From assembly GCA_017520185.1 (NCBI GenBank), contig JAFXGO010000031.1, positions 1-62,517 of the forward strand: a stretch of DNA of 62,517 bases, read 5' to 3'. How positions within the stretch are numbered: the first letter of the stretch is position 1; every line of letters begins with the position of its first letter. The notes under the pieces were generated by a model that searched no databases, was not told the origin of the DNA, and was given only the letters and a program-made list of their open reading frames with translations. This document shows, piece after piece, positions 1 to 62,517 of the stretch. The position numbers were made by a program, and so were the translations under genes. This stretch comes from Elusimicrobiaceae bacterium (lineage in GTDB: Bacteria; Elusimicrobiota; Elusimicrobia; Elusimicrobiales; Elusimicrobiaceae).

Positions 1-1122
1 ACCATCGCCGGGATAGTCCGTATGGATCGTCCCGCGTACACCAAACTGACCATTGGTTTTGCCAAATTCTCCCAAAATTTCATAAGACCCATCCCACGAC
101 GTACAAAAGCGAATCGGGTCATTATACCCTTTGCCCGTACCTGCTGAACGAATAATACACAGGCTTTCTCTACCATTAGCGCAACCACTCCCGGAAGAAG
201 AACTGCATCTTGTTTCTTTTCCGCAATAAATATTTCCTCCCACAGAAAAACTGCTGCTTGATACAATACTAGGCGTTAAATTGAAGTTACCGGAAGTGGC
301 CAAAGGGCGGCAGCAATAATCCCTGTCGTTATTGTCTGTTGCATTCTCTCCAGTAATATTTGTGCAAAGATTCTTATATCCAAGAGAACTCAATTCACTT
401 CTTTTAACACATTCGTACAACGGATTGGGGCAGGTTTGGGTATTATAAAAAGAAGCGGAAGACCCCCAGCAAGAATAGGAAGCACACATAAATTGGGATA
501 AGTCAATATTTCCATTAGAAACATTGTTTCCATTGACAATATAGTTATTTTCCATACTCATGTCTATCGTGCGCACAGCCGGGCTCTTTTCCGGATTGCC
601 GATATCGTTGGAAGCGTAATATTTGGCAATTTCAAAGCGTACGTTTTGAATAGGAAAGGCAACAGAGTACGTGGCAGAACCGTTGGGTTTATTGGTACAG
701 TACACATCCATACACAAACCTAAACAGTGGTTAGGATAACTGTTATTTTCTGTCGGAGACGGATACGGCTGGTCATACTCAATCAAAGCAGAGGTTTGCC
801 ACGGGTCAGACGTGTTTTTACCGGCTACATTGACGATACCGCCTTTGTAGACCCCATATTTAGGATTATCAGAGGTGTCTTTTATATTTTCTATTTTTGT
901 TAAATTATCTCCCCCCCAATTACAATAAATACTGTTCACATTGGTTGCGGTTGCTGTAATGGAAGAATCATCCAATTTGGCCTTGGGAATATCTGCACTG
1001 TCTACATAATACACCCCCATGGAGCGTACTTCGGCCGATTGGGCAAACACATTAGTAGAGAACAAAGACAGAAAAAGAGCAACTAAAACATTTACAAACA
1101 AGCGTAAAAAAGATGTTGGCAT
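1..1122 (-). CDS. Secreted cysteine-rich protein, C-terminus cut by window edge
   Basis: The reading frame is open from the ATG at 1122 to the left edge, giving 374 visible residues without a stop, so the gene is partial at its C-terminus. An AAGAGG ribosome-binding site lies 8 bases before the start. Residues 1-27 form a signal peptide (MPTSFLRLFVNV, hydrophobic core, then NVFAQS). The mature part holds about 16 cysteines, including HCLGLC and a YCC pair, and is rich in Asn, Ser and Tyr, which fits an exported disulfide-bonded surface protein. No catalytic motif or family was recognised. It is divergent from the gene at 1291, and a perfect AGACCTTTT inverted repeat lies in the shared intergenic region. 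That this is a real coding gene is well supported; its function is unknown. Confidence 0.85.
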   Translation of the reverse strand, partial: MPTSFLRLFVNVLVALFLSLFSTNVFAQSAEVRSMGVYYVDSADIPKAKLDDSSITATATNVNSIYCNWGGDNLTKIENIKDTSDNPKYGVYKGGIVNVAGKNTSDPWQTSALIEYDQPYPSPTENNSYPNHCLGLCMDVYCTNKPNGSATYSVAFPIQNVRFEIAKYYASNDIGNPEKSPAVRTIDMSMENNYIVNGNNVSNGNIDLSQFMCASYSCWGSSASFYNTQTCPNPLYECVKRSELSSLGYKNLCTNITGENATDNNDRDYCCRPLATSGNFNLTPSIVSSSSFSVGGNIYCGKETRCSSSSGSGCANGRESLCIIRSAGTGKGYNDPIRFCTSWDGSYEILGEFGKTNGQFGVRGTIHTDYPGDG

Positions 1123-1161
1123 GAGAGAAACCTCTTAAATAATGAAATAAAAACCCAAGAC

Positions 1162-1187
1162 AGACCTTTTGTAATATAAAAAGGTCT
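1162..1187. promoter_or_regulatory. Perfect inverted repeat in divergent intergenic region
   Basis: AGACCTTTT (1162-1170) and AAAAGGTCT (1179-1187) form a perfect 9-bp inverted repeat with an 8-base spacer, between the divergent genes starting at 1122 and 1291. It could be an operator or a hairpin in the minus-strand leader. Similar AGGTCY-type repeats lie near 8600 and 19250. Confidence 0.45.
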
Positions 1188-1274
1188 ATAAAAATTATAT
1201 CAAAAAATACAAATTTCGCAAGCAAGTATTTCTCTATACATAAAAAGATTTTTTAAGTTAGTAAAACCTTTTTT

Positions 1275-1283
1275 TGCTACACT
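1275..1283 (+). promoter_or_regulatory. Extended -10 promoter, likely leaderless start
   Basis: TGC-TACACT ends 7 bases before the ATG at 1291, and there is no Shine-Dalgarno sequence. Transcription would start at or next to the start codon. It matches the TGC-TAnnnT pattern seen at four other genes with similarly short leaders in this window. Confidence 0.5.
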
Positions 1284-1290
1284 ATAAAGT

Positions 1291-1725
1291 ATGAAAAAAC
1301 TACTGATTGTGATTTCTTTTGCGTTTCTTTTCTGCGGGTGCGATCACTACCGTCACACCTCCGTCATACTTAACAATGGTTTTTCCATTCATGTTCGTAT
1401 TGCAGATACACCGGAAAAAACGAAAAAAGGACTCATGTTTGTTAAACATTTGCCAGAAAATGAAGGCATGTTATTTTTGATGCCTAACGCAGGACCACAT
1501 TATTTTTGGATGAAAAACACCTTGATTGACTTAGATATTATTTATATATCACAAGACAAAACCATTACTCAACTTTATGAACGAGTCCCCCGCACATACA
1601 CTTATACACCGGACCATCAAATTCCTTTCGTCAAAGGAGACGGAATCTATGTATTGGAAGCGGCTGCCGGTACCATTAGCCGTCAAGGATTAAAAACGGG
1701 GGATAAGATTAACTTCTCGTTATGA
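1291..1725 (+). CDS. DUF192 family lipoprotein
   Basis: This 144-residue protein starts with a lipoprotein signal peptide whose lipobox reads LFCGC, so Cys17 is probably lipidated. The rest is a DUF192 domain: the family core appears as KGLMFVKHLPENEGMLF, then the YFWMKNT segment, then the C-terminal LEAAAGT stretch. DUF192 proteins are small secreted beta-rich proteins of unknown biochemical role. The stop overlaps the start of the M20 peptidase (ATGA at 1722-1725), so the two are translationally coupled. A second, cytosolic-looking DUF192 gene lies at 9456. Family assignment is firm; function is not known. Confidence 0.9.
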   Translation: MKKLLIVISFAFLFCGCDHYRHTSVILNNGFSIHVRIADTPEKTKKGLMFVKHLPENEGMLFLMPNAGPHYFWMKNTLIDLDIIYISQDKTITQLYERVPRTYTYTPDHQIPFVKGDGIYVLEAAAGTISRQGLKTGDKINFSL

Positions 1726-3200
1726 AAAAATTTTTTCTTTTCATCTTCTTTACGCTGATTTGTGTTTTTCCGCTACAAGGACAGGATCTAGATATAGAGC
1801 ATCTGTATCAAGAAGCGAAAAATCATCTGATCCATTTGTTGGAAATTGATACCTCTAAACCTGAGCCCAATGAAACAGCTGCCGTACGCTATCTATATAA
1901 AGAACTTAACAAACACGGTATAGATTGGGACTTTTTATCTCCGCGCAAAGGAGCTGCCAATCTGCTGGCACGCATTAAGGGCTCTGACCCTAAAGCCAAG
2001 CCTTTATTATTAATTTCCCATTTAGACACTGCTCCTGCCGGTGATAGTTGGTCCTTTTCTCCATTTAAAGCCACACTCAAAGATGGCAATATATATGGTT
2101 TAGGGGCAACCGATGCCAAAAACTATACCGCCATGCATTTGGCCCTCTTAACCCAGATTAAAGATTCCGGCCTTACTCCTAAACGAGATATTATCTTCTT
2201 AGCCACTTCCGGAGAAGAATCCGGAAGCGATACGGGCATCAAATGGATTGCCGAAACGCAGTGGAATAAAATTAAAGCCGGTTTTGCCCTGAATGAAGGC
2301 GGCGGTATCATTAAAGACAGCCCCGAAGGAAGCCCCATTATATTTGCCGAAGCCGGTACCAAAATGTATATGGATATTAAAATTACAGCCTTCGGCGAAG
2401 CGGCCCATTCCTCCGTCCCTGTACAGGAAAATGCCGTTTATCGTTTGTCAGAGGCTTTGGCCAAACTGCCGCAATTTACGCCTCCGGCTAAGTTAATCCC
2501 CACGACACAAGAATTTTTTACCCGTATTGCTACACTGCAAAATGAAGATGGCAAAACTACTATACAGTTGCTTTTATCCGGCACAGACGAACAAAAACAA
2601 ATGGCGGCGGACATCATGGCACAGGATTCTTTTTTTCAAACGCAACTCAGAGACACCATTACCCCTGTTAATATTTCCTCCGGCACAGATACCGGTGCAT
2701 CTTCAGCTGAGGCATCCGCCATTGTCAACGTACGTCTTTTGCCTGCTACTGATCCCGATGAGTTTGTAAATAATTTACGCGCTTTTTTGGCTTCGGACGA
2801 TTTTTTAACAGTTGAAATTTTGGAACGCCCACAACTTCCGTTTCCGGAACCGATGGATGGAAATGACGAACTCTTTGCCTCTATTTCCGCTACGGCTCAA
2901 CGTCTTTGGACAAAAGCCGTACCCGTGCCGGGTATGAGCCCTGCTTCCGGCGACGGAGAATTTTTGCGCCGTTTAGGTGTTATTACCTATGGCATTGGTC
3001 CTTCCATGTATGAACAAGCCGAAGGAGGCGCACATACGGCTGATGAATATATATCGGAACAAGATTTTAAGGAGCAAGTACACTTCTTTGCCGGTATTGT
3101 TTATGATTTTGCATTAGGTAAAAACATTTTCCCCTCGCAAGAAGAAAACACTCCAGATTTACAAACTATACCTGAAAATACAGAAGAAAATAAATTATGA
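1722..3200 (+). CDS. M20 family zinc metallopeptidase, exported
   Basis: The 492-residue product has a signal peptide (to about FPLQGQ, residue 20) and an M20/ArgE/DapE/carboxypeptidase fold. Visible metal-site motifs are LLISHLDTAP (His and Asp), the bridging Asp region LGATDAKN, the Glu pair in TSGEESGSD, and the distal His in GGAHTADEY. A dimerisation domain sits between the two catalytic halves. It should hydrolyse small peptides or acylated amino acids in the periplasm; the substrate cannot be read from sequence. The C-terminus ends in an acidic Gln/Glu/Asn-rich tail. It overlaps both neighbours by ATGA, forming a three-gene operon. Confidence 0.9.
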   Translation: MKKFFLFIFFTLICVFPLQGQDLDIEHLYQEAKNHLIHLLEIDTSKPEPNETAAVRYLYKELNKHGIDWDFLSPRKGAANLLARIKGSDPKAKPLLLISHLDTAPAGDSWSFSPFKATLKDGNIYGLGATDAKNYTAMHLALLTQIKDSGLTPKRDIIFLATSGEESGSDTGIKWIAETQWNKIKAGFALNEGGGIIKDSPEGSPIIFAEAGTKMYMDIKITAFGEAAHSSVPVQENAVYRLSEALAKLPQFTPPAKLIPTTQEFFTRIATLQNEDGKTTIQLLLSGTDEQKQMAADIMAQDSFFQTQLRDTITPVNISSGTDTGASSAEASAIVNVRLLPATDPDEFVNNLRAFLASDDFLTVEILERPQLPFPEPMDGNDELFASISATAQRLWTKAVPVPGMSPASGDGEFLRRLGVITYGIGPSMYEQAEGGAHTADEYISEQDFKEQVHFFAGIVYDFALGKNIFPSQEENTPDLQTIPENTEENKL

Positions 3201-4063
3201 ACAAAGACAAAAAATTATCTTTAATAACATTCCAAAAGAATGAAATGACAGAGAGTGTCATTTACCACCGTTTGGCTTTGCGTGAAAAGAATCCCCAAAA
3301 CGCACAAGTATTGGAAAAAATATCTCAAGAAGAAGCAAAACACTGCGAAATTATTTCTAAAATTACAGGAAAAGAATGCAATGCTTGCTATATTAAAATT
3401 GCTTGGTATTTATTATTAGCGCGTATTTTTGGCATTACTTTTACGGTTAAACTGATGGAAGGAAATGAAGGACACGCCGCTCAAAAATACCGCATGTATG
3501 AAGATTTCCCCGCTGTACAAAAATTGGCTGAAGATGAAGACGCTCATGAAGCGGCTCTTATTCATCTTATCAACGAAGAACGGTTAAATTATATGGGATC
3601 TGTGGTGCTGGGTTTAAGCGATGCTTTGGTAGAGTTTACCGGTGCATTGGCCGGTTTTACCTTTGCTTTGCAAAACCCAAAACTAGTGGCACTGACAGGT
3701 GCCATCACCGGCATTGCTGCTGCATTAAGTATGGGCTCTTCGGAGTATTTGTCCTCCAAAACAGAAAAGGCAGAAGGAAAACACCCTGTTAAGGCTGCCA
3801 TTTATACGGCAGGGGCCTACATTTTGACGGTAGGATTATTGGTGTTCCCGTACGCCATTTTGGATAATATTTTTGTGGCTCTGGGTCTTATGTTATTTTT
3901 GGCCTTAACGGTCATCGCCTCTTTTACTTTTTATTATGCCGTAGCCAAAAGTGAAGATTTTAAGGGCAGATTTTTGGAAATGGCCTGCCTGAGTTTTGGT
4001 GTAGCTGCTGTCAGTTTTTTCATCGGATTTTTACTGCAAAAATTCACCGGTATCGAAGCCTAA
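3197..4063 (+). CDS. Ferritin-like / VIT1-type membrane iron transporter
   Basis: The 288-residue protein joins an N-terminal ferritin-like diiron domain (residues 1-130; EEAKHCE and EDEDAHE give the two ExxH-type ligand sets) to a C-terminal VIT1/CCC1-type domain with about five membrane helices (residues 135-285; signature GSVVLGLSDALVEFTGALAG). Proteins of this layout (MbfA-like) export or sequester Fe2+ or Mn2+ to limit oxidative damage. The start overlaps the M20 peptidase stop by ATGA. The gene ends at a strong terminator shared with the convergent gene at 4119. Architecture is clear; the transported metal is inferred. Confidence 0.88.
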   Translation: MNKDKKLSLITFQKNEMTESVIYHRLALREKNPQNAQVLEKISQEEAKHCEIISKITGKECNACYIKIAWYLLLARIFGITFTVKLMEGNEGHAAQKYRMYEDFPAVQKLAEDEDAHEAALIHLINEERLNYMGSVVLGLSDALVEFTGALAGFTFALQNPKLVALTGAITGIAAALSMGSSEYLSSKTEKAEGKHPVKAAIYTAGAYILTVGLLVFPYAILDNIFVALGLMLFLALTVIASFTFYYAVAKSEDFKGRFLEMACLSFGVAAVSFFIGFLLQKFTGIEA

Positions 4064-4084
4064 ACACACCTTGCTCATTGCTAA

Positions 4085-4114
4085 AAAAGCCCTCTCTTTT
4101 TAGAGAGGGCTTTT
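4085..4114. terminator. Bidirectional rho-independent terminator
   Basis: AAGCCCTCTC pairs with GAGAGGGCTT around a short T-rich loop, with A and T tracts on both sides. It sits between convergent genes ending at 4063 and 4119 and can serve both. Confidence 0.9.
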
Positions 4115-4118
4115 AAAT

Positions 4119-4949
4119 TTAAAAACTAACGCCTATCTTTAAACCATATTCATGTGTATAATTTTTGGGTTCTATCACACCCATAGCCCAACCGGTGCCC
4201 GTAATTTCTTTCCAGGCCAAAGAAGAATTTTGAATATGCCAATAACGCCAGAAAGGCTCTACAAAAACACCTACCTTTTCAAATTTCTTCTCTGCTTTTA
4301 AACTAACGCGCACACCATAGCCTTCACCCTGATCATTATTGTTGCCTTCCATACCGGATACAGGACCGCTGTACTGCTTGCCTTTTAAGAAATAATCAAA
4401 TTCCCCGTTAAGGGCAAACTCCCAATCGTTGTTTATATATTTAAGATTAGCTCCGATAGGCAAATACCAATAGGTAGATTCTCTTAAATAACCTGTTTCT
4501 CCGGATTCTTCCAAATGGTTGACTAATTTGCGCCAGCCAAACCCAAAATAGGGCCACACTTGCCAATTATCAGCAAAAGAATAAACTGCTCCCATGCGTA
4601 AGCCGGCCTCAAAGTAATAATCCTCAATTCCTTTATAGGTAAAAGGGGTCACATTCCCAGTGCCATCTTGTATGCCGCCATAATAATCAGCATCGCCGGT
4701 CATATATCTAAAATCTATCGTCGCAAAAGAATGATCATCTCCGGCAAAATCCTGTGACAAAAGCCCCCTAAGTGTATAAGCCGCACTAACCCCATATTTG
4801 GGTCTGGCCTTAACAGACATCAGGCCCGGCTCACGATATTTGTAATTAGACATTTCATAAGCCACTTGCAGGCTATGCTTTTTTTCTTCTGCAAACACTT
4901 CTGTACAAAGACCGACTAAACAAAACAGAAAAACTAATATTTTTTTCAC
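4119..4949 (-). CDS. Outer-membrane beta-barrel protein
   Basis: The preferred start is the GTG at 4949, which follows a GGGAGGA ribosome-binding site by 6 bases; an in-frame ATG at 4973 lies upstream of that site. This gives 276 residues with a clean signal peptide (VKKILVFLFCLVGLC to FAEE). The mature protein has alternating aromatic strands typical of an 8-12-stranded barrel and ends in VSF, a usual outer-membrane assembly signal. Strands such as WQVWPYFGFGWRKL and VEPFWRYWHI are visible. It resembles OmpW/omptin-size barrels, but no specific family was identified. It appears to be monocistronic. Confidence 0.8.
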   Translation of the reverse strand: MKKILVFLFCLVGLCTEVFAEEKKHSLQVAYEMSNYKYREPGLMSVKARPKYGVSAAYTLRGLLSQDFAGDDHSFATIDFRYMTGDADYYGGIQDGTGNVTPFTYKGIEDYYFEAGLRMGAVYSFADNWQVWPYFGFGWRKLVNHLEESGETGYLRESTYWYLPIGANLKYINNDWEFALNGEFDYFLKGKQYSGPVSGMEGNNNDQGEGYGVRVSLKAEKKFEKVGVFVEPFWRYWHIQNSSLAWKEITGTGWAMGVIEPKNYTHEYGLKIGVSF

Positions 4950-5020
4950 AATAATTCCTCCCATATATTCCAAAGTATCTATTTATTTAATTTATAAAAT
5001 TATATATTTTTTATCAAATC

Positions 5021-5785
5021 TTATAATTTTGCTTCTATCCATATAGGACAATGGTCCGAACCCATTACATCGCTTAACATTCCGGCCCCTTTTAACTTAT
5101 CTTTTGAAAGAGCATCTATCATAAAGTAATCAATTCTCCAGCCTACGTTTCTTTTGCGCGCACCGGTCTTATAATCCCACCAACTATAATGCCCTCCGTC
5201 TTTGTTAAATTGGCGGAAGGTATCTACAAATCCTTCACTAAAAAAACGGTCCAACCAGGCTCTTTCCTCCGGTAAAAAACCGGTATTTTTTTCATTTTCT
5301 TTTGGGCGGGCTAAATCTATGGCTTGGTGAGCGGTGTTAACGTCTCCGCACACAATCACCGTTTTACCCGTTTTGAATAATTCTTTGCTCTTTTGCAAAA
5401 AACAATCATAAAAGCGGAGTTTAAAATCAATACGTTCCGGCCCCTGACCGCCATTTGGATAATAAATATTGATAAAGAAAAAACTAGGATATTCTAATAT
5501 CAATGTGCGGCCTTCTTTATCAAATTCTTCATTTCCCAACCCATACCATACTTGCAGCGGCTCTTGTTTGCTATACACTGCCACCCCACTGTAGCCTTTA
5601 CGTTCTGCTGAGCAAAAATAACTGTGCCAACCGGACGGTGCGCGGAGTGCATCGGAAAGTTGCTCCGGCAAGGCTTTCGTTTCCTGTAAAGCCAGAATAT
5701 CAGCATGGCATGTATTTAAAAAATCCAAAAATCCTTTTTTTTCTACGGCTCGCAAACCGTTAACATTCCAAGAAATCAGTTTCAC
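5021..5785 (-). CDS. xthA: Exodeoxyribonuclease III
   Basis: The start chosen is GTG at 5785 (VKLISWNVNGLRA), preceded by AGGGG at 7 bases, giving 254 residues, normal for the family. All AP-endonuclease/ExoIII motifs are visible: the Asn in WNVNGLRA, the metal-binding Glu in LQETK, the Tyr in IYYPNGG, the Asp/Asn in GDVNTAH, and the catalytic GSDHCPI near the C-terminus. It removes 3' blocks and cleaves at abasic sites in base-excision repair in the cytoplasm. It is divergent from metK, with 76 bases between starts. Confidence 0.95.
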   Translation of the reverse strand: MKLISWNVNGLRAVEKKGFLDFLNTCHADILALQETKALPEQLSDALRAPSGWHSYFCSAERKGYSGVAVYSKQEPLQVWYGLGNEEFDKEGRTLILEYPSFFFINIYYPNGGQGPERIDFKLRFYDCFLQKSKELFKTGKTVIVCGDVNTAHQAIDLARPKENEKNTGFLPEERAWLDRFFSEGFVDTFRQFNKDGGHYSWWDYKTGARKRNVGWRIDYFMIDALSKDKLKGAGMLSDVMGSDHCPIWIEAKL

Positions 5786-5861
5786 GTTTTTAACCCCTAA
5801 ATTAGTATAATAAGTATTATATAAAAATGATTCTCTACTATGACGCATTCAGGAGTTGCTT

Positions 5862-7022
5862 ATGATTAAACAAGGAAAATGTTATTTCACGTCCGAATCT
5901 GTGTCCAAAGGACACCCTGATAAAGTATGTGACCAAATTTCAGACTTAATTTTAGATGAGATTTTGAAAAAAGATAAAACAGCCCGCGTCGCTTGCGAAA
6001 CGTATATTACGCGTGGTTTAGTGGTAGTGGGTGGTGAAATCACGACCAAAACTTGGGTGGATGTGGAACAGTTGGTCCGCAATCATATCAAGGAAATCGG
6101 CTATACGGATGCAAAATACGGTTTTAATGCAGACACTTGTGCCGTAGTCAACGTCATTGGCAAACAATCTCCTGACATCAGTCAAGGGGTAGACGTAGGC
6201 GGTGCCGGAGATCAAGGTTTAATGGTAGGTTATGCCGTAGATGAAACCACTGAATATATGCCGCTTACTTTAGTGCTTTCCAATGAAATTTTGAAAAATT
6301 TGGAAAAAGCACGCAAAAACAAAACCTTGCCGTACTTAGGCCCCGATGCCAAGAGTCAGGTGACCATTGAGTATGAAGATGGCGAACCTGTACGCATTGA
6401 TACGGTGGTGGTATCTACCCAACATACCGAAGAAATTTTAGACAAAACCGGCAATAAAATCACCGAACGTTCTAAAAAAGAAATTGAAGCGGTGGCCATT
6501 TTACCTGCTATCAAAAAATGGATGGATAAAGACACCAAAATTTTGATTAATCCTACCGGCAAATTTGTCATCGGCGGTCCGCAAAGTGATACCGGTATGA
6601 CGGGGCGTAAAATTATTGTAGATACATATGGTGGCCGTTGTCCGCACGGTGGCGGTGCCTTCTCCGGCAAAGACCCCACCAAAGTAGACCGTTCTGCTGC
6701 CTACATGGCCCGTTATATCGCCAAAAATATCGTAGCGGCTAAATTGGCCCATGAATGTACGGTACAGTTGGCCTATGCCATCGGCAAAGATGAACCGGTG
6801 GGTTTCTATGTAGATACGCACGAAACGGGTAAAATCAGTGATCAGAAACTAGCCGAGATTGCGCGTAAAATATTCCCCCTGACTCCTAGAGGAATTATCG
6901 AACATTTCAAACTTCGCAATCCCATTTATTTACCTACGGCTGCTTACGGGCATTTTGGACGCAAAGACTTCCCCTGGGAAGCCACCGACAAAGTAAAACT
7001 TTTGCAAGCAGCCGCAAAGTAA
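5862..7022 (+). CDS. metK: S-adenosylmethionine synthetase
   Basis: The ATG at 5862 follows AGGAG by 6 bases and gives 386 residues. The first conserved motif, [17 protein letters not shown], is intact with its catalytic His. Other landmarks are the GAGDQG loop ([13 protein letters not shown]), [12 protein letters not shown], and the P-loop-like [16 protein letters not shown]. The enzyme makes S-adenosylmethionine from methionine and ATP. It appears to be a single-gene unit ending at a terminator at 7065. No SAM riboswitch is seen in the 76-base upstream gap. Confidence 0.97.
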
Positions 7023-7064
7023 TAAACCCTTGCTTTTAACTAGCAGAGATGTTTTGGCAAAACA

Positions 7065-7085
7065 CCCCCCAGCAAGGCTGGGGGG
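7065..7085 (+). terminator. Rho-independent terminator after metK
   Basis: CCCCCCAGC pairs with GCTGGGGGG (9 bp, 3-base loop), followed by TTATTT. Confidence 0.85.
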
Positions 7086-7141
7086 TTATTTATAAAATCA
7101 CTCAACCTTACGCATGAGATTTTGTTACTTAGTAGTTATAA

Positions 7142-7171
7142 AAAATCCCCCCAACAAATTTGGGAGGATTT
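7142..7171 (-). terminator. Terminator of the gene at 7188
   Basis: AAAATCCCCCCAA and TTGGGAGGATTTT pair with one mismatch. The minus-strand U tract lies just after the stop of the gene ending at 7188; it could also back up metK termination. Confidence 0.75.
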
Positions 7172-7187
7172 TATGTATCTTTTCAAT

Positions 7188-7847
7188 CTAATATTGCATT
7201 TCCAACGGCAGCCAGTCTCTCGTCTCAAAAGAAACTCTCCAGATATCTATATCACTGTGATATTGCTGCACAAATTCTTTAATAGAAAAATAAAATAGAT
7301 CCATATAAAACTTGCAAAGTTCCACATAAGAGGCCCAATCTTGCACAGGATGTTGCTGCAACCATTCTTTGGTGTAGCCTAAATGGGAGCGATATTTTTC
7401 GTAGCGAGAGTCTGATTCGATCATTAAAACAAAAATAGTATATTTAATGGCTCTTTCATGATCTTCGGGCAAGATTTCATCGTCCGGATAATCCCCCGCT
7501 TGTTTGAGCATATGTTCCAAAAATTTGACAAAATATTCTTCTTTGGACATATAAATCATGCCCTTATGTACCAAATTCCACTCTGAGGGATAGTTGGTCT
7601 CAAAGTACTGAACCAAACTGGATTGATTATAAATTTCTTCGGCAGCTTTTAAATATTTTTTAAATAAAATCTGCTTTTCCACCGTATCAAGTTGGGTAGG
7701 AGGAATCGTCCTTGATTGTAATACAGTAGAAACAGACTGACGGTGAAAGGCACTTTCAAAAGCCGATATTTGCTCAGAAAATTCAGCTGCCTGCGCTCCG
7801 CTGATACAAAAACAAGTACATACAAACAAACAATATATCTTTTTCAT
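7188..7847 (-). CDS. Secreted protein of unknown function, paralog A
   Basis: The 219-residue product has a signal peptide (MKKIYCLFVCTCFC to GAQAAEF). The mature part is helical and charged, with no cysteine cluster or catalytic motif. It is a paralog of the upstream neighbour at 7906: both share the signature GYTKEWLxxHPVxxW, the upstream YAIFxLMM/YTIFVLMI segment, and the NxPPTx/TIPPTQ start of the mature region. GGAGAAAAA precedes the ATG. A terminator at 7862 separates the two, so each may have its own promoter. The family was not recognised. Confidence 0.75.
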   Translation of the reverse strand: MKKIYCLFVCTCFCISGAQAAEFSEQISAFESAFHRQSVSTVLQSRTIPPTQLDTVEKQILFKKYLKAAEEIYNQSSLVQYFETNYPSEWNLVHKGMIYMSKEEYFVKFLEHMLKQAGDYPDDEILPEDHERAIKYTIFVLMIESDSRYEKYRSHLGYTKEWLQQHPVQDWASYVELCKFYMDLFYFSIKEFVQQYHSDIDIWRVSFETRDWLPLEMQY

Positions 7848-7861
7848 TTTTTCTCCAATAC

Positions 7862-7888
7862 AAACCCCGCCCTAAACAGGCGGGGTTT
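7862..7888 (-). terminator. Terminator of the gene at 7906
   Basis: AAACCCCGCC pairs with GGCGGGGTTT, 18 bases after the stop of the 7906 gene on the minus strand and just upstream of the next gene start at 7847. Confidence 0.85.
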
Positions 7889-7905
7889 ATAAAATGCAAC
7901 TAAAA

Positions 7906-8538
7906 TTAATGAGTCATCATCATCCAAGTGGAATAATTCAAAACATTGTTTAATTCCGCAGGCCCTTGACGCTCAGCCTCTACCAACATTTTCATAGCCT
8001 CGTAGAAATAATTCATGGCTTTTTCACAAGCCACCACATATTCACTCCAGTTCTCAACCGGATGTTCTTCCAACCATTCTTTGGTATAACCTAAATAGGG
8101 TCTGTAGGCGGCAAATCTTTCTTTTTCATCGCCGTTCATCATCAGCGTGAAAATGGCATAGTCAACAGCACGGTATTCGTCATTGGTCAAAGAGCGACCA
8201 TTGGAATCTTCATTTTCAAAATAACTTCTAACAGCATTCTCCAAGACTAATACCAAAAAATGTTCTCTGGTTAAACCACAAATTTCCTGGTGGCAACCTT
8301 CCAAATTACCGGATTTATTCAGTATTTCCACCCCTTTAATCAGATAATAATTAAAAACCTCTTGCTTTTGAGGATCGGCAAATTTGGTGGGAGGCACGTT
8401 CTTTTGCGCATGAGTTGTCTGCGCTTTTACATTCGCACGTTCCACAGCAGACTGCAAAGCCTGCATATCCAAAGCCTGTACAAAAGAGGCCAAACCAAAT
8501 ACAGCACACAACACAAAACCCATCTTCTTTAAATTCAT
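7906..8538 (-). CDS. Secreted protein of unknown function, paralog B
   Basis: Two ATGs are spaced by one codon; the second, at 8538, has AGGAG at 7 bases and is preferred, giving 210 residues. A signal peptide (MNLKKMGFVLC to FVQALD) leads a helical mature domain. It shares GYTKEWLEEHPVENW and nearby segments with the gene at 7188, so the two arose by duplication. No enzymatic motif is visible. The pair may be periplasmic helical-bundle proteins. The upstream region at 8600-8650 holds several AGGTCC/AGGCCT-type short repeats. Confidence 0.75.
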   Translation of the reverse strand: MNLKKMGFVLCAVFGLASFVQALDMQALQSAVERANVKAQTTHAQKNVPPTKFADPQKQEVFNYYLIKGVEILNKSGNLEGCHQEICGLTREHFLVLVLENAVRSYFENEDSNGRSLTNDEYRAVDYAIFTLMMNGDEKERFAAYRPYLGYTKEWLEEHPVENWSEYVVACEKAMNYFYEAMKMLVEAERQGPAELNNVLNYSTWMMMTH

Positions 8539-8599
8539 ATTCATTCTCCTAATCTATTTACTTCTTCTTTATATTAAACCTGTTTTTGCAAAAATTCAC

Positions 8600-8616
8600 T
8601 AGGGTCCTTGGACCTA
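8600..8616. promoter_or_regulatory. Short inverted repeat upstream of the 7906 gene
   Basis: TAGGGTCC and GGACCTA form an imperfect inverted repeat around TT. An AGGCCT palindrome and TAGGTCTTTC follow within 40 bases. The group resembles repeats at 1162 and 19231 and might be an operator, or be tied to the promoter. Confidence 0.3.
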
Positions 8617-8661
8617 TTTTTTATGTTTTTTAGGCCTATAAAAATCTAGGTCTTTCTTAAA

Positions 8662-8685
8662 AAAACCGCCCTTTCGGGCGGTTTT
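8662..8685 (-). terminator. Terminator of the EF-P / peptidase operon
   Basis: AAAACCGCCC pairs with GGGCGGTTTT around a TTTC tetraloop, 15 bases after the stop at 8700. It closes the six-gene operon that begins at 12955. Confidence 0.9.
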
Positions 8686-8699
8686 CTAAAAGATTTCTG

Positions 8700-9446
8700 C
8701 TAAAACCTAAGTGAGATGGAGGCTTCTGCGCCCAAGCCGTAGTGTGCGTAGTTAGCTGCTAAACTTAAATCCAAATAAGAAGGAAGTTTAAAATTCAGCC
8801 CCGCCGTTGCACGGGCGGTAGCGGCATATTCGGTTTCACCGGCCAGTTCCGGTGCCATGACCGATTGGTTGATATGTAAATTTGTATAATCCACACCACC
8901 GCCGATATAAGGGACAAAATATTTAAATTTCATAGACATAACCAAGCTGGCATTGTAGTGCGTAGCGGAAAAATCACGCGCGCTGGCACTATGCGCAGAC
9001 AACACCAACATCGGCTGAAAAGACCCCAACATTTCATTCGGACGCGTAATACCCCAGCGCAAACCGCCGCCGGCAATCGTCATTCCTTGATAACTGCTGG
9101 CACGAATAAAACCATCTAAACGAAACGGCATACCGATATCGGCTTGAAGCCAAGGGTAATACACTTCCCCCACTTCTTCACGTTCCCCCAATGCCGTATG
9201 CGTCGTTTCATTTTTCCCTTTACTCATTTTAAAAATCATGCTTGCACGCGGGCCGATTTGAAACCCACCCCAACCTAACACACGACCGGTGGTATAGGTG
9301 CCAGAACCCATCAGCCCCCCTAAATCTTTGGCAAAAGCACGCACGTTATCGGCAGATACGTTGGCGGCAAAATCATCCCAAATATTTCGCGCCTGTACAG
9401 GGACGCACAATGCAAACAAAAAAGCAAAAATCAATAATTTTTTCAT
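8700..9446 (-). CDS. Outer-membrane beta-barrel protein
   Basis: The 248-residue product has a signal peptide (MKKLLIFAFLFALC to VQARN) and a mature barrel-like sequence with repeated amphipathic strands, ending ASISLRF with a terminal Phe for outer-membrane assembly. Strand-like stretches include GWGGFQIGPRASMIFKM and YFVPYIGGGVDYTNLHI. AGGAGAAAACC precedes the ATG. It starts 9 bases after the DUF192 stop, so it is the last gene of the operon from 12955. Its ligand is unknown. Confidence 0.78.
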   Translation of the reverse strand: MKKLLIFAFLFALCVPVQARNIWDDFAANVSADNVRAFAKDLGGLMGSGTYTTGRVLGWGGFQIGPRASMIFKMSKGKNETTHTALGEREEVGEVYYPWLQADIGMPFRLDGFIRASSYQGMTIAGGGLRWGITRPNEMLGSFQPMLVLSAHSASARDFSATHYNASLVMSMKFKYFVPYIGGGVDYTNLHINQSVMAPELAGETEYAATARATAGLNFKLPSYLDLSLAANYAHYGLGAEASISLRF

Positions 9447-9455
9447 GGTTTTCTC

Positions 9456-9791
9456 CTATTTAAAATCAACCAAATGGCCCTCTTTTACTCGGCCTTTTAA
9501 AGTACCGGCGGGCAGCTCTAAGGTTTGTACTGCATGGCGAACAATCGGGCTGATGCGCCACGGTTTCATATTTTCTATCACATACAATACGGTCCCGTCT
9601 TCTGCTAAAAACAAAACATCAATGGCAAACTTCATAAAACAAGTATGAATCTGTGGGCAAGGGGCCAACAACATCGCTGTTGCCTGCGGCATAGAATTGC
9701 GGAACATCAGCCCTTTTAGACGTTTAAAAAACGTATTGGCCATTTCCACATTTTCCGCTATTACCCATGTATTTTCCACCACACACTTCAT
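9456..9791 (-). CDS. DUF192 family protein
   Basis: The 111-residue product is almost entirely a DUF192 domain: NTFFKRLKGLMFR, the HTCFMKFAIDVLFL core, and the LELPAGTLKGR segment near the end. Unlike the DUF192 gene at 1291 it has no signal peptide. The family N-terminus (NTWVIAENVEMANTF) is retained, so the start at 9791 is likely, even though it lies 68 bases inside the upstream gene and has only a weak, distant AAGGA. This long overlap suggests translational coupling. The role of the family is unknown. Confidence 0.8.
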   Translation of the reverse strand: MKCVVENTWVIAENVEMANTFFKRLKGLMFRNSMPQATAMLLAPCPQIHTCFMKFAIDVLFLAEDGTVLYVIENMKPWRISPIVRHAVQTLELPAGTLKGRVKEGHLVDFK

Positions 9792-10242
9792 AAGTTTTTT
9801 CTGCCAATTCCTTTAAATAAATTTCTACTTGTTTTTGAAGTTTCTTGTCTTTAAAAATAATTTCTTTAGGTGTTTTTATCAAAAATCCTTTTTTATTTTT
9901 AAACACAAGAAACGTCAAAGCAATCTCACCGTTAAAATCCACATCCGCAATCAGCATCCCCTCTTGCGTAAATGCTTTACGATAGTCCACCGTTTCAAAT
10001 GTAATAGCAGGCACCTGATACTGACAATCTTTCTCACAGTCTAACAAAAAACGGTACACTTTTTGAGATAAAATTTTTACGTTTTTGTATTTTCCTTGTG
10101 CCAGAGGCATCTTTAGCACGTCATTTTCATATTTCACATCTTCTACATCAAAAAAACGTCCATACGAAAAAGTAAAGGCGCATGCCGCATTGGCCGCCAA
10201 CAGACATATCCATATAACAAGCACACGCCTTAACAAAAACAT
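9724..10242 (-). CDS. Secreted protein of unknown function
   Basis: The 172-residue product has a hydrophobic N-terminus that reads as a signal peptide (MFLLRRVLVIWICLLA to ACAFTF). The mature part is Lys-rich and has four cysteines (DCEKDC and a C-terminal pair). The ATG shares one base with the stop of efp (TAATG at 10242), so translation is coupled to EF-P. The C-terminus overlaps DUF192 by 68 bases. No family was recognised; the last 20 residues may be weakly constrained because of the overlap. Confidence 0.72.
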   Translation of the reverse strand: MFLLRRVLVIWICLLAANAACAFTFSYGRFFDVEDVKYENDVLKMPLAQGKYKNVKILSQKVYRFLLDCEKDCQYQVPAITFETVDYRKAFTQEGMLIADVDFNGEIALTFLVFKNKKGFLIKTPKEIIFKDKKLQKQVEIYLKELAEKTYEVCGGKYMGNSGKCGNGQYVF

Positions 10243-10814
10243 TATTTGGGTTCTACTACACGTTCCACATAAGCACCGGTGCGAGTATCTACCAAAATCT
10301 TATCTCCTTCATTGATAAACAAAGGCACTTTGATTTCGGCACCCGTTTCCAATGTGGCCATTTTGGTCATATTGGCTACGGTATCGCCTTTTACACCCGG
10401 AACGGTGGAAGCAATGGTCAAGGGAACTTTAATCGGCAATTCCATATTCAAGAGTTCGTCATTGATATAGATACCGGTCAATTCCATATTATCTTTCAAA
10501 TATTTCTTTTGATCTTCAAGTTTGGCTATGGGCACAGAAACCTGCTCATAGTTTTCACTATTCATAAAAACAGCCATATCACCCTCATCATACAAATAGG
10601 TGAACGGGCGTTTTTCAACTTCCACTTCTTTAAATTTATCTTCAGGTCTGTAAGACGTTTCAATCAAAGAACCTGTATGAATATTACGCAATTTCACACG
10701 AACAACAGCGCGTGCTTGGCTTTTGCGGTGATGTTGGAACTCAATGATTTCAACGATTTGTCCGTTTTCATCTTCGAAAATCAGACCATCGTGAAACTGG
10801 GTTGTGTTAATCAT
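10242..10814 (-). CDS. efp: Translation elongation factor P
   Basis: The 190-residue product has the three beta-barrel domains of EF-P: KOW-like residues 1-65, OB domain 66-130, and a C-terminal OB domain with VPLFINEGDKILVDTRTG. EF-P rescues ribosomes stalled at polyproline. Aligned by eye with the Bacillus form FQHVKPGKG, the tip of the domain I loop reads FQHHRKSQA, so Gln replaces the usual tip Lys or Arg and the PGKG turn is lost. AGAGG precedes the ATG. The gene sits just after two M24 aminopeptidases, a common bacterial arrangement. Confidence 0.93.
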   Translation of the reverse strand: MINTTQFHDGLIFEDENGQIVEIIEFQHHRKSQARAVVRVKLRNIHTGSLIETSYRPEDKFKEVEVEKRPFTYLYDEGDMAVFMNSENYEQVSVPIAKLEDQKKYLKDNMELTGIYINDELLNMELPIKVPLTIASTVPGVKGDTVANMTKMATLETGAEIKVPLFINEGDKILVDTRTGAYVERVVEPK

Positions 10815-10842
10815 AGTTTGTACCTCTTTGCGGGTTTCCCCG

Positions 10843-11898
10843 TTATTTTTGTGTCAAATTTTTAGATCCGGTTTTTGTCACCAGATAACTATCTTCCAAG
10901 CGGACTCCGTATTTTCCGTCCAAATAAATGCCCGGCTCTACGGTAATCACAAAATTTTCTTCTATTTCTCCAACGGTATTGCTTCTTTCAATCGGAGACT
11001 CATGCACCTCCAGCCCAATACCATGACCGGTGCTGTGAATAAAATATTTTCCGTATCCGCTGTCTTCAATGACGGCGCGGGCGGCTTTGTCTATTTCCGC
11101 CACCGGCAAACCGGCCTTCAGCATACCAACGGCGGCCTCTTTTGCCATAGATACAATATGCCAAATTTTATGATATTCGGCAGGCTCTTTATCACCATGC
11201 CACCAGCTGCGTGTCATATCGGAACAATAGCCTTTGTAATAACAACCGAAATCCATCAAAATAGCATCATTTTTTTTCAGTTTTCTTTTGGCAGAAGGCT
11301 CATGATGAGGATCGGCACAGTTTTCACCAAAACAGACAATGTTAAAAGCAACGCTATCGGCTCCGCGTTTGAGCATCGCCATCGCAATCAAGACTCTTAC
11401 GTCTTCTTCGCTCATACCCGTTTTAATCTGAGGTTTTACTTCCTCAAAAGCCTGTGCGGCTATTTGACAGGTTTTTTTCATCAAACGGATTTCGTCTTCA
11501 TATTTGGCTTTGCGCATTTCAGCCACAACTCCCTCCATGCGCATCAAGCCGGCTTGAGCCAATTTTTCACCACGCACAAAGTCGATACTTTGTGGGTCAA
11601 AAGCCAAGTGGGTTAATTTCAACTTAAGTGCCAATTCTAACGCTGCCGCCAACATATCTCCGCTGACGTCTTGCAAAGAAATAAAATCTTTAACAGATTG
11701 CATTTTGGGCAAAATCATCGTTTTGGTTAAACAATATGCTTTACGCTGAGTGAACAGGAAAACGGCTTCTCCGTCCATCAACTCTATACCCGTAAAATAG
11801 CGCATTTCCAAAGCAGATACACAGACGTAGCCTTGCACATCTGCATTTTTTAATACTTTTTGAAAATCTTTAACGCGCTGCTTTGCTAAATTTTCCAT
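10843..11898 (-). CDS. M24 family Xaa-Pro aminopeptidase, paralog 1
   Basis: The ATG at 11898 gives 351 residues, the same length as its upstream paralog; a GTG at 11907 would add three. Residues 1-125 form the creatinase-like N-terminal domain and the rest the pita-bread catalytic domain. Metal ligands are visible as the Asp in MDFGCYYKGYCSDMTRSWW (two Asp), the His in HSTGHGIGLEVHE, the Glu in VEPGIYL and the final Glu in VRLEDSYLV. It removes an N-terminal residue preceding proline. It starts 1 base after the stop of the paralog at 11900. Confidence 0.9.
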   Translation of the reverse strand: MENLAKQRVKDFQKVLKNADVQGYVCVSALEMRYFTGIELMDGEAVFLFTQRKAYCLTKTMILPKMQSVKDFISLQDVSGDMLAAALELALKLKLTHLAFDPQSIDFVRGEKLAQAGLMRMEGVVAEMRKAKYEDEIRLMKKTCQIAAQAFEEVKPQIKTGMSEEDVRVLIAMAMLKRGADSVAFNIVCFGENCADPHHEPSAKRKLKKNDAILMDFGCYYKGYCSDMTRSWWHGDKEPAEYHKIWHIVSMAKEAAVGMLKAGLPVAEIDKAARAVIEDSGYGKYFIHSTGHGIGLEVHESPIERSNTVGEIEENFVITVEPGIYLDGKYGVRLEDSYLVTKTGSKNLTQK

Positions 11899-11899
11899 A

Positions 11900-12955
11900 T
11901 TATTCACAAGTTAAAATTTCAGATCCGGTCTTCGTCAATACGATGGTATCTTCCAAACGAACACCAAACTTTCCGGGTAAATAAATACCCGGCTCAATGG
12001 TAAGAACATGCCCCTCTTGCAATACGGTTTGGCTGGTTTGGTCATTATTGGGTTCTTCATGAATCTCAAGCCCTACTCCGTGTCCTAAACGATGGGTAAA
12101 ATATTCTCCATAACCGGCAGCCTCAATAATATCTCTGGCGGCGGCATCTACTTGTTGAGTAATGGCACCCGGCACCTCAGCTTCTATGCCGGCACGACGA
12201 GCCTGATCTACGATATTCCAAATTTTCGTATATTCTTCCGGCTCATGGTCTCCATGCCACCAACAACGCGTAATGTCGGAGCAGTACCCCTCATACACGC
12301 AACCGTAATCAATCAAAACAGCTTCATTATCTTGCAATTTTCTGTCGGAAGCAACATGATGCGGATTGGCCGTATTTTCCCCAAAGGCAACAATAGAGTT
12401 AAACGAAGGAGAAGATGCCCCTTGCATACGCATAAATTTTTCTATTTCGGCCGCTAATTCCACCTCAGACATACCCGTTTTAACCAAAGGGCGAATGTAT
12501 TGATACGTATGAAAAGCAATTCTGTTGCTTTCTCTTAAAGAAGCAATCTCTTGCTCATCTTTGACTTGACGCAACTGAGAGATATATCCCTCATATTCCA
12601 CAAAACCGGCCTGTTTAAACAAGCAGCCCACTTTGTATTTTTCTTTTTCTCCATCAAAACCGACTTTCGTTAAACCGAGACGAGCCGCCTCAGCCACAGC
12701 AGCAACGGGCATACCTTTATCCACGCCTTCACAGCGCATAAAAGGAATTCTTTGCTTTAAAGTTTCTACGTATAATTGACGGGTGAAACAAACCAATTCT
12801 TTATCACTCAACAAAACTACGGCTTCACCTGGAGAAAACACAAAATTTAATAAATAAAATTGATCAATACTATCGGTGATTACCAATCCATCAAAACCAT
12901 CTTTTTTCATTAACTGCTTCAATACGTCTATTTTCTTTACAATTCTTTGTTGCAT
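11900..12955 (-). CDS. M24 family Xaa-Pro aminopeptidase, paralog 2
   Basis: The 351-residue product has the same two-domain layout as its downstream paralog. Catalytic signatures are IDYGCVYEGYCSDITRCWW, HRLGHGVGLEIHE, IEPGIYLPG and VRLEDTIVL, with all five metal ligands present. The pair probably arose by tandem duplication, and both copies keep their active sites, so they may differ in substrate range. It is the first gene of the operon leading to efp. A weak AGAGG lies 12 bases upstream. Confidence 0.9.
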   Translation of the reverse strand: MQQRIVKKIDVLKQLMKKDGFDGLVITDSIDQFYLLNFVFSPGEAVVLLSDKELVCFTRQLYVETLKQRIPFMRCEGVDKGMPVAAVAEAARLGLTKVGFDGEKEKYKVGCLFKQAGFVEYEGYISQLRQVKDEQEIASLRESNRIAFHTYQYIRPLVKTGMSEVELAAEIEKFMRMQGASSPSFNSIVAFGENTANPHHVASDRKLQDNEAVLIDYGCVYEGYCSDITRCWWHGDHEPEEYTKIWNIVDQARRAGIEAEVPGAITQQVDAAARDIIEAAGYGEYFTHRLGHGVGLEIHEEPNNDQTSQTVLQEGHVLTIEPGIYLPGKFGVRLEDTIVLTKTGSEILTCE

Positions 12956-13120
12956 AATACTATTTTCCTCTTACTAACTTCATATACACTATTATGATAT
13001 CACTTTTCTCCTTCTCTGGGCAATGGATTTATCCTTATTTTATTTCTTTTAGACACTTGCGCCAGGCGGGCAATAATTATATATAATAAGTTATATCGTA
13101 CCCTATGACGAAATCATAGC

Positions 13121-14677
13121 ATGAAAAAGTTTCTGTTTATTCTTTTTTTATCTCTTCATACCGCTGCGCAGGCGGCCGTTTTTACGTCTAAAGACGGCCA
13201 ATTTACGATGGATTTGCCTTCCGGTTGGGCCGAACCACGCACCGCAGCGACTGGAACCGTTTTATCGGTTGTGAAGGGTAGTGCTCGCATTGATATTAAA
13301 CCTGTTTCCTCTTGCCAAGACCCAGCCTGTATCGAACAAAAAACGCAAACGGATTTAGCAGACGTTAAAAAGAAAAAGATGCAAGTTGTAGGGAACACTT
13401 ACACAGGAGAAGAAATTAAAAGAATTGATTTTTCTACGGGAGATCCTTTCTTTTACATTAGTTTTTTTAGCCCAAAAAATGATTTTAGTTCCGGATATTT
13501 CTTGATCGGCAAAAAGGCATACTCTATCTTGGCCAAAGATTTGTCTTATGCCCAAACAGATTTAATTTTTTCTTTTATTTCCCCCGCACAACAAACCGCT
13601 CCCAGCATGGAAATGGATTTAACCGATCCACGTGCCTATAATATAGAATCCATTCCTGCCGTCTCGGAAGAAAACTTGGTAAATCCGAATGATTTGCAAA
13701 AAGTAGATATAAAACCTGTGCCGACAGTTCCCGTTGCTCAAAAAACAACCAAAATCAAATGGCCTGCCTCTTTGGTGACGCGCAACATGCCACCTTACAT
13801 TAAACAATTAGGGCACGGATTTGATGTATTGGTGTTATGTCTATTCTTTTATCTTTTCCTACAGATAATGGCACTTATTGGCAAAATTTTTCTTTCCAAA
13901 AAGCAAAAAGAAGCAGACGTCAATCCAAACTCCCCTTATCCGATTCAATTTCTCCGCCTGTACGGAACTCCTTCTTTAATTTTCCGTGTCAGAGATAATC
14001 AGGGCAATGTATTGATATCTCTTTCCAGCCGTTGGGATAGTTTGTTTTTATTTGGCGGAATCGTGTTGGTGGTGTTGGCAGTGCTTATTATGGCCATAAC
14101 AGGTCTTTTAGAAAGCACCCAAATCGGTCATTTTAGTTCTTTTGCCTATAACACCGTATACTCTGCCGTTTCACTTATTATTCCTTTGGGTTTTGTAATT
14201 TTTATTTGCGGAGTTTTATGGTCCCAATTGGTTTTACGTCAGTTTGCTTTATACGATGCTAAAGGTTGTAAGGCGGTACTCATTATACAACGTGGTTTCG
14301 GGTTAAAAAAGGAATGTTATCTGGCTTATTTTGTTAAATCCAAAGAAGTTCTTTTGTTAGAAAGAAAACGCTTTTCCCTGCTTAGAAAATGGCAAATTTT
14401 AGATAAAAACAGAAATATCTTGGCACATATAACGGAAGAAAGCCTGCCTGTGGCGCTTTTGCGCAAAGTGACAGGTCATTTGTGGGGCTTTCTGCGAGCT
14501 AGTTATCGGATTGAAGGATCCATGCAAAGCACCGGACACATTGAAAGCAAAAAAAGTATTTTTAATACCTTCACCTGCAACATAGATAAACCGCAAGCCA
14601 TATCCGCACGGGATTTATTGGTATCTTCTATGCTTATTAACATTAGAGACAGAGACAAATGGTATCCTTGGTTTTAA
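13121..14677 (+). CDS. Membrane protein with exported N-terminal domain
   Basis: The 518-residue protein begins with a signal peptide (to about QAAVF, residue 19), followed by an exported domain of about 140 residues with the FTMDLPSGW opening seen in PsbP/DcrB-like domains. A low-complexity linker (160-215) and three membrane helices (about 234-257, 306-330, 346-371) follow, then a cytosolic C-terminal region of about 145 residues. The function is not recognised. There is no clear ribosome-binding site; AT-rich promoter-like sequence precedes it. It is a single-gene unit with its own terminator. Confidence 0.75.
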   Translation: MKKFLFILFLSLHTAAQAAVFTSKDGQFTMDLPSGWAEPRTAATGTVLSVVKGSARIDIKPVSSCQDPACIEQKTQTDLADVKKKKMQVVGNTYTGEEIKRIDFSTGDPFFYISFFSPKNDFSSGYFLIGKKAYSILAKDLSYAQTDLIFSFISPAQQTAPSMEMDLTDPRAYNIESIPAVSEENLVNPNDLQKVDIKPVPTVPVAQKTTKIKWPASLVTRNMPPYIKQLGHGFDVLVLCLFFYLFLQIMALIGKIFLSKKQKEADVNPNSPYPIQFLRLYGTPSLIFRVRDNQGNVLISLSSRWDSLFLFGGIVLVVLAVLIMAITGLLESTQIGHFSSFAYNTVYSAVSLIIPLGFVIFICGVLWSQLVLRQFALYDAKGCKAVLIIQRGFGLKKECYLAYFVKSKEVLLLERKRFSLLRKWQILDKNRNILAHITEESLPVALLRKVTGHLWGFLRASYRIEGSMQSTGHIESKKSIFNTFTCNIDKPQAISARDLLVSSMLINIRDRDKWYPWF

Positions 14678-14705
14678 AAACCCCTGTACTAAACAGGGGT
14701 TTTTT
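14676..14705 (+). terminator. Rho-independent terminator
   Basis: AAAAACCCCTGT pairs with ACAGGGGTTTTT, overlapping the end of the 13121 gene, with a long T run. Confidence 0.9.
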
Positions 14706-14741
14706 TTAGCCAAAAAACAACTCTTATAAATACTTTTTTTC

Positions 14742-14770
14742 TTGATTATCCGGAGGAAATTGTTATAATG
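14742..14770 (+). promoter_or_regulatory. Promoter of the DUF190 gene
   Basis: TTGATT and a perfect TATAAT are separated by 16 bases. Transcription would start near 14776, leaving a leader of about 65 bases that can fold. Confidence 0.7.
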
Positions 14771-14775
14771 AAGGT

Positions 14776-14827
14776 AGCGGTTAGACCGTTCGACCGCCGA
14801 TAGTTTTTACATCGGTGGCGTCCTAAA
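14776..14827 (+). promoter_or_regulatory. Structured 5' leader of the DUF190 gene
   Basis: Two hairpins can form but not together: GCGGT with ACCGC (upstream), or CCGCCGAT with ATCGGTGG (8 bp with one G-U pair), because both use the same ACCGCC stretch. Such exclusive pairing is typical of a switch or a protein-binding leader. It does not match the fluoride, mini-ykkC or other riboswitch consensus sequences I know. GAGGT sits just before the ATG. Confidence 0.4.
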
Positions 14828-14841
14828 AAAGAGGTCAAACG

Positions 14842-15195
14842 ATGGAAGCAAAAAAAATCAAATCTCTGGAAATTTTTGTCAGCAGCACCGATATTGTGGA
14901 CCATCATCTGCTGTACGAAACCATTATCCGCAAAGCCAAAGAATATGGCATTGCCGGTGGGACCGTAATCAAAGGTGCTTTGGGCTATGGGCTCAGCACA
15001 GAGTTGCGCGATACCCGTTATTGCGAATTGGTAGAGAAATTCCCCATCATCTTAAATTTCATTGATGAGGCAGAAAAAATTGACGGATTTATCGATAGCA
15101 TTATGCCTTGGTTAAAACAACAACCCAAAGGTTGTCTGGTCACAACTAAAGACTTGAATGTTCTTCTGGCTAAAAAAGGTGATACCAAACAATAA
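14842..15195 (+). CDS. DUF190 family protein (PII-like)
   Basis: The 117-residue protein matches DUF190: LEIFVSSTD at strand 1, the YETIIRKAKEYGIAGGTVIKGALGYG core, a central ILNFIDEAEKIDGFI strand-helix, and a C-terminal GCLVTTKDLNVL. The family has a PII-like ferredoxin fold and is often found near CrcB fluoride channels, though none is present here. It probably binds a small molecule or nucleotide in the cytoplasm. It is transcribed alone from a good promoter through a foldable leader. Confidence 0.85.
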   Translation: MEAKKIKSLEIFVSSTDIVDHHLLYETIIRKAKEYGIAGGTVIKGALGYGLSTELRDTRYCELVEKFPIILNFIDEAEKIDGFIDSIMPWLKQQPKGCLVTTKDLNVLLAKKGDTKQ

Positions 15196-15205
15196 AATCT
15201 AATAC

Positions 15206-15235
15206 AAAAGACCCCGCATAAAGCGGGGTCTTTTT
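15206..15235. terminator. Bidirectional terminator between DUF190 gene and mgsA
   Basis: AAAAGACCCCGC pairs with GCGGGGTCTTTTT between the convergent stops at 15195 and 15234, with T runs on both strands. Confidence 0.9.
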
Positions 15236-15680
15236 ATTTCTTAAAACGGTTTAGATAAGGCCCATAATCGGGCAAGACCTTTTTATATTCTTTTGAAAAT
15301 AGCGGTGATGAAATCAAAAAATCCGCCGTAGCTCTATTACAGGCCACCGGTATATTCCATACCGCCGCCAAACGCAATAAGGCCTTAATATCCGGATCAT
15401 GAGGAAGCTGATTCAAAGGATCCCAAAAGAAAATCAATGCGTGTATTTTCCCCTCAGAAATATCTGCTCCTATTTGCTGATCTCCTCCGAAAGGACCACT
15501 GTTAAAACAGTGCACCGGCACCCCTAAGGCCTCTTGTAGCAAACTACCGGTAGTTCCGGTAGCAAACAAATGATGCTCACAAAGAGAGCCCTTATTATAT
15601 AAAGCCCATTCCAACAAATCTTTCTTTTTATTATCATGCGCTACAAGAGCGATACTTTTCTTTTCAGGAATAATTAACAT
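15234..15680 (-). CDS. mgsA: Methylglyoxal synthase
   Basis: The 148-residue product closely follows Mgs[17 protein letters not shown] at the start, the GTTG phosphate-binding loop in [10 protein letters not shown], the [12 protein letters not shown] segment with the catalytic Asp, then [16 protein letters not shown] and [14 protein letters not shown]. It converts dihydroxyacetone phosphate to methylglyoxal, a bypass that relieves sugar-phosphate build-up. A TGC-TACAAT promoter and AAGGAG lie directly upstream. Its substrate is produced by the class II aldolase encoded at 25041. Confidence 0.96.
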
Positions 15681-15697
15681 ATTTTCTCCTTTTTTTT

Positions 15698-15706
15698 ATT
15701 GTAGCA
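15698..15706 (-). promoter_or_regulatory. Extended -10 promoter of mgsA
   Basis: On the minus strand TGC-TACAAT is followed by a short A-rich leader with AAGGAG before the ATG at 15680. Confidence 0.55.
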
Positions 15707-15738
15707 TTTACTCGCCCTTTCATGGCAGCGGAAAACTT

Positions 15739-15747
15739 TGCTATTCT
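15739..15747 (+). promoter_or_regulatory. Extended -10 promoter, short leader
   Basis: TGC-TATTCT ends 9 bases before the ATG at 15757, and no Shine-Dalgarno sequence fits between. The leader would be at most a few bases long. Confidence 0.45.
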
Positions 15748-15756
15748 ATAAATATC

Positions 15757-17214
15757 ATGAAAATATTATTTTCTCTTATTTTGTGTTTTTTATCCTCTTA
15801 CGCTGCTGCAACAGACTCAGCATGGCAAGTTTATACCTTAGCGGACCGCTCTGTACTAAAAGGGGCTTCGTGGGCTGCTGCCGCCGCTTATGTGCAAGAG
15901 AAGAAACCTCTTTTTTCCATTCAGCCCGATTTACGCTTAGCACCGGCTTCTACGCTTAAACTGCTAACTTCTGCCGCTGCTTTAGAAATGCTTGGCTCCC
16001 AACATCGTTTTCAAACCCGTATTTATCAAGAAGGCACCATAGATGCCAACGGAACATTAAACGGGCACCTCTACATTCGTGGCGGGGCAGACCCTACATT
16101 AGGCTCAGACAGAGTGCCAACGAGCATGAAATGGCAAGATTTGCTTCAACATTGGTCTCAAAAAATTCGCTCCGCCGGCATCAAGCAAATCAACGGAAAC
16201 ATTTATGCCGATGTCTCTTTATTGCAGGGGCTTTCTCTCCCCACAAAAACAAACTGGCAAAATATGGGCAACTATTTTGCCGCACCCGTAAGCGCACTCA
16301 GTTTTAACGACAATTCTTTTGAAATTGTTTTTAAGGCACAACCTAAACATGGCGCCCTTATGCAAGTAAAGTCCTTCTTTCCGGAAACGGAGGGATTAAA
16401 AATTCGTTCTTTTGTCACGGCAGATGCACATCATCAAAAAGATGAAGTCTATGTATATGCCGCACCACAACAATATAATTTGGAAATACACGGCACATTA
16501 CCCACGTCAACTTTTAAGCAATATCGCATATCAGCGGCCTTACCCGATCCGGCACAACTGCTGACGGATTTGCTTATTATGCAGTTAGAAAAAGATCAGA
16601 TCCCCGTAAACGGAGCCGGATTTCTCTTAGACATAGAGGCGGATTATTCTGCCATGCGTTTGATATACACGCATCAATCCCCCCCATTAAAAGACATTAT
16701 TTATATCGTCAATAAACGCAGTTTTAATTTATATGCAGAGACTTTACTGCGCCACTTAGCCTTGCACTCAGGCCAAAAAGCCACCACCGAAAACGGAATT
16801 GCCGCGTTGAAAGAATTTTTGCAAAAAAATTCCATTCCAACTGATAATATGATGATTTACGATGGCAGCGGTTTGTCTAGAGATAATCAATTGTCGGTGC
16901 AAACTTTGTTAGATGTATTACAATTCATGGCCAAGAGTCCAAACTTTTCCCATTATTACAACTCTTTGGCCACTGTAGATGATCGTGGAGACTTGTTGCT
17001 ATTGCGCCGTTTTTTAACCCCGTTTAAACGCAACAAAGACATTCATGTTAAAGGCGGCACCCTAGACGGAGTAAAAGCCCAAGCAGGCTACGTAAAAGAC
17101 AGGCAGGGCCGCCTTATTGCTTTTGCCTTTATTACCAACAATATTATTGAAGAAGGTGAAAATATTAACCGTTTTTACGAGGATATTCTTAAAATACTTC
17201 TCCAATTGGAATAA
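15757..17214 (+). CDS. dacB: D-alanyl-D-alanine carboxypeptidase/endopeptidase (PBP4 type)
   Basis: The 485-residue exported protein has a signal peptide (to about YAAAT, residue 19) and an S13-family penicillin-binding fold. Motif 1 is the SxxK of APASTLKLL, motif 2 reads YDGSGLSRDN, and motif 3 is HVKGGTLDG (KGG in place of KTG). A large inserted domain lies between motifs 1 and 2, as in PBP4. It trims or cleaves peptidoglycan cross-links in the periplasm. It appears to be monocistronic and has a strong terminator. Confidence 0.93.
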   Translation: MKILFSLILCFLSSYAAATDSAWQVYTLADRSVLKGASWAAAAAYVQEKKPLFSIQPDLRLAPASTLKLLTSAAALEMLGSQHRFQTRIYQEGTIDANGTLNGHLYIRGGADPTLGSDRVPTSMKWQDLLQHWSQKIRSAGIKQINGNIYADVSLLQGLSLPTKTNWQNMGNYFAAPVSALSFNDNSFEIVFKAQPKHGALMQVKSFFPETEGLKIRSFVTADAHHQKDEVYVYAAPQQYNLEIHGTLPTSTFKQYRISAALPDPAQLLTDLLIMQLEKDQIPVNGAGFLLDIEADYSAMRLIYTHQSPPLKDIIYIVNKRSFNLYAETLLRHLALHSGQKATTENGIAALKEFLQKNSIPTDNMMIYDGSGLSRDNQLSVQTLLDVLQFMAKSPNFSHYYNSLATVDDRGDLLLLRRFLTPFKRNKDIHVKGGTLDGVKAQAGYVKDRQGRLIAFAFITNNIIEEGENINRFYEDILKILLQLE

Positions 17215-17223
17215 TTCTTCCCA

Positions 17224-17257
17224 TAAAAAAAGCAAGGATCCAATCCTTGCTTTTTTA
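17224..17257. terminator. Bidirectional terminator between dacB and the Pal-like gene
   Basis: AGCAAGGAT pairs with ATCCTTGCT with A and T runs on either side, between convergent genes ending at 17214 and 17273. Confidence 0.9.
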
Positions 17258-17272
17258 AATCAAAAAATACTT

Positions 17273-17815
17273 TTAATAAACAGATTGCCAAGAACGGGTG
17301 GTCAAGACAAAATGTACTCTGCGATTGGTGCGGCGGCCCTCTTTGCTGGTATCATAAGTTAAGGGCCTGTCTGCGCCATAAGAGTGAACACGAATGCGGT
17401 CTGCCAATACCCCACGACTGACTAAATAAGACTTCATCGCCGTGGCACGAGAAGAACCCAACCAATAGTTATAATCCTTATCTCCCACGATATCGGCATT
17501 TCCTTCTATAATCAGTTTCATGTTAGGGTTTGTTAACAACAATTCGGCCAATTTATCCAAAAACTCATACGAATAATCCGGCGGTTGTATAGAATCAAAC
17601 TCATAGGTGATATCAGGTAATTGGCGGCTTTCGGCCATTTCCCTTACGCTTTGTTTTAATAACTTGGCATTTTTATCGGCTTCTATTTGGATAATAGGGT
17701 CACGCTCCGGCAAACGAGGAATATCTGCATCTTCTCCTTCATATGCACTGTTGGCTGCACAAGCTGCCAAACTCAAAGACAACAAAGCCGTCACAAACAC
17801 TTTTGAAACTTTCAT
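17273..17815 (-). CDS. OmpA-family peptidoglycan-associated lipoprotein (Pal-like)
   Basis: The 180-residue protein has a lipobox (LSLAAC, Cys at about 19), a charged linker, and an OmpA-like C-terminal domain from about residue 75. The conserved region appears as LIIEGNADIVGDKDYNYWLGSSRATAMKSYL in pieces, with GRRTNRRVHFVL at the end; the Asp and Arg that bind diaminopimelate are kept. It would tether the outer membrane to peptidoglycan. No TolB or TolA gene is nearby. A ribosome-binding site (AAGGAGG) and an extended -10 promoter at 17870 lie upstream. Confidence 0.9.
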   Translation of the reverse strand: MKVSKVFVTALLSLSLAACAANSAYEGEDADIPRLPERDPIIQIEADKNAKLLKQSVREMAESRQLPDITYEFDSIQPPDYSYEFLDKLAELLLTNPNMKLIIEGNADIVGDKDYNYWLGSSRATAMKSYLVSRGVLADRIRVHSYGADRPLTYDTSKEGRRTNRRVHFVLTTRSWQSVY

Positions 17816-17869
17816 ATTCCATGCCTCCTTGATGCATGTTTACAGATTAAATAAAAAATCCTTTTCAAA

Positions 17870-17878
17870 ATTATAGCA
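17870..17878 (-). promoter_or_regulatory. Extended -10 promoter of the Pal-like gene
   Basis: On the minus strand TGC-TATAAT is a perfect extended -10, leaving a leader of about 50 bases with AAGGAGG before the ATG at 17815. Confidence 0.6.
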
Positions 17879-17879
17879 A

Positions 17880-18268
17880 AAGCATTAGTAAAAAATTAAT
17901 AAAAAATTTTTCTTTTTTCAGATATCCATTTTATCCACAAAGTGTGGATAACCTGTGGATAACTCCGTTTCTACTCTACAAATACCCTTTTTTAATCTTG
18001 CAAAAAAGGCTTAAAAAGAAAGTTTCCTTAAAAACCTGTGGATAAGTGCAAAATTCTGTGGATAACTTTCTTTTTGTATAGGAAAAAATGGATTATATCG
18101 CCGAATATTCCGACGGAGAAATTCTTTTTCCTTTTTCAAACCACTCAAAATTATATTTTTAAGAAAACTGTTGACAAGTTTGATTTTTTTTACTACGAAA
18201 GTGCCAAAAATGGCTTTTTTTCTTATTTTTTCAAGGATATTTTTGCACCAAAATCTATTTTATCCACA
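17880..18268. other. DnaA-box cluster, candidate replication origin
   Basis: Six perfect 9-base DnaA boxes lie within 338 bases: TTATCCACA at 17931 and 18260, and the reverse form TGTGGATAA at 17943, 17954, 18037 and 18057. The first two face each other 3 bases apart. An A/T-only-rich tract at about 17883-17930 and another at 18150-18240 could unwind. The stretch from 17816 to 18222 has no gene. The last box is inside the end of the gene at 18223. No dnaA, dnaN or gidA is adjacent, so this is a candidate oriC or a DnaA-titrating site. Confidence 0.65.
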
Positions 18269-19185
18269 AAAACCCTTATTTTGACTTTTCCGCGCTCTGC
18301 ACCGGAAATAGGGGTTAACTCTCCGCTGGAGGCACTCCAACTTAAATAAGGCGGACTCATGCGCAAAGAAAGAGGAATGTAATCATATAGGGAGCCGTTT
18401 GCAAGCAGAGCATAGACAGACAGATAGGCTTTACCGGTCTTCATGGATACTGCTTGCGGATAAACAGAACCGCTCAATTTCTTCACTTGCACCGATACCT
18501 CTTCAGAAAACAGGTAATCTATATCCAAAACAGAAGACAAAGAATCTTCTTTTGTAATCTTCGTCACAAAATTATTACCATACAAAAGCCCTTTATCTTC
18601 TAAGGTTTCTTGCCAAACAGTCAGGGGTTCTCTATCCCCTGCCAACAAAATACGCAAAGGCATATTGTCTTGGTTCAAAGAAATGTTTTTTAAAGGTAAA
18701 TTTAAAAACAGATAACGGGAAAACAATTCTTTCTTTTGCAGCAGTTCAGCAGCCAACTCCGCATATTCTGCTCCGCATACCGCCAACCCTCGATGATTTG
18801 CCCCTTCTATCGTCAGATAGTTTGCGTCCATGTAAGGCACCAATTCGCGTGAAATAAACGTGGAAATTTCTTGCACACCGGCTTGGGCATTATCCCCTAG
18901 TTCTATCCCGACCAATAAGATTTTTTGTGCAGAATTATCTTGTATTTTTTTTATTTCTTCTGCTTGCTTAGGCCCTAATCCCAGCACGTATAAAACCGGA
19001 TAATCTTTGCGTAGGGGCACTTTTTCTTCCGGCAAAAAAACAGTCACCACCAAAGCATCTTTTCCTAAAGTGTCTGAAGGGAAATTTAAAAAAGTTTCCC
19101 GAAAAGGTTTTATCACCAACAGCGGCTCTGCCCCAAAGGCCCAACCGGACAGTAAAATTAACAACAAAACTAGTATTTTTTTCAT
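18223..19185 (-). CDS. Exported esterase-like protein, probably inactive
   Basis: The 320-residue product has a signal peptide (MKKILVLLLILLS to AFGAEP) and the layout of esterase D-type alpha/beta-hydrolases: YPVLYVLGLG, then ILLVGIELG, FISRELVPYMDANY, and a nucleophile-elbow region. In the family that elbow is GxSxGG, but here it reads RGLAVCGAEYA with no serine, so catalysis by the usual triad is unlikely. The C-terminal 100 residues look like an added beta domain. The 3' end overlaps the DnaA-box cluster. It may bind rather than cut a ligand. Confidence 0.65.
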   Translation of the reverse strand: MKKILVLLLILLSGWAFGAEPLLVIKPFRETFLNFPSDTLGKDALVVTVFLPEEKVPLRKDYPVLYVLGLGPKQAEEIKKIQDNSAQKILLVGIELGDNAQAGVQEISTFISRELVPYMDANYLTIEGANHRGLAVCGAEYAELAAELLQKKELFSRYLFLNLPLKNISLNQDNMPLRILLAGDREPLTVWQETLEDKGLLYGNNFVTKITKEDSLSSVLDIDYLFSEEVSVQVKKLSGSVYPQAVSMKTGKAYLSVYALLANGSLYDYIPLSLRMSPPYLSWSASSGELTPISGAERGKVKIRVFVDKIDFGAKISLKK

Positions 19186-19232
19186 AAATCTATTTTAACA
19201 AAAATTTTCCCTCAAGCACTATAGTAAAGAAC

Positions 19233-19262
19233 AAAAGACCTAGTCTTTTTTTAGGTCTTAAG
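19233..19262. promoter_or_regulatory. Paired AGGTCT inverted repeats
   Basis: AAGACCTA and TAGGTCTT form one inverted repeat; the second arm also belongs to the palindrome GGTCTTAAGACC. It lies between the divergent gene at 18223 and the small frame at 19327, and resembles the repeats at 1162 and 8600. Confidence 0.35.
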
Positions 19263-19326
19263 ACCCTTGTGAACAGTTTAAAAAACATTTACCATAATAA
19301 TAAGATTACAGGATTTGGAGTTTTGT

Positions 19327-19479
19327 ATGAAAAATAATAATCTTCGTTTTTTACTAGCGCTCGGCGGGCAGAAAGTAGTTGTTTTGCAAAATCAAGAGCA
19401 TTTGCATATTTATTCCAGCCCTCTCTCTTGCAAAAACAACGTTTCCGTTGGCCGATTGGCCGATGCCGTTTCGGAATAA
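19327..19479 (+). CDS. Small protein of 50 residues, hypothetical
   Basis: A 50-codon frame starts at an ATG 7 bases after GGAG and ends in TAA. The product begins MKNNNLRFLLALGGQKVVVL and ends in RLADAVSE; it has one cysteine and no clear signal peptide or membrane helix. No family is known to me. Support is limited to the start, the ribosome-binding site and its place in an otherwise empty gap between 19186 and 19534. It might be a real small protein or chance. Confidence 0.4.
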   Translation: MKNNNLRFLLALGGQKVVVLQNQEHLHIYSSPLSCKNNVSVGRLADAVSE

Positions 19480-19519
19480 TTTTATAATTCATTTCTCATC
19501 TGTAGCCCATCCCTGAAAA

Positions 19520-19528
19520 TGCTATAAT
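19520..19528 (+). promoter_or_regulatory. Extended -10 promoter, likely leaderless start
   Basis: TGC-TATAAT, a perfect extended -10, ends 6 bases before the ATG at 19535. No Shine-Dalgarno sequence is present. Transcription would begin at or right next to the start codon. Confidence 0.6.
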
Positions 19529-19534
19529 GGCTAT

Positions 19535-20575
19535 ATGAAAAAATTATTCCTTTTCCTTTTTTTGTTTATCCTTTTATCCAATACAGCAAAGGCACAATCA
19601 GAGCAAAATCTATCTTCTATCTTGCCTTTGCTACAGGCCAAAACTCGCACGACGGCCCAAAACGTTCAGGTTCTTTCCTTGTTTGACGCTGCCAAAGATG
19701 CCAATACCATTTTTGCCGCCGGTGCCAGCCTTGTGCGCATTACTCCACCCAAAGCCTATGAAGCCAAATTATTAAATATCATCATCAAAGATGACAACAT
19801 GCTTAAAAAAGTTTTTTCCGCAGTTATTTTAACGGCTATGGGGACCGAACATCAAGAGTTATCCTCTCTTTTACAAGACGCCACCTTCAGCCAAGACAGA
19901 GCCCTGCGCTCCTATGCAGCAGCGGCTTACACCATTTTAAATCCGCAAAAAGACATCTATAAAGAAGAAATTATTAACTTGTATATTTACGACCCTGCCT
20001 TTGCAACGCGCGCCATGAATTTGATATCCAAAGATGAGAAACAAACCTTTAAATATTTAAAGGAAACTTCTCGCTCCGATGTGGCGCAAGTACGTGCGGC
20101 TACTGCCAGCTGGTTAGGGCAATTACAAACCGAGAAAGCAGCCAAACAATTATTAAAAATGGCCAAAAACGAATTAGACCCTCAAGCCGCCAATGCCTTA
20201 GCGGTTGCCCTGTCACAAAATAAAACTTGGACTTTAGATGAATGTGCCAAAGCCTTAAAAACGCGTTATACGGCTCAACAATCTTCCACCTATGCGTTGG
20301 CTTTAGGTTTTATGACGGGCCATGCCATAGACACGATCAAAAAAGGATTATTAAATCCGGACGTCAACATTCGCATTAATTCTGCCAGAGCCGCCGCTTA
20401 TATGGCAGCAGTGCTTTCCAGTCCGCAGGCGAACCAATATACCCAAGATAAAGAATTTGATATTACTCTTTTAAAAAGTTTAATTCCGGCCTTGTCCGCA
20501 ATGGTCAAAAGAGATCAAAGCAATGTCAAGGTATATGCAGACAATGCGTTAAAGCAAATGGCCAAATTAATCTAA
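19535..20575 (+). CDS. Exported HEAT-repeat protein
   Basis: The 346-residue product has a signal peptide (MKKLFLFLFLFILLS to AKAQS) and then a chain of two-helix repeats of about 30 residues, for example RALRSYAAAAYTIL, AQVRAATASWLGQL, AANALAVALSQN and VNIRINSARAAAYM, typical of HEAT or PBS-type repeats. Such proteins act as binding scaffolds. It ends 8 bases before dut, which has its own ribosome-binding site, so the two are probably cotranscribed. The partner is unknown. Confidence 0.8.
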   Translation: MKKLFLFLFLFILLSNTAKAQSEQNLSSILPLLQAKTRTTAQNVQVLSLFDAAKDANTIFAAGASLVRITPPKAYEAKLLNIIIKDDNMLKKVFSAVILTAMGTEHQELSSLLQDATFSQDRALRSYAAAAYTILNPQKDIYKEEIINLYIYDPAFATRAMNLISKDEKQTFKYLKETSRSDVAQVRAATASWLGQLQTEKAAKQLLKMAKNELDPQAANALAVALSQNKTWTLDECAKALKTRYTAQQSSTYALALGFMTGHAIDTIKKGLLNPDVNIRINSARAAAYMAAVLSSPQANQYTQDKEFDITLLKSLIPALSAMVKRDQSNVKVYADNALKQMAKLI

Positions 20576-20583
20576 GGAAAATT

Positions 20584-21003
20584 ATGAAAGTAAAAAAATT
20601 ACATCCCGATGCTTTACTTCCGCACCGCGCACACCCCACCGATTCCGGTGCTGATTTATTTGCCCTAGAACGTACGGTTTTACCTGCGCGTAGCATTACC
20701 AAAGTACATACGGGCGTAGCGGTAGAACTGCCTGAAAACACCTCCGGTATTATCTGGGGCAAAAGTTCCGTAGAAAGCAAAGGCATCAAAGCGATGGCGG
20801 GGCTGGTAGATGCACCGTATCGCGGAGAATTAATTGTATGTATGTACAATTTAAACGATACGGACTTTGTCTTTGAAAAAGGTCACAAAGTGGCACAATT
20901 AGTGGTGTTGCCCACATTATATCCGTCTTTTGAAGAAGCCGAAGAACTTTCGGACACTTCACGCGGTTCAGGCGGTTTTGGCAGTACCGGCAATACTAAA
21001 TAG
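20584..21003 (+). CDS. dut: dUTP diphosphatase
   Basis: The 139-residue product has the five trimeric dUTPase motifs: DSGADLFA (1), WGKSSVESKG (2, GKSS in place of GRSS), GLVDAPYRGEL (3, with the catalytic Asp), a degenerate motif 4 around VAQLVVLP, and the arginine-finger C-terminus RGSGGFGSTG (5). It hydrolyses dUTP to dUMP to keep uracil out of DNA. AAGGAAAATT precedes the ATG. It follows the HEAT-repeat gene closely and ends at a strong terminator. Confidence 0.96.
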   Translation: MKVKKLHPDALLPHRAHPTDSGADLFALERTVLPARSITKVHTGVAVELPENTSGIIWGKSSVESKGIKAMAGLVDAPYRGELIVCMYNLNDTDFVFEKGHKVAQLVVLPTLYPSFEEAEELSDTSRGSGGFGSTGNTK

Positions 21004-21019
21004 TTTTTTTTGGTAAAGC

Positions 21020-21051
21020 AAAACCCCCTGCCGATTGGCAGGGGGTTTTTT
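21020..21051. terminator. Bidirectional terminator after dut
   Basis: AAAACCCCCTGCC pairs with GGCAGGGGGTTTT around GATT, between convergent genes ending at 21003 and 21067. Confidence 0.9.
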
Positions 21052-21066
21052 GATAAAAAGCAGGCC

Positions 21067-21495
21067 TTAACTCCACAAGGAAATTTTGGTCACTTTATCC
21101 ATGCGGCGCACTTTGGGCTCACCCACTAATTCTTGAATATAGGCTTCCGCCACAAAGATTTTTGTGCCCGGTAATAAATGTCCGCCAAAAACTTGATACT
21201 CCTGATTGGCAAACATTACGTGGGCATGCACACAAGGACGATTGTCCTGAATGCTGATATTTCCGCTCAAGTTGACAATTTCCATCGGCTCAGCGATGAC
21301 TTTTTTGTCATATTTTTTCTTGGCTTGGTCAAACACACTTACCGTTGCGTTTTCCACCGCACCAATGACGTTTACGATACCGCACTTCACTTGGTTATCA
21401 TGGCAAAAACCTGCCAATGATTCCAAGAGATCTTTTCCTTTTGGAAGTCTAAAAATATAGGTTCTTCCGGTTAAATAAGGTTTTTCTTCTGCCAT
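21067..21495 (-). CDS. PPC/DUF296 domain protein
   Basis: The 142-residue product is a single PPC (DUF296) domain: an opening YIFRLPKGKDLLESL, the central GIVNVIGAVENATVSVFD, the LSGNISIQDNRPCVHAHVMF stretch (the conserved His pair region), and GGHLLPGTKIFVAEAYI. The family forms trimers and, in plants, is fused to AT-hooks; its bacterial role is unknown. AAGGAG precedes the ATG. It lies downstream of transketolase with an 18-base gap read in the reverse order, so it is the next-upstream gene of that operon. Confidence 0.85.
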   Translation of the reverse strand: MAEEKPYLTGRTYIFRLPKGKDLLESLAGFCHDNQVKCGIVNVIGAVENATVSVFDQAKKKYDKKVIAEPMEIVNLSGNISIQDNRPCVHAHVMFANQEYQVFGGHLLPGTKIFVAEAYIQELVGEPKVRRMDKVTKISLWS

Positions 21496-21513
21496 TTTTT
21501 TCTCCTTAATATC

Positions 21514-23859
21514 TTATTGCCACTGGCCCTGTTTGCGCTGTTTCATATATTCTTCAATGGCTTGTAATTGGCCGGAAGCGTCCATTTGAGCCTCTTCATA
21601 AAGTTTGAAGGCTTTAGCGCTTCCTAAATATTGCCCGCTCTTATGGGGATAGAGCGCGCAAGCACGGCCCATATCACTATGCAACCAACAGTCCACCGTC
21701 GGCAATGTAAAGTCTGTAATCGCCGTCGCTATTTGTTTCCATGCAGGCGGCAGTATTTTATCTTGCTCTGCTTGTGGCAAGAGCTCAAAAAGTTCGCGGC
21801 TGGCCACATACAACACAGCTATATTGGCATTTTGCTTTTTCAATTGAGGCAAAACGTTTTCTACAAAAATTCTTCCCGCTCCGGTCCCCTGCAACAACAC
21901 TACTCCTTCCGGCTCTGCTTGCGGTTTGTGCAAACAATATACCCCTTTTGCCGCCTCTATGGCAGCAGGTAAGCCTAAGGCCTTACGGTCGATAAATTTG
22001 TGAGACGGGCGAATCACAAATGGACTTAATAATGCAGGGCGCAACTGAAAGCCACGTGTCACCAAAGGCCAAATTTCATCTACTTCCAACGGAGTCAATG
22101 TAATACAAAGCCCCTTCGGAAAGTTATCCTGCACAAGTTGCAAAGCCTGCGGATCGGCATGCGTGGGGCCGTCTTCTCCGGTGGGCAAACCGGAATGACC
22201 GTTAAACAGTACCCATGTATTAATAGGCAGGCCCACTTCCTTGCCGGTTTGATAACCGATAGCATGCAAACGGGCTGCCACATGTGCAAAAGATAAGAAT
22301 GCTGCATAAGAGGAACTAACCCCTATATGCTTACCGAAACTTGAAATACCGCTACAAATACCGGCAAGAGCATCTTCGCAAATACCGCCTACAGACAAAC
22401 TACGGCTCTTAGGGTTAAGCATAGTATTAAAAAATCCGGCCGGAAAATCTTTGGAAGCATTGCCTGCATTGGTAGAACCATATAAATCTGCAGAACCCGT
22501 CAACAAAGTGCCGTTGGTATTTTTATTCAAATAAGCAAGCACATTGCCCAGCACACCACGCGTTGTATAGCTTTCCCCCACTTTAAACTCAAATTCCGCC
22601 GGCACTTCTTCCGGTTTAAAATCTGTATAAATCTTTTGCACATCGCCCAAATCTTCACGCACTTGACGTTTATAGGCATTTAACATATGTCCGCGCTCTT
22701 GTACCCGCTCTGCAATAAATTGGGTCAAGTCGGTTTCTTTTTCCAACACCGCGCGTATGGTGCAAAGCACTTTCCAATAGTTTTCTTCTATGTTTTGCGG
22801 AGTTTGTTCCCCTTCAAAACGCGGGAAAGAAACCCCAAAAGTTTGCTCAAATTCAGCCAAAGATTCATAAAATCCTTCCGAGCAAAACTTATAGCCTGCC
22901 CCATGAGAAGCCTTTCCTTCCAAACCATATTTCCAGCCTTTTATCGTACGATAAACAATGGCGGTAGGTTGATGATTAGCAAAAGTCAAAGCCATCTTTT
23001 GAGCGGCATATACTTGATCAAAATCATGTCCGTTTGGCACATAAATCACGTTAAAATCATGAATGCGGAAAAGTTCCACCGGAGTCCACTGAGTATAATC
23101 TCCGGCTTTGCCGTTTTCACAAGTGACACATTCTGTTTCAATAGAGGCTTGGTTCCAATCAATATGAAAAATAACATTTTTCAATTGAGCCGTCGCGGCA
23201 CAAGCCAATGTCTCGCTTACGCGGCCGGCAGTTAAACCGCCTTCACCTTCTAAAATATTGACGATGGGGCTATTTTCTGCGTAGGCATCGGCGGCGCCAA
23301 TGGCAAGCCCTACGGCAGAAGCATCGCCCACCCCGCTGGCACCGGTGCAAGTATAAACAAACGGAGTCACCGGTTCGGGGTGACCGCCTAAGGGTTTTAC
23401 ATTTAATTGTTTAAATAAAACAGTTCCCTGTACTTTATTGCGGCGAAAACCCAATAAATCTTCCAAACGCAACTGATTGATTTCTTCCTTTGCCAACAAA
23501 GAAGGCTGCGCCAAGCGCACACATTCATTGCGCAAAGCCCACATGGCATACATGCCCAAAGCCTTATGTCCGGCAGCATAACACAAAATATCGGCATCGT
23601 TTCTATGCGGAGAGGCCAATTCATAATCCAACATTTTATAAATCAAACTGCTAACGATTCTGCCTGAAGAAATGCTGCCACCCGGATGACCCGAAGTAGG
23701 GGCAAAATTATACAAAATAGACACCAAAGCCCGATAAATTACGTCTAATTTTTCAAATTGTTTTTTATCGGTCTGAGATAGTTGATAATCCACCTGTCCC
23801 AAAAAATCCGTCACATCTGCATAAATACCGTGTTTTTTAGTAAATTCGAAACTTTTCAT
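21514..23859 (-). CDS. tkt: Transketolase
   Basis: The start chosen is the ATG at 23859 (MKSFEFTKKH), preceded by AGAGG; a longer frame runs back into the M42 gene. The 781 residues are somewhat more than the usual 660-700. TPP-binding features are NFAPTSGHPGG, GVGDASAVGLAIG, the GEGGLTAGRVSE segment in place of GDGC, and the DWNQASIE helix. The pyrimidine domain has GEDGPTHADPQ. It moves two-carbon ketol units between sugar phosphates. It starts 2 bases after the stop of the M42 gene, so the two are coupled. Confidence 0.9.
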   Translation of the reverse strand: MKSFEFTKKHGIYADVTDFLGQVDYQLSQTDKKQFEKLDVIYRALVSILYNFAPTSGHPGGSISSGRIVSSLIYKMLDYELASPHRNDADILCYAAGHKALGMYAMWALRNECVRLAQPSLLAKEEINQLRLEDLLGFRRNKVQGTVLFKQLNVKPLGGHPEPVTPFVYTCTGASGVGDASAVGLAIGAADAYAENSPIVNILEGEGGLTAGRVSETLACAATAQLKNVIFHIDWNQASIETECVTCENGKAGDYTQWTPVELFRIHDFNVIYVPNGHDFDQVYAAQKMALTFANHQPTAIVYRTIKGWKYGLEGKASHGAGYKFCSEGFYESLAEFEQTFGVSFPRFEGEQTPQNIEENYWKVLCTIRAVLEKETDLTQFIAERVQERGHMLNAYKRQVREDLGDVQKIYTDFKPEEVPAEFEFKVGESYTTRGVLGNVLAYLNKNTNGTLLTGSADLYGSTNAGNASKDFPAGFFNTMLNPKSRSLSVGGICEDALAGICSGISSFGKHIGVSSSYAAFLSFAHVAARLHAIGYQTGKEVGLPINTWVLFNGHSGLPTGEDGPTHADPQALQLVQDNFPKGLCITLTPLEVDEIWPLVTRGFQLRPALLSPFVIRPSHKFIDRKALGLPAAIEAAKGVYCLHKPQAEPEGVVLLQGTGAGRIFVENVLPQLKKQNANIAVLYVASRELFELLPQAEQDKILPPAWKQIATAITDFTLPTVDCWLHSDMGRACALYPHKSGQYLGSAKAFKLYEEAQMDASGQLQAIEEYMKQRKQGQWQ

Positions 23860-23861
23860 CT

Positions 23862-24896
23862 TTATCCTCTTTTTTCTACGCCATCGTTTAGCACAGCACA
23901 CAAGAGTTGCACAGTGGTCTCAATATCTTTTTTATGCACCATTTCCACGTTGGAATGTATATTGCGCGTCGGTACAGATAAAGCACAAGCAGCAATCCCC
24001 GTACGAGAACGGTGAATAGCTCCTGCATCATTGCCACCGCGCGGCGCAATGCGCACCTGATAAGAGACTTTATTTTTTACACACAAATCCTTCAATCCTT
24101 CAAACAACCACGTAGGCGTAATGGTCATACTGTCTATGGCTGTGATAGCCACACCACTGCCCAAGCGTACGATATAATCCTGCGGGCGACACAAGGGGAT
24201 ATCCGCCGCTCCCGTAGCATCAACGGCTAAGGCCAAATCCGCCTCCAGACCAAAGGCTGCTGTCGTAGCCCCACGCAAGCCTACTTCTTCTTGAGAAGAA
24301 AACACAACATGCACACCATAAAACGGTTTTTCCACCCGTTTCAATGCTTCTAAAATACAAAAACACCCTACACGATCATCAAATGCTTTAGAGCAAAAAC
24401 AATCCGGACCGATTTCTTCAAAAGAACGCTCCAATGTGACAAAGTCACCTAATTGCACTTGTTCAGCCACTTGTTGAGCATTCAACCCCACATCAATAAA
24501 CAACTCCGACATGGGTACGGCTTTTCCACGTTCGGACTCTTGGGTAATATGGGCCGGCTTAGTGCCGATGACCCCTTTCAACACTCCCTGTCGAGTATGC
24601 ACGCGCACGCGCTGGGCCAACAAAGTACGGGGATCTATCCCCCCCACCGGCACAAAGGACAAAAACCCCTCCGGCGAAATATATTTCACCATCAGGCCTA
24701 CTTCGTCCATATGAGCACATAAAATGATATTTTTATCCGTACGGCCCTTTTTAAATGCAATCAAATTGCCTAAAGCGTCACAACGAATATCTTGGGCCAA
24801 AGAGGACAACTGGTTAAAAATTTCTTGACGAACGGCATCTTCTCTACCGGAAATACCGTCCAATTGGCACAACGTTTTTAAATTTACAAAATCCAT
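23862..24896 (-). CDS. M42 family aminopeptidase
   Basis: The preferred ATG at 24896 (MDFVNLKTLC) follows GGGAG and gives 344 residues, normal for M42 glutamyl aminopeptidase/endoglucanase-type enzymes. Metal and catalytic residues are visible in LCAHMDEVGL (His, Asp), KAFDDRVGCF (bridging Asp), SSQEEVGLRGA (Glu pair), AVDATGAAD (Asp) and RNIHSNVEM (His). It forms dodecameric cytosolic peptidases that remove N-terminal residues. It is followed 2 bases later by the transketolase start. Confidence 0.92.
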   Translation of the reverse strand: MDFVNLKTLCQLDGISGREDAVRQEIFNQLSSLAQDIRCDALGNLIAFKKGRTDKNIILCAHMDEVGLMVKYISPEGFLSFVPVGGIDPRTLLAQRVRVHTRQGVLKGVIGTKPAHITQESERGKAVPMSELFIDVGLNAQQVAEQVQLGDFVTLERSFEEIGPDCFCSKAFDDRVGCFCILEALKRVEKPFYGVHVVFSSQEEVGLRGATTAAFGLEADLALAVDATGAADIPLCRPQDYIVRLGSGVAITAIDSMTITPTWLFEGLKDLCVKNKVSYQVRIAPRGGNDAGAIHRSRTGIAACALSVPTRNIHSNVEMVHKKDIETTVQLLCAVLNDGVEKRG

Positions 24897-25040
24897 GTTT
24901 CTCCCGTACACGCGCGTAAGTGTAAATACATTATACTCACAAAAGGTGCTTTTGGCAAGATTTCCCACAAGAAAACACCATTAGTCCATGAAAAATTGTA
25001 AAATAAAAGGGACATATAAAATTTTTAGGAGGAGTCTCTC

Positions 25041-26018
25041 ATGACCGTTTCTTACAAAGAACTTGGTTTGGTAAACACCAAACAAATGTTCAAAGATGCT
25101 ATGGAAGGCGGCTATGCCATTCCGGCTTATAACTTCAACAACATGGAACAATTGCAAGCCATCGTCACTGCTTGTGTGCAAACCGGCTCTCCGGTAATCT
25201 TGCAGGTTTCTTCCGGCGCTCGCAAATATGCCAATGCCACTTTGCTTCGCTGGATGGCACGCGGTGCTGTAGAAATGATGAAAGAACTCGGAAACCCGGT
25301 TCCCTTAGCCTTGCACTTGGATCATGGTGATTCTTTTGAACTCTGCAAAGACTGCATCGACAACGGTTTCTCTTCCGTAATGATTGACGGCTCTCACTTG
25401 CCGTACGAAGAAAACGTTGCTTTGACCAAAAAAGTAGTGGAATATGCCCACGCTCATGACGTCACCGTAGAAGGTGAATTAGGCGTATTGGCCGGCATTG
25501 AAGACGATGTCTGCGCTGACCACCACACCTACACCGATCCTGCTCAAGTGGAAGACTTTGTCACCCGCACCGGTGTAGATTCTTTGGCCATTTCTATCGG
25601 TACCTCTCACGGCGCTTACAAATTTAAAGTAAAACCCGGCGAATCTTTGCCTGAACTTCGCTTTGACATCTTGGAAGACATTTCCAAACGTTTGCCCGGT
25701 TTCCCCATCGTATTGCACGGTTCTTCTTCCGTACCGCAATGGGCTGTAAAAGAAATCAACGAATACGGCGGCAAATTGGAAGATACGGCCGGCATTCCGG
25801 AAGAACAACTCCGCAAAGCTGCTGGTATGTCCGTTTGCAAAATCAATGTGGACTCTGATGGCCGCTTAGTAATGACCGCCACCATCCGCAAAGTATTTGC
25901 CACCAAACCGGCTGAATTTGACCCCCGCAAATATTTGGGTCCTGCCCGTGAAGCTCTTATCAAAATGTATGCCGAAAAGAACGAAAATGTATTTGGTTCC
26001 GCCGGCCGCGTGAAATAA
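25041..26018 (+). CDS. fba: Class II fructose-bisphosphate aldolase
   Basis: The 325-residue product has class II aldolase features: AIPAYNFNNMEQLQA at the start, ALHLDHGDSFELC with zinc-binding His, the VEGELGVLAGIEDDV stretch, SIGTSHGAYKF, IVLHGSSSVP, and KINVDSDGRL for phosphate binding. It cleaves fructose 1,6-bisphosphate to DHAP and G3P. A very strong AGGAGGAG ribosome-binding site and biased codons suggest high expression. It is monocistronic with its own terminator. Confidence 0.96.
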   Translation: MTVSYKELGLVNTKQMFKDAMEGGYAIPAYNFNNMEQLQAIVTACVQTGSPVILQVSSGARKYANATLLRWMARGAVEMMKELGNPVPLALHLDHGDSFELCKDCIDNGFSSVMIDGSHLPYEENVALTKKVVEYAHAHDVTVEGELGVLAGIEDDVCADHHTYTDPAQVEDFVTRTGVDSLAISIGTSHGAYKFKVKPGESLPELRFDILEDISKRLPGFPIVLHGSSSVPQWAVKEINEYGGKLEDTAGIPEEQLRKAAGMSVCKINVDSDGRLVMTATIRKVFATKPAEFDPRKYLGPAREALIKMYAEKNENVFGSAGRVK

Positions 26019-26033
26019 GTAAAAGTTTAAACT

Positions 26034-26064
26034 AAAAACCCCCGCCTAACGCGGGGGTTTTTTT
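26034..26064. terminator. Bidirectional terminator after fba
   Basis: AAAAACCCCCGC pairs with GCGGGGGTTTTT around CTAAC, between convergent genes ending at 26018 and 26076. Confidence 0.92.
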
Positions 26065-26075
26065 ATAAAGAAGAA

Positions 26076-26552
26076 TTAGTTTAATAAATAACGGCTAGAA
26101 TCCTCTTCATAAATTCCTAAAGACTTACAGATTTTTTCGTCTTCATCCGTCCAAGAATTACAATAGTATTTTCCTGATACAATACTGTCTCCTCCATCAT
26201 AATTATAACTCCAATATTCTATAGAATATCCTCTTTCCCACTTTGGCTCGGCATATACTCCACAACCTATTTTTCCGTTACTTCCCGTAATACACTCTTC
26301 TTGATGAAATGTCCAATTTTTGGATTCCGTCGGAGTTTCAATACTTAATTCTTCCCATGATGTCCAACCGGATTCACCATGTTCTAAAATATATAAATCT
26401 TCCGCATTAGCCAAAGCACGCAAAATAACACGCGCCTCACTAATTCTAGCCTTTCTCACCGCTTTAGTATACTGCGGCAAAGCCACGGCAGATAAAATGC
26501 CGATAATTAAAACCACTACCAACAGTTCTATCAAAGTAAAACCTTTTTTCAT
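26076..26552 (-). CDS. Type IV pilin-like protein
   Basis: The 158-residue product opens with the prepilin peptidase motif KGFTLIELLVVVLIIGIL, cleaved after Gly4 with Phe5 methylated and Glu in the fifth mature position. The C-terminal half is a small Cys-containing globular domain (pairs CITGSNGKIGC and KYYCNSW/KICKS). It is a lone gene, with no pilus assembly genes beside it. Many such single pilins occur in Elusimicrobiota genomes as I recall. It might act in a type IV pilus or type II secretion pseudopilus, or have another exported role. Confidence 0.88.
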   Translation of the reverse strand: MKKGFTLIELLVVVLIIGILSAVALPQYTKAVRKARISEARVILRALANAEDLYILEHGESGWTSWEELSIETPTESKNWTFHQEECITGSNGKIGCGVYAEPKWERGYSIEYWSYNYDGGDSIVSGKYYCNSWTDEDEKICKSLGIYEEDSSRYLLN

Positions 26553-26579
26553 TTTTCTCTCCTTTTATATGGCTTAAAG

Positions 26580-27131
26580 ACTAAACAAACAGCCTTTAAG
26601 TCTGCAGTCTGTCTACGACCCCGAAATTGTATCAAAAAAAAAAAACAAGTCAAGTCTTTTCTTTTTCCCCGATGGGGAGAGTGTTACTTTTTGGCATTGC
26701 CCAAAAAGTAACCAAAAAGTCTAGCCAATCAGACAAACCAAAATACCTGCTTTTCAGGCTGTTTTGTAAACTCGTGAAATTTCACTCAAACACACAAAAC
26801 AGTTTCCCCTAAAAAGCAGGTATTTTGACTGCGTTTGCAAGATTGGCCTTCAACGGCAAAAGCCGTGCTAGCCACTGCCCTCATCACCAAGGAATGTAGT
26901 CGGGGATCTCGGCCGTTATTTAATTAAGGTTTTTCCCTATTAAACAAAAGACAAAGCAGCGGAAGATTGCCGACTAAAACACTCGGCAATGACCCTAAAA
27001 AACAGAAACCCAAAAATGAAAAATCGTTTGCTCCAAAGACAAGTAATTGAAAAAGCCGTACAAAGTAACACCGCATAAAACATAAAGTTTTACGCGGTGT
27101 ATGCAAAGACCAACAACTGTAAAAGCCGTTA
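26580..27131. other. Gene-poor intergenic stretch with hairpin-forming repeats
   Basis: About 550 bases lie between the pilin-like gene and the MATE gene without a convincing coding frame; two frames of about 60 codons have no ribosome-binding site. It holds a perfect 12-bp inverted repeat (GTTACTTTTTGG at 26682 and CCAAAAAGTAAC at 26700), a third copy of CCAAAAAGT beside it, and TCCCC-GAT-GGGGA at 26664. The composition resembles an intergenic repeat unit. Confidence 0.5.
26682..26711. repeat. Perfect 12-bp inverted repeat (possible REP-type unit)
   Basis: GTTACTTTTTGG and CCAAAAAGTAAC flank a 6-base loop CATTGC. The next bases repeat CCAAAAAGT once more. It has no T tract as a simple terminator would, so it may be a mobile hairpin unit. 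Confidence 0.5.
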
Positions 27132-28511
27132 TTAACCGGCCGTAATTTTTATACTTTTCCACTTCCCTTGTAAAAATCTAGCCAACATTATCACCGCCGT
27201 CAATGTCGTATAAAAGGTCAACCAACTCCAGACCATAAATACACTACCCTGCAGTTTATAAATAATCCACCAAGCACCCGGTATCATCAAGCCCCACGCG
27301 CAAAAAAGCATTATTTTCATAAAGAACTTGGTATCCCCCGCCCCACGTATAGCCTCTCCAAAAATTAAATAGGTTGCATCAAATAAAACAAAAGCACTTA
27401 CCAACTTCATCAAGGGATACGTCTTAGCGGAGATGGCCGCCGCATCAATGGAATTTGGCGGCACAAAAAGATCTACTAAAGGTTGGGCCATAAAAAAGAA
27501 CAACACCCCTACCGCACCGGCATAAGCATAACCCAACTTACAGGCATTTTTGACTACTTTCACTGACAGGTCAGAGCGGTTTATTCCTTGATATTTACTC
27601 ACCAAAATCTGAATCCCGATACCCAGCCCCAAAATGACCGTAACCACCATCGGTTGCATGGACATGACGATATTGCTGGCTTGCAGGGATATTACATCAA
27701 TATTGCCCACCATAAACGTAAACAATGTAAAAGACATAATGTCCATTAAAAAACCAAAACCATTTGGTAAACCGAATCTCAATAATCTTGAAAATACCGG
27801 TTTATAAAAGCCTGCCAATTTGGCAATTTTAAACCTTTTCCGCACACGTCCGGCAAAAATAAGCCCTGCAAATATCAATGTCATAGAAACACTACCCAAC
27901 ACTGTTGCCCATGCCGCACCGACCACGCCCATTTCAGCAAATCCCATTTTTCCAAAAATCATTACATAATCCAAAGCGATATTTATCAGGTTGCCAAATA
28001 AAGTCACCCACATCGGCACTTTGGTTTGCCCGCGTCCGCTAAAAAAACTGGCTAAAGCATTGTTAATAACGGCAAAACCGCCAAACAAGTTTAAAATAAA
28101 AAAGTATTTCAGTTCCAACTCTGTCACCGTTGGACTATGCGCAAACAAACGAATAATCCATCCCCCCAGCGGAGTCAGAGAAGCCAAAATCAAAGCAGAA
28201 ATAAACGCCAGCAAAATCCCCTGCCAAAGAGAAATAGATACTGAAGCATATTTTTTTTGAGCGTAATACTGAGAGATAAAAACACTGGTGTAGCTGGCCA
28301 GCCCCATAAACAACGCCCCAAACGTCATTGCCAGCACACCGGCAGGCACACAGGCCGCCAACGCATCATGCGAGTACCAAGACAAAAACATCCGATCCAC
28401 AAATTGCATGACTACCTGCGCAGCCATCGTCACAATCAGCGGATAGGACAAAAACCACAACTCACCTAAAGATGCTTGCTCAAAAGTTTTCCGTTTCAAT
28501 GCTTTCTCCAT
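27132..28511 (-). CDS. MATE family efflux transporter
   Basis: The 459-residue integral membrane protein has about 12 helices in two homologous halves of the MOP/MATE type: ELWFLSYPLIVTMAAQVVMQFVDRMFLSWYS at the start of the first half and LLRFGLPNGFGFLMDIMS in the second. It would expel organic cations or drugs using Na+ or H+. The start lies 5 bases after the csp terminator stem and has no close ribosome-binding site, so expression may need read-through from csp or a promoter in the terminator. Its substrate is unknown. Confidence 0.9.
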   Translation of the reverse strand: MEKALKRKTFEQASLGELWFLSYPLIVTMAAQVVMQFVDRMFLSWYSHDALAACVPAGVLAMTFGALFMGLASYTSVFISQYYAQKKYASVSISLWQGILLAFISALILASLTPLGGWIIRLFAHSPTVTELELKYFFILNLFGGFAVINNALASFFSGRGQTKVPMWVTLFGNLINIALDYVMIFGKMGFAEMGVVGAAWATVLGSVSMTLIFAGLIFAGRVRKRFKIAKLAGFYKPVFSRLLRFGLPNGFGFLMDIMSFTLFTFMVGNIDVISLQASNIVMSMQPMVVTVILGLGIGIQILVSKYQGINRSDLSVKVVKNACKLGYAYAGAVGVLFFFMAQPLVDLFVPPNSIDAAAISAKTYPLMKLVSAFVLFDATYLIFGEAIRGAGDTKFFMKIMLFCAWGLMIPGAWWIIYKLQGSVFMVWSWLTFYTTLTAVIMLARFLQGKWKSIKITAG

Positions 28512-28516
28512 TTATC

Positions 28517-28546
28517 AAAAAACCCGCTCCCTAAAGAGCGGGTTTT
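28517..28546 (-). terminator. Terminator after the cold-shock gene
   Basis: CCCGCTC pairs with GAGCGGG on the minus strand with a six-T tail, 24 bases after the csp stop and directly before the MATE start. Confidence 0.88.
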
Positions 28547-28570
28547 CGTAAAGTCTAAAAAAATAAAAAG

Positions 28571-28774
28571 TTATTTTTTAACGACTTTCACAGCTTTCGG
28601 GCCTTTTTCGGATTCGACAATTTCGAATTCTACTTCTTGGCCTTCGGCTAAGGTTTTGAAACCATCGCCCTGAATTTCTTGGTAATGCACAAAGAGATCT
28701 TTAGAACCATCTTCGGGCGTAATGAAACCATAACCTTTTTGGTCGTTAAACCACTTCACTTTTCCGTTTGCCAT
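28571..28774 (-). CDS. Cold-shock domain protein
   Basis: The 67-residue product is a complete CspA-type domain. RNP1 reads KGYGFIT and RNP2 reads LFVHY, with the W of VKWFND at the RNA face. It binds single-stranded RNA or DNA and melts RNA structure. The leader is about 55 bases long, from a TGC-TATAAT promoter, and ends in GGAAG. It is followed by a strong terminator, as expected for an abundant small mRNA. Confidence 0.96.
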
Positions 28775-28837
28775 TTTACTATTTACTTCCTTGTATTAAT
28801 TATTTCGGATACCTAAACTTAATAAGTATCTATAGTT

Positions 28838-28846
28838 ATTATAGCA
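28838..28846 (-). promoter_or_regulatory. Extended -10 promoter of the cold-shock gene
   Basis: On the minus strand TGC-TATAAT lies about 64 bases before the ATG at 28774. It is divergent from the promoter at 28887. Confidence 0.6.
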
Positions 28847-28886
28847 AAACTTTTTTCTTTTCACATGAGATTTTATGAAATCTTTT

Positions 28887-28895
28887 TGCTATAGT
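28887..28895 (+). promoter_or_regulatory. Extended -10 promoter, likely leaderless start
   Basis: TGC-TATAGT ends 6 bases before the ATG at 28902, with no Shine-Dalgarno sequence. It matches the TGC-TATAAT placement at 19520. Confidence 0.6.
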
Positions 28896-28901
28896 TAAGA
28901 T

Positions 28902-29873
28902 ATGAAACTTTTAGAGGCTGTACCCAATGTATCCGAAGGAAAAAACCCTTTCGTCTTACACGAGTTGGAAGAAGTACTGCGCAGCATAAAAGGTATTACT
29001 CTGCTGGGCATAGACTCCAACCCGTCTGCCAATCGCACCGTTTTTACTTTCATCGGCTCACCTGAGGCCATGCAAAAAGCATTGCCTTTATTTATCTTGC
29101 GCGCTTGTGACTTGATAGATATGCGCACGCAACAGGGGGCTCATCCGCGTTTGGGCGCTGTGGACGTTTGCCCTTTGGTGCCGCTTCAAAACATTTCCCT
29201 GCAGGAGTGTGCAGATTTGGCAAAGCAGATAGCCCGTCAAATTTCTGATCAAATAGCCTTGCCTATCTATCTCTACGAAGCCGCCGCCTGCAACGCCGAA
29301 CGCAGAAACCTAGCCTTTATCCGACGAGGAGAATATGAATCTTTGCCCAACAAATTAAAGATTTTACCGCCCGATTTTGGTCCTTCCGTCTTTACTGAAT
29401 CCGTAGCCAAAACAGGAGCCTGCGTAATGGGTGCGCGCAATTTTTTGATTGCATTTAACATCAACCTCAACACGCAAGACCCGGCCCCCGCGCGCCAAAT
29501 CGCTGCGCGCATTCGCCAAAGCGGTGGTGGCATAAAAGGTTTAAAAGCCATCGGTTGGTACATGGAAAACTTTGCCCGCGCGCAAGTATCCTGCAATATT
29601 ATCGATTTTATCTCTGCTCCTTTGCACATCGTGTATCAACAAGCGCAACTTCAAGCACAAAATTTGGGAGTTCAAATTACAGGCAGTGAGTTGGTGGGCC
29701 TTATTCCGCTGGAGGCCTTGTTAGCGGTAGGGCGGCACTGCAATGCGCAAGAAAAAAGCACCGCCGCACTGGTGGCATCGGCGGCGGAGTATTTAAATTT
29801 AAGCGAAGTAAAACCATTCATCGCTCAAGAGCAAATTTTAGAAGTCAAAGCCGGATTAGCACCTCTCATTTAA
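28902..29873 (+). CDS. ftcD: Glutamate formiminotransferase
   Basis: The 323-residue product corresponds to the formiminotransferase half of FTCD: VPNVSEGKN at the N-terminus, the catalytic His loop QQGAHPRLGAVDVCPLVPL, and the FNINLNT and GLKAIG segments. It moves a formimino group between formiminoglutamate and tetrahydrofolate. No cyclodeaminase domain and no other hut genes are nearby, so its partners must lie elsewhere. Its last 18 bases overlap the 3' end of the convergent rsmA. Confidence 0.9.
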   Translation: MKLLEAVPNVSEGKNPFVLHELEEVLRSIKGITLLGIDSNPSANRTVFTFIGSPEAMQKALPLFILRACDLIDMRTQQGAHPRLGAVDVCPLVPLQNISLQECADLAKQIARQISDQIALPIYLYEAAACNAERRNLAFIRRGEYESLPNKLKILPPDFGPSVFTESVAKTGACVMGARNFLIAFNINLNTQDPAPARQIAARIRQSGGGIKGLKAIGWYMENFARAQVSCNIIDFISAPLHIVYQQAQLQAQNLGVQITGSELVGLIPLEALLAVGRHCNAQEKSTAALVASAAEYLNLSEVKPFIAQEQILEVKAGLAPLI

Positions 29874-30617
29874 CTTCAAAAATTGATCTACCGTCACTTC
29901 CTCAGCACGTACGGTGGGGCTCAACGACAACACACTCAAAGCATTTTCCACGCGGGCTTTTTCATATCCGCACAACAAGAGAGAATTAAACAAAGTTTTC
30001 CGTCTATGCAAAAAGGCTGCTTTCACCAACTTGGCAAATTTTTTATATTCTCCGACATTGGCAAAAGGCCACTCTTTTTTCTCAAAAGTCAGCACCATAC
30101 TTTCTACTTTAGGCGGCGGATTAAAGCAAGCCTTTCCCACCTTTAAATATTGTTTTGGCTCACTACGCACCTGACTCAAAATACTTAAGGGGCCATATCC
30201 TTCCGCGCCTGTTTTGGCCAAAATACGTTGGGCCTGCTCTTTTTGAAACATAAATACGGCACCGTCAAAAAAGGACCAATTTAATACTTTGTCCAAAATT
30301 TCCGCCGCATCAATATAGGGCAGATTACTCACAAAAAAAGTAGGCTCTTGCGGTAAAAGATTCAAATCAAACTTCAAAAAATTTTGTAGAATGACGCGCC
30401 CTTGCAAAGCGGGGAAGTGCTGTTGCAAATAATTTTTCATCTCGGGGTCAATTTCCACCGCATGAAATTGAGGGAAATTTTTCTCCACCAAATATTGTGT
30501 CAACGCCCCTTTACCGGGTCCTATTTCCACTACGTTTTGTGCATCTTTTTTTACAGCCGCCACAATACCTTCAATCACCGTCTGACTGATTAAAAAATGT
30601 TGCCCGTATTTTCTCAT
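29856..30617 (-). CDS. rsmA: 16S rRNA dimethyladenosine transferase
   Basis: The 253-residue product has KsgA features: RKYGQHFLISQ at the start, the SAM-binding VVEIGPGKGALTQYL and AVEIDPEM, the catalytic SNLPYIDAA (N-L-P-Y), and the C-terminal LVKAAFLHRRKTLFNSL. It dimethylates two adjacent adenines near the 3' end of 16S rRNA. It overlaps the TPR gene upstream by 4 bases (ATGA at 30614-30617), so translation is coupled. Confidence 0.94.
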   Translation of the reverse strand: MRKYGQHFLISQTVIEGIVAAVKKDAQNVVEIGPGKGALTQYLVEKNFPQFHAVEIDPEMKNYLQQHFPALQGRVILQNFLKFDLNLLPQEPTFFVSNLPYIDAAEILDKVLNWSFFDGAVFMFQKEQAQRILAKTGAEGYGPLSILSQVRSEPKQYLKVGKACFNPPPKVESMVLTFEKKEWPFANVGEYKKFAKLVKAAFLHRRKTLFNSLLLCGYEKARVENALSVLSLSPTVRAEEVTVDQFLKLNERC

Positions 30618-32284
30618 TCTTCCTCCAACACTTTCAAATTCTTTTTAGCGGTTTTATTTTCGGGGTCCGCCGCTAAAGCCTGCCGGTAATACTCTTTGGC
30701 GTGCATATCATCGCCCGCTATTACGGCAGCGGTGCCCAGCCCTAAAAGTGGCAAGGGGTCTTGCAAATTGATTTGTTGTGCGGCATCAAATGCACGCTCT
30801 GCCAGCGATATTTGACCGGACACAAGACCCGCAAGACCTTGCAAAAGCAAATATTCCGCTTCTTTTTGGGTCTGCACATCTTCTTGCAAATCGGGTTCTA
30901 TTTCCTCTACATAGCGCACCCAACTTTTGCCCATAACCCACAAACCCATATCATTACCTACAATGCGCGGGTCATACACCGCTTTGGGCGGTGCGGTGCG
31001 ATGTTGGCTAAGGGCAGACGGGGAGCGATAATCCAACGTGCGCCCCTGCAAGGCCATATTCACGTCATATTTATCAGAGCCTGCTGCCACTGCGCGGGCA
31101 AGTTCCTCCACCAGTTCTTGCACTTGTTGTTCGCGGCTGGCTTGTTCACCGGCAGGCAGAGAGAAACTGCGCTTAAAAGAAATAGGGCTCAGCCCGTCAG
31201 CAACTATTTGATTTTTACCGCGCAACGCTTGATACTGCTCTGCAAATTTACTTTGATTTGTTTCTTTTTGCGGTGAAGCCGGAGGCACAAAATCCAAAGC
31301 CACTTCCACTTGAATATCTTTCCCTGCGGGTACTTTTAAAAGACTTTCTTTAAACTTTTCAATTTGCTCTTGAAAGGTTTGGCTATTACGACCGCTGGCA
31401 CGATAAACGGCATTGAGGGCTAACCCGTCCGCCTTAAAACGCACAATGGAAAATGCCCCCTCCAGCACTTCACGCGCGGCTTGCTTTTGGCCTTGCCGAA
31501 GCAACAGATATCCGTAGCGCAAGCGGGCCACAAAATCCCCCTCTTTGGTTTTGACGGCCTTTTTATAATATTTCAAAGCATTTGTATAATCTTTTCTTTT
31601 TTCATACAAGGCACCTAAGGCCAGTTGTGCATCTTCATACTTAAAGAATAGTTTTAATGCTTTTTTATAGGCGGTTTCGGCCTGATCGTCACGCCCCATA
31701 AAATCATATAAATTGCCCAATTGATACTGATACAAAGCCATACGGGGGGCCAATTCCACCGCTTGACGGAAATGGTCTAATGCTTTTTCAAAATTCTTTT
31801 GAGCGGCATAGGTAGATCCTAAATTCATGTGCGTATCTGCTTTGGCAGGGTCTAAGTGGTAGGCTTTTAAAAAATGTTCTTGCGCTTTTTCTATCTCGCC
31901 TTTCCACCCCCACGCAATGCCCAAAAGTTGATGGCCCATCGGGCTTTGAGGGTCTAGGCGCAGGCCCTCGCGGTATTCGGTCATCGCACCGTCCACATTA
32001 CCGCTCCAATACAAAGCAGATCCGTAGAGAAAATGCGGCAAGGCCTCTTGCGGATTTTTGATAATGGCTTTGGCAAAAGAGTTGGCGGCCTGACGATATT
32101 GTGCGCTACTCATCTCTCCCATGCCGCGGCGCATGTCAGATACGGACTGCTCCAACATAATGCGGTCCCAGACGGTTTGGGAATAGTCCGTCTTTACTTC
32201 TTCTTTGCCAAAGTTGAAAGGGAAAAACCCCCACCCCTGTTGAGCCGTAAAGAAAAAAATAAAAATAAAAACAAAAACCCTCAT
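30614..32284 (-). CDS. Exported TPR-repeat protein
   Basis: The 556-residue product has a signal peptide (MRVFVFIFIFFFTAQ to GWGF) and at least eight tetratricopeptide repeats between about residues 60 and 330, such as QAANSFAKAIIKNPQEALPHF and ADTHMNLGSTYAAQKNFEKAL, followed by a non-repeat region and two more TPRs near the C-terminus. It would be a periplasmic scaffold. The start has no ribosome-binding site; a TGC-TACAAT element ends 7 bases before it. It is coupled to rsmA. Confidence 0.85.
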   Translation of the reverse strand: MRVFVFIFIFFFTAQQGWGFFPFNFGKEEVKTDYSQTVWDRIMLEQSVSDMRRGMGEMSSAQYRQAANSFAKAIIKNPQEALPHFLYGSALYWSGNVDGAMTEYREGLRLDPQSPMGHQLLGIAWGWKGEIEKAQEHFLKAYHLDPAKADTHMNLGSTYAAQKNFEKALDHFRQAVELAPRMALYQYQLGNLYDFMGRDDQAETAYKKALKLFFKYEDAQLALGALYEKRKDYTNALKYYKKAVKTKEGDFVARLRYGYLLLRQGQKQAAREVLEGAFSIVRFKADGLALNAVYRASGRNSQTFQEQIEKFKESLLKVPAGKDIQVEVALDFVPPASPQKETNQSKFAEQYQALRGKNQIVADGLSPISFKRSFSLPAGEQASREQQVQELVEELARAVAAGSDKYDVNMALQGRTLDYRSPSALSQHRTAPPKAVYDPRIVGNDMGLWVMGKSWVRYVEEIEPDLQEDVQTQKEAEYLLLQGLAGLVSGQISLAERAFDAAQQINLQDPLPLLGLGTAAVIAGDDMHAKEYYRQALAADPENKTAKKNLKVLEEE

Positions 32285-32291
32285 CTATAGT

Positions 32292-32300
32292 ATTGTAGCA
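32292..32300 (-). promoter_or_regulatory. Extended -10 promoter, likely leaderless start
   Basis: On the minus strand TTGTCA, a 16-base spacer and TGC-TACAAT end 7 bases before the ATG at 32284, with no Shine-Dalgarno sequence. Confidence 0.6.
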
Positions 32301-32390
32301 ATATTGCAAGAAGTGACAAAAGAAAAGAAAGGTTAGAATGAGGAAAAGAAAAAGAGTAAAATTTACTTTTCACCCTAAATTTTCTCCACA

Positions 32391-32421
32391 AAAAACCCCG
32401 AGGCTTTCGCCTCGGGGTTTT
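32391..32421 (-). terminator. Terminator of the membrane-anchored protein cluster
   Basis: CCCCGAGGC pairs with GCCTCGGGG around TTTC with a T tail on the minus strand, 13 bases after the stop at 32434. Confidence 0.92.
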
Positions 32422-32433
32422 AAATACTTTTGT

Positions 32434-35400
32434 TTATGTACGGCTAACCCCACCTCTTTGAGAGCTTCCGTTTGATCCTCCGGGATCACTGCCATTACCA
32501 CTAGAAGCAACTGCCCTAGGTTTGTAATTTAATCCTAATTCCGCAACTCTAGTAACATAATCTAAAGCATCTTGGATAGGCATATTTCCGATCAGCTGAT
32601 CGCATTTTCCTTCATTAGCAAACAATATATCATTGTAAGTTTCTACATATGTTCTGCGATTATCATCCACTATTGTAGCCGGAGAACAGCTTAATCCTTC
32701 CACCTTAATGTGGTTAATTTTTCCATTAACCATACTGGCTAAGGGGTATTGTCCTCTAACCTTTACAGCTTCTATTTGCTCTTTAACGCTGCTGTACACA
32801 CCACCATTAGTGCAGGAAACATAGTTGCCCCAATGATACGGATCTCCAGAAAAACGCGGATCTACAACCATATTGTTACCTTTTTTCACATATTGGTTCG
32901 GGTAATAAGCAGAATCCAAACCAATATAGATAGCAGCCGCACCGAAGGTATTGGTCATTTCCAATCCGGCAGCTTTTCCTTGCGTATCTTCAGAGCTCAA
33001 AGCAACACCGCGCACCATAGTACAAACGGCAGCTCTGGGGACCTCAGTCTTTTGAAGTACACTCTTAGCAATATACATAGCATCTACAAACTCTGCCAAG
33101 AAGATTCCTTCATTATAGGAGTCAAACATAAAAGTCCCTTTTCTCTTTCCCGCATCCAAGGCATTGAATCCGTTTACTACATCAGTCATAAACTCAGCAG
33201 CCTTATTAGAACTACGCGTATCCAAACGGGCAGAATTCAAACGCTGTTTGCTATCTTTGCTATCATCGGACAAGTTAGGGAACAACTTCGCTGCATCCGC
33301 CTTTTGGACTTCAAATCTACCGCTTTGTACATTTAAAATACGGTGACCTTCCAACTCGGTAGAAATAGCCGAAACTTCTCTTGATAACAACAAGTACGGT
33401 TTCGTTTTATCCGTCAAAGTTTCCGGATCTGTCGGATTAATTCCGGGCGGCACATCAGTCATTTCCACGTTAGGGATGGTGGAGCTGTACTCAGCCGTAT
33501 CTCTGGACTCTTGATCTTTTTCTTTTGCCAACCACTTAGCGACTATTGTTTTAGGAGCTTCTGCAGTGGCATCGGCAAAATAAGCTGTTAAAGCATCCAA
33601 CTGAGCTTGATTTAACGGAGCTCTAAATACAGAGGCACCTGCTCCATTATCTTCTTCAGTAGAGTGGGTTCTAGCCGCAGCAACCTGAATGGGGGGGGTT
33701 AAGCCGTCTCCCACAATTTCTACTGTTACAGTAATTTTTTCTTCTGGCTTATTTCCATATACTTCAGGATCGTAAGCCAACACTGCATGAATGTCTCTTA
33801 AGTTGACAATATTTTTGGCCGTGATGTTAAAGTCAGTCCAATCACAAAGTGCTGAATCGCCGTCTTGACCTTCGATGTAGTTAGCAATGAAGTCCTTGTA
33901 CATCATAGGCAATGCTTTACGCATCTTACGCATGCCGTCAAAAGGATTCTTCTTCATTACATAACCTTCAATGGCCACAGGAATAAGCTTATCTTTAAAC
34001 TGTCCTATTTGCTGGTCATTCCAGTTTACACCTTTGGGGTTTTTGACCGTGGTAGTGGAATAGACCGAACCATTACTACTACCGACACCTCTATGTAAAT
34101 TTTTATCGGTTTCATCAACGACAACAGATTTCTGAGCTTCCTCAAGCAAGAACTTGTAATTATCATGGTTAAAGGTCTTGCCTTCCGCCAAATAAATTAC
34201 ACATTCATTCGCATATTTGTGCTCCGACAATCTGGTGTTATACATGCCCTTTTGACCATTTTGCACTCTGAAATGATCATTCGTAGCATTATCTTTGGAT
34301 GTGTGCATGACTTTAGCGTCAGATTTTTTTACGCTTGCAGCACCTTTCCCAGCGTCACCCGAATCTAAACCAACAACACTAAAACCGGCATCTATTTTTT
34401 CAGCTTCACAAAGCCTTTTGCCGTTAATTTGAACGTTCTTGGCGATGACGATGTGGAAGGCTTCATCATAACCTTCATCTTCAGAATATTTGGCACCGGG
34501 TTTCAGAACGAAAGTATGGTTGGCCATCTGCTCACAGTTGTAAGCCTCCAACACTTGAGTGTCAGTGCCGGTAAAGGCAGTTTCCATCTTGCCGGCATAT
34601 CCGGTCAGACATTTTCGTCTATTGCCGAACCAAGACAATTTGCCGGTAGCAGGAGCAGGTTCGTCCCAAGTGTTAGCATCTACTTCATTATCATTATTTT
34701 TTGCTTGTTCTACACTCGCCCCACCGATTTTACCCGTTATACAAGCACTTTTAAAATTTTCTTCACTTGCACAAGTTTCTGCATAGTGGCTAGCATGAGA
34801 AGAATTGTTTTTGAATTTTTCACACCATTCTGCCATCGTATAACCCGTGTCTCCGTCATAGAGATTACATTTTCCCGGAGCTCCGCCACTGGCAGATCTT
34901 CCACCCATAGAACCCATAGACCAGTCATCCGTAGCGGTGATTAAACAAGAGAGGAACGGATCTACAAATTTCAAGGTCATATCGGCCAAGCCTTTGATTA
35001 AAGGCTCTACCAAACCTTTTCTCCACAGGAAATATTCCCATTTCCATTTTTCCATTTCTTGTTGTTTCATCATGTCCCACCACCACGGAGTAATGCCTTT
35101 GTACTCAGAGTGCGGGTCCCACTTGCCGGCGCCGGCACCACCCACAAAATCACCACCGCCAAGACCGCCTAACGGGGCTTGGTTGGCTTTCAAGGGGTCA
35201 TACATGGCGTCGTTTAACGCTTGCAAAGCATTGGCTTTGCCCATAGCATCGCGGGAAGCTCTGGCCTGAGCGGCAGAGCCTTGACCAAAATAAGAGCGAG
35301 ACGGATTACCGGCAGAGCGCAGCGGCTGCAAAGAAACAGGCTTCACACCTGCTTTAGGAGCAGGAGCAGAAGATACTTTTGCCGCCGTCTTTAAGTTCGC

Positions 35401-35997
35401 ACCGCCAAAACGACCGAAACCGCCGCCACCGCCACGAAAGTTCATAGAAGCAGAACCTAAGGGGTTTACCTTAGTAGGTGCGGGGGTACTTCTTTGGAAA
35501 GAAGCTCTGGTGCTGGACGGTCTCTGAGAGCGGTAATTATCTCTATAAGAGGAGCGCGGAGTGGGCGGAGTGTAAGTATCGTCCAAACCGTCTCTATCGT
35601 AGCTGCCCATAGAGGGGGCCGGCTCCGGATCGCCCCACCCTTTGATTAAACTCAAAGGATCACGCACAGAAAGCTGAGCAATCTGGGCGGAGGGGTCTTC
35701 TATACTGGGGTCAAAACCGGAACGATCCGGTTCAAACACAGAATCGGTACCCGGAGTGATGATTGCGCCATCTTCCACCGAGCCGCTGTATTTATACAAG
35801 AAAGGCAACATCAGCAATGCCGCTGCAGCAGCCACAAAGAACGGCGCGTCCCGACGGGTGCGCTCAAACAACGTCTTTTTGGGCTTGCCATTGTTGCCGA
35901 CTTTAGAGGAAACACGTTTAGAGAACGGATTAAAAGCAGGCTTGCTGTTCTTAATCTTATCGCTAAAAGTGAAGGAATCCTTCTTATTTTCAGCCAT
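32434..35997 (-). CDS. Large membrane-anchored Cys-rich protein
   Basis: The preferred ATG at 35997 (MAENKKDSFT) follows GGAGG by 5 bases, giving 1187 residues. A basic cytosolic head (1-50) precedes one membrane helix (about 51-68), so the rest is periplasmic or surface-exposed. Residues 70-300 are Ser/Gly/Pro/Arg-rich, then a Trp-rich helical stretch (KGITPWWWDMMKQQ) and a long region with about 15 cysteines from residue 345 on. The tail is Gly/Ser-rich. No known domain was identified. It is the last gene of the cluster driven from 44613, but a foldable leader precedes it. Disulfide bonds are likely. Confidence 0.8.
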   Translation of the reverse strand: MAENKKDSFTFSDKIKNSKPAFNPFSKRVSSKVGNNGKPKKTLFERTRRDAPFFVAAAAALLMLPFLYKYSGSVEDGAIITPGTDSVFEPDRSGFDPSIEDPSAQIAQLSVRDPLSLIKGWGDPEPAPSMGSYDRDGLDDTYTPPTPRSSYRDNYRSQRPSSTRASFQRSTPAPTKVNPLGSASMNFRGGGGGFGRFGGANLKTAAKVSSAPAPKAGVKPVSLQPLRSAGNPSRSYFGQGSAAQARASRDAMGKANALQALNDAMYDPLKANQAPLGGLGGGDFVGGAGAGKWDPHSEYKGITPWWWDMMKQQEMEKWKWEYFLWRKGLVEPLIKGLADMTLKFVDPFLSCLITATDDWSMGSMGGRSASGGAPGKCNLYDGDTGYTMAEWCEKFKNNSSHASHYAETCASEENFKSACITGKIGGASVEQAKNNDNEVDANTWDEPAPATGKLSWFGNRRKCLTGYAGKMETAFTGTDTQVLEAYNCEQMANHTFVLKPGAKYSEDEGYDEAFHIVIAKNVQINGKRLCEAEKIDAGFSVVGLDSGDAGKGAASVKKSDAKVMHTSKDNATNDHFRVQNGQKGMYNTRLSEHKYANECVIYLAEGKTFNHDNYKFLLEEAQKSVVVDETDKNLHRGVGSSNGSVYSTTTVKNPKGVNWNDQQIGQFKDKLIPVAIEGYVMKKNPFDGMRKMRKALPMMYKDFIANYIEGQDGDSALCDWTDFNITAKNIVNLRDIHAVLAYDPEVYGNKPEEKITVTVEIVGDGLTPPIQVAAARTHSTEEDNGAGASVFRAPLNQAQLDALTAYFADATAEAPKTIVAKWLAKEKDQESRDTAEYSSTIPNVEMTDVPPGINPTDPETLTDKTKPYLLLSREVSAISTELEGHRILNVQSGRFEVQKADAAKLFPNLSDDSKDSKQRLNSARLDTRSSNKAAEFMTDVVNGFNALDAGKRKGTFMFDSYNEGIFLAEFVDAMYIAKSVLQKTEVPRAAVCTMVRGVALSSEDTQGKAAGLEMTNTFGAAAIYIGLDSAYYPNQYVKKGNNMVVDPRFSGDPYHWGNYVSCTNGGVYSSVKEQIEAVKVRGQYPLASMVNGKINHIKVEGLSCSPATIVDDNRRTYVETYNDILFANEGKCDQLIGNMPIQDALDYVTRVAELGLNYKPRAVASSGNGSDPGGSNGSSQRGGVSRT

Positions 35998-36019
35998 AAC
36001 AGCCTCCATTGAGGTATAT

Positions 36020-36098
36020 CTTCCCGAAAAATATCTTCGGGTACTGCTTGGGTCTTAACGGCCGCTTGGACACGTTAAGGCCGAGTACTACACAACTG
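36020..36098 (-). promoter_or_regulatory. Structured leader within the operon, before the 1187-residue gene
   Basis: On the minus strand TAGTACT with AGTAC, CTTAACG with CGTTAAG, and CCCGAA with TTCGGG can form nested and adjacent hairpins in the 108-base gap between genes. It does not match known riboswitches. It may protect or regulate the mRNA. Confidence 0.35.
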
Positions 36099-36105
36099 CA
36101 AATCT

Positions 36106-37752
36106 TTATAGCGACATCTTATCTCCAAACTCAGGGAAGAAATCTCCGCTCCCCCCTTGTTGGGCACCGCTACTTATATTAAATGTATCAAAAACTTCAC
36201 TATCTTTCAAGCCGTCTTTTACATCGTCCACTTTATCTTCGGCTTGGTCTTTCTTTTTTTCGCTATCTTTCAATTTCTGCTCGGCGGCTTTTAATGCGCT
36301 GTCATCTACCGATGTGCCCTCCGGTGCAGAGGCAACGGCGGCATCATATTCTGCTTTGGCTTTGTTATAAGCATCTAAGGCACTATCATATTCCGCTTGC
36401 GCCACTGTCAAAGCCTGACAACTTTGCGTAAAATCGTTTGCATAGGTATTTAATCTTTCAGTGGTGCAGGTGCCTTCTTTGCTTAACTTTACACTGCCAC
36501 AATTTTCGCTCATCGTTTTGATGGTATTTTTCACCGTATTACAATTGCTGCTTACTTCACTTAAAGATTGGCTCCAGCCTGCTACATCGGCATCACACGT
36601 TCTGGGTACGGTGGTGGTAATAGTGTTGACCAAGTTGATAGATTGCTCCATCTTTTCCATCATCACGCCGTTGGCTTCTGCGCCGATGGTGCGGCATTGT
36701 TCTTCTTTTAAAAGTTGCATTTGTACGTCTTCCAAATCTTTTACCAAATCTTCTCCGCCCATCATCACACCACTGCTCAGACCCAACGAATCATAAACTT
36801 TTTTGGGCATTTCCATGCCTATATATCCGGCAGCGGCAAGCTGTTTTTTAAGCATCAGTTGCTTGGCCCGATTGGACGCCTTACTCATCAACCATATTTG
36901 CGCCAAGTCACGCTGGGGTTTGCTATTGCTTTTAACCTGTGCGTTTAAACTGCTCAGCGGAGCAACCGTTGTGCTTACGCCGATGGCTTGGTCTAACTGT
37001 TCATTGCTGAGTTTGGCGGCTTTATCCACAGCCAAAGCAAACCAATCCGGTGAAATAGAACCGACCACCGCCCCTTTGGGCAACAGTTTGGCAGCGTCCA
37101 ACACACCTTTACGCATAGAGGCCGTTTGAGCCGAGCGGGCCATCAAGTTGGCATCTGCGCCAAAATAAACTTCTTGCATGTTTTTGGCTGCCTCATTTTG
37201 GCGTGCTTCTTGGCTAAAGTCATTGACCTTGCGGTTTAAGGCGCCGTCTCTTTCAGCCAGACCGGTATAAACACCGGACAAACCTTCCGCACCCAAACCG
37301 CGCTTTCTGCGTTCTGCATTAACGGCATCTACATCAAACAAACCTGTTGAATAACTGCCAAGTTTGTAGGCTTGCGCATTTTTTCTGTCAAAGAGCGAAA
37401 TTTCTTGCTCAGTGTTGCGTTTAGACGACAAAAGTCGGGTTCCCTCGCCAGCCCACGTCAAGAGTGCACGTCCAAAACTCATAGACTGGGTTTGCTGCGC
37501 TGAAAATCCCATCCACCAAGCTAAATTGCGTAATCCCGGCAAAGAACCTACCGGTACTATAAATATAATGGAAAACAAGAAAAAAACAAGTGCCAAAAGC
37601 ATCAACCACTTTTTTCTGTCAAAGCGTTTTTCTTGGGTTGATTTAACGGCCGTTTCTTGCGCATTGGGCAAAACAGGCTGAGCCTGATTTGCTTGTGGCG
37701 TAGGAACTGCTGTTTCCGAAAGTGCCGGAGGCACTTGTTTTTCCGTTTTCAT
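36106..37752 (-). CDS. Membrane-anchored coiled-coil protein
   Basis: The 548-residue product has a Pro/Gln-rich cytosolic head, one membrane helix (about 49-69), and a long helical external region. Six cysteines are spaced in the segment from about 355 to 450 (EEQCRT, PRTCDA, SSNCNT, SENCGS, EGTCTT, QSCQAL), and a charged coiled coil of AEYDSALDAYNKAKAEYD type follows before a Gly/Phe-rich tail. AGGAG precedes the ATG. The topology matches its neighbours. The function is unknown. Confidence 0.8.
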   Translation of the reverse strand: MKTEKQVPPALSETAVPTPQANQAQPVLPNAQETAVKSTQEKRFDRKKWLMLLALVFFLFSIIFIVPVGSLPGLRNLAWWMGFSAQQTQSMSFGRALLTWAGEGTRLLSSKRNTEQEISLFDRKNAQAYKLGSYSTGLFDVDAVNAERRKRGLGAEGLSGVYTGLAERDGALNRKVNDFSQEARQNEAAKNMQEVYFGADANLMARSAQTASMRKGVLDAAKLLPKGAVVGSISPDWFALAVDKAAKLSNEQLDQAIGVSTTVAPLSSLNAQVKSNSKPQRDLAQIWLMSKASNRAKQLMLKKQLAAAGYIGMEMPKKVYDSLGLSSGVMMGGEDLVKDLEDVQMQLLKEEQCRTIGAEANGVMMEKMEQSINLVNTITTTVPRTCDADVAGWSQSLSEVSSNCNTVKNTIKTMSENCGSVKLSKEGTCTTERLNTYANDFTQSCQALTVAQAEYDSALDAYNKAKAEYDAAVASAPEGTSVDDSALKAAEQKLKDSEKKKDQAEDKVDDVKDGLKDSEVFDTFNISSGAQQGGSGDFFPEFGDKMSL

Positions 37753-37773
37753 TTCAAACTCCTGTAAAAACTC

Positions 37774-38016
37774 TTAGTTGGAAAGAGATACAGCCCCCAC
37801 CACTTGTCCTTGGTTATATTCGCGGCGCAGTTGCGCTTCTTGAACTCTTCTTTCATGAGCTTGCAAACGTTCCTTGCGCACGCGTTGCACCTCTTGGACT
37901 GCTTTTTTATAAATCAATTCCCGTTGTGCTTGGCGGTGTTGGGCATTAAAATAAAAATATAAAACGGTACTTGCAATAAACAAAAGGACTGATACCACTT
38001 GAAAAAGTACTTTCAT
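37774..38016 (-). CDS. Small membrane protein, duplicate copy B
   Basis: The ATG at 38016 (MKVLFQVVS) follows AAAGGGG and gives 80 residues: one membrane helix (residues 4-25), then a charged helix with Gln/Arg/Glu, ending in the tail AQLRREYNQGQVVGAVSLSN. That tail is almost identical to the protein encoded at 39544. The two small genes each follow a larger membrane protein, so the pair was duplicated as a unit. The start overlaps none of its neighbours, with 11 bases to the upstream stop. No known family. Confidence 0.78.
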   Translation of the reverse strand: MKVLFQVVSVLLFIASTVLYFYFNAQHRQAQRELIYKKAVQEVQRVRKERLQAHERRVQEAQLRREYNQGQVVGAVSLSN

Positions 38017-38027
38017 AATCGCCCCTT

Positions 38028-39521
38028 TCAATCTTTGCCTTTATCGTTGTTAGTTAACACTTCTTCGGCGGAAGAAAAACCGGCATCTATCCCTTTTTCT
38101 GAGGCATATTGTTTTAAAGAATTAAGCATATCTTGACCGAATTTTTTACCGCCCGATTTTCCGTTCAAATCCGTCGCATTGGTTTTTGTACCCATTTTAT
38201 CGGTTGCCGCGGAAGCCAATTTATCAGATTGTTTGGAAAAATCAAAATAACTGATCACAATCGCCGCCACCATCAATGCACCCATCACAATACCGGCAAT
38301 GGCCCAACCCTGTTCCTCTTTATACTTGTCTATGTATTGCCAACAATCTGCTATGTAAAAACCGATAAGCGCCAACATAGCCGCCCCCAAAACAAAAGCC
38401 ATTACTTTACTGGTAGTATCCCCTTTCATTAAAGAATTAATTGTTAATCCAGCCGCCACTGTACCTGCCATCAAGAAAAACATATTTTTCGCCAAACGGC
38501 TTCTGTGTTCTTTTCTTTCTTCTTCCGTGGTATCCAATTCATCAATGGCTGTATTGAGATTTCTTTCCGTATTATTTAATTTATTTTCAAAATCTTCCGC
38601 CCCTACGGCCCATTCTGACGTATCCAAAGAATCCCCCAACATCTGCATACCCAAAGCGCGTTGGTCCTCACTCATAAATACCTGCGAATGAGAGTTCGCC
38701 TGCTTGCTGCTAGCGGCGGCCACTTTGGCAGACTGCACCGCTATGCCGCGCAAACTGTTTCCTGCGCGACTGTTTGATCCCCCTTGCCAGCGCACCTGTT
38801 TGGCTGAAGAGTCAGCTGACGGATTTTCATTTAAACTTGCCAAACGAGGCAGGTTCGTTTTTCTTTTTTCAAATCCGGTAGAAATAGATTGGGGACCTAG
38901 CATGGCAGAATTGACTTGCTCCGCGCGCGAATTAGGCACATTTCCATAGGGAGCAAAAGAGGAAGAAGATCCCTCCGCATTTACTTTTGGCATGGAAGCG
39001 CGAGGCAAACTGCCTCTGTCCTCACCCAATTTATTAACAACGGTTTGATGAGCCGCAGAAACGGCATCACCCACACCGACCCCATTAACAGAGGAAGCGC
39101 CGTCAGCATCTTTTCCGTTCGGGCCGATTTCCGTCGCACCTTGATTTAACCCAAGGCCGGCCTCTCCGCCGCTAAATACCGTTCCTTCAGTTTGTTCGGC
39201 ATCTATCGTCAAAGAAGAAACTGCCTCTTCCGATTCGTCTAATTGGGCCAACTCGGCCTTCGCGAAGGGATATTGCTCCTCAGCGAAAGCCAAATTTGCC
39301 CCTTGATTATTAATGTGTATAGAAGAATATTCGCTAGGTAAATTTTCACCGGAACGTATAATTTGGCTTAAAGACTTTACCTTTTCAGGCATAGAATCTG
39401 CCGGATCGGTGGCATAATTATAAACGCCCAATGCCGCCCAACCACCAAGCACTACTGCACCCAGCAGGCCGGTCTTACGAATAGCACCTGTTCTATTGCT
39501 CCATATTTTTCGAATATTCAT
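38028..39521 (-). CDS. Membrane-anchored Gly/Ser-rich protein, duplicate copy B
   Basis: The 497-residue product has a basic head and N-terminal membrane helix (about 16-36), a Ser/Gly/Ala-rich exported stretch (40-260) with EGTVFSGGEAGLGLNQGAT, a helical segment (IAVQSAKVAAASSKQ, then QVFMSEDQ), a coiled region, and about three more membrane helices (345-425). It shares these blocks with the gene at 39819, for example YNYA(T/S)D, SLSQII, and FSGGEAGLG. AGGAG precedes the ATG. The function is unknown. Confidence 0.8.
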   Translation of the reverse strand: MNIRKIWSNRTGAIRKTGLLGAVVLGGWAALGVYNYATDPADSMPEKVKSLSQIIRSGENLPSEYSSIHINNQGANLAFAEEQYPFAKAELAQLDESEEAVSSLTIDAEQTEGTVFSGGEAGLGLNQGATEIGPNGKDADGASSVNGVGVGDAVSAAHQTVVNKLGEDRGSLPRASMPKVNAEGSSSSFAPYGNVPNSRAEQVNSAMLGPQSISTGFEKRKTNLPRLASLNENPSADSSAKQVRWQGGSNSRAGNSLRGIAVQSAKVAAASSKQANSHSQVFMSEDQRALGMQMLGDSLDTSEWAVGAEDFENKLNNTERNLNTAIDELDTTEEERKEHRSRLAKNMFFLMAGTVAAGLTINSLMKGDTTSKVMAFVLGAAMLALIGFYIADCWQYIDKYKEEQGWAIAGIVMGALMVAAIVISYFDFSKQSDKLASAATDKMGTKTNATDLNGKSGGKKFGQDMLNSLKQYASEKGIDAGFSSAEEVLTNNDKGKD

Positions 39522-39543
39522 TTATAAACTCCTGCAAGGACTC

Positions 39544-39810
39544 TTAGTTGGAAAGAGATACAGTCCCCACCACTTGTCCTTGATTGTACTCTCTGCGCAG
39601 TTGCGCTTCTTTGCGCCTTTTGTCATACTCTTGCTGACGCGCTCTGCGCTCTTGAGCAACCTGATTGAGAGCCTTGATATAAATCAATTCCCGTTGGGCT
39701 TGGCGATGCTGGGCCGAAAGGTGCAAGTAGCCCACTACCAGCAAGATAATAATCACCCACGCAAAAGCTACAGAAAATATGGTTTTTAGTCTGCTATCTA
39801 CTTTTGACAT
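39544..39810 (-). CDS. Small membrane protein, duplicate copy A
   Basis: The preferred ATG at 39810 (MSKVDSRLKT) follows GAGGT and gives 88 residues. One membrane helix (about 13-32) is followed by AQHRQAQRELIYIKAL and a basic coiled stretch, ending in AQLRREYNQGQVVGTVSLSN. Compared with the copy at 37774, the central part has diverged while both the HRQAQRELIY motif and the tail are nearly identical, so the ends are under constraint. It starts 8 bases after the gene at 39819. Confidence 0.78.
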   Translation of the reverse strand: MSKVDSRLKTIFSVAFAWVIIILLVVGYLHLSAQHRQAQRELIYIKALNQVAQERRARQQEYDKRRKEAQLRREYNQGQVVGTVSLSN

Positions 39811-39818
39811 AGCGCACC

Positions 39819-41306
39819 TCACCCATTTTTCAGTCCGGATTTATCATCATCACCAAACAACATCTTTCCTTCTTCAATGGCATTAGTGATAGACATACCG
39901 GGACCTAGAGTACCTAAAACAGCTCCCGCAAGCAAAGACACGCCCATATTGGTAGATAATGCTCCTGTGGCAATATTATTAAACCATGTTGTCACAGCTT
40001 TACTAACCCATGCAAAAACTACACCAGTCGCAAACACGGCTGCCATTGCTATACCGGCAATTGCCCAGCCTGAGCCCTCTTTGTATTTGTCAATATATAC
40101 AGCACAATCTGCAACAAATAAACCGATAAGACCCGCCAATAACGCAGTGACCGCAATAGCTACCACAAGTCCCCAAGGCTTATTACTTTTCATCGTTGCA
40201 ATAGTCATCATACCCAAAAACGTGGTAAACAATAAACTAACCATCTGCTTTTGCAAACGAGTACGATGGTCTTTACGTTCTTGTTCGGTGGTGTCTATTT
40301 CGTCAATTTTGGCACCTAAATTACCCTCTTTGTTTTTTAGATCTTCTTCAAAATCTTCCGCCGCACCTACGCCGCTATCTCCGGCACCTACATCATCACC
40401 TACCGCATGCGTACCTAAGCCTTGTTGAGAAGAAGCCATAAACACTTGCGCATGGGAGTTTGTTTGTTTATGACGGGCGGCCGCCACTTTGGAAGACTGC
40501 ACCGCAATATTTTTCAAATCACGCCCCATTGGGCTATTGATACCGCCTCTGTAATTTACATTTCTATTCGGAGCGACAAAACCCGAGCCGGTGGCTCCTC
40601 TTAAACTGGCAGGCGCGTGAACTAAGGTCGTACCTTCTAAGCTGGGTATACCGGAAATAGAAGACGGACCCACCGGTGTAGCAGAAGGAGTGCCACTGGG
40701 GCTAACACCTGCATTACCGTACGGAGAAAAAGACGAAGCCCCGCCTGCATTTACAGTAGCAATAGAGGCACGTTTTAAGCCGCCGTTGTTTACACCGGCC
40801 TCGCCTAACTTATTGATAATGGTTTTATTGGCGGCCTCTACGGCATCCCCACCGCTACCGCCATTATTACCGCTACCGCCTGCGCCGGCACCGCTACCGT
40901 TGGGGCCCACTTCCACCGCACCTTGATTAAAACCAAGTCCGGCTTCCCCACCGCTAAAAACAGTGCCTTGCACGTTAATGGGGTCAATACCCTCTAAGGC
41001 TTGTACCTGTGCTTCTCCTCCGTCAAAGCTGGCTAATAAGGCCCCTTCTTGAAGGGCGCGCTCCTCAGCAGAGGCAAACTCCACACCGCGAGCGTCTAAA
41101 TTAATGCCGGAATATTCTCTTGGCAACTCCCCACCGGAAGAAATAATCTGGCTTAAAGAACGAACTTCCGGTTGTAAGGCTGCCGGTCTATCCGACGCGT
41201 AATTATACACGTTTAATGCCACCATACCGCCTGTTAAACTGACTGCAAACAAGCCGGCTTTACTGATAGCACCGATTTTGCTTTTTAAAAGTTCTAAGAC
41301 TTTCAT
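39819..41306 (-). CDS. Membrane-anchored Gly/Ser-rich protein, duplicate copy A
   Basis: The ATG at 41306 (MKVLELLKSK) follows GGAGGG and gives 495 residues. It has an N-terminal membrane helix (about 15-34), a long Gly/Ser/Asn low-complexity segment (polyglycine near 140-155), the IAVQSSKVAAARHKQ helix with QVFMASSQ, a coiled region ending TTEQERKDHRTRLQKQ, and several membrane helices in the last 150 residues. It is a paralog of the gene at 38028. A hydrophobic tail distinguishes it. No known domain was recognised. Confidence 0.8.
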   Translation of the reverse strand: MKVLELLKSKIGAISKAGLFAVSLTGGMVALNVYNYASDRPAALQPEVRSLSQIISSGGELPREYSGINLDARGVEFASAEERALQEGALLASFDGGEAQVQALEGIDPINVQGTVFSGGEAGLGFNQGAVEVGPNGSGAGAGGSGNNGGSGGDAVEAANKTIINKLGEAGVNNGGLKRASIATVNAGGASSFSPYGNAGVSPSGTPSATPVGPSSISGIPSLEGTTLVHAPASLRGATGSGFVAPNRNVNYRGGINSPMGRDLKNIAVQSSKVAAARHKQTNSHAQVFMASSQQGLGTHAVGDDVGAGDSGVGAAEDFEEDLKNKEGNLGAKIDEIDTTEQERKDHRTRLQKQMVSLLFTTFLGMMTIATMKSNKPWGLVVAIAVTALLAGLIGLFVADCAVYIDKYKEGSGWAIAGIAMAAVFATGVVFAWVSKAVTTWFNNIATGALSTNMGVSLLAGAVLGTLGPGMSITNAIEEGKMLFGDDDKSGLKNG

Positions 41307-41370
41307 AAGTCCCTCCGACCTCATTAATTAAAATATTTACAAATACTGACAACAACTCTTTACTGCACAT

Positions 41371-42861
41371 CTACTTCCGAGAATTTTCTCTCAATCTCAA
41401 AGAATCTCTTGCTACCTCACCTGAACGGGTATGCACTACCCCACCGTTTTCAATAGCACCTTCATCTTTTTCTAACTTTCTGCCAAACTCTTTGGCAGAC
41501 GCAGCTGCCCAAGCAATCAATACCGCAACGGGGCCGCCCCCGATTACTCCATACACCCAATTCATAACATGCTTGGCTTTTTTCCAATATTGATCCGTAG
41601 CATAATGGGCACCGCTTTCTCCTTTGGCAGGTTTCACGTTCCAACGGGCCTCAAAGGCTTCAATTTTAGCTTTCATTTTATTGCGTAAATTTCTTGCCAA
41701 TATATAGCCCAAAAAACTCGTAAAAGAGATTCCGGTACAGTCCCGAACAAATTTGTTCAGTTCTTTAACTAAGGCTTTACGCGCATCGGCATAGCTTTCT
41801 GCTTCTTGCTGAAAGTCAGCCGTCTTCGCGCCGATACCGGCTACAAAAGAATCTCCGCCCGTCAAATCTACAGATCCACCGCCACCACCGGTATTTACTT
41901 TTGAGCCAGCGCTTAAAGTAATACCTGCCGGGCCGTATCCTTCACCGGACATAAATATATCACTGGCATCACCGCCTCTGTTGGCAATATCAGCCGATTG
42001 TTTGGTCATGGCGGTCAGGGAGTCCAACTCCATTCCCTGCACTTTGCCACCGCGTCTCCAACGGTCTCCCCCTGCATAGAGCGGGGTATCAATCGGACCG
42101 GAGGCAGGAGATAAAGAGGGCTTAATCGTGGTCCCCTCTACTGTAGGAGATGAGTTCGGGCCGGAATAAGTACTTCCACTTAAACCGTCGGCACCCAAAT
42201 CATGCCCGCCACCCACATTTAAAAGCGGATTTTTACCCCAGTCTCTATTGCGCGCGCCAAAGGACGGTTTTCCGTCTCCATCGCCACCATTGGCTCCGTC
42301 GGCAGGGGCAGGGGTAGCGCCTTCTGCACTTGCAGCAGCGGCTGCGGCGGCCTGTTGTTGGGCTTGAACATTGGCCTGCAAAGCGGCAATTTGCGCCTGA
42401 ATGGCGGCCATATCATTTCCGCCTTTGGTATTGATAGACGGAGTACCCTGTTGGCCCACTGCCACACCTAACCCGGCCGTTTCACCGTCCATTTTATAAG
42501 CCACCAAATCTTGCTCCTGTCTCTCCACATCTAAGAGCACAGGTTTTGCATTTTCTTCGTTCATCATGCGCAAACCGTGTGAAAGCGTGGCCTGAAAACC
42601 GGATTTAACTTCCCCCCCTTCCACAGGCGGTGTGCTGACACCGGCATAACGGCCGGCGGCACTATGACCTGCTACATAAACGATGTCTCCTTCATCATAA
42701 GAAGAAAAAACAGTATCCGGATTGATATCTTGCTGAGAGGTAAGCGCAAAATATCCGCCCACACCTGCCACCGCTATACCGGTAGCAAGGCCTAAAGTCT
42801 GCATACCGGATAAGGCCACCTTACCTGTACGAGTCATCAATATTTTTTTAATGATATTCAT
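41371..42861 (-). CDS. Membrane-anchored Gly/Ala/Gln-rich protein
   Basis: The 496-residue product has a basic head, a membrane helix (about 20-41), a region with a Gln/Ala run (QAQQQAAAAAAAS near 165-180), Gly-rich spans, the helix SLTAMTKQSADIANRGG followed by SDIFMSGEG, and a second hydrophobic stretch near 435-460. AAAGGAG precedes the ATG. Its layout parallels the genes at 39819 and 38028 but the sequences are not alike overall. It may be a distant relative. The function is unknown. Confidence 0.78.
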   Translation of the reverse strand: MNIIKKILMTRTGKVALSGMQTLGLATGIAVAGVGGYFALTSQQDINPDTVFSSYDEGDIVYVAGHSAAGRYAGVSTPPVEGGEVKSGFQATLSHGLRMMNEENAKPVLLDVERQEQDLVAYKMDGETAGLGVAVGQQGTPSINTKGGNDMAAIQAQIAALQANVQAQQQAAAAAAASAEGATPAPADGANGGDGDGKPSFGARNRDWGKNPLLNVGGGHDLGADGLSGSTYSGPNSSPTVEGTTIKPSLSPASGPIDTPLYAGGDRWRRGGKVQGMELDSLTAMTKQSADIANRGGDASDIFMSGEGYGPAGITLSAGSKVNTGGGGGSVDLTGGDSFVAGIGAKTADFQQEAESYADARKALVKELNKFVRDCTGISFTSFLGYILARNLRNKMKAKIEAFEARWNVKPAKGESGAHYATDQYWKKAKHVMNWVYGVIGGGPVAVLIAWAAASAKEFGRKLEKDEGAIENGGVVHTRSGEVARDSLRLRENSRK

Positions 42862-42873
42862 AACCTTGCTCCT

Positions 42874-44475
42874 TTATTGTTTTTTCCACTCGTTATCTTC
42901 TCCCCTTTTCCATATATTCCCGTAAGCATCTTTAAAAATGTTTCCATTATCGCTATAATTACCGTATACCTTTCTTCCTTTCACTTCCAAAGTTGACGTT
43001 GTACTACTATTTGCTCGTTGAGAAATCGATCCAAATCTTGCTCTTCGGCCGGCTGCTTGCGCATTAAACATACCGGCACCACCATATTTATTCTGATCCA
43101 AATCTTTAAATCCTTCTTCTCTGATGATGCGCGCATCTTTTTTTGACACTTTTACCTCCGGTGCATTTTCCGCAGGTTTGCTTAAAGTATATGTACCATC
43201 TTCACCGGCTGCGGAAACATTTAAATGCTTACCATCATCATATACTATTTGTCTCTTAGAGGCATCATAATTGCCACCCGTTCTTTCAGCAAAAGATTCT
43301 ATCCCTCCTTGACCGTACACTTTTTGTGTTTCCCAATTTTTACCCGTTTCTAAAACCGGCACTTCTGGCGCATGCTCTGCCTGCCAATCCTGCCAACCAG
43401 CCTCTTTACCTGCCCGTTCCATTTTTGCATCATTCATAGCATTTTGCGCCGCATTCATGCCCATATTGATCAATCCTTCCGCTAATTTTTTGCAGACATC
43501 AATCACAACTTCTTCCCACCATTCCTTTTCTTCTTCTTCATGTTGTTTTTCGGCGGCTTCAGTATTGGCGTCGCCTACAGCATCATCTAAACCGCTTAAG
43601 TCGGCACTTTCCATCGGGGCATTGGTATCTAATTCTAAGCCTTTTAAATTATCTAAGTTAATTTTACCATCTTCCATAAAAGCATCACTGCCCTGCACAT
43701 TACCGCCCATCATGGCTTTTTTGGCATTGAGTAGTTTGTCATTTTTGAGGTTGGCAGCCGCTCTGCTGGCTTGGGCCGTTTGAAACAGGGCCTTACGAGC
43801 ATCACCTTTACCGGGACCTTTGGGAAGGAATTTATCGCTTCCTTTTTCTTGAGTGCGGAAGTTAGAAAAGTCCCCCTGCGGGCCGAAGGTGCTTTTCATA
43901 CCGGAGCCGCTTGCACTTTTGAGATTGGCAGAACTCAAACTGCCCACCTGCGTAGGGCTGGCCGCACCGCCTGCGCTTCCACCCCCATACCGACCGGGAC
44001 GATACTGCGAAGCAGTGGACGAAGCAGAAGCGTCCAGCTTGGCTTGCTCTGCTTGGGCGGCATCTTCGGCTTGGCGGGCCTCTTTTTCAGATTTGCTATA
44101 CAAACCGGCGTGGCCTTTGTCGTTCAAGTCCGGATATTTAGAGGCCAAAAGGTATTGCTCCGCCTCATCGGTGGAAAAGGGCATATTGGCCAAGTCATAA
44201 CCGCGCGTTTCAAAATTGTTAAAATCTTCCGCTTCCGGCCCACCCACAGAGGCAATGCTGATCAGCGCCACTAAAGATACCACCGCCACCGCGCCCCAAG
44301 TATAGGCTTGTTTGCGGTCCATCTTTTGTAATTTCTTCCATGCTTCACCCAACAGATTATTCTGACGGAGAGCATGGGTTGTAGAAGAGCCCGCAGCAAC
44401 GGCTTTTTTCTTTTCTTCTTGATTTTTTTGGTTGCCTGCTCTTACTTTGGAACCTTTATTAAACAGGTTAAACAT
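42874..44475 (-). CDS. Membrane-anchored low-complexity protein, first of the cluster
   Basis: The ATG at 44475 (MFNLFNKGSK) follows AAGGGG by 8 bases; a GTG at 44484 would add three codons. The 533 residues comprise a long basic head, one membrane helix (about 58-77), a Ser/Gly/Ala-rich segment, a helical part (LFQTAQASRAAANLKN, then SDAFMEDG), an acidic Glu/Trp stretch, and a Tyr/Gly/Asn-rich C-terminus with NGNIFKDAYGNIWKRG. It is the first gene after the promoter at 44590. No family was recognised. Confidence 0.8.
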   Translation of the reverse strand: MFNLFNKGSKVRAGNQKNQEEKKKAVAAGSSTTHALRQNNLLGEAWKKLQKMDRKQAYTWGAVAVVSLVALISIASVGGPEAEDFNNFETRGYDLANMPFSTDEAEQYLLASKYPDLNDKGHAGLYSKSEKEARQAEDAAQAEQAKLDASASSTASQYRPGRYGGGSAGGAASPTQVGSLSSANLKSASGSGMKSTFGPQGDFSNFRTQEKGSDKFLPKGPGKGDARKALFQTAQASRAAANLKNDKLLNAKKAMMGGNVQGSDAFMEDGKINLDNLKGLELDTNAPMESADLSGLDDAVGDANTEAAEKQHEEEEKEWWEEVVIDVCKKLAEGLINMGMNAAQNAMNDAKMERAGKEAGWQDWQAEHAPEVPVLETGKNWETQKVYGQGGIESFAERTGGNYDASKRQIVYDDGKHLNVSAAGEDGTYTLSKPAENAPEVKVSKKDARIIREEGFKDLDQNKYGGAGMFNAQAAGRRARFGSISQRANSSTTSTLEVKGRKVYGNYSDNGNIFKDAYGNIWKRGEDNEWKKQ

Positions 44476-44589
44476 AGGCTTCACCCCTTATTTATATATA
44501 AAAATTCACTCTTGCTGACCCGTAAAAAACAAATTTTTACGCTCAAACACAGAGTTTAAATCTTCCGCGCAATACCAGCGCTTACCATT

Positions 44590-44618
44590 AGTATAAACGG
44601 TTTAAAAGGGTTTGTCAA
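44590..44618 (-). promoter_or_regulatory. Near-consensus promoter of the membrane-protein cluster
   Basis: On the minus strand TTGACA (44613-44618), a 17-base spacer and TATACT (44590-44595) are close to the sigma-70 ideal. The -35 lies within the stem of the preceding terminator. The leader to the ATG at 44475 is about 108 bases and can form a CGTAAAAA/TTTTTTACG hairpin. Confidence 0.75.
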
Positions 44619-44637
44619 GCCTTTTTTACAAACCCCT
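44603..44637 (-). terminator. Terminator of the TadE-like gene, overlapping a promoter
   Basis: On the minus strand AAGGGGTTTGT pairs with ACAAACCCTTTT around a 12-base loop, 16 bases after the stop at 44653. The stem shares its TTGACA with the next promoter. Confidence 0.75.
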
Positions 44638-44652
44638 TCAGCACCGCAAAAA

Positions 44653-45186
44653 CTAACGGTTTTCCGGCCGGACGTACGGCAATACGCGCTCGTTCGGGCC
44701 TACATACTTAATCACTTCAATTTCACCGCCGGTCTCACACAAAAAATCAAACCCTTTTAAACAACTCATATCACCTTTACAAAGTTGCAATTTGTCATAC
44801 TTACATAAAAAGTTAATACGCGGAGGAGCCGTCTTTACCTTAAGCACCACTTTGGTCCACGTACCGGAAACGTCTATCTTTAAATCCATAGAACGTAAAC
44901 TTAAAAAACGCACCATGCCGGGATTGTTAAAACCCAAATAATGCTCCACTTTTTTCTTAATATCTTTTTGCAAGAATCGGCGGTCCCAACGCGTTAAATA
45001 TGCCGCAGTGTGAGATTGCAGCTGATAACGACGGGCAGCATAAAAACCGGCAATTTCCATCTTTTGAGACAAGACCAACAAACCAAAAATTTTAATGATA
45101 AATACAATAAAAATAACCAAGACCGGAAACAGAAGTACCGTCTCGGTAGTTGCTTGACCTTTGCGCGAAGAAAAAATATTTCTCAT
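44653..45186 (-). CDS. TadE-like pilus assembly protein
   Basis: The 177-residue product opens RKGQATTETVLLFPVLVIFIV, a TadE-type prepilin-like start (conserved Glu six residues after Gly) with one membrane helix. The rest is external, with cysteines near the C-terminus (LCKYDKLQLCKGDMSC, FDFLCETG). It is a minor pilin-like part of Tad systems. The start overlaps the TadG-like gene by 4 bases (ATGA). It is the last gene of this subunit and ends at a terminator. Confidence 0.8.
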   Translation of the reverse strand: MRNIFSSRKGQATTETVLLFPVLVIFIVFIIKIFGLLVLSQKMEIAGFYAARRYQLQSHTAAYLTRWDRRFLQKDIKKKVEHYLGFNNPGMVRFLSLRSMDLKIDVSGTWTKVVLKVKTAPPRINFLCKYDKLQLCKGDMSCLKGFDFLCETGGEIEVIKYVGPNERVLPYVRPENR

Positions 45187-46295
45187 AGTCCCACCTTTAC
45201 GCTATATTTGGGCAACGGATTGGGCCAAACACAGTTATTATTACTGCGCGGACAAGAAACCGACACGCTATTTTGCACATACGGAGTATAGCGTTGTGTT
45301 AAATTAATATTAAAGCGGTTTTGCGGTAATGTATATTTTTGTTTTAACACAATACCACGTTTTAAACGGCGCAATTTGTTGCGGCTGGCAGGATTCAAAT
45401 AAGCAAATTGGAAAAGTTTGGCCTTAATAGCCTCTGTCATGTTTAAATCCACAGGATAGGAACCGGAGTGCATGGTAGAGCCTTTATAATCTGCCGTCAC
45501 ATAAAAACGTGTTTTATCAATTTCAAAAGCAGGTGCCTCCAACTCAAACCGGTCCAATGTAGCAGCCGCCTGTTTGCCACAGTCTACTTGGCGGCAATCG
45601 CGCGTGTTTAAATAATAATTCTCACGAAACATACGGGAGTTCTTAATCGTGTCTTTATAAGAGTAGGTTTGAGAATGATAAATAGACCCTGTGCGCACAA
45701 AAATGGTGGCATACTCTTTAATCGTGGTCAGACCGATGCCGGAGGCTCCGAAAAAGTAATTGTCTGCGATAGACTTATTAGTCAACACATAGCGTTCGTC
45801 TTCATCAGGAGAGTCCGCCGGGTCTTCTTTCAACCAGCCAGACCTTTTATCCCCATAATATTTAAAACCCCAGTTGGTAGATTGCGGTGCGGGAGCCGGG
45901 TTGGAAATAGCACCATTGGCCCCTCTTTCATAGTTAGGGCCAATCGTCGGGAAAGCACCGGCCGTATAAAACACGTCAAATACGGTCAGCTTATCTTGTT
46001 CCGTACTTGATTCTTTGGGAGGAACCACAATGTTCATGGTTTTCATAACCCTGTACGGGAGAGGGCCATTTACCTGCGCCAAAGCATTCAAATAACCGCT
46101 GGCACTGGACATCTGTGAATAAGCACCGCTATCTAAGGCAAACTGCTGACGAACTTTAGTCATAGACAACTTAGACATTTCAAACAGCAAGTAGACCACC
46201 AAAATAAAAATAGGCGCAAGCATCACCGCAGGCAACAAAATCTGTGCCCGACGGCTCTGTACGGTCCTTTTTACTTGGTTTATATAGTGGTACAT
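45183..46295 (-). CDS. TadG-like pilus-associated protein
   Basis: The 370-residue product has an N-terminal motif RRAQILLPAVMLAPIFILVVYL and then a membrane helix, in the style of TadG/TadE pseudopilins though with Ala for Gly at the cleavage position. A long external domain follows, with few cysteines. It starts 1 base after the small Flp-like gene and overlaps the TadE-like gene at its 3' end. Homology to TadG is based on position and the N-terminus only. Confidence 0.68.
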   Translation of the reverse strand: MYHYINQVKRTVQSRRAQILLPAVMLAPIFILVVYLLFEMSKLSMTKVRQQFALDSGAYSQMSSASGYLNALAQVNGPLPYRVMKTMNIVVPPKESSTEQDKLTVFDVFYTAGAFPTIGPNYERGANGAISNPAPAPQSTNWGFKYYGDKRSGWLKEDPADSPDEDERYVLTNKSIADNYFFGASGIGLTTIKEYATIFVRTGSIYHSQTYSYKDTIKNSRMFRENYYLNTRDCRQVDCGKQAAATLDRFELEAPAFEIDKTRFYVTADYKGSTMHSGSYPVDLNMTEAIKAKLFQFAYLNPASRNKLRRLKRGIVLKQKYTLPQNRFNINLTQRYTPYVQNSVSVSCPRSNNNCVWPNPLPKYSVKVGL

Positions 46296-46296
46296 A

Positions 46297-46476
46297 TTAT
46301 TTCGTTAACATTTGCCCAACAAACATAAAAAACCATCGCGCAATATCATTATGAAAAGCAGTTAAAAAGGCAGAAAAAACCACCAATATGCTGCCTAACA
46401 TCAGCATATATTCAATGGTGGCTTGCCCTCGCCGTTGACGGCGCAAAAGGCGACAAACTGCTTTTAACCGGCGCAT
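46297..46476 (-). CDS. Third Flp-type pilin, 59 residues
   Basis: A 59-codon frame starts at the ATG at 46476, 4 bases after the stop of the LuxR-type regulator. The product begins MRRLKAVCRLLRRQRRG, then QATIEYMLMLGSILVVF, the Flp pilin processing site and hydrophobic helix (Gly before QATIEY, Glu five residues after it, Tyr next). About 30 more residues follow. It is coupled to the regulator upstream and the TadG-like gene downstream (1-base gap). It is easily missed because of its size. Confidence 0.85.
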   Translation of the reverse strand: MRRLKAVCRLLRRQRRGQATIEYMLMLGSILVVFSAFLTAFHNDIARWFFMFVGQMLTK

Positions 46477-46480
46477 AGTT

Positions 46481-47167
46481 TTATTCTTCGTCCTCAGTAA
46501 ATTTAGTACCTTCCGAAGAAATTAATCCTTTCTCTATGGCTTTCACCACCGCTTCGGTACGGCTGCTGACGCCTAATTTATGGAAGGCACTGTTTAAATG
46601 ATTTTTAATGGTTTTAACACTACAACCTAATTCTTTGGCTAACTCTTTATTGCTCAGCCCTTTGCCCAACAAATCCATCACTTTAATTTCCGTTTTGGTC
46701 AAAGTGGCTTGGCTGGGCATACCGCCATCACCCATACGGCGAAGACCATGCAAGAGTTTACCCATTAATTGCTGAGGGATCATTAATCCTTCCGTCGTGA
46801 AAGTTTTAATGGAATTGACCAACTCCACCGCAGGCAACATTTTGGATAAATAGCCATTGGCTCCGGCCTGAATGGCATCTAAAACATGAGCCTCATCTTC
46901 AAAGGAAGAAAGCATCAATACGTTTACTTCGGAAGTATATTGACGAATTTGGCGCGTAGCCGCGATGCCATCTTGTTTCGGCAATTTAATATCCATCAAC
47001 ACCACATCCGGTTTCAATTTTTTGGCTAAGGCCACCGCTTCCAAACCATCAGCCGCTTCACCCACTACCTCAATCCACTTCTCGCTGCTTAATACATCTT
47101 TAATCCCTTCGCGAAAAAGTGTTTGATCATCAGCAATGAGCACCCTTACTTTTTTCTTTTTATTCAT
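46481..47167 (-). CDS. Response regulator, NarL/LuxR type
   Basis: The 228-residue product has an N-terminal receiver domain (acidic pair near residue 13, phospho-acceptor Asp in DVVLMDIKLPKQDG at about 59, the Lys-type switch region MLSSFEDE and SKMLP) and a C-terminal LuxR helix-turn-helix (TKTEIKVMDLLGKGLSNKELAKEL). It would bind DNA when phosphorylated. It follows two kinase genes and leads into three pilus genes, so its likely targets are the pilus genes. Stop is 4 bases before the small pilin start. Confidence 0.92.
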   Translation of the reverse strand: MNKKKKVRVLIADDQTLFREGIKDVLSSEKWIEVVGEAADGLEAVALAKKLKPDVVLMDIKLPKQDGIAATRQIRQYTSEVNVLMLSSFEDEAHVLDAIQAGANGYLSKMLPAVELVNSIKTFTTEGLMIPQQLMGKLLHGLRRMGDGGMPSQATLTKTEIKVMDLLGKGLSNKELAKELGCSVKTIKNHLNSAFHKLGVSSRTEAVVKAIEKGLISSEGTKFTEDEE

Positions 47168-47193
47168 TTGTCAACTCCCGTACAGTTTTCAAA

Positions 47194-48315
47194 TTAGTTT
47201 CCGTTTACCGACAAAGTAAAATTAAATGTGGCCCCTAAGCCTACCCCCTGACTTTCAGCCCAAATGCGACCACCGTGATTTCCGATAATATCTTTGGCAA
47301 TCGACAAACCCAAACCCAAGCGACCAACGCGAGCTTTATCCCCTACTTGCATAAAGCTGGTAAATAAAGCCGGTGCTTGCTCCGGTTCAATACCGTCCCC
47401 AGAATCCTTTACGGACACTTTAGCATTTTTTTCGTCTAGTTTGCTGACGATTACTTCTATTTTTCCATAATCTGGGGTATGACGGACGGCATTTTCCAAA
47501 AGATTTGAAATAACTTGGCGAATGCGTTTCTCGTCGGCCAAAACAGGGATTGCCCCCGCACTTTCAAAGGTAAGTTGTATATTTCTCTTACCTGCTTTGA
47601 CTTTAAAAATTTCGGCCGTCTTTTTCATGCTGGCTGTTAATTCAAACGGTGCTTTTTCTATGCGCAGTTTCCCTTTTTCAATGGCAGCCCAGTCCACTAA
47701 GTCTTTAATTAAATGTTCTATTTGTCCGATACTTTCGTCCATATAAGACATTTTCTTGGATTGGTCCTCCGTTGGGATCATCTTCTTTTTAAGCATATCA
47801 AAGCTCATTTTAAGTGTCATCAAAGAATTAGACAAATCGTGCGAAACAATGGAGAAAAATTTGGACTTCATATTATTAAGCCTGTCCAAATCTTCATTAC
47901 GAGATTTAAGTTGTGCCAATAACTCTTTGTTGCTCTGTTCCAAAAAATATTTGTCTAAAGCGCGATTAATCGTGCGTTTCAAATAATCAAAATCTACCGG
48001 TTTAATCAAAAAATCATATACAGATTCTTTCATCGCTTCCATGATAGAATTTAAAGAAGCATAAGCCGTAATCATTAAAATTTGGCTATCTTGGTTAAAG
48101 CCGCGTATTTTGCGAATTAAATCCAAGCCCGTCTCATCGGGCAAATTATAATCCATCAAAATTATGTTAAAAAATTCAGAACTAACCAAGTCTAAACATT
48201 CTTGCCCATTACCGGCCTGATAGACTTTGTAGCCTTCAATTTCCAACAAATCTGCCATCGTTTCCCGCAAATTGTTATCATCATCTACCACTAAAATTTT
48301 TACTTGCTTATCCAT
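47194..48315 (-). CDS. Hybrid receiver - histidine kinase
   Basis: The preferred ATG at 48315 ([13 protein letters not shown]) follows GGAG and gives 373 residues. An N-terminal receiver (phospho-Asp in NIILMDYNLPDETG, Lys in FLIKPVDFDYL) is followed by a coiled stretch and a kinase core: phospho-acceptor His in FFSIVSHDLSNSLM and an ATPase domain with LLENAVRHTP, DSGDGIEPEQ and GLGLSIAKDI. It has no membrane helix, so it takes signals from the cytosol. It overlaps the upstream kinase by 8 bases. Confidence 0.92.
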   Translation of the reverse strand: MDKQVKILVVDDDNNLRETMADLLEIEGYKVYQAGNGQECLDLVSSEFFNIILMDYNLPDETGLDLIRKIRGFNQDSQILMITAYASLNSIMEAMKESVYDFLIKPVDFDYLKRTINRALDKYFLEQSNKELLAQLKSRNEDLDRLNNMKSKFFSIVSHDLSNSLMTLKMSFDMLKKKMIPTEDQSKKMSYMDESIGQIEHLIKDLVDWAAIEKGKLRIEKAPFELTASMKKTAEIFKVKAGKRNIQLTFESAGAIPVLADEKRIRQVISNLLENAVRHTPDYGKIEVIVSKLDEKNAKVSVKDSGDGIEPEQAPALFTSFMQVGDKARVGRLGLGLSIAKDIIGNHGGRIWAESQGVGLGATFNFTLSVNGN

Positions 48316-50191
48316 ATCTGGTATCTCCAGTTTTTTTATAAATTTTGAAATACATAGCAAAGCAGGTCCCCTGACCTTCTATACTATGAATAAAAAGTTT
48401 TCCTTTGTGGCGATTGATGGCTTTTTGCACAACAGCTAACCCCAATCCGGTACCGCGCGCTTTAGTAGTAAAGAACGGAGAAAAAATCTTTTCTTTAATT
48501 TCTTTTGCAATACCCGGTCCATCATCTTCCACATAAATACAAACCGCTCTTTTTCCCACTTGCGTACCTACACGCACATGACCGGATCCTTGCAAGGCTT
48601 CACAAGCGTTGGAAATTATATTGCGAATGGCTTGTTTAATTTCTTCAGCATCTATTTTTAAACGGGCACTTTCAGGGTCTAATTCTTCTGTAATACGAAC
48701 ATCACAATTTACCGGAAAAGAGGCCACTATTTCATGAACATAACTGTTTAAATCAATCATACTCAGCATTAAATCACGGCTTCTGGCATAGCCTAACACT
48801 TCGCTGATAATACTATTGGCCTGTTTAATTTCAGCCTCAATAATAGAAAATTGCTTAAGTATTTTGGGATCCGTCGGAGATTGTATCGTCTTAATTAAAC
48901 GGGTAGCATTGCTAATAACCGCCAACGGATTTCTAATTTCATGGCTGATAATAGACGCCATCTGCCCAATGGCAGCCAATCTTTCACTACGCACCAATTC
49001 ATCTGTAGCAGCTTTTAATTCGGCCGTTCTTTCTTGCACCCGTTGCTCTAAATCCTTATTCATAACAGCCAACTCTTTTTGAGCCTGAATAATCACATGT
49101 CTGCGCTCCGTCAAAACTTCAGCCATATGCAAAAATACACGCTCCAATTCCCCAATTTCATTGTTGGGAATAATCAAATCTTTCTCCGTCGGCACATAGT
49201 CTCTTTCTCTTTCATATTTAACGGCCACTTCTTTCAAGCGTTCTACGGGGCGAACGATAGGACGAATAACCAAATAAGCCACCAAAATCACAAATATAGC
49301 CATCATAAAAATAATGCCCAACATATCCCAAATAGAATAAAACGTGCTTTCCAAAAATAATTTGGAAATAGTATTTTCGGGTTGTTGCACATAAACGGTC
49401 CAATTTAAAAGAGGCACTTTGGCCTGACTAACCAGGATTTTCTGACCATTCGGCAACGTGACGGAAGCACCTTCTTTATCTCTTAAAACCTGCACCAACT
49501 CCCGCATTTGGCTTTGTAAACGGCTGTTAGCCTCTAAGGCCAAACCATTTTTGGCGCCGGAATAAGAAATAACATTTCCATCTGCGCTCACTACAGTGGC
49601 AAACATATCTTTGGGGTAAATCTTTTCCAAAGCCAGCCCCATGCTTTCCAAATTCATTTTGGTCAGCATAACCCCCGTCACTTGATTGTATTGATAATTT
49701 TCTCGCAGAGGAAACGCCATCGACACATACAACTGTCCATTTGTACGGTTAATGGAGCCCAAATAATCCTTTCCTTGTTGGACACATTCATATAAAATAT
49801 TAGCCAGTTCCGGCGCATAGGTAAAAAGATTTTCTTTATCACTGGAATAAAACAACTGACGCCCGTTGCTATTTAAAACGGAAACGTGCGAAATGGAAGG
49901 GTTTTCTCTTCTTAAATATTCAATATCTTCTTGGTTAATTAAATGATGTCCGGCAAAGTCATTATGCAAATCCGTAAATACGGAGAAAAAACGGGCATAA
50001 CGGCTCACTTCATCAGATATGACAGAGGCAATTTGTCTGGCTACGGTACGTTGTTTATCCAATATTTCTGTTTGCAATACACGGCTATCCACGCGCAAAA
50101 CGTGCCAGGCAATCAATACCACCGGCACGATAGAGACGATACTCAAAGCCAAAATAGCCTTTGGAAATAAGCCGCTTGTTTTTCTTTTCAC
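48308..50191 (-). CDS. Membrane sensor histidine kinase
   Basis: The 627-residue protein starts at GTG after GGAG. One helix (13-32), a large periplasmic Cache-like sensor (35-280), a second helix (285-308), HAMP (310-365), a coiled coil, a HisKA domain with His in [15 protein letters not shown] (about 417) and an ATPase domain ([33 protein letters not shown]). It senses an extracytoplasmic ligand and passes phosphate to a receiver. A terminator at 50226 separates it from the upstream Tad genes. Confidence 0.93.
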
Positions 50192-50225
50192 AAAAATATT
50201 TCTCCGAAACTAAAAATCCTGAAAA

Positions 50226-50255
50226 CGGGGGCTTAAGATAATATCTAAGCCCCCG
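50226..50255 (-). terminator. Terminator of the main Tad operon
   Basis: CGGGGGCTTA pairs with TAAGCCCCCG over a short loop, followed by a TTTT run on the minus strand, 26 bases after the stop at 50282. Confidence 0.88.
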
Positions 50256-50281
50256 TCTCAGTTATATATACAAACAAAAGT

Positions 50282-51226
50282 TTAGCAACTGCCGGCGGGT
50301 ACCGCTTGGCCTTTACCCTGCGTACGATTTGGATTTAAAAATTCCAAACCGGCTTTTTGAGAAACGGAACCGAAATCTAATACTTCTTTTCCTTCCCACA
50401 AGAAAGAAGGGGAAGCATTAATGCCATATTCATTGGAATAAGCGGCTTCGGCTTTTAACAACTCTACGCCTTCTTTATCAAATTTTTTTATGATTTTGTT
50501 TACATTAATACCCGCTTCTTCCATCGCTTTATCCCAACGGCTGGAACGATAATCTTTGTTGCGAATTTCTAAATATTTCCATAATTTGGCGGGATAATAT
50601 TTAGCAATTAAAAGTTGGCGAATGTTTTCTTCCCATTCGGCAGAACCATGTAAACTTTGGAAACCATTTTTCTCATCATAATTAACGATATAGCGCAATT
50701 GAACGGTTTTATCGGCAGGTACTTTGCCGGCTTTTTGAGCTTCAATTACCAAATTTTCTGCCATTGCACCATAAGGACATTGAGACATCACAAAAATTTC
50801 CAATACATTCGGCTTGGCGGTCTTTTCTTCATAAACACCGGTACGGGTGGCATGCGGGAAAATTAGGTAATCGTCATTTTCTTGCACATAACCGGCTGCC
50901 AAATGCTGCGCCAATTTTTCGCGCAACTGCGGGGTTTTCTTAATCAAATACAAAGGCAAAAAACTCATATCCAAATTGGCCAAAGAAGCATTGGCTTTGG
51001 CTTGAGAATAAGATACCGTTTCCACCTTAGCTTCTCCACCTAAAAATCCGGCAATGCCAAAGGTTAACTGAGGGTCTTGTTTGCCAGCAGTATATTTTTC
51101 AGATTCGATAATCGTAAACTCAATTACCGGCTTCGCTTCTTCTTTTTTGCTCGTTTTTGCTTTAGGAGCGGCAAAGGCTGATACCGCAAATAAACCGACT
51201 AAAAGACAAATTAAAACTTTTTTCAT
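50282..51226 (-). CDS. Exported thioredoxin-fold (DsbA-like) protein
   Basis: The preferred ATG at 51226 (MKKVLICLLVG) follows AAGGGGGG and gives 314 residues. After a signal peptide (to AFAAPK) comes an unrecognised domain of about 120 residues, then a thioredoxin-like domain with the active-site motif MSQCPYGAMAE (a single CPYG cysteine) and a GINASPSFLWEG cis-Pro loop. A Cys ends the protein (AGSC). It may handle disulfides of the Cys-rich surface proteins. It is the last gene of the main Tad operon. Confidence 0.78.
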   Translation of the reverse strand: MKKVLICLLVGLFAVSAFAAPKAKTSKKEEAKPVIEFTIIESEKYTAGKQDPQLTFGIAGFLGGEAKVETVSYSQAKANASLANLDMSFLPLYLIKKTPQLREKLAQHLAAGYVQENDDYLIFPHATRTGVYEEKTAKPNVLEIFVMSQCPYGAMAENLVIEAQKAGKVPADKTVQLRYIVNYDEKNGFQSLHGSAEWEENIRQLLIAKYYPAKLWKYLEIRNKDYRSSRWDKAMEEAGINVNKIIKKFDKEGVELLKAEAAYSNEYGINASPSFLWEGKEVLDFGSVSQKAGLEFLNPNRTQGKGQAVPAGSC

Positions 51227-51236
51227 TTTCCCCCCT

Positions 51237-51509
51237 TTATTCTTTATCTTCCAATACCACACGGATACCGCGTATGCCGATACCGCACAAGATATTGTAT
51301 ACCCCTAAAAATACGACGGTATATACCAAGAACAACAAGGTGTTTAAGATGGCCGTCATAATCATGTTCATCAGAAAAGAGAGGGTAAAAGAGGAATCCG
51401 GTCCAAACATTCCCAAAATACCACTGACTAACATGATGACAAATACCGCCACCGGAAATACAGAAAAAAGAACATTCATAATACCAATTTTTCTAATTTC
51501 TACTTTCAT
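51237..51509 (-). CDS. Small membrane protein, unknown function
   Basis: The 90-residue product has two long hydrophobic helices (about 10-34 and 44-75), with the sequence MNVLFSVFPVAVFVIM in the first, and a charged C-terminus. No family was recognised. AGGAGA precedes the ATG. It lies within the Tad operon, 10 bases before the thioredoxin-fold gene and 31 bases after the sensor-like gene at 51541. Confidence 0.72.
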   Translation of the reverse strand: MKVEIRKIGIMNVLFSVFPVAVFVIMLVSGILGMFGPDSSFTLSFLMNMIMTAILNTLLFLVYTVVFLGVYNILCGIGIRGIRVVLEDKE

Positions 51510-51540
51510 ATTCTCTCCTAAGGGAAAACCCCTCTATTTA

Positions 51541-52662
51541 TTATAAAGTTTTTTCAGGTTCCAGCACAAGCAATGAACGATTCTTGCCCGCATCATCAGG
51601 TAATTGCACCGCTTTTACGGTACATTTTACATTTTTATTTTCCACAATACTACGTATTACTTTGGTCGGGTTTTCCAAAGCCTCACCCACTACCTGAATA
51701 ATGCTCTGCTGACGACCATCAAAAATATCTAACAAGTGTACAGGACCTTGCTTATTAACATTCAACTCAAAATTGGTATATAAAATATTGTTATTTTCAT
51801 CGATTACCAAAGCTCTTGAACCGCGCGGAACAGTGACGGCCAAAATGGTTTTCCACCATTTTTGCTCTTTTTCCAAAGACATAATTTCCACATTTTCAAG
51901 GCCTTTTATTTCTTCTCTGATTTTAACCAGCAAAGCAGCTATAGAATCCGCCACTTCTCCTATTTCATCGGAGCGAGAAGAAAATGGCAATTCCAACCGG
52001 TTTAAAGAAACAGAATCCACACTGTCTCTTAACGATTCCAGCGGGCGAATAATCTTTAAAAGCAAGAACAAATACAATACCCCGCCAATCAAAATCAACA
52101 TGATAAAAGCGCCCACCGCATAGCGAATCATGGATTGGCGAATTAATGATTTGGCTTCGGCACGAGACACCGTTAAATTTACCACACCGGCCACCACATT
52201 GTCTTTAGCCAACAAAGGAATAGCCATATCGTAGTAATTGCCCTCATCAAACATAATAGCCCGAATGCTGCGAGAGCGAATTGCCTGCGGAATAACCGGT
52301 GTATCAAACACCACTTCGTTGTTATAATCGCTATAAGACATTTTCAAAAACTGCGTATCTTCATGCCAACGGATAGATCCGTCATCATTTAAATACACCA
52401 AGTTTTTAATACGGTCATCGTTTCTTTTCCACGCTTTCATCAACTCTGCTTCCGGGAAAGAGGCATCTTGACGCGGACGCGCCGCCAAGTTTGTCACCAA
52501 AAGCGGGGCACGAAAACGCACCATCTCGGCCATTTCATTTTGCAGTTTTTTATCAAACACGAACGTAAACATGTGATAGTAAAACATGCCGCCCATTAAA
52601 GCTGCGTAAAGAGAAACTAAAGCAAACCACAATGTCCATTTAGATGTTAATTTCATAGGCAT
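51541..52662 (-). CDS. HAMP-domain sensor-like protein without a kinase
   Basis: The 373-residue product has an N-terminal helix (10-31), a periplasmic sensor region of about 150 residues, a second helix (about 183-205), a HAMP domain (LKIIRPLESLRDSVDSVS), a coiled linker and a C-terminal PAS-like fold (SRALVIDENNNILYTNFEL). It lacks a HisKA, receiver, GGDEF or methyl-accepting region. It starts 2 bases after the TPR gene's stop. It might pass a signal to the pilus machine by direct contact. The start could also be the internal ATG two codons on. Confidence 0.75.
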   Translation of the reverse strand: MPMKLTSKWTLWFALVSLYAALMGGMFYYHMFTFVFDKKLQNEMAEMVRFRAPLLVTNLAARPRQDASFPEAELMKAWKRNDDRIKNLVYLNDDGSIRWHEDTQFLKMSYSDYNNEVVFDTPVIPQAIRSRSIRAIMFDEGNYYDMAIPLLAKDNVVAGVVNLTVSRAEAKSLIRQSMIRYAVGAFIMLILIGGVLYLFLLLKIIRPLESLRDSVDSVSLNRLELPFSSRSDEIGEVADSIAALLVKIREEIKGLENVEIMSLEKEQKWWKTILAVTVPRGSRALVIDENNNILYTNFELNVNKQGPVHLLDIFDGRQQSIIQVVGEALENPTKVIRSIVENKNVKCTVKAVQLPDDAGKNRSLLVLEPEKTL

Positions 52663-52664
52663 TT

Positions 52665-54047
52665 TTACCGAATACCGGTTAATTCCTCCACCTTACGTAA
52701 ACCTAAGTCAGCGTCGGTATTGCCCGGATCCAACTGTTTCGCCACGATCCAAGCCTGACGGGCTCTTTCATAGTCGTCTTGGTTAAAAGCGTCCAAGCCT
52801 TCAATATATTTCTGGCGAGAAGCAGCGCTGGCCTCAGCAGAAACACGGGTAGCCGCACCACCGATACCGGAAGTAGTACCGTTAGCATCTGCACCCATCA
52901 CAGCCCCGCTGGCACCCGGCATTAAGGGGCTTAAGCCACTGCCTTCCACCATCACCGTTTCCACTTCTTCTTCTTCAAGCAACTCTTGTTCAGCGGCTTC
53001 TTCGGCTTTTTTCTGTTCTTCAGCCGCTTTGCGGATAGCCTCTTGTTTACGTTTCAAAGCATTTTCTTTGGCATTGCGCGCATTTTTAATTAAGCGATCC
53101 ATCTCAGACTCATCTGCACCCCATTTTTTGGCATTGGTCCAGTAGTTGATGGCAGAATCGTACCTTTTGCTCCTAAAGGAGCGATTCCCTGCCGTATAAT
53201 AACTTTGGGCGATTTCATCCTTCAATTGGCTCATATATTTTTGTACGCGTTGGTCACCCGGCTGAATTTTGGTAATTCTTTCAAATACGGCATAAGACTC
53301 CAAAAATTGGCCCTTATTATAATAATCCATCGCTTGTTCCATCGCCTCTTTTACTTGTTGTTGACGCAATAAGTTTTCGGTTTGGGCAATTTTATTAACC
53401 AAAGAGGGATCATCTTTGCGAATTAACAAAGCATTGTACCAGTTATCCAATGCTGTTTGATAATCCAGTTTATCATAAGCCACATTCCCTCTGCGGGCAT
53501 ATTCTTGAGCAATTTCCTTATCAATGCGTTTCTTCCAAGCGGTTGCTTTGGAATTATACGGCTGAATAGTTAAAATCTCATCCAATTTTTCATTGGCTTC
53601 TACCAAACGACCGGATTGATACATGCGGTTTGCTTCTTGGAATTTGGCCTCAATCACTTCTGATTCTGAAATCGTACCGTAAGCCCCCATGTGACTGGCC
53701 TGTTTGGCTAATGTAGAGGCTTGAGTAAAGTTAGGATCAATACTTAAAATGGTTTGAGCCATCTCTTGGGCACGCTGATAGTCCCCTCTGCGATAAAGGG
53801 TATAAGCATTCTCATACACTTGGCGCAACATATAATTTTGTACACGTTGTTTTTCAAGTTGTACGGTGGAAAGGTATTGCTTCTTTTCTTCCACATCGTT
53901 TAAGGTGCCTAAAGAAACCTTATTCAAATCCAACATCATACCTTCTTCTTTTCCGTGTTGGCGGATAGAATTAGGCTGACGAAGCGGGGCCGATACAACC
54001 CCCACTGCAACTGATAAAAGTAGCAAACTCAATAGATGTTTTTTCAT
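52665..54047 (-). CDS. tadD: TPR protein of the Tad locus (TadD-like)
   Basis: The 460-residue product has a signal peptide (MKKHLLSLLLLSVAVG to SAPL) and several TPR-type repeats, such as AYTLYRRGDYQRAQEMAQTILSIDP and GNVAYDKLDYQTALDNWYNAL, with an acidic Glu/Ala stretch (QKKAEEAAEQELLEEEE) near residue 350. A final TPR ends the protein. In Tad systems TadD is a TPR lipoprotein; this one has no lipobox. The symbol is assigned by position and repeat type only. Confidence 0.7.
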   Translation of the reverse strand: MKKHLLSLLLLSVAVGVVSAPLRQPNSIRQHGKEEGMMLDLNKVSLGTLNDVEEKKQYLSTVQLEKQRVQNYMLRQVYENAYTLYRRGDYQRAQEMAQTILSIDPNFTQASTLAKQASHMGAYGTISESEVIEAKFQEANRMYQSGRLVEANEKLDEILTIQPYNSKATAWKKRIDKEIAQEYARRGNVAYDKLDYQTALDNWYNALLIRKDDPSLVNKIAQTENLLRQQQVKEAMEQAMDYYNKGQFLESYAVFERITKIQPGDQRVQKYMSQLKDEIAQSYYTAGNRSFRSKRYDSAINYWTNAKKWGADESEMDRLIKNARNAKENALKRKQEAIRKAAEEQKKAEEAAEQELLEEEEVETVMVEGSGLSPLMPGASGAVMGADANGTTSGIGGAATRVSAEASAASRQKYIEGLDAFNQDDYERARQAWIVAKQLDPGNTDADLGLRKVEELTGIR

Positions 54048-54059
54048 AATATATCCTCT

Positions 54060-54944
54060 CTAAAAACCGAGCCCCTGCGAAAGCAGGCCTTTAATCATCG
54101 GCGACAAGATTAAAATAAAAATCGTCGGAAAAATAAACACAAACAAAGGGAATAGCATCTTCGTAGATGCCTGTGCGGCCAATTTCTCGGCACGGCTCAT
54201 GCGGCGGCTACGCAAGTCAGAGGAGAAGTTTCTTAACAATTCCACCAAACTTGTACCTAATTCGTCAGATTGAATAATAAGCCCCACCAAAGAACGCACT
54301 TCCTGCACCCCCGTACGATTGGCAAAACGTTCTAATGCTTCACGTCGAGAATAACCCAACTTAATCTCATTCAGCGTTTTTTCCAATTCTTCTTCTAAAA
54401 TAGTTTTTTTCTTGGCAATACTAATAATTCTTTCAAAGGCGGTTAAATAGTCCAAACCGGATTCAATAATCAAGGCGGCCAAATCTACCGTAGTAGAAAA
54501 GTTGCCCAAGATTTCGGCCTGTCTTTTTTGGATTTTACTTTTAAAAATTAAATCCGGCAAATAAAAACCCAAAGGAATAAATAAAATACCCCAAATGGTC
54601 TGAAACATCAATATAATAGCCGCTGGAAAGACCATTGCAAAAATAATCTTGTAATCCAAAATATCCACCGGCTGAGGTTGATCCGGACTGCCCAACTGCA
54701 TATGCATCTCTTCCAAAGGCTTTTCTAAATGAAAAACATTTAAGCAGAACACCGCCAAGCGGTCCTTCCATTTGTTTTCCGGTTGCAAACGAGAAAAGCT
54801 AGAGGAAGACTTGAAACGCTGCGCGGCCACGTCTACAATTCTGTCTCCGTCCTTTTTAGGAGCAAAAAGATTCAAGACTCCCAAAAATATCGCTCCGGTC
54901 CCGATCAACAAAATGATAAGCAACAAGAAAGATAAACCGTCCAT
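54060..54944 (-). CDS. tadC: Tad secretion inner-membrane protein TadC
   Basis: The 294-residue product has a T2SSF domain: an N-terminal helix (5-25), further hydrophobic segments around 105-145, the FSTTVDLAALIIESGLDYLTAFERI stretch, and a final helix pair (MLFPLFVFIFPTIFILIL). It ends GLLSQGLGF. TadB and TadC form the inner-membrane platform driven by TadA. It starts 2 bases after the TadB stop. Confidence 0.9.
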   Translation of the reverse strand: MDGLSFLLLIILLIGTGAIFLGVLNLFAPKKDGDRIVDVAAQRFKSSSSFSRLQPENKWKDRLAVFCLNVFHLEKPLEEMHMQLGSPDQPQPVDILDYKIIFAMVFPAAIILMFQTIWGILFIPLGFYLPDLIFKSKIQKRQAEILGNFSTTVDLAALIIESGLDYLTAFERIISIAKKKTILEEELEKTLNEIKLGYSRREALERFANRTGVQEVRSLVGLIIQSDELGTSLVELLRNFSSDLRSRRMSRAEKLAAQASTKMLFPLFVFIFPTIFILILSPMIKGLLSQGLGF

Positions 54945-54946
54945 AA

Positions 54947-56569
54947 TTATACCTTAACCTCTCCGAGTTTTTGGATAAGTTTCATACCAATCATAATCCA
55001 GACGAAACAACCGAACAAAACGATTAACCCCACCGGTGTAGTATAGAAAGCAAGCATTTCTTCTGGGCGGAACATAAACATCACACCCAACATAATCACC
55101 GGCATAATACCCACGACCATAGCCTGAATCTTCTGTTGCGCTGTCATAGCGTCCAACTTTTCTTCCAATTTGCTTTCTTCACGAATATTTTCTACCAAGC
55201 GAGAGAAAATAACCGTCAAATTACCACCGACTTGGCGTTGAATAATAATAGCTTTAATGATGTAAGAAAGCATACGGCTTTCCACACGTTCATCTAAGCC
55301 TTCCAATGCCTTTTCAAAGGGAGTACCCAACTGATAGTTTTTCACTACCAAGCCGAATTCATCAGATATCGGCGGTTGCAAGTCATGAGATACCAACTCA
55401 AATCCTTGTACGATATCCATACCGGAACGTAAAGAGTTGGAAAGTAAAATCAACGAATCCATCAACTGAGCATTAATTTTGCGACCACGACTTTTTTTAA
55501 GTTTATCCAATACAATAGCCGGCATCTGAATGCCCAAATAAGCGCCCACTGCCAACACCACAAAAAACATAAATACTCCGCCAAAACCGCCTATAGAAAC
55601 ACCCATTAACAACCCCAAAAAGGCAAAAACAGCCACTGTACCAAAAACAATGTATTTCACGTCAATGGTTAAAAATTGGCGGTTAAAATCTTCTGCCCAA
55701 GCAGTACTCTTTTCTTTGTAGCGGTCCCAACCATCCAATAATTCGTTTTTCTTTTCCGACAGAAAAAGATAAACGGCACCCGCAGCAAGCAAACAACCTA
55801 TCAATATCAAAAGCGTGGCAAAAAGACGATCCCCATCCGTATCCATATAGATTTTGGCATCGGGATGTTCCATCGGAATAGGCTTGGCAAAAAATTCACT
55901 CCACAATTGGTTGGCCAACACCACCACAGCCATTACAGATTGACGGTATTTATCTTCTTTTTGAGAGGCCGGACTGGTAAAAGACTCCACCGTGCTATAA
56001 AATTCACGGTTCATAAATTCCAAAGTGGCTAACATGGCACGGGCACGCCCTTGCAAACTATCTTTCATGTTATAAACCTCTTTACCACGCACTAACTCTT
56101 TGTTTAAACGGTCCAAGTGAGAAACCAAACGGATACGATTGCTCACATAGCCGCGAGACAACTGCTCCAGCACGACCGGCTGACTAGGATCCAATGCATT
56201 ATTGGCACGATCCAAATAAGAAAATATCGTAGCAAAAACACTATACCAAAGTTTGGCTTCGCTCAATGTCCCTTGTGTGGGGATATAAACCACTTTTTGG
56301 GCTTCCATGCGTTCCAACTCCGCTGGAAACCATTTGGGAACAGATATTGATTTTCCGGCCAATCTTTCACCGCAAACGTCCGGATAAACGGCATTTTTTT
56401 GTTCAGCAGGACGATCTACATCAAAAAACCCTGCCAACACCTGCATTTTAAATTCGGCACACTCTATTTTAGCCTTATCATTTGCGTTTAATGCACGCGC
56501 CAAAAGCCCCTGCGGGGCAAGCAGGCTCAAAACAAACAAAGCAATGATTAAAAATACCGTTTTTTTCAT
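54947..56569 (-). CDS. tadB: TadB with an extra exported N-terminal domain
   Basis: The 540-residue protein has a signal peptide (MKKTVFLIIALFVLSLL to LARAL), an extra exported domain of about 220 residues (25-245; two Cys; mostly helical), a membrane helix (250-271), and then a normal TadB: two helices (304-348) and a T2SSF domain (LMDSLILLSNSLRSGMDIVQGFEL) with terminal helices (483-500, 512-532). TadB is usually about 300-330 residues, so the first half is an addition. It would form the platform with TadC. Confidence 0.88.
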   Translation of the reverse strand: MKKTVFLIIALFVLSLLAPQGLLARALNANDKAKIECAEFKMQVLAGFFDVDRPAEQKNAVYPDVCGERLAGKSISVPKWFPAELERMEAQKVVYIPTQGTLSEAKLWYSVFATIFSYLDRANNALDPSQPVVLEQLSRGYVSNRIRLVSHLDRLNKELVRGKEVYNMKDSLQGRARAMLATLEFMNREFYSTVESFTSPASQKEDKYRQSVMAVVVLANQLWSEFFAKPIPMEHPDAKIYMDTDGDRLFATLLILIGCLLAAGAVYLFLSEKKNELLDGWDRYKEKSTAWAEDFNRQFLTIDVKYIVFGTVAVFAFLGLLMGVSIGGFGGVFMFFVVLAVGAYLGIQMPAIVLDKLKKSRGRKINAQLMDSLILLSNSLRSGMDIVQGFELVSHDLQPPISDEFGLVVKNYQLGTPFEKALEGLDERVESRMLSYIIKAIIIQRQVGGNLTVIFSRLVENIREESKLEEKLDAMTAQQKIQAMVVGIMPVIMLGVMFMFRPEEMLAFYTTPVGLIVLFGCFVWIMIGMKLIQKLGEVKV

Positions 56570-56578
56570 GAATATTTC

Positions 56579-58858
56579 CTATAATACCGGTGGTGCGGGA
56601 GGTACACTTAAACTGGAAAGAATCGGGTTTCCTTCTTCATCTAGTTTAATAGCACCTTTGGTAAACACTTCTTCCGGCACAGGTACACCTTTTGCTTGGA
56701 AATCGCTATAAAAAGTAGGCAAATTACCCGTAGGAGCAAACAAACCTTGCACTTTTCCGTTTTCATCAACACCGGTTTGCACATAACGGAACAAATCTGT
56801 AGATTGGATCTGCCCATCTTTTTGACCATGCATTTCCGTAATATAGGTCACTTTTCTGGACCCGTCAGAAAAACGGGACAACTGTACAATCATGTTCACA
56901 GCCGAAGAAATCATTTCGCGAATAGCAAAAATCGGCAAATCGGCCCCTGTCTGCATGCACATGGCTTCCAAACGAGATAAACCGTCACGCGGTGTGTTGG
57001 CGTGAATAGTAGTCAAAGACCCTTCGTGACCGGTGTTCATGGCTTGCAACATATCCAAAGCCTCTCCGCCACGACACTCCCCTACTACAATACGGTCCGG
57101 ACGCATACGCAAGCAGTTTTTAACTAAATCTTGAATAGTAATAGCACCCTTTCCTTCCACGTTGGGAGGGCGGCTTTCCAAAGACACCCAGTGCGGTTGT
57201 TGCAAGCGCAACTCTGCCGTATCTTCTACCGTAATAATACGTTCATTATCAGAAATATAACCTGACAACGCATTTAAGAAGGTTGTTTTACCGGTACCGG
57301 TACCACCGCAGACAATAATATTTTTACGAATTCTAACGCATTTCTCCAAGAATTCCATACATTCCGGACTAATGGTGCCGAAACGGAAATAATCGGCCGG
57401 TCCAAACGGTTTTTGAGAGAAACGACGGATGGTCAGTGTCGGACCGGAAACCGCCAACGGAGAAATGATGGCGTTGACACGGGAACCGTCTTTCAAACGC
57501 GCGTCCACCAAAGGCACAGATTCGTCAATACGACGGCCTAACGGGGATACAATACGCTTGATTACTTGTACCACTTGTTCATTGTTTCTAAATTTGTACT
57601 TGGTTAAGGTCAATTTACCTTTTTGTTCGATAAAAATTTTATCAAAGGCATTGACCATGATTTCTGTGACGCTGGGATCTCTCATCAAGTTTTCTAAAGG
57701 TCCCAAACCCAAAATTTCATCTAAAAGTTCCGAAGCGAAGCGAGTTCTCTGTTCGCGAGAGAACTGCAAGTTCGGTTGTTTTTGTAGGATATCATCTACA
57801 ATCGCCGCCACACGTTTGCGTGTTTGAACGCTGGCTGAACTTTCATCACTAATGACAATGCGTTCAATTTCCAGCGTACGCACAACATCTTTGTGAATTT
57901 TTTGTTTTAAATCGTCCCAGAAAGAAAGTTTGGTTTTACCGGCTTCTCCTTCTTCTTCTACCAATACATGGCTTTCTTGCCCCGCACCATCTGCAGAGCC
58001 ACCGGCAAAAATAGGATTCCAAATTTCTTTGGCGGCCTGCGTAAATTCTTCATCACTTACAGAAGCAGACCAATCTTTGGGGGCGGGAGTCAAATCTCTA
58101 ATTTTAGCCAAAACTAACCGCAACCCTTTGATCCATTCCGACTGAGGATTGGAAATAATTTCCACTTCCTTGCGGTTGGAGGTAGCCATAATGCTTTCGT
58201 CCCAAGGCAAAAACACATCAATATCGCGGCCCAAAGAATTATAAAACTTTTCCACTTCTTCGTACGCAATAGATCCGGGCATATCATATTGATTACAAAT
58301 AACACTCACCCGTTCCATCGGATAGCGTTGTTCTTTATAATCATTGAAAAGCTGTACGGTAGAATTTAAATGCGTACGAGTAGCGTTAGATACCCAAAAA
58401 ATCTTATCGGCTATATCAAAAGCAAAAGCCTGCATCGGAAAGCTGGAATCCACATCTAAAAAGATATCAAAAGTCTGAGACAAACGAGACAAAATGGGAA
58501 CTAAAATTTTCGGGCTGATGGAAGCCACTTGAGCGCGCGAATTTCCCAGCGGCAGCACCCCTACTCCCCACTGAGACATAGAAACTTTACCACGCAACAA
58601 CCCCCCCACTACGGCAATATTAGTATTGCCTAAAGTGCGCAAAATATCAGCCACGCTTACAGGTTTTTTGATATCCAAATAGAAACTATGCTCTTGACGT
58701 GCCAACGGATCTAATGGCACTATCAATACGGGACGTTTTTGGATACCGGCCCAACCTAACGCTAAGTTCAACGTAAGCGTTGTTTTACCAGCCCCTTCTT
58801 TCGGGCTGCTAAGCGCAATAATTTTGGCTTCGTTTTTAGGGGTTTCAAGTTCAGCCAT
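56579..58858 (-). CDS. tadA: TadZ-TadA fusion ATPase
   Basis: The 759-residue product joins two normally separate Tad proteins. Residues 1-255 are MinD/TadZ-like, with a Walker A-type [13 protein letters not shown] and a [11 protein letters not shown] strand. A linker (255-330) leads to a TadA/CpaF ATPase with [14 protein letters not shown] (518-531), a Walker B in [16 protein letters not shown], and the His-box [19 protein letters not shown]. TadA powers pilin assembly; TadZ places it at a cell site. The fusion would fix them in a 1:1 ratio. It ends 9 bases before TadB. Confidence 0.92.
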
Positions 58859-58866
58859 AGTTGTTA

Positions 58867-59601
58867 TTATTCCACCACTTCAACAGTAATAAACAGGAAG
58901 AGAGATCTTTGCTCTTCGGTGACGTCTTTGTATTTAAACAAAAGGCCCAACAAAGGGATACGTCCTAAGAAAGGCACACGGTTTTCACTGACGTTGCGAT
59001 AACTGCTTTTCAATCCGCCGATTACCAATGTTTCACCGCTGTTCAGTTCAACGTGAGTTTCTACATCACGGTTGGTAAAAGAAGGAGCGGTAGCCGTACC
59101 TACAGACACCGTACGAGAATAGTCTACCGTAGAAACGGATAACTGCACCTGTAAGTCAATGATGTTGCCTCTTTCCGGAATGATAGTAGGCAAAACGTTC
59201 AGCAAGATACCATACTCTTCCAACTGAGATCCGACACCTTGATTATTTACCACCGGTATAGGCACTTTACCACCTACGGTGATTTTGGCTGCATTACCAG
59301 AAGCCGTGACAATCTTAGGGTTGGAAAGCACTTGAGCGCGGCCTTCGGTTTCAGACAAACGCAAACGGGTAATCACAGCTGTTTTACGTTGGAATTCGCC
59401 CAAAGACAAAATACCGGGAATATTGGCCTCTTCAAAGTCAAAGATTTGGTTCCACTCAAACCCTTTTGCTGAGGTCATCGTTCCGCCGATTTCCACCACG
59501 TCAGCACTCACAGCCACCAGACGCGTCTTCTTGGCAAATGCCGCCGGGCACGCCAAGGCCATTAACAAAACCAACAAAGTAATTTTAACCGTAGATTTCA
59601 T
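58867..59601 (-). CDS. Short secretin (RcpA/CpaC-like) without N-domains
   Basis: The 244-residue product has a signal peptide (MKSTVKITLLVLLM to AAFAKK), then a secretin C-terminal domain: SLGEFQRKTAVITRLRLSETEGRAQVLSNPKIV, the GGKVPIPVV strand, LNVLPTIIPERGNIIDLQV, and ELNSGETLVIGGLKSS then VPFLGRIPLLGLLFK. The full-length family is 450-650 residues with N0/N1 and BON domains ahead; they are missing. The pore-forming region is complete. It follows CpaB and precedes TadZ-TadA. Confidence 0.88.
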   Translation of the reverse strand: MKSTVKITLLVLLMALACPAAFAKKTRLVAVSADVVEIGGTMTSAKGFEWNQIFDFEEANIPGILSLGEFQRKTAVITRLRLSETEGRAQVLSNPKIVTASGNAAKITVGGKVPIPVVNNQGVGSQLEEYGILLNVLPTIIPERGNIIDLQVQLSVSTVDYSRTVSVGTATAPSFTNRDVETHVELNSGETLVIGGLKSSYRNVSENRVPFLGRIPLLGLLFKYKDVTEEQRSLFLFITVEVVE

Positions 59602-59612
59602 ATCACTTTTCC

Positions 59613-60365
59613 TTATTGGAATAATTTTTCAAAAGTAGCAATTTCCATTACATACTGTGCCACGTCACCGTGGGAACGTAAGATAACAGACAAAGTACCC
59701 TCATCTTTAGCCAAAGCCAAATATTGGGCATCTTTGGGAGAAAGTGCCAAGCTTAACGCACTTTGATCGGTATAAGCGGAAGCATCTTCCTCAGCATTAC
59801 GCATAGCAGCCATTGCTTTAGCATCTAAACCTTGTCCCAAGTTAGACCCTACACCTAATACTTTAATGTTTTGTAATAAAGTCACCGTCACTTTTTGACG
59901 GGCACCGCTTTTCATTACCGCTTCAAAAGTAAGCAATACGTCCACGTTGTCATCGGGCTTAATCATACTGGCAACATTGGAGTCTACCGTAATGACAAAA
60001 CCTCTCATCTGTACAGGGATTTTACTAGACAAACCAGCCTCCGGAGAAAGAGAGGTGACGGCATATTTAGAAATTTGGTTTCCTTTCGGAATCTGTACAC
60101 GAGCAATGGCATTGTCAATTTTGGCAAAATCAGCATCCGTAGTGTAAATGAAGGCATCTTTTTGCACATAGGCCGCCGGTATTTGTACACGTTTTAAATA
60201 TTCACGTTTAATCACTTCGCGTTCTTTAATATCACGCACCGGCACTAAAACCGTTTTAATCGTTTTAGAACTATTCAACTTCTTTTGGGCGTTATTAACA
60301 ATAAGCCCATATACTAAGGCTGCAAGCAATGCCAAAACAAATGGCAACAATAATCCTTTTTTCAT
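59613..60365 (-). CDS. cpaB: Tad pilus assembly protein CpaB/RcpC
   Basis: The 250-residue product has one N-terminal helix (4-22), a SAF-type domain (VLVPVRDIKEREVIKREYL, then IPKGNQISKYAVTS), and a RcpC/CpaB beta domain (RGFVITVDSNVASMIKPDDNVDVLLTF). It is thought to lie in the periplasm and link the secretin to the inner-membrane parts. AAGGAGAAAAA precedes the ATG. It is followed 11 bases later by the secretin. Confidence 0.9.
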   Translation of the reverse strand: MKKGLLLPFVLALLAALVYGLIVNNAQKKLNSSKTIKTVLVPVRDIKEREVIKREYLKRVQIPAAYVQKDAFIYTTDADFAKIDNAIARVQIPKGNQISKYAVTSLSPEAGLSSKIPVQMRGFVITVDSNVASMIKPDDNVDVLLTFEAVMKSGARQKVTVTLLQNIKVLGVGSNLGQGLDAKAMAAMRNAEEDASAYTDQSALSLALSPKDAQYLALAKDEGTLSVILRSHGDVAQYVMEIATFEKLFQ

Positions 60366-60421
60366 TTTTTCTCCTTAAATTAAATCCCAGTTTTATTAAA
60401 GCAAATTTTCAACTATATCGG

Positions 60422-60913
60422 CTACTTTTTAGGGTCAGAGCTGGCATATATTTTTTCGACCGGCATACGTGTGACTGCCTCTACCTTGCGAATGCCGTCC
60501 TTTTTGGGTTCACTGGCTAGCAACCAGCTAGTTCCGGGAAAAGCCAACTCTATCGGATAAACAACCGTCACCACAACATCTTCATGACGGTGAGCCGTAT
60601 ACATCGGGTCTACACCCGTTGATTCTATTTTTACACCTACTGTAATACGGTCTGCATCAGCACCAAACACTTTACGCTTTGCAGCATTAATTTTATTTTT
60701 AGCCGTACTGGAGTTTGCTTTACCGCTAGGCTTATTGGCGGCCACCAAAGCTCCGATACGGGCAAATTCATAGGAAGCGTGATTGGCTATAATCGTGTGA
60801 TAGGCAATATTTCCATATTCCAAGATAAAGAATATCATCAACATCAGCACCGGCAGAATAAGCATCAATTCCACCGTCACTTGCCCTTCACGCTCCCTAC
60901 GAAAAAGTTTCAT
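60422..60913 (-). CDS. tadE: TadE-like minor pilin
   Basis: The 163-residue product opens REREGQVTVELMLILPVLML, the TadE processing site (Gly then Gln, Glu five residues on) and membrane helix; the remaining part is an external beta-rich domain. It is the first minor pilin gene after the two Flp pilins. About 17 bases lie between it and the Flp gene at 60931. Homology to TadE rests on the N-terminal motif and position. Confidence 0.85.
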   Translation of the reverse strand: MKLFRREREGQVTVELMLILPVLMLMIFFILEYGNIAYHTIIANHASYEFARIGALVAANKPSGKANSSTAKNKINAAKRKVFGADADRITVGVKIESTGVDPMYTAHRHEDVVVTVVYPIELAFPGTSWLLASEPKKDGIRKVEAVTRMPVEKIYASSDPKK

Positions 60914-60930
60914 GCGTTTACGCCGCCTGA

Positions 60931-61155
60931 TTATTCAGCAGAGCTTACGCCGCCGATGATTTTTTGTTTTACGCTGTCAAACACTTCCGGCATCATGTTT
61001 TTTACCAAGGTACCCACCAAAAGGGCAATACCCACCACTACGCCTAACATGATGATGTATTCAATGGTGTTTTGACCTTCTTTTCTTTTAACACAATTAA
61101 AAGCAGCTTCTTTCACGGCTTCTAATTTGTTTTGCATGGCAATAATAAACTTCAT
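60931..61155 (-). CDS. flp: Flp-type pilin 2
   Basis: The 74-residue product has an N-terminal basic leader of about 27 residues, the Flp cleavage motif EGQNTIEYIIMLGVVVGIALLV (Gly then Gln; Glu, Tyr at positions 5 and 6), and a short C-terminal tail (SSAE). It would be the main or a minor subunit of the Tad pilus after cleavage by a TadV-type peptidase, which is not in this window. AGGAG precedes the ATG. Confidence 0.92.
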   Translation of the reverse strand: MKFIIAMQNKLEAVKEAAFNCVKRKEGQNTIEYIIMLGVVVGIALLVGTLVKNMMPEVFDSVKQKIIGGVSSAE

Positions 61156-61178
61156 AGACTCCTCCTGATTTTTAAAAA

Positions 61179-61373
61179 CTAATTATTTGTTGCGTCATAT
61201 ACTGACAAAATGAGTTTTGCGCCTTGATCAAACTGTTGAGGAACCAAGTTGGAATACAAAGCATAAAAGGCTAAAAACGCACCAAATAAGGCTCCCGCCG
61301 TAATCACATACTCAATGGCGGTCTGTCCTTTACGGTTGCGGCAAATTTGCCCTACTTTGCACACATTCTTCAT
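61179..61373 (-). CDS. flp: Flp-type pilin 1
   Basis: The 64-residue product has a basic leader (MKNVCKVGQICRNRKG) and then QTAIEYVITAGALFGAFLAF, the Flp processing site and helix. It is the first pilin in the operon, after the PorV-like gene, and differs from the pilins at 60931 and 46297 in the tail. Two leader cysteines (Cys5, Cys11) would be lost on cleavage. Confidence 0.92.
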   Translation of the reverse strand: MKNVCKVGQICRNRKGQTAIEYVITAGALFGAFLAFYALYSNLVPQQFDQGAKLILSVYDATNN

Positions 61374-61396
61374 ACATTCCTCAAATTATCAAACAA

Positions 61397-62365
61397 CTAA
61401 AACTGTACAGATACGGCAATTTGTTGAGAAGTACCCAACGCTCCAAACGGAGTGACGGCATAATCTAGGCTGGCACCGTAGCCAAACAATTCAGAACTAT
61501 AGATACCAAAACCAAAAGAAATTTTGGAGGTGGAATCCAATCCTAAACTCTTTAAATTGTCACTATCGCTATAACCGGTGCTTTCGCGGTCATACCAACC
61601 TACGCGCAAATCAAAACGGGCCACTTGCAGCAAATCTTCGGGAATATGTACTTCCAACCCGATGCCTAAACGTCCTTCATCATCGCGGTATTTCATATAT
61701 TCGCCGGATACGGTCCAATATTTGGTATTAATATCACCGCCCAAGCGCCAACCGCGCGGCATTTCTTCCTTATCGCCAATATTTACGATAGCACCGCCTA
61801 AACCCAACCATTTCCACGGGCGTGCTTTGGCACCTACGTCAAAGCCTACATTGGTATAGCGATACGTGTCCAATTTTTCATTGATATACTTGGCCGTAGC
61901 ACCAATTTGCAAACCTTGATTAAAAAATCCGCGAGACAAGGACAAACTGCCCACAAAGTTTTGTACCGGTTTGCCGATTTCCGGTTGTTGATAACCGTAT
62001 TCGTCACGATAATCAAAACCGTCCATATCCATGTAGTTAAACGTCACACCGATAATGGTTTTTCCCATAGGCTGCAAATAAGCCAAGGTGCGGGCCTTAT
62101 AGCCTTGCAAGTAATCTAAATAAGAGAACTGAATCTCCCGCGTGGTAGCCGAAGCGGCACCGGCGGGGTTCCAGAACAATGCTTCCGGCCCATCGGCCAA
62201 AGAAACATAGGCATTACCTAATGCTTGGGCACGCGGAGAGCCTGCGTCAATTTTCAAAAACGCACTCGCGCTCGTACCGGCATCGGCATAGCTATCAGCC
62301 AAAACAGCAGGTGCTGCAAAGGCCAAAGTCAAACATGCTAATAAAACTTTATATTTCATATTCAT
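61397..62365 (-). CDS. PorV/UPF0164-type outer-membrane protein
   Basis: The 322-residue product has a signal peptide (MNMKYKVLLACLTLAFA to VLADS) and the PorV/PorQ-family start: SASAFLKIDAGSPRAQALGNAYVSLADGPEALFWNPAGA. The barrel is a 14-stranded FadL-like type, ending in QIAVSVQF. In Bacteroidota PorV takes part in type IX secretion and surface attachment, and in Elusimicrobia it has no known role. AGGT lies before the first ATG. It is the first gene of the Tad operon in view. Confidence 0.85.
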   Translation of the reverse strand: MNMKYKVLLACLTLAFAAPAVLADSYADAGTSASAFLKIDAGSPRAQALGNAYVSLADGPEALFWNPAGAASATTREIQFSYLDYLQGYKARTLAYLQPMGKTIIGVTFNYMDMDGFDYRDEYGYQQPEIGKPVQNFVGSLSLSRGFFNQGLQIGATAKYINEKLDTYRYTNVGFDVGAKARPWKWLGLGGAIVNIGDKEEMPRGWRLGGDINTKYWTVSGEYMKYRDDEGRLGIGLEVHIPEDLLQVARFDLRVGWYDRESTGYSDSDNLKSLGLDSTSKISFGFGIYSSELFGYGASLDYAVTPFGALGTSQQIAVSVQF

Positions 62366-62379
62366 AGATTACCTGCATT

Positions 62380-62517
62380 TTATCTCGGGATTAATATTTT
62401 TACTACCTTTTGGCAGTGTTGTCTGCCGTTTTGTGCTTTAAAATCTACCAAGCCAAAGTATACTCCGCGTGCTACTTTCTTGCCATGATCGTTCGTGCGA
62501 TCCCAGAAGCATCTTAA
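62380..62517 (-). CDS. C-terminal fragment with a FlgD-like / sorting-type domain
   Basis: The frame is open from the right edge to the TAA at 62380, giving 45 residues. The sequence FWDRTNDHGKKVARGVYF is like the FlgD Ig-type domain often found at the C-terminus of large exported proteins (WDGxNxxGxxVxxGxYxY). It ends VKILIPR. The gene is 5' partial. The next gene starts 14 bases after its stop. Confidence 0.7.
   Translation of the reverse strand, partial: LRCFWDRTNDHGKKVARGVYFGLVDFKAQNGRQHCQKVVKILIPR

What the first reader, a model, noticed from the sequence alone, without database searches (positions are those of the whole stretch)
32434..44475. Eight-gene cluster of membrane-anchored low-complexity proteins behind the Tad locus
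Eight consecutive minus-strand genes (32434, 36106, 37774, 38028, 39544, 39819, 41371, 42874) encode proteins with an N-terminal membrane helix and long Gly/Ala/Ser-rich or Cys-rich external parts. I recognise no known domain. They share one promoter and follow the Tad pilus genes directly. This could be a new envelope or surface module working with the pilus. Seen: gene layout, helices, composition. Inferred: a common function.
Basis: partly seen in the sequence, partly recalled or inferred. Interest (0 to 1): 0.82.

Follow-up and report, generated by a model that had tools for sequence, protein, structure and literature searches.

The report
Tad-linked membrane-anchored envelope protein cluster
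Gut Elusimicrobiaceae bacteria carry, usually right behind their Tad pilus genes, one operon of mostly related membrane-anchored proteins with no known family; fixed roots, floppy stalks and fast-changing outer heads suggest a pilus-associated envelope scaffold, but the function is untested.

Summary
Eight minus-strand genes (32434-44475) form one predicted transcription unit with its own promoter-like site (44618-44590) and terminator, right behind a Tad pilus locus. The eight are six families (F, E, D, C, B, A); the D-C pair is tandemly duplicated. D and E are one family, and A, D and F share sequence motifs. None reaches a Pfam or NCBIfam cut-off.

The genome is an animal-gut Elusimicrobiaceae, apparently of the Candidatus Avelusimicrobium genus. 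The order F-E-(C)-D-(C)-B-A is kept in 35 of 35 relatives read. In 28 of 31 checkable genomes of the genus it lies 13-15 kb behind tadZA. It is intact but away from Tad in two, and away from Tad and partly dispersed in some sister-genus genomes, including the probable E. minutum.

In A and F the roots are strongly conserved while the outer parts diverge. A homologues in sister genera end in an OmpA-like peptidoglycan-binding domain, not detectable in the window's own A.

Best reading: an inner-membrane-anchored, periplasm-bridging accessory scaffold of the Tad machine (confidence 0.4). The link to Tad rests on gene neighbourhood only. The proteins are not minor pilins by the usual cleavage motif.

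The parts
42874..44484 (-). F (536 aa, ATG at 44475): basic tail, one TM helix (64-82), conserved acidic juxtamembrane part, Gly-rich stalk, hypervariable C-terminus
41371..42861 (-). E (496 aa): N-terminal helix, Ala/Gln/Gly-rich stalk, a further hydrophobic helix near the C-terminus; paralogue of D
39819..41324 (-). D copy 1 (501 aa): N-terminal helix, disordered stalk, C-terminal helical bundle with hydrophobic helices
39544..39822 (-). C copy 1 (92 aa): one TM helix plus charged helical tail; overlaps D copy 1 by 4 bases
38028..39521 (-). D copy 2 (497 aa)
37774..38031 (-). C copy 2 (85 aa); overlaps D copy 2 by 4 bases
36106..37752 (-). B (548 aa): cytoplasmic tail, one TM helix (50-68), six invariant Cys in the outer part, coiled-coil end
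32434..36009 (-). A (1191 aa): highly conserved cytoplasmic tail and TM helix, disordered stalk, large Cys-containing outer part with an Ig-like sandwich (724-846)
44590..44618 (-). promoter-like site TTGACA-17-TATACT in front of F
   Evidence: consensus match only
32392..32421 (.). palindromic terminator-like hairpin (13 pairs) behind A
   Evidence: consensus match only; T run scored on the + strand
44653..45186 (-). TadE-like gene (tadE2), the last Tad gene before F
   Evidence: PF07811 E 0.0015, below cut-off; prepilin motif RKG|QATTE
45183..46295 (-). TadG-like gene
   Evidence: PF13400 E 0.19, weak; conserved beside tadE2 across the order
46481..50191 (-). response regulator and two sensor kinases inside the Tad locus
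   Evidence: sequence (receiver and kinase motifs, own knowledge); kept across relatives
50282..54047 (-). x326 protein, HAMP protein and TPR protein (TadD-like)
54060..58858 (-). TadC, TadB and a TadZ-TadA fusion ATPase
58867..60913 (-). secretin (244 aa), RcpC/CpaB and TadE
60931..61373 (-). two Flp-type pilins (60931-61155: KEG|QNTIEY; 61179-61373: RKG|QTAIEY)
   Evidence: sequence; PF04964 only weak (E 0.18) for the second

Best explanation
The operon makes an inner-membrane-anchored accessory scaffold of the Elusimicrobiaceae Tad pilus machine. Each large subunit has a fixed N-terminal root (cytoplasmic tail plus membrane helix), a long Gly/Ala/Ser-rich disordered stalk in the periplasm, and a C-terminal part: Cys-containing or Ig-like modules in A and B, an OmpA-like peptidoglycan grip in A of sister genera, and helices that appear to re-enter the membrane in D and often E. 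The conserved roots would dock on constant machinery at the inner membrane. The outer parts would hold the machine to the cell wall or face the outside, and have diverged quickly. C would be a small coiled-coil partner. Shown: gene order, predicted single transcription unit, kinship of D with E and shared motifs of A, D and F, conservation gradient in A and F, OmpA-like match in sister-genus A. Inferred: that the proteins form a complex, where the heads lie, and that Tad is the partner.
For: Order kept in 35 of 35 relatives read. F in 64 of 66 genomes of the genus, 36 of 36 good-quality ones. F is 13-15 kb behind tadZA in 28 of 31 genus genomes (coordinates) and behind tadE2 in six sister-genus genomes. 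Outside the family, four genomes of family f2 have one membrane-anchored Gly/Ala-rich gene of the same build at the same place behind tadE2 (homology not shown). A and F: roots conserved, outer parts divergent. A-F and D-F profile similarity far above shuffled controls. Sister-genus A proteins: profile hits 40 PDB sequences, all of the OmpA/Pal/MotB peptidoglycan-binding type, best E 1.8e-5. Precedent: CpaD of the Caulobacter Tad machine is predicted OmpA-like and proposed to tie the secretin to peptidoglycan (PMC13170226).
Against: Own promoter-like site and terminator. Block intact away from Tad in G046 and G055 (L060, L071), and away from Tad or dispersed in G094, G114, G116, G151, G264 and G109. 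The OmpA-like domain is not detectable in the window's own A. No protein-protein or expression data. Most other Elusimicrobiota have Tad without a detectable F.
Confidence: 0.4

Rival explanations
1. An independent envelope complex (wall anchoring, adhesion or envelope stability) that sits beside Tad by history or for co-regulation only.
For: Own promoter-like site and terminator. The six-gene block stays whole where it has moved away from Tad (L060, L071), and sister genera keep the genes unlinked or split.
Against: Linkage to Tad in 28 of 31 genus genomes and six sister-genus genomes; restricted to genomes that also have Tad, although that is weak because Tad is near-universal in the phylum.
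Confidence: 0.28
2. Minor pilins that build a variable tip on the Tad pilus, like the Kil Tips of Myxococcus.
For: Constant N-terminus with variable outer part, as in Kil Tips (PMC12075869). D and E keep an invariant Gly between the short basic leader and the hydrophobic stretch.
Against: A, B, C and F show no G|xxxxE prepilin site in front of their helices, and A, B and F have tails of 45-60 residues before the helix (sequences). D/E have no Glu at +5 and a Lys near +1 to +4. D has extra hydrophobic C-terminal helices. The locus already has TadE, TadE2 and TadG-like genes.
Confidence: 0.12
3. Substrates exported through the Tad secretin, or surface-displayed adhesins that only use the machine for export.
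For: Fast-evolving outer parts, an Ig-like sandwich in A, a collagen-like Gly-rich insert in one A (L060).
Against: Membrane anchors at the N-terminus and conserved cytoplasmic tails; D (and often E) with further membrane helices; OmpA-like wall-binding domain in sister-genus A.
Confidence: 0.12
4. A contact-dependent toxin set in which D is the toxin and C its immunity partner.
For: The D-C pair overlaps by 4 bases and is tandemly duplicated. The D copies look mosaic against the relative's single D: copy 1 closer in the N-terminal part, copy 2 in the C-terminal third.
Against: C is one conserved family, not matched to particular D tails, and precedes D in much of the genus. No known toxin domain above cut-off. 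The gene order is stable, unlike toxin islands.
Confidence: 0.05

Closest known systems
Caulobacter Tad CpaD (OmpA-like lipoprotein of the secretin module; PMC13170226)
   Same: Predicted OmpA-like, peptidoglycan-binding part linked to a Tad machine; sister-genus A has such a domain.
   Different: CpaD is a 225-residue outer-membrane lipoprotein; A is a roughly 1200-residue inner-membrane-anchored protein with a long disordered stalk, and the window's A lacks a detectable OmpA domain.
Kil pilus Tip complexes, KilL/M/N (PMC12075869)
   Same: Tad-associated proteins with constant N-terminal and variable exposed parts, specific to one lineage.
   Different: Kil Tips are processed minor pilins with a pilin-like fold in sets of three; no prepilin site here in A, B, C, F, and D has extra C-terminal membrane helices.
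MotB-type anchors (membrane helix plus OmpA-like domain)
   Same: Single N-terminal TM helix plus a peptidoglycan-binding domain (sister-genus A; MotB-related chain 8vvn_B among the hits).
   Different: Much longer, Cys-rich, no motor partner identified; similarity confined to the OmpA-like stretch.

Membership tests
Tad/Flp minor pilins (Kil Tip-like) | Prepilin leader ending in G with Glu at +5 before the hydrophobic helix | tested here: not met
   Read directly in the sequences and alignments: absent in A, B, C, F. D/E have an invariant G but no Glu +5, so for D/E alone the test is inconclusive.
Tad/Flp minor pilins (Kil Tip-like) | Pilin-like fold and assembly into heterotrimers at the pilus end | not testable with these tools
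   Single-chain models only; A and D gave no Foldseek match with E <= 0.001.
OmpA-like domain (PF00691), A of sister genera | Sequence match to the family | tested here: met
   Profile A6 matches 40 PDB sequences of OmpA/Pal/MotB type, best E 1.8e-5; Pfam matches in 6 of 11 members, best 5e-4, below the curated cut-off.
OmpA-like domain (PF00691), the window's own A | Sequence match to the family | tested here: inconclusive
   No Pfam match in any of 27 genus members at 0.01, no genome-wide hit at A, profile comparison not significant. The outer domains could not be folded alone.
Tad pilus locus (neighbouring genes) | TadA-type ATPase, TadB/TadC platform, secretin, RcpC, TadE, Flp pilin | tested here: met
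   T2SSE E 2e-62 and TIGR03819 E 3e-99 (below its trusted cut-off), T2SSF twice, secretin, RcpC, TadE; Flp motifs read; prepilin peptidase elsewhere.
Module as a Tad component | Required for Tad assembly or physically part of the machine | not testable with these tools
   Only gene neighbourhood is available.
Polymorphic toxin with immunity | Toxin domain plus matched immunity gene | tested here: inconclusive
   No toxin domain above cut-off in Pfam/NCBIfam; C not matched to D tails. An unknown toxin domain would be missed.

The most novel reading that the evidence does not exclude
A previously undescribed, family-wide envelope machine of gut Elusimicrobiaceae, built mainly from one expanded protein family with constant roots and fast-evolving heads, that braces or functionalises an otherwise ordinary Tad pilus, perhaps for contact with gut partners.
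Probability: 0.25. Interest if true: 0.75.

Novelty: new variant of a known kind. Interest (0 to 1): 0.5.

Why it matters
Tad machines are known mostly from Proteobacteria and Myxococcota. Here nearly a whole family of animal-gut bacteria carries a conserved set of uncharacterised envelope proteins usually tied to Tad, in which the part near the inner membrane is kept and the outer part changes fast. If they belong to the machine, they would show how a Tad pilus is adapted to another envelope and to gut surfaces. The probable E. minutum, a cultured relative that carries at least F, E, C and A, would make the question testable.

Tried and rejected
Pfam, NCBIfam and PHROGs scans of the window proteins, and Pfam scans of whole alignments of A, B, D, E and F: only sub-cut-off hits, mostly coiled-coil or membrane-helix noise. 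PDB sequence profiles of A, B, D, F: nothing usable (the best D hit, E 4e-4, is a designed coiled-coil chain). Foldseek on A and D: no match with E <= 0.001. VIA-align on A shows only a common Ig-like sandwich at 724-846, Z up to 8.5, which says little about function. Homology of the single Tad-adjacent gene of family f2 with A-F: same architecture and place, but profile scores (E 0.02-0.3) lie too close to the shuffled controls to claim it. The window's A as OmpA-like: not significant. Plasmid relatives of D: no match. RNA elements: none. Literature: Tad in Elusimicrobia is noted (PMC6668835, PMC8809381); nothing found on this module.

Full report
What is there. The eight genes are real and as described. 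They reduce to six families, which I call F (42874), E (41371), D (39819 and 38028), C (39544 and 37774), B (36106) and A (32434). The D-C pair is a tandem duplication: the two D copies are 45% identical, and none of the other 40 genomes searched showed a second D match. The unit has its own promoter-like site, the only 11/12 match in 19.5 kb, in the gap behind tadE2, and a strong palindromic terminator behind A. These are consensus matches, not proof.

Neighbourhood. Upstream lies a Tad locus: two Flp-type pilins (read), tadE, rcpC, a short secretin, a TadZ-TadA fusion, tadB, tadC, a TPR protein and a HAMP protein (TadA match), two sensor kinases and a response regulator, then a TadG-like and a TadE-like gene (weak matches). 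A prepilin peptidase sits elsewhere in the genome.

Whose genome. Hits in named genomes are Elusimicrobiaceae/Elusimicrobiales MAGs (some records are titled only 'uncultured bacterium'), mostly from animal guts, including Candidatus Avelusimicrobium excrementipullorum. The genus is therefore most likely that one. Genome G109, a single contig of 1,643,562 bases, is taken to be Elusimicrobium minutum from my memory of that genome's size, not from a tool.

Spread. F is found in 64 of 66 genomes of the genus and in all 36 of good quality. In a sample of 295 genomes of the phylum, F hits occur only in four genera of the same family. The order F-E-(C)-D-(C)-B-A is kept in all 35 loci read; in one clade C lies between E and D instead of between D and B, and some loci are cut by contig ends or show no called C. 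Comparing coordinates, F lies 13-15 kb behind tadZA in 28 of the 31 genus genomes that appear in both; G055 (22 kb, other order) and G046 (220 kb) are exceptions and G003 is split over contigs. In sister genera the unit, or its start, is behind Tad genes in G084, G088, G091, G120, G186 and G213. It is away from Tad in G094, G114, G116, G151, G264 and in G109, where F-E-C and A lie at different places.

Kinship of the proteins. D and E are one family (E 2e-43). A and F share about 125 columns in the stalk region, and D and F share a motif of about 24 columns (L-x-x-A-S-M-x-x-A-S-G). Scores of 68 and 63.5 stand against at most 32 and 34 in 30 composition-keeping shuffles each. B and C could not be linked to the others.

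Conservation gradient. In A the cytoplasmic tail and membrane helix have mean pairwise column identity 0.72, the outer 800 residues 0.09-0.31. In F the juxtamembrane part has about 0.6, the last 190 residues about 0.07. B, D and E are more even. I infer a constant partner near the inner membrane and a fast-changing environment further out.

Domains. AlphaFold gives the window's A a membrane helix, a disordered stalk (68-245) and ordered outer parts, with an Ig-like sandwich at 724-846. D is mostly disordered, with a confident C-terminal helical bundle. A proteins of sister genera end in a stretch whose profile hits 40 PDB sequences, all of OmpA/Pal/MotB peptidoglycan-binding type as far as their names and my knowledge of them go. 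Pfam agrees below its cut-off. The window's own A shows no such match. The outer part of A has thus been exchanged, or has diverged beyond recognition, between genera.

The D duplication. Against the single D of a near relative (L041), copy 1 is closer in the first 120 columns (0.58-0.72 against 0.43-0.44) and copy 2 in the last 170 (0.32-0.65 against 0.18-0.37). This fits recombination or unequal divergence of the tail.

How it may work. Best supported is an inner-membrane-anchored scaffold that bridges the periplasm and, at least in sister genera, grips peptidoglycan, associated with Tad by neighbourhood. Caulobacter provides a precedent for an OmpA-like anchor in a Tad machine (PMC13170226). 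A tip complex like Kil (PMC12075869) is less likely because the prepilin site is missing. An independent envelope complex is the strongest rival.

Verdict. New variant of a known kind, interest 0.5.

Noticed in passing
window 56579-58858: TadZ (ParA/MinD-like) and TadA are fused in one 759-aa protein. Full-length or partial matches to the fusion occur in 121 of 150 genomes of the phylum.
   Followed up: partly
window 58867-59601: The secretin is only 244 aa, with little more than the secretin domain.
   Followed up: no
window 26076-26552: A lone type IV pilin-like gene (MKKGFTLIELLVVVLIIGILSAVALPQY) outside any visible pilus operon.
   Followed up: no
window 61397-62365: Outer-membrane-type beta-barrel-like protein with a weak UPF0164 match next to the pilin genes.
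   Followed up: no
L181 and L189 (G178, same family): Behind tadE2 there is a longer run of Gly/Ala-rich membrane-anchored genes (658, 485, 370, 186... 484 with a B match, 839 aa), an apparently expanded version of the module.
   Followed up: partly
L171, L172, L175, L216 (family f2): One membrane-anchored Gly/Ala-rich gene (354-475 aa) directly behind tadE2, same build as F; homology not shown.
   Followed up: yes
L060:4485-8705 (G046, protein A): A collagen-like Gly-rich repeat insert (PGANGANGANGGPGGAGG...) in the outer part of A.
   Followed up: no
L149:4379-11971 and 45-3791 (probable E. minutum): Two very large ORFs (2530 and 1248 aa) shortly upstream of its F-E-C genes.
   Followed up: no
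window 46481-50191: Two sensor kinases and a response regulator are embedded in the Tad locus and kept across the order, so the locus may carry its own regulation.
   Followed up: partly

What the first reader, a model, noticed from the sequence alone, without database searches (positions are those of the whole stretch)
54947..56569. TadB with a large extra periplasmic domain
The first 245 residues carry a signal peptide and a helical exported domain before a normal TadB core. This doubles TadB length and may replace a missing periplasmic part such as the N-domains that the short secretin lacks.
Basis: partly seen in the sequence, partly recalled or inferred. Interest (0 to 1): 0.57.

Follow-up and report, generated by a model that had tools for sequence, protein, structure and literature searches.

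The report
Pilus motor protein with periplasmic domain
In a class of gut and environmental bacteria, the inner-membrane motor protein of an adhesion pilus carries a large extra domain outside the membrane, and the same domain is elsewhere fused to the ring protein that guides the pilus, which suggests it ties the motor to that ring.

Summary
Window 54947-56569 (minus strand) is one 540-aa gene: signal peptide, a ~220-residue exported helical domain ("NDOM", residues ~26-246), then an ordinary TadB core. It is not two genes: no stop lies in the domain, the junction Met codons lack a ribosome-binding site, and NDOM is under purifying selection. The host is an Elusimicrobiaceae-type gut bacterium (Elusimicrobiota). 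NDOM-TadB is conserved almost class-wide in one fixed Tad operon. NDOM matches no family in Pfam, NCBIfam or PDB sequences, and its confident model (pLDDT 91) resembles only generic helical bundles.

Equally short secretins (231-259 aa) occur in sister classes whose TadB is ordinary. Two new facts point to the alignment ring instead. NDOM also occurs fused to the RcpC/CpaB domain (18 loci), beside a gene that in one family is secretin-N-domain (STN)-RcpC. And systems with NDOM-TadB have a CpaB without the C-terminal tail that 27 of 30 sister-class CpaBs carry. Best explanation (inferred): NDOM tethers the TadB/TadC platform to the CpaB ring. New variant of a known kind.

The parts
54947..56569 (-). 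NDOM-TadB, 540 aa, single gene
   Evidence: ORF and translation; T2SSF PF00482 E 2.7e-17; homologues fused likewise
56577..56580 (-). Shine-Dalgarno AGGA, 7 nt before the ATG; overlaps the TadA stop codon
   Evidence: sequence
56495..56569 (-). signal peptide, residues 1-25 (hydrophobic 5-23)
   Evidence: hydrophobic N-termini in homologues
55832..56494 (-). NDOM, residues 26-246: predicted periplasmic helical bundle with two small beta hairpins; Cys37 and Cys66 invariant in alignment A1
   Evidence: alignment A1, AlphaFold2 pLDDT 91.3, pTM 0.87
55760..55816 (-). first TM helix of the TadB core, residues 252-270
   Evidence: hydropathy, helix 245-272 in the full-length model
55076..55447 (-). 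T2SSF cytoplasmic domain of TadB, residues 375-498
   Evidence: Pfam, PF00482 genome search
54060..54944 (-). TadC, 294 aa
   Evidence: T2SSF E 3.5e-15
56579..58858 (-). MinD/TadZ-like + TadA ATPase fusion, 759 aa
   Evidence: CbiA 1.5e-7 and T2SSE 1.7e-62; TIGR03819 3.1e-99, below its cut-off
58867..59601 (-). short Tad secretin, 244 aa, secretin domain only
   Evidence: PF00263 4.6e-42 residues 84-244; nearest PDB match RcpA 8odn
59613..60365 (-). CpaB/RcpC, 250 aa, ends just after the RcpC domain (no C-terminal tail)
   Evidence: PF16976 4.3e-19, TIGR03177 1.9e-33, alignment and tail comparison
60422..60913 (-). TadE-like pseudopilin
   Evidence: PF07811 6.6e-12
52665..54047 (-). TPR protein of the same conserved operon
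   Evidence: PF07719 2.9e-14; conserved neighbour
51541..52662 (-). HAMP-domain membrane protein of the same conserved operon
   Evidence: HAMP 3.8e-4, below its cut-off; conserved neighbour

Best explanation
NDOM is a periplasmic docking domain of the Tad pilus machine. The signal peptide exports residues ~26-246, and the first TM helix of the TadB core keeps them at the membrane surface. There NDOM binds the CpaB/RcpC alignment ring and so ties the TadB/TadC assembly platform to the conduit that leads to the secretin. Shown by sequence: one gene, export signal, near class-wide conservation in a fixed Tad operon, a second home of the same domain on the RcpC domain, and absence of the usual CpaB C-terminal tail in systems with NDOM-TadB. 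Inferred: the physical contact with CpaB, and that NDOM takes over the job of that tail.
For: One exported-domain + TadB gene in relatives. CpaB, short secretin, TadZ/A, NDOM-TadB and TadC lie together in 16 of 16 f2 loci (TPR gene matched in 15, HAMP gene in 14) and in 20 of 20 further loci across the class. The same domain sits N-terminal to an RcpC domain in 18 loci of families f2 and f7 (Pfam RcpC E 1e-5 to 5e-5 in the 4 scanned first, under the curated cut-off). In f7 the adjacent gene is STN-RcpC (STN E 1.5e-10 and 2.1e-10, RcpC E 4.6e-9 and 4.6e-10), so RcpC domains pair with secretin-type N-domains and with NDOM. CpaB tail: 0-9 residues in 38 of 38 NDOM-TadB loci against 30-49 in 27 of 30 loci of sister classes. 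Residues invariant across both fusion types in A1 include W80, S103-E104, W108, D153-R154, S171 and G174-R175 (protein numbering). In P. aeruginosa RcpC forms a dodecameric ring that binds RcpA through its C-terminal L3/beta-hairpin region, and an RcpC-TadABC sub-complex is only proposed (PMC12307814, passages and Discussion read).
Against: No direct test of contact: no complex could be predicted. All NDOM-TadB proteins lie in one class, so the CpaB-tail contrast may be one evolutionary event. Three sister-class CpaBs (L281, L285, L287) lack both tail and NDOM. Homology of the tail to the P. aeruginosa L3/hairpin was not shown (9gzr matched only at E 0.052, over other residues). The RcpC-fused copies read in context lie behind an ECF sigma gene, not beside Tad genes. 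Three stand-alone NDOM copies exist. G241 has a Tad locus in the same class without NDOM. The fold matches nothing specific.
Confidence: 0.5

Rival explanations
1. NDOM replaces the N-domains that the short secretin lacks: it would stack under the secretin barrel and close the gap.
For: The secretin has only ~60 residues between signal peptide and secretin domain. STN domains, typical of secretin N-termini, are fused to RcpC next to NDOM-RcpC in f7.
Against: Equally short secretins (231-259 aa in 23 of 27 out-of-class loci) coexist with ordinary TadB. G241 has a short secretin without NDOM. No STN/Secretin_N match; helical model. TadB is anchored in the inner membrane, far from the secretin (established topology, not tested here).
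Confidence: 0.12
2. NDOM is a periplasmic sensor or substrate-binding domain (helical-bundle type) that reads pilin, peptidoglycan or a small ligand and gates pilus assembly through TadB.
For: Helical-bundle fold; four-helix ligand-binding domains such as Tsr are among the middling structural matches (Z 8). An RcpC-fused copy sits behind an ECF sigma gene, and a HAMP protein is in the Tad operon.
Against: Those structural matches are generic for bundles by the tool's own note. The joining to RcpC points to a structural partner. The conserved residues were not tested for a pocket.
Confidence: 0.2
3. NDOM only helps folding, insertion or stability of TadB in this lineage and has no partner of its own.
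For: NDOM changes faster than the core (about 26-30% against 50-58% identity to family f2).
Against: 12 invariant columns across TadB- and RcpC-fused copies, dN/dS 0.01-0.18, and existence apart from TadB.
Confidence: 0.12
4. The N-terminal region is a separate gene or an artefact of ORF calling.
For: None found.
Against: No stop codon in any of the matches; no ribosome-binding site at the junction ATGs; signal peptides directly precede the domain in homologues.
Confidence: 0.01

Closest known systems
TadB/TadC inner-membrane platform of Tad (type IVc) pili
   Same: T2SSF domain, TM layout, gene order beside TadC and TadA
   Different: ordinary TadB has no domain before its first TM helix (sister-class frames 267-327 aa); here ~246 residues with a signal peptide
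RcpC/CpaB alignment complex of Pseudomonas aeruginosa (PMC12307814; PDB 9gzr)
   Same: CpaB with the RcpC domain is encoded in the operon; a periplasmic ring between platform and secretin is the expected arrangement
   Different: CpaB here ends at residue 250, right after the RcpC domain; NDOM is not an RcpC relative but appears fused to RcpC elsewhere
RcpA secretin (PDB 8odn)
   Same: nearest solved relative of the window's secretin (E 4.5e-23)
   Different: match covers only the secretin domain (RcpA chain residues 210-370); the window's protein has 82 residues before it, signal peptide included
VWA-domain TadB proteins of Gram-positive bacteria (recalled, no call)
   Same: recalled as another case of an extracytoplasmic domain ahead of TadB
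   Different: Pfam finds no VWA domain in this protein

Membership tests
TadB | T2SSF domain over the curated cut-off | tested here: met
   63.3 bits, cut-off 25.2
TadB | adjacent TadC and TadA in a Tad operon | tested here: met
   conserved in loci
TadB | usual length of about 270-330 aa (not a formal criterion of the family) | tested here: not met
   540 aa; sister-class frames 267-327 aa. The core alone (~285 aa) meets it, so the protein is a TadB with an added domain
Tad pilus system | TadA, TadB, TadC, CpaB, secretin and TadE together | tested here: met
Tad pilus system | Flp pilin and prepilin peptidase TadV | not tested
   not searched
Secretin N-domain (STN / Secretin_N) | Pfam sequence match of NDOM | tested here: not met
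   none of 46 members
Secretin N-domain (STN / Secretin_N) | mixed alpha/beta N-domain fold (recalled) | tested here: inconclusive
   model mainly helical; Foldseek/VIA rows are generic bundles
RcpC/CpaB alignment-complex protein | RcpC (PF16976) domain within NDOM-TadB | tested here: not met
   only T2SSF found; RcpC is in the separate CpaB gene
Alignment-complex component (functional) | physical contact with CpaB | not testable with these tools
   only single proteins can be folded; inferred from fusions
VWA-TadB | VWA domain before the core | tested here: not met

The most novel reading that the evidence does not exclude
NDOM is a new, exported Tad component module, without a described family, that covalently links an inner-membrane platform protein to the periplasmic alignment ring, taking the place of the CpaB C-terminal tail used in sister lineages; RcpC domains are hubs to which either NDOM or secretin-type N-domains are joined.
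Probability: 0.4. Interest if true: 0.68.

Novelty: new variant of a known kind. Interest (0 to 1): 0.52.

Why it matters
How the RcpC/CpaB ring is joined to the TadA/B/C motor is only proposed in the one structural study read (PMC12307814). A lineage in which TadB carries a periplasmic domain that elsewhere is fused to RcpC would make that link testable with two small soluble constructs, and adds an undescribed domain to the Tad parts list.

Tried and rejected
Separate-gene reading: rejected. Replacement of secretin N-domains: tested by co-occurrence and not supported. Known-family reading: Pfam for each of 46 NDOMs (four stray families, best E 0.0037, none shared by more than 3 members), NCBIfam for the full protein (only a sub-cut-off TIGR01218 at E 0.0052, residues 240-342), PDB by sequence (0 hits; three hits, best E 0.4). 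Fold search: Foldseek against PDB had no match at E<=0.001 (best E 0.35); VIA-align best Z 10.0, rmsd 2.8, 114 aligned, a designed helical bundle, followed by unrelated bundles; nothing is concluded from that absence. The full-length model is weak (mean pLDDT 75, pTM 0.44) and is used only for helix positions. A conserved disulfide as a general feature: rejected, the Cys pair is invariant in A1 but the f7/f8 copies printed lack it. Presence outside the phylum was not tested beyond the family libraries and PDB. The viral structure library was not searched. Literature: searches for TadB with periplasmic domain, N-terminal extension, von Willebrand, RcpC/CpaB/TadB/secretin, and Elusimicrobia/Elusimicrobiota with Tad or pili listed no paper that, by its title or the start of its abstract, describes this domain; apart from PMC12307814 (outline, passages, Discussion) and PMC6668835 (passages), I saw only listings.

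Full report
What is there. The window is a whole contig (G000:C31) of a 1.4-Mb genome. The closest named relatives are gut Elusimicrobiaceae/Elusimicrobiales MAGs, and the 80 loci kept are nearly all titled Elusimicrobia, Elusimicrobiales, Elusimicrobiaceae or Elusimicrobium (a few only 'uncultured bacterium' or 'bacterium'). The finding's ORF is at the stated coordinates on the minus strand, 540 aa, directly behind a TadZ/TadA-like fusion gene and ahead of TadC. Pfam recognises only T2SSF at residues 375-498. A hydropathy scan gives a signal segment at 5-23 and TM segments at 252-270, 307-325, 481-499 and 514-532; residues between 26 and 246 hold none.

One gene. The start codon has AGGA at a spacing of 7; the ATGs at residues 233 and 242 have no usable Shine-Dalgarno match; one 5-base match with usual spacing (Met168) is inside the domain. 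Residues 1-300 found relatives in 59 of 61 genomes, with no stop inside any match; the main matches lie in frames of 516-745 aa, save two shorter ones at contig ends (G001, G048). The two misses (G025, 72% complete, and G060) also lacked a TadB core. dN/dS by counting was 0.01-0.18 for the domain and 0.05-0.12 for the core in the 12 pairs shown.

The domain. Forty-six copies (42 TadB-fused, 4 RcpC-fused) align with 12 invariant columns. AlphaFold2 gives a confident model (pLDDT 91.3, pTM 0.87) with helices 4-23, 79-100, 109-131, 147-171 and 176-202 (domain numbering) and two short beta hairpins. No family or solved relative is found by sequence. Structural matches are generic helical bundles. 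Two cysteines (37 and 66) are invariant in A1, but the f7/f8 copies printed lack them.

Distribution. In 294 genomes drawn from the phylum the profile matches 169, in 36 of 90 genera; every matching genome listed is in the window's class. Two f5 genomes without a hit there (G187, G202) carry a diverged copy (E 4e-9 and 2e-7). Of 80 genomes without a hit that were given to (21 in the class, 59 outside it), 43 have a TadB core; the 38 outside the class have it in frames of 267-327 aa, i.e. ordinary TadB. G241 (class, family f11) has a 284-aa TadB with no domain, a counterexample to class-wide presence.

Operon. Around the fused gene, CpaB, short secretin, TadZ/A, NDOM-TadB and TadC recur in 16 of 16 f2 loci, with the TPR gene matched in 15 and the HAMP gene in 14 of these, and in 20 of 20 further loci from other families, where the outer genes are missing only at locus or contig ends.

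Test of the replacement idea. If the domain replaced secretin N-domains, secretins should be short only where the domain is present. They are not: 23 of 27 out-of-class loci have secretin ORFs of 231-259 aa, the other four 293-330, while the in-class ones are mostly 238-289 (36 of 38; the two longer, 310 and 480, start inside the upstream gene). So shortness is phylum-wide and the specific claim is not supported.

What correlates instead. CpaB in 38 of 38 NDOM-TadB loci ends 0-9 residues after the RcpC domain; in 27 of 30 sister-class loci a tail of 30-49 residues follows. The three without a tail (G066, G072, G078) are among the four genomes with the longest secretins; the fourth, the C108 system of G069, has a 252-aa CpaB whose profile match leaves no tail. 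Each system type thus carries one extra element: NDOM on TadB, a CpaB tail, or a longer secretin N-terminus. This rests on few independent lineages and is a pattern, not proof. G241 does not fit cleanly: its CpaB is partly N, with about 20 residues after the domain, read by eye.

A second home for the domain. In f2 and f7 genomes a second copy is the N-terminal part of an RcpC-domain protein: 18 loci. Three f7 genomes (G181, G189, G195) have a stand-alone secreted copy with a lipoprotein-like start (read by eye). A fourth 'alone' label (L302) is a TadB cut at a contig end. In the f2 loci read (L035, L036), RcpC-only and NDOM-RcpC genes follow an ECF sigma-like gene and its neighbour (Pfam for L035 only); in f7 the preceding gene is STN-RcpC (L317, L318); in L333 and L334 it is TPR-RcpC. 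The tree of 78 of the 101 copies puts the 18 RcpC-fused and 3 stand-alone copies in one clade (100/98), apart from all TadB-fused copies; it is midpoint-rooted, so direction is open, and long branches are flagged.

Mechanism. In Pseudomonas aeruginosa RcpC forms a dodecameric periplasmic ring that binds the RcpA N-domain through its C-terminal regions, and a sub-complex with TadABC is proposed, not shown (PMC12307814). Given export, position ahead of the first TM helix, exchange between TadB and RcpC, and the missing CpaB tail, the best reading is that the domain docks TadB onto the CpaB ring. Export signal and fusions are shown by sequence; the contact is inferred. Confidence 0.5.

Verdict. 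Interest 0.52.

Noticed in passing
L317:50-1390 and L318:1-1365 (genomes G130, G279, family f7): Secretin-type STN domain joined to an RcpC domain in one exported protein, next to a NDOM-RcpC gene; L317 also has a chagasin-like (Inhibitor_I42) domain.
   Followed up: partly
L035, L036, L332, L334 (family f2): Paired RcpC-only and NDOM-RcpC genes behind an ECF sigma-like gene; no Tad genes seen alongside in these 9-10 kb loci.
   Followed up: partly
L333:3107-3880 and L334:3292-4155: RcpC domain fused to a TPR stretch similar to the C-terminus of the Tad operon's TPR protein (36% over 61 aa for L334).
   Followed up: partly
L319:1522-2151, L321:1507-2319, L326:1516-2775 (minus): Stand-alone NDOM proteins with lipoprotein-like signal peptides.
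   Followed up: partly
window 56579-58858: MinD/TadZ-like and TadA ATPase domains in one 759-aa gene; full-length counterparts found across the class.
   Followed up: no
L215 (G241, family f11): A Tad locus in the same class with ordinary 284-aa TadB and no NDOM; its CpaB gene is partly unreadable (N).
   Followed up: partly
window 38028-41324: Two neighbouring ~500-aa genes are paralogues (46% over 443 aa), downstream on the same strand of TadE-like and pilus-like genes; function unknown.
   Followed up: no

What the first reader, a model, noticed from the sequence alone, without database searches (positions are those of the whole stretch)
58867..59601. Secretin reduced to its pore domain
The protein is 244 residues with only the conserved C-terminal secretin core after a signal peptide. 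N0/N1/BON modules are absent. Periplasmic contacts must be made by other parts, for example CpaB or the TadB extension.
Basis: seen in the sequence. Interest (0 to 1): 0.52.

Follow-up and report, generated by a model that had tools for sequence, protein, structure and literature searches.

The report
Tad pilus pore without periplasmic domains
In this gut bacterium and its relatives, the outer-membrane pore that should let a thin adhesion pilus out of the cell has been stripped to the bare channel, lacking the parts by which known versions dock to the inner-membrane machine, so the machine must be held together in some other way.

Summary
It is not a frameshift or fragment: CpaB ends 11 nt upstream, selection is strongly purifying (dN/dS 0.02-0.13), and similar short secretins occur across the phylum (Elusimicrobiota). 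Of 36 aligned, none shows an N-domain in Pfam; all 9 Tad-clade plasmid controls do. No stand-alone N-domain gene was detected in 8 genomes.

The short secretins form one clade, sister to proteobacterial Tad secretins. They track CpaB (63 chosen genomes: 27 both, 5 CpaB only, 0 intact short secretin only, 31 neither), and in five genomes the short one is the only secretin found. So this is most likely the Tad pilus pore. The C-terminal pilotin-binding tail is missing too, and in the window's lineage CpaB lacks the tail that carries the known secretin-docking hairpin.

Direct contact between the CpaB ring and the pore base is my best guess, untested. The nearest natural precedent is the mitochondrial GspD of some protists. 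New variant of a known kind.

The parts
58867..59601 (-). Short Tad secretin, 244 aa: signal peptide plus pore domain, no N-domain, no C-terminal S-domain
59533..59601 (-). Signal peptide, residues 1-23 (cleavage site judged by eye)
   Evidence: Sequence; no lipobox by pattern
58870..59523 (-). Pore module, residues 27-244
   Evidence: Pfam 84-244; structural match 26-244 to RcpA 131-371, Z 15.8, rmsd 3.7, 197 aligned
59613..60365 (-). CpaB/RcpC alignment-ring protein, 250 aa, ending 20 residues after the conserved Arg of its last domain
   Evidence: PF16976 E 4.3e-19, TIGR03177 E 1.9e-33, tails
56579..58858 (-). TadZ-TadA fusion: MinD/ParA-like half plus TadA ATPase, 759 aa
54947..56569 (-). 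TadB-type platform protein, 540 aa
   Evidence: PF00482 residues 375-498
55850..56497 (-). Extra N-terminal domain of TadB (about residues 25-240), predicted helical; periplasmic by inferred topology
   Evidence: Model pLDDT 88.3; no Pfam match in the window protein
54060..54944 (-). TadC platform protein, 294 aa
   Evidence: PF00482
52665..54047 (-). TPR protein at the TadD (pilotin) position, signal peptide but no lipobox
60422..60913 (-). TadE-like pseudopilin, 163 aa
   Evidence: PF07811 E 6.6e-12
60931..61155 (-). Flp-type pilin candidate, 74 aa
   Evidence: Weak, below cut-off: PF04021 E 5.7e-4, PF16982 E 0.007
61179..61373 (-). Flp-type pilin candidate, 64 aa
   Evidence: Weak, below cut-off: PF04964 E 0.072; conserved position
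61397..62365 (-). PorV/UPF0164-like outer-membrane protein at the head of the gene row
   Evidence: PF03687 E 0.0044, below cut-off; present in 18 of 19 loci of families f1, f2, f5, f7, f8

Best explanation
It is the outer-membrane pore of a Tad (Flp) pilus machine, reduced to the bare secretin channel. Shown: a signal peptide-like start, a complete secretin C-module, no N-domain, no C-terminal S-domain, strong conservation, Tad-secretin ancestry and a Tad gene row. Inferred: after export the roughly 220-residue mature chain oligomerises into the usual double-walled, gated barrel in the outer membrane; the pilus built by TadZ-TadA, TadB and TadC runs through the CpaB ring and then the pore. 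Since the secretin N-domain and, in this lineage, the CpaB C-terminal tail are both gone, the known N-domain/hairpin clasp cannot operate; the CpaB ring most likely abuts the base of the barrel directly or through lineage-specific proteins (TadB extension, TPR protein, PorV-like protein). Assembly without a classical lipoprotein pilotin is inferred from the missing tail and the missing lipobox of the TPR protein.
For: Pfam and structure. 36 of 36 aligned short secretins have no N-domain match; 9 of 9 Tad-clade plasmid secretins have PF13629. Tree: short secretins one clade, 99/97; with the 9 Tad secretins one side of a branch, 100/97; apart from 15 long secretins of the phylum and one GspD. 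Gene order with CpaB, TadZ-TadA and TadB in 19 of 19 loci of five families. Co-occurrence with CpaB in 63 chosen genomes: 27 both, 5 CpaB only, 0 intact short only, 31 neither. Only secretin found in five CpaB-bearing genomes: G081, G065, G068, G158, G061. dN/dS 0.018-0.132 in 10 comparisons, an eleventh saturated. A PulD construct keeping residues 28-42 and 259-660 assembles in liposomes without PulS (PMC4604470, passages), and mitochondrial GspD without N0-N3 and S-domain forms pores (PMC8134430, passages).
Against: No oligomer was modelled and no function tested. [quoted passage not shown] CpaB occurs without an intact short secretin in 5 of 63 genomes: G086 (99% complete), G132 (91%), G186 (79%), G157 (81%), G077 (broken copy). 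Degraded short-type pieces occur without CpaB in G159 and G145. In families f6 and f10 no Tad genes were recognised in the fetched stretches around the short secretin. 10 of 35 CpaB of the phylum, all outside the window's lineage, have tails of 49-69 residues, within the control range of 35-110. Pseudomonas RcpC was not available for alignment, so the absence of its hairpin is judged from length.
Confidence: 0.8

Rival explanations
1. The N-domain is supplied in trans by a diverged, unrecognised gene, as in the split mitochondrial GspD or as CpaI bridges secretin and CpaB in Caulobacter.
For: Split or bridging arrangements exist elsewhere: GspDN1-3 (PMC8134430), RhcC1/RhcC2 (PMC3459982), CpaI (PMC13170226). 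The gene row holds periplasmic candidates: TPR protein and TadB extension.
Against: PF13629 gives only sub-threshold matches, E 0.14 and 0.34, in the own genome; Secretin_N only in the other secretin; the Tad N-domain profile gives 0 matches at E <= 1 in 8 genomes, while the two control records, themselves members of the profile, match. The TadB extension models as helical, not a beta-sandwich.
Confidence: 0.2
2. It is a decayed or truncated gene, a frameshift or an assembly error.
For: Short relative to known bacterial secretins; broken copies exist in some relatives, such as G077 with 2 TGA and 1 TAA.
Against: dN/dS 0.018-0.132; the same length in 34 of 36 same-genus genomes; CpaB gene 11 nt upstream; invariant residues across 36 sequences.
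Confidence: 0.02
3. It is an accessory or dominant-negative secretin, and the Tad pilus leaves through the genome's other, N-domain-bearing secretin.
For: The own genome has a second secretin, a 531-aa frame with Secretin_N; G086 and G132 have CpaB but only long secretins.
Against: In five CpaB-bearing genomes the short one is the only secretin found. The long secretins group with GspD, not with Tad secretins, and three of them (G079, G172, G147) lie beside PilM/PilN/PilO-like genes, judged by eye.
Confidence: 0.06

Closest known systems
RcpA/CpaC secretins of Tad pili (P. aeruginosa, C. crescentus)
   Same: Pore domain, phylogenetic placement beside nine plasmid members, Tad gene row with CpaB, TadZ, TadA, TadB, TadC
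   Different: RcpA has a VirB9-like N-domain (28-112) and an S-domain whose last residues bind TadD (PMC10499894, passages and section 9); CpaC adds an N3 domain (PMC13170226, passages). All are missing here.
Mitochondrial GspD of jakobids, heteroloboseans and malawimonads (miT2SS)
   Same: Natural secretin lacking N0-N3 and the S-domain (PMC8134430, passages)
   Different: [quoted passage not shown] its N-domains persist as separate proteins GspDN1-3
Rhizobial T3SS split secretin RhcC1/RhcC2
   Same: Secretin pore gene of Tad ancestry without the classical N-domain (PMC3459982, passages)
   Different: RhcC2 keeps a BON domain and RhcC1 supplies the N-terminal part as a linker
RcpC/CpaB alignment ring
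   Same: CpaB immediately upstream, PF16976 and TIGR03177
   Different: RcpC's C-terminal hairpin and L3 linker bind or enable binding to the RcpA N-domain (PMC12307814, passages and section 9); in 20 of 20 CpaB of families f1, f2, f5, f7, f8 the chain ends 20-29 residues after the conserved Arg, against 35-110 in 8 controls
Truncated PulD 28-42/259-660 (laboratory construct)
   Same: Shows that a secretin missing most of its N-region can assemble on its own in liposomes (PMC4604470, passages)
   Different: Engineered T2SS protein; whether it keeps N3 was not checked here

Membership tests
Secretin superfamily (PF00263) | Secretin C-domain | tested here: met
   E 4.6e-42, model 3-169 of 169; fold matches, e.g. 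9wfd_A Z 17.1, 8odn_A Z 15.8
Secretin superfamily (PF00263) | Multimeric outer-membrane channel | not testable with these tools
   Monomer prediction only
Tad secretin (RcpA/CpaC) clade | Shares ancestry with Tad secretins | tested here: met
   Branch of 36 short plus 9 Tad secretins 100/97, apart from 15 long secretins and one GspD; unrooted, controls all from plasmids of Pseudomonadota
Tad secretin (RcpA/CpaC) clade | Encoded with CpaB, TadA and TadB | tested here: met
   Window and 19 of 19 loci of families f1, f2, f5, f7, f8; not nearby in the f6 and f10 stretches
RcpA-type architecture | VirB9-like N-domain (PF13629) | tested here: not met
   0 of 36 against 9 of 9 controls. So it is filed as a Tad-clade secretin, not as an RcpA-type protein.
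RcpA-type architecture | C-terminal S-domain that binds a TadD lipoprotein | tested here: not met
   The chain ends at the residue equivalent to RcpA 371; the S-domain is RcpA 381-416
Mitochondrial-type GspD | T2SS GspD ancestry | tested here: not met
   The one GspD in the tree lies on the other side of a 100/97 branch

The most novel reading that the evidence does not exclude
Elusimicrobiota run a Tad machine whose outer-membrane pore is not clasped to the inner-membrane ring in the known way: neither the secretin N-domain nor, in the window's lineage, the CpaB docking tail exists, and no lipoprotein pilotin is evident. The pore is either free-standing or held by a new tether. The bare pore may even be the ancestral Tad secretin, with the VirB9-like N-domain added later in Pseudomonadota; the unrooted tree does not decide between loss and late gain.
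Probability: 0.25. Interest if true: 0.75.

Novelty: new variant of a known kind. Interest (0 to 1): 0.6.

Why it matters
Characterised bacterial secretins connect to their inner-membrane machines through periplasmic N-domains, and for the Tad pilus this contact was described only in 2025 (PMC12307814, passages and section 9). A phylum-wide natural pore without N-domain or pilotin tail shows which secretin parts are dispensable and makes the question of what aligns a Tad pilus with its exit testable. It is also a natural minimal secretin for pore-assembly work and a bacterial parallel to the stripped mitochondrial GspD.

Tried and rejected
Frameshift or longer gene: rejected. Lipidated, self-piloting secretin: the window protein has no lipobox by pattern; 2 of 41 secretin-like ORFs match the loose pattern (L049, L071). 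TadB extension as the general substitute: rejected on distribution. TadB extension as a disguised N-domain: the model is helical; VIA matches reach Z 9.9 at best, mostly designed or unrelated helical bundles, not informative. TPR protein as a piece of an Amuc_1098-type secretin: match E 2.6e-7 on TPR repeats only, and a chaperone TPR family scores better, E 1.2e-8; not pursued.

Species outside the phylum: the one genome-contig scan kept 80 of 225 loci; every title that names a group names Elusimicrobi- or Avelusimicrobium, the others read 'uncultured bacterium'. It says nothing of other phyla. Plasmid searches gave only Pseudomonadota controls among the regions I opened; one opened region carried no annotation and was not used. 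A direct PDB sequence match for CpaB to RcpC was not obtained.

Literature: seven searches listed no paper on an N-domain-less secretin in Elusimicrobiota or in Tad systems; the library is open-access only, and the E. minutum genome paper is not held.

Rows dropped: of 38 fetched regions with a short secretin, 35 entered alignment A1; L059 and L083 (unsure start) and L077 (5.6 kb contig) were left out. L051 was given a trimmed start because its longest frame overlaps CpaB. One duplicate CpaB was removed before the count. The 63 genomes were chosen (23 mostly for having the short secretin, 40 mostly for a weak or missing match), so the Fisher p of 4.8e-13 is neither from a random sample nor corrected for kinship.

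Full report
Observation. The ORF at 58867-59601 lies on the minus strand, 244 codons. Pfam sees only the Secretin domain, which runs to the last residue. Upstream there are nine codons of open frame, then the CpaB gene, whose stop is 11 nt before the ATG; downstream the TadZ-TadA gene starts 8 nt after the stop. The AlphaFold2 monomer (pLDDT 84.7, pTM 0.61) is a beta-rich secretin C-module; residues 26-244 align with RcpA 131-371 at Z 15.8, rmsd 3.7 A, 197 residues; A. caldus 9wfd ranks first at Z 17.1. The RcpA pore was built from residue 131 and its S-domain is 381-416 (PMC10499894, passages). So both ends are missing here and the pore is not.

Conservation. Full-length counterparts occur in 34 of 36 same-genus and 22 of 24 same-order genomes. 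Across the phylum, 167 of 198 genomes have some match at E <= 1e-15; that number includes other secretins. In the rows printed (the list is cut), open frames are 234-364 aa except one of 509, in G043, whose upstream part overlaps CpaB. Ten pairwise comparisons give dN/dS 0.018-0.132; an eleventh was saturated. A 36-sequence alignment has 16 invariant columns, and Pfam finds Secretin in 36 and no secretin N-domain in any. Residues before the first pore strand, signal peptide included, are 20-44 in 32 of 36 and 61-92 in 4. The phylum is inferred from record titles. A contig of 1,643,562 bases (L045) and one of 1,588,979 bases (L063, L175) fit, from memory, Elusimicrobium minutum and Endomicrobium proavitum; both species are reported to have a Tad-like region (PMC8809381, passages).

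Controls. Nine secretins from Pseudomonadota plasmids all carry PF13629; six of them also match BON at E below 0.01, not all above the cut-off. They are 396-641 aa long, and the seven whose sequence I printed have C-terminal tails beyond the pore.

Ancestry. In a tree of 61 pore domains the 36 short secretins form one clade (99/97), the 9 plasmid Tad secretins another (100/99), and the two together are split from 15 long secretins of the phylum plus one GspD (100/97). The root is not inferred, so loss and late gain of the N-domain cannot be told apart.

Which machine? In 19 of 19 loci of families f1, f2, f5, f7 and f8 the short secretin sits with CpaB, TadZ-TadA and TadB; a PorV-like gene is present in 18 of 19. 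In f6 and f10 the Tad genes lie elsewhere in the genome. In two chosen sets, 23 and 40 genomes, CpaB and an intact short secretin occur together in 27, CpaB alone in 5, the short secretin alone in 0, neither in 31. The five exceptions are G086 (99% complete), G132 (91%), G186 (79%), G157 (81%) and G077, whose short secretin carries three stops. Fragments of short type without CpaB were seen in G159 and G145. Five CpaB-bearing genomes have the short one as their only secretin match: G081, G065, G068, G158 and G061. If those genomes make a Tad pilus it has no other known way out.

What is missing around it. In P. aeruginosa RcpC forms a dodecameric ring whose C-terminal hairpin is modelled against the RcpA N-domain; deleting the hairpin abolishes function, and deleting linker L3 as well abolishes binding and oligomerisation (PMC12307814, passages and section 9). 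Of 35 CpaB proteins of the phylum, 25 end 10-29 residues after the conserved Arg of the last domain, among them 20 of 20 from the window's lineage; 10 have tails of 49-69 residues, most of which end, by eye, in a helical QKE..EI..KY-like motif; 8 plasmid controls have 35-110. The RcpC sequence itself was not available, so the domain borders are inferred. The TPR protein in the TadD position has a signal peptide but no lipobox in 21 of 21, and the pilotin-binding tail of the secretin is absent. No Tad N-domain was detected elsewhere: own genome E 0.14 at best, below cut-off; Secretin_N only in the other secretin; 0 of 8 genomes with a dedicated profile, whose two positive controls were members of the profile.

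Candidate substitutes. The TadB extension, about 215 residues and helical (pLDDT 88.3), occurs in 20 of 20 TadB of five families and is lacking in 11 of 11 from other families, so it cannot explain the phylum-wide state. CpaB itself is the only candidate that follows the secretin closely. In Caulobacter CpaI bridges CpaC and CpaB (PMC13170226, passages); no such gene was found here.

Verdict. A genuine, conserved, N-domain-less Tad-clade secretin. Established here: architecture, conservation, ancestry, gene context, co-occurrence. Inferred: oligomerisation, pilus export, direct CpaB contact, pilotin independence. The closest natural precedent is the mitochondrial GspD (PMC8134430, passages); that paper also states that N3 is needed for assembly of bacterial GspD, which makes a pore without it the more notable. 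Seven searches of the held library showed no description of this form.

Noticed in passing
window 56579-58858 (-): TadZ and TadA are fused in one 759-aa protein; hits to it cover both halves in the loci of families f1, f2, f5, f7 and f8.
   Followed up: partly
window 54947-56569 (-): TadB carries an extra helical N-terminal domain of about 215 residues without a Pfam match in the window protein; found in five families only.
   Followed up: partly
window 61397-62365 (-): A PorV/UPF0164-like outer-membrane protein heads the Tad gene row in 18 of 19 loci; in L068 a PorV-like gene sits directly before the short secretin.
   Followed up: no
window 32434-46295 (-): A row of TadE/TadG-like and large, glycine-rich, membrane-anchored or secreted proteins (judged by eye from the translations), perhaps Tad minor pilins or cargo.
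   Followed up: no
L065, L066, L067, L079, N-termini of the short secretins: Four short secretins of families f11 and f13 share a linker of about 35 residues (VVKxITDES...LNExNKKK) between signal peptide and pore: too small for an N-domain, but conserved.
   Followed up: no
L071, L073, L175-L179, L184, L185 (CpaB C-termini): CpaB of other families ends, by eye, in a helical QKE..EI..KY-like motif where proteobacterial CpaB has other tails; a possible alternative docking peptide.
   Followed up: partly
G077:C1:679408-679881: The short secretin is a pseudogene with three stops in a genome of 1.1 Mb in genus g30 of f10, whose CpaB match is also below the family cut-off: the two appear to decay together.
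   Followed up: partly
L061-L063 (family f10): The short secretin lies beside pilin-like and TadE/TadG-like genes (by eye) and the gcvT-like gene, while CpaB and the Tad ATPase lie elsewhere in the genome.
   Followed up: partly
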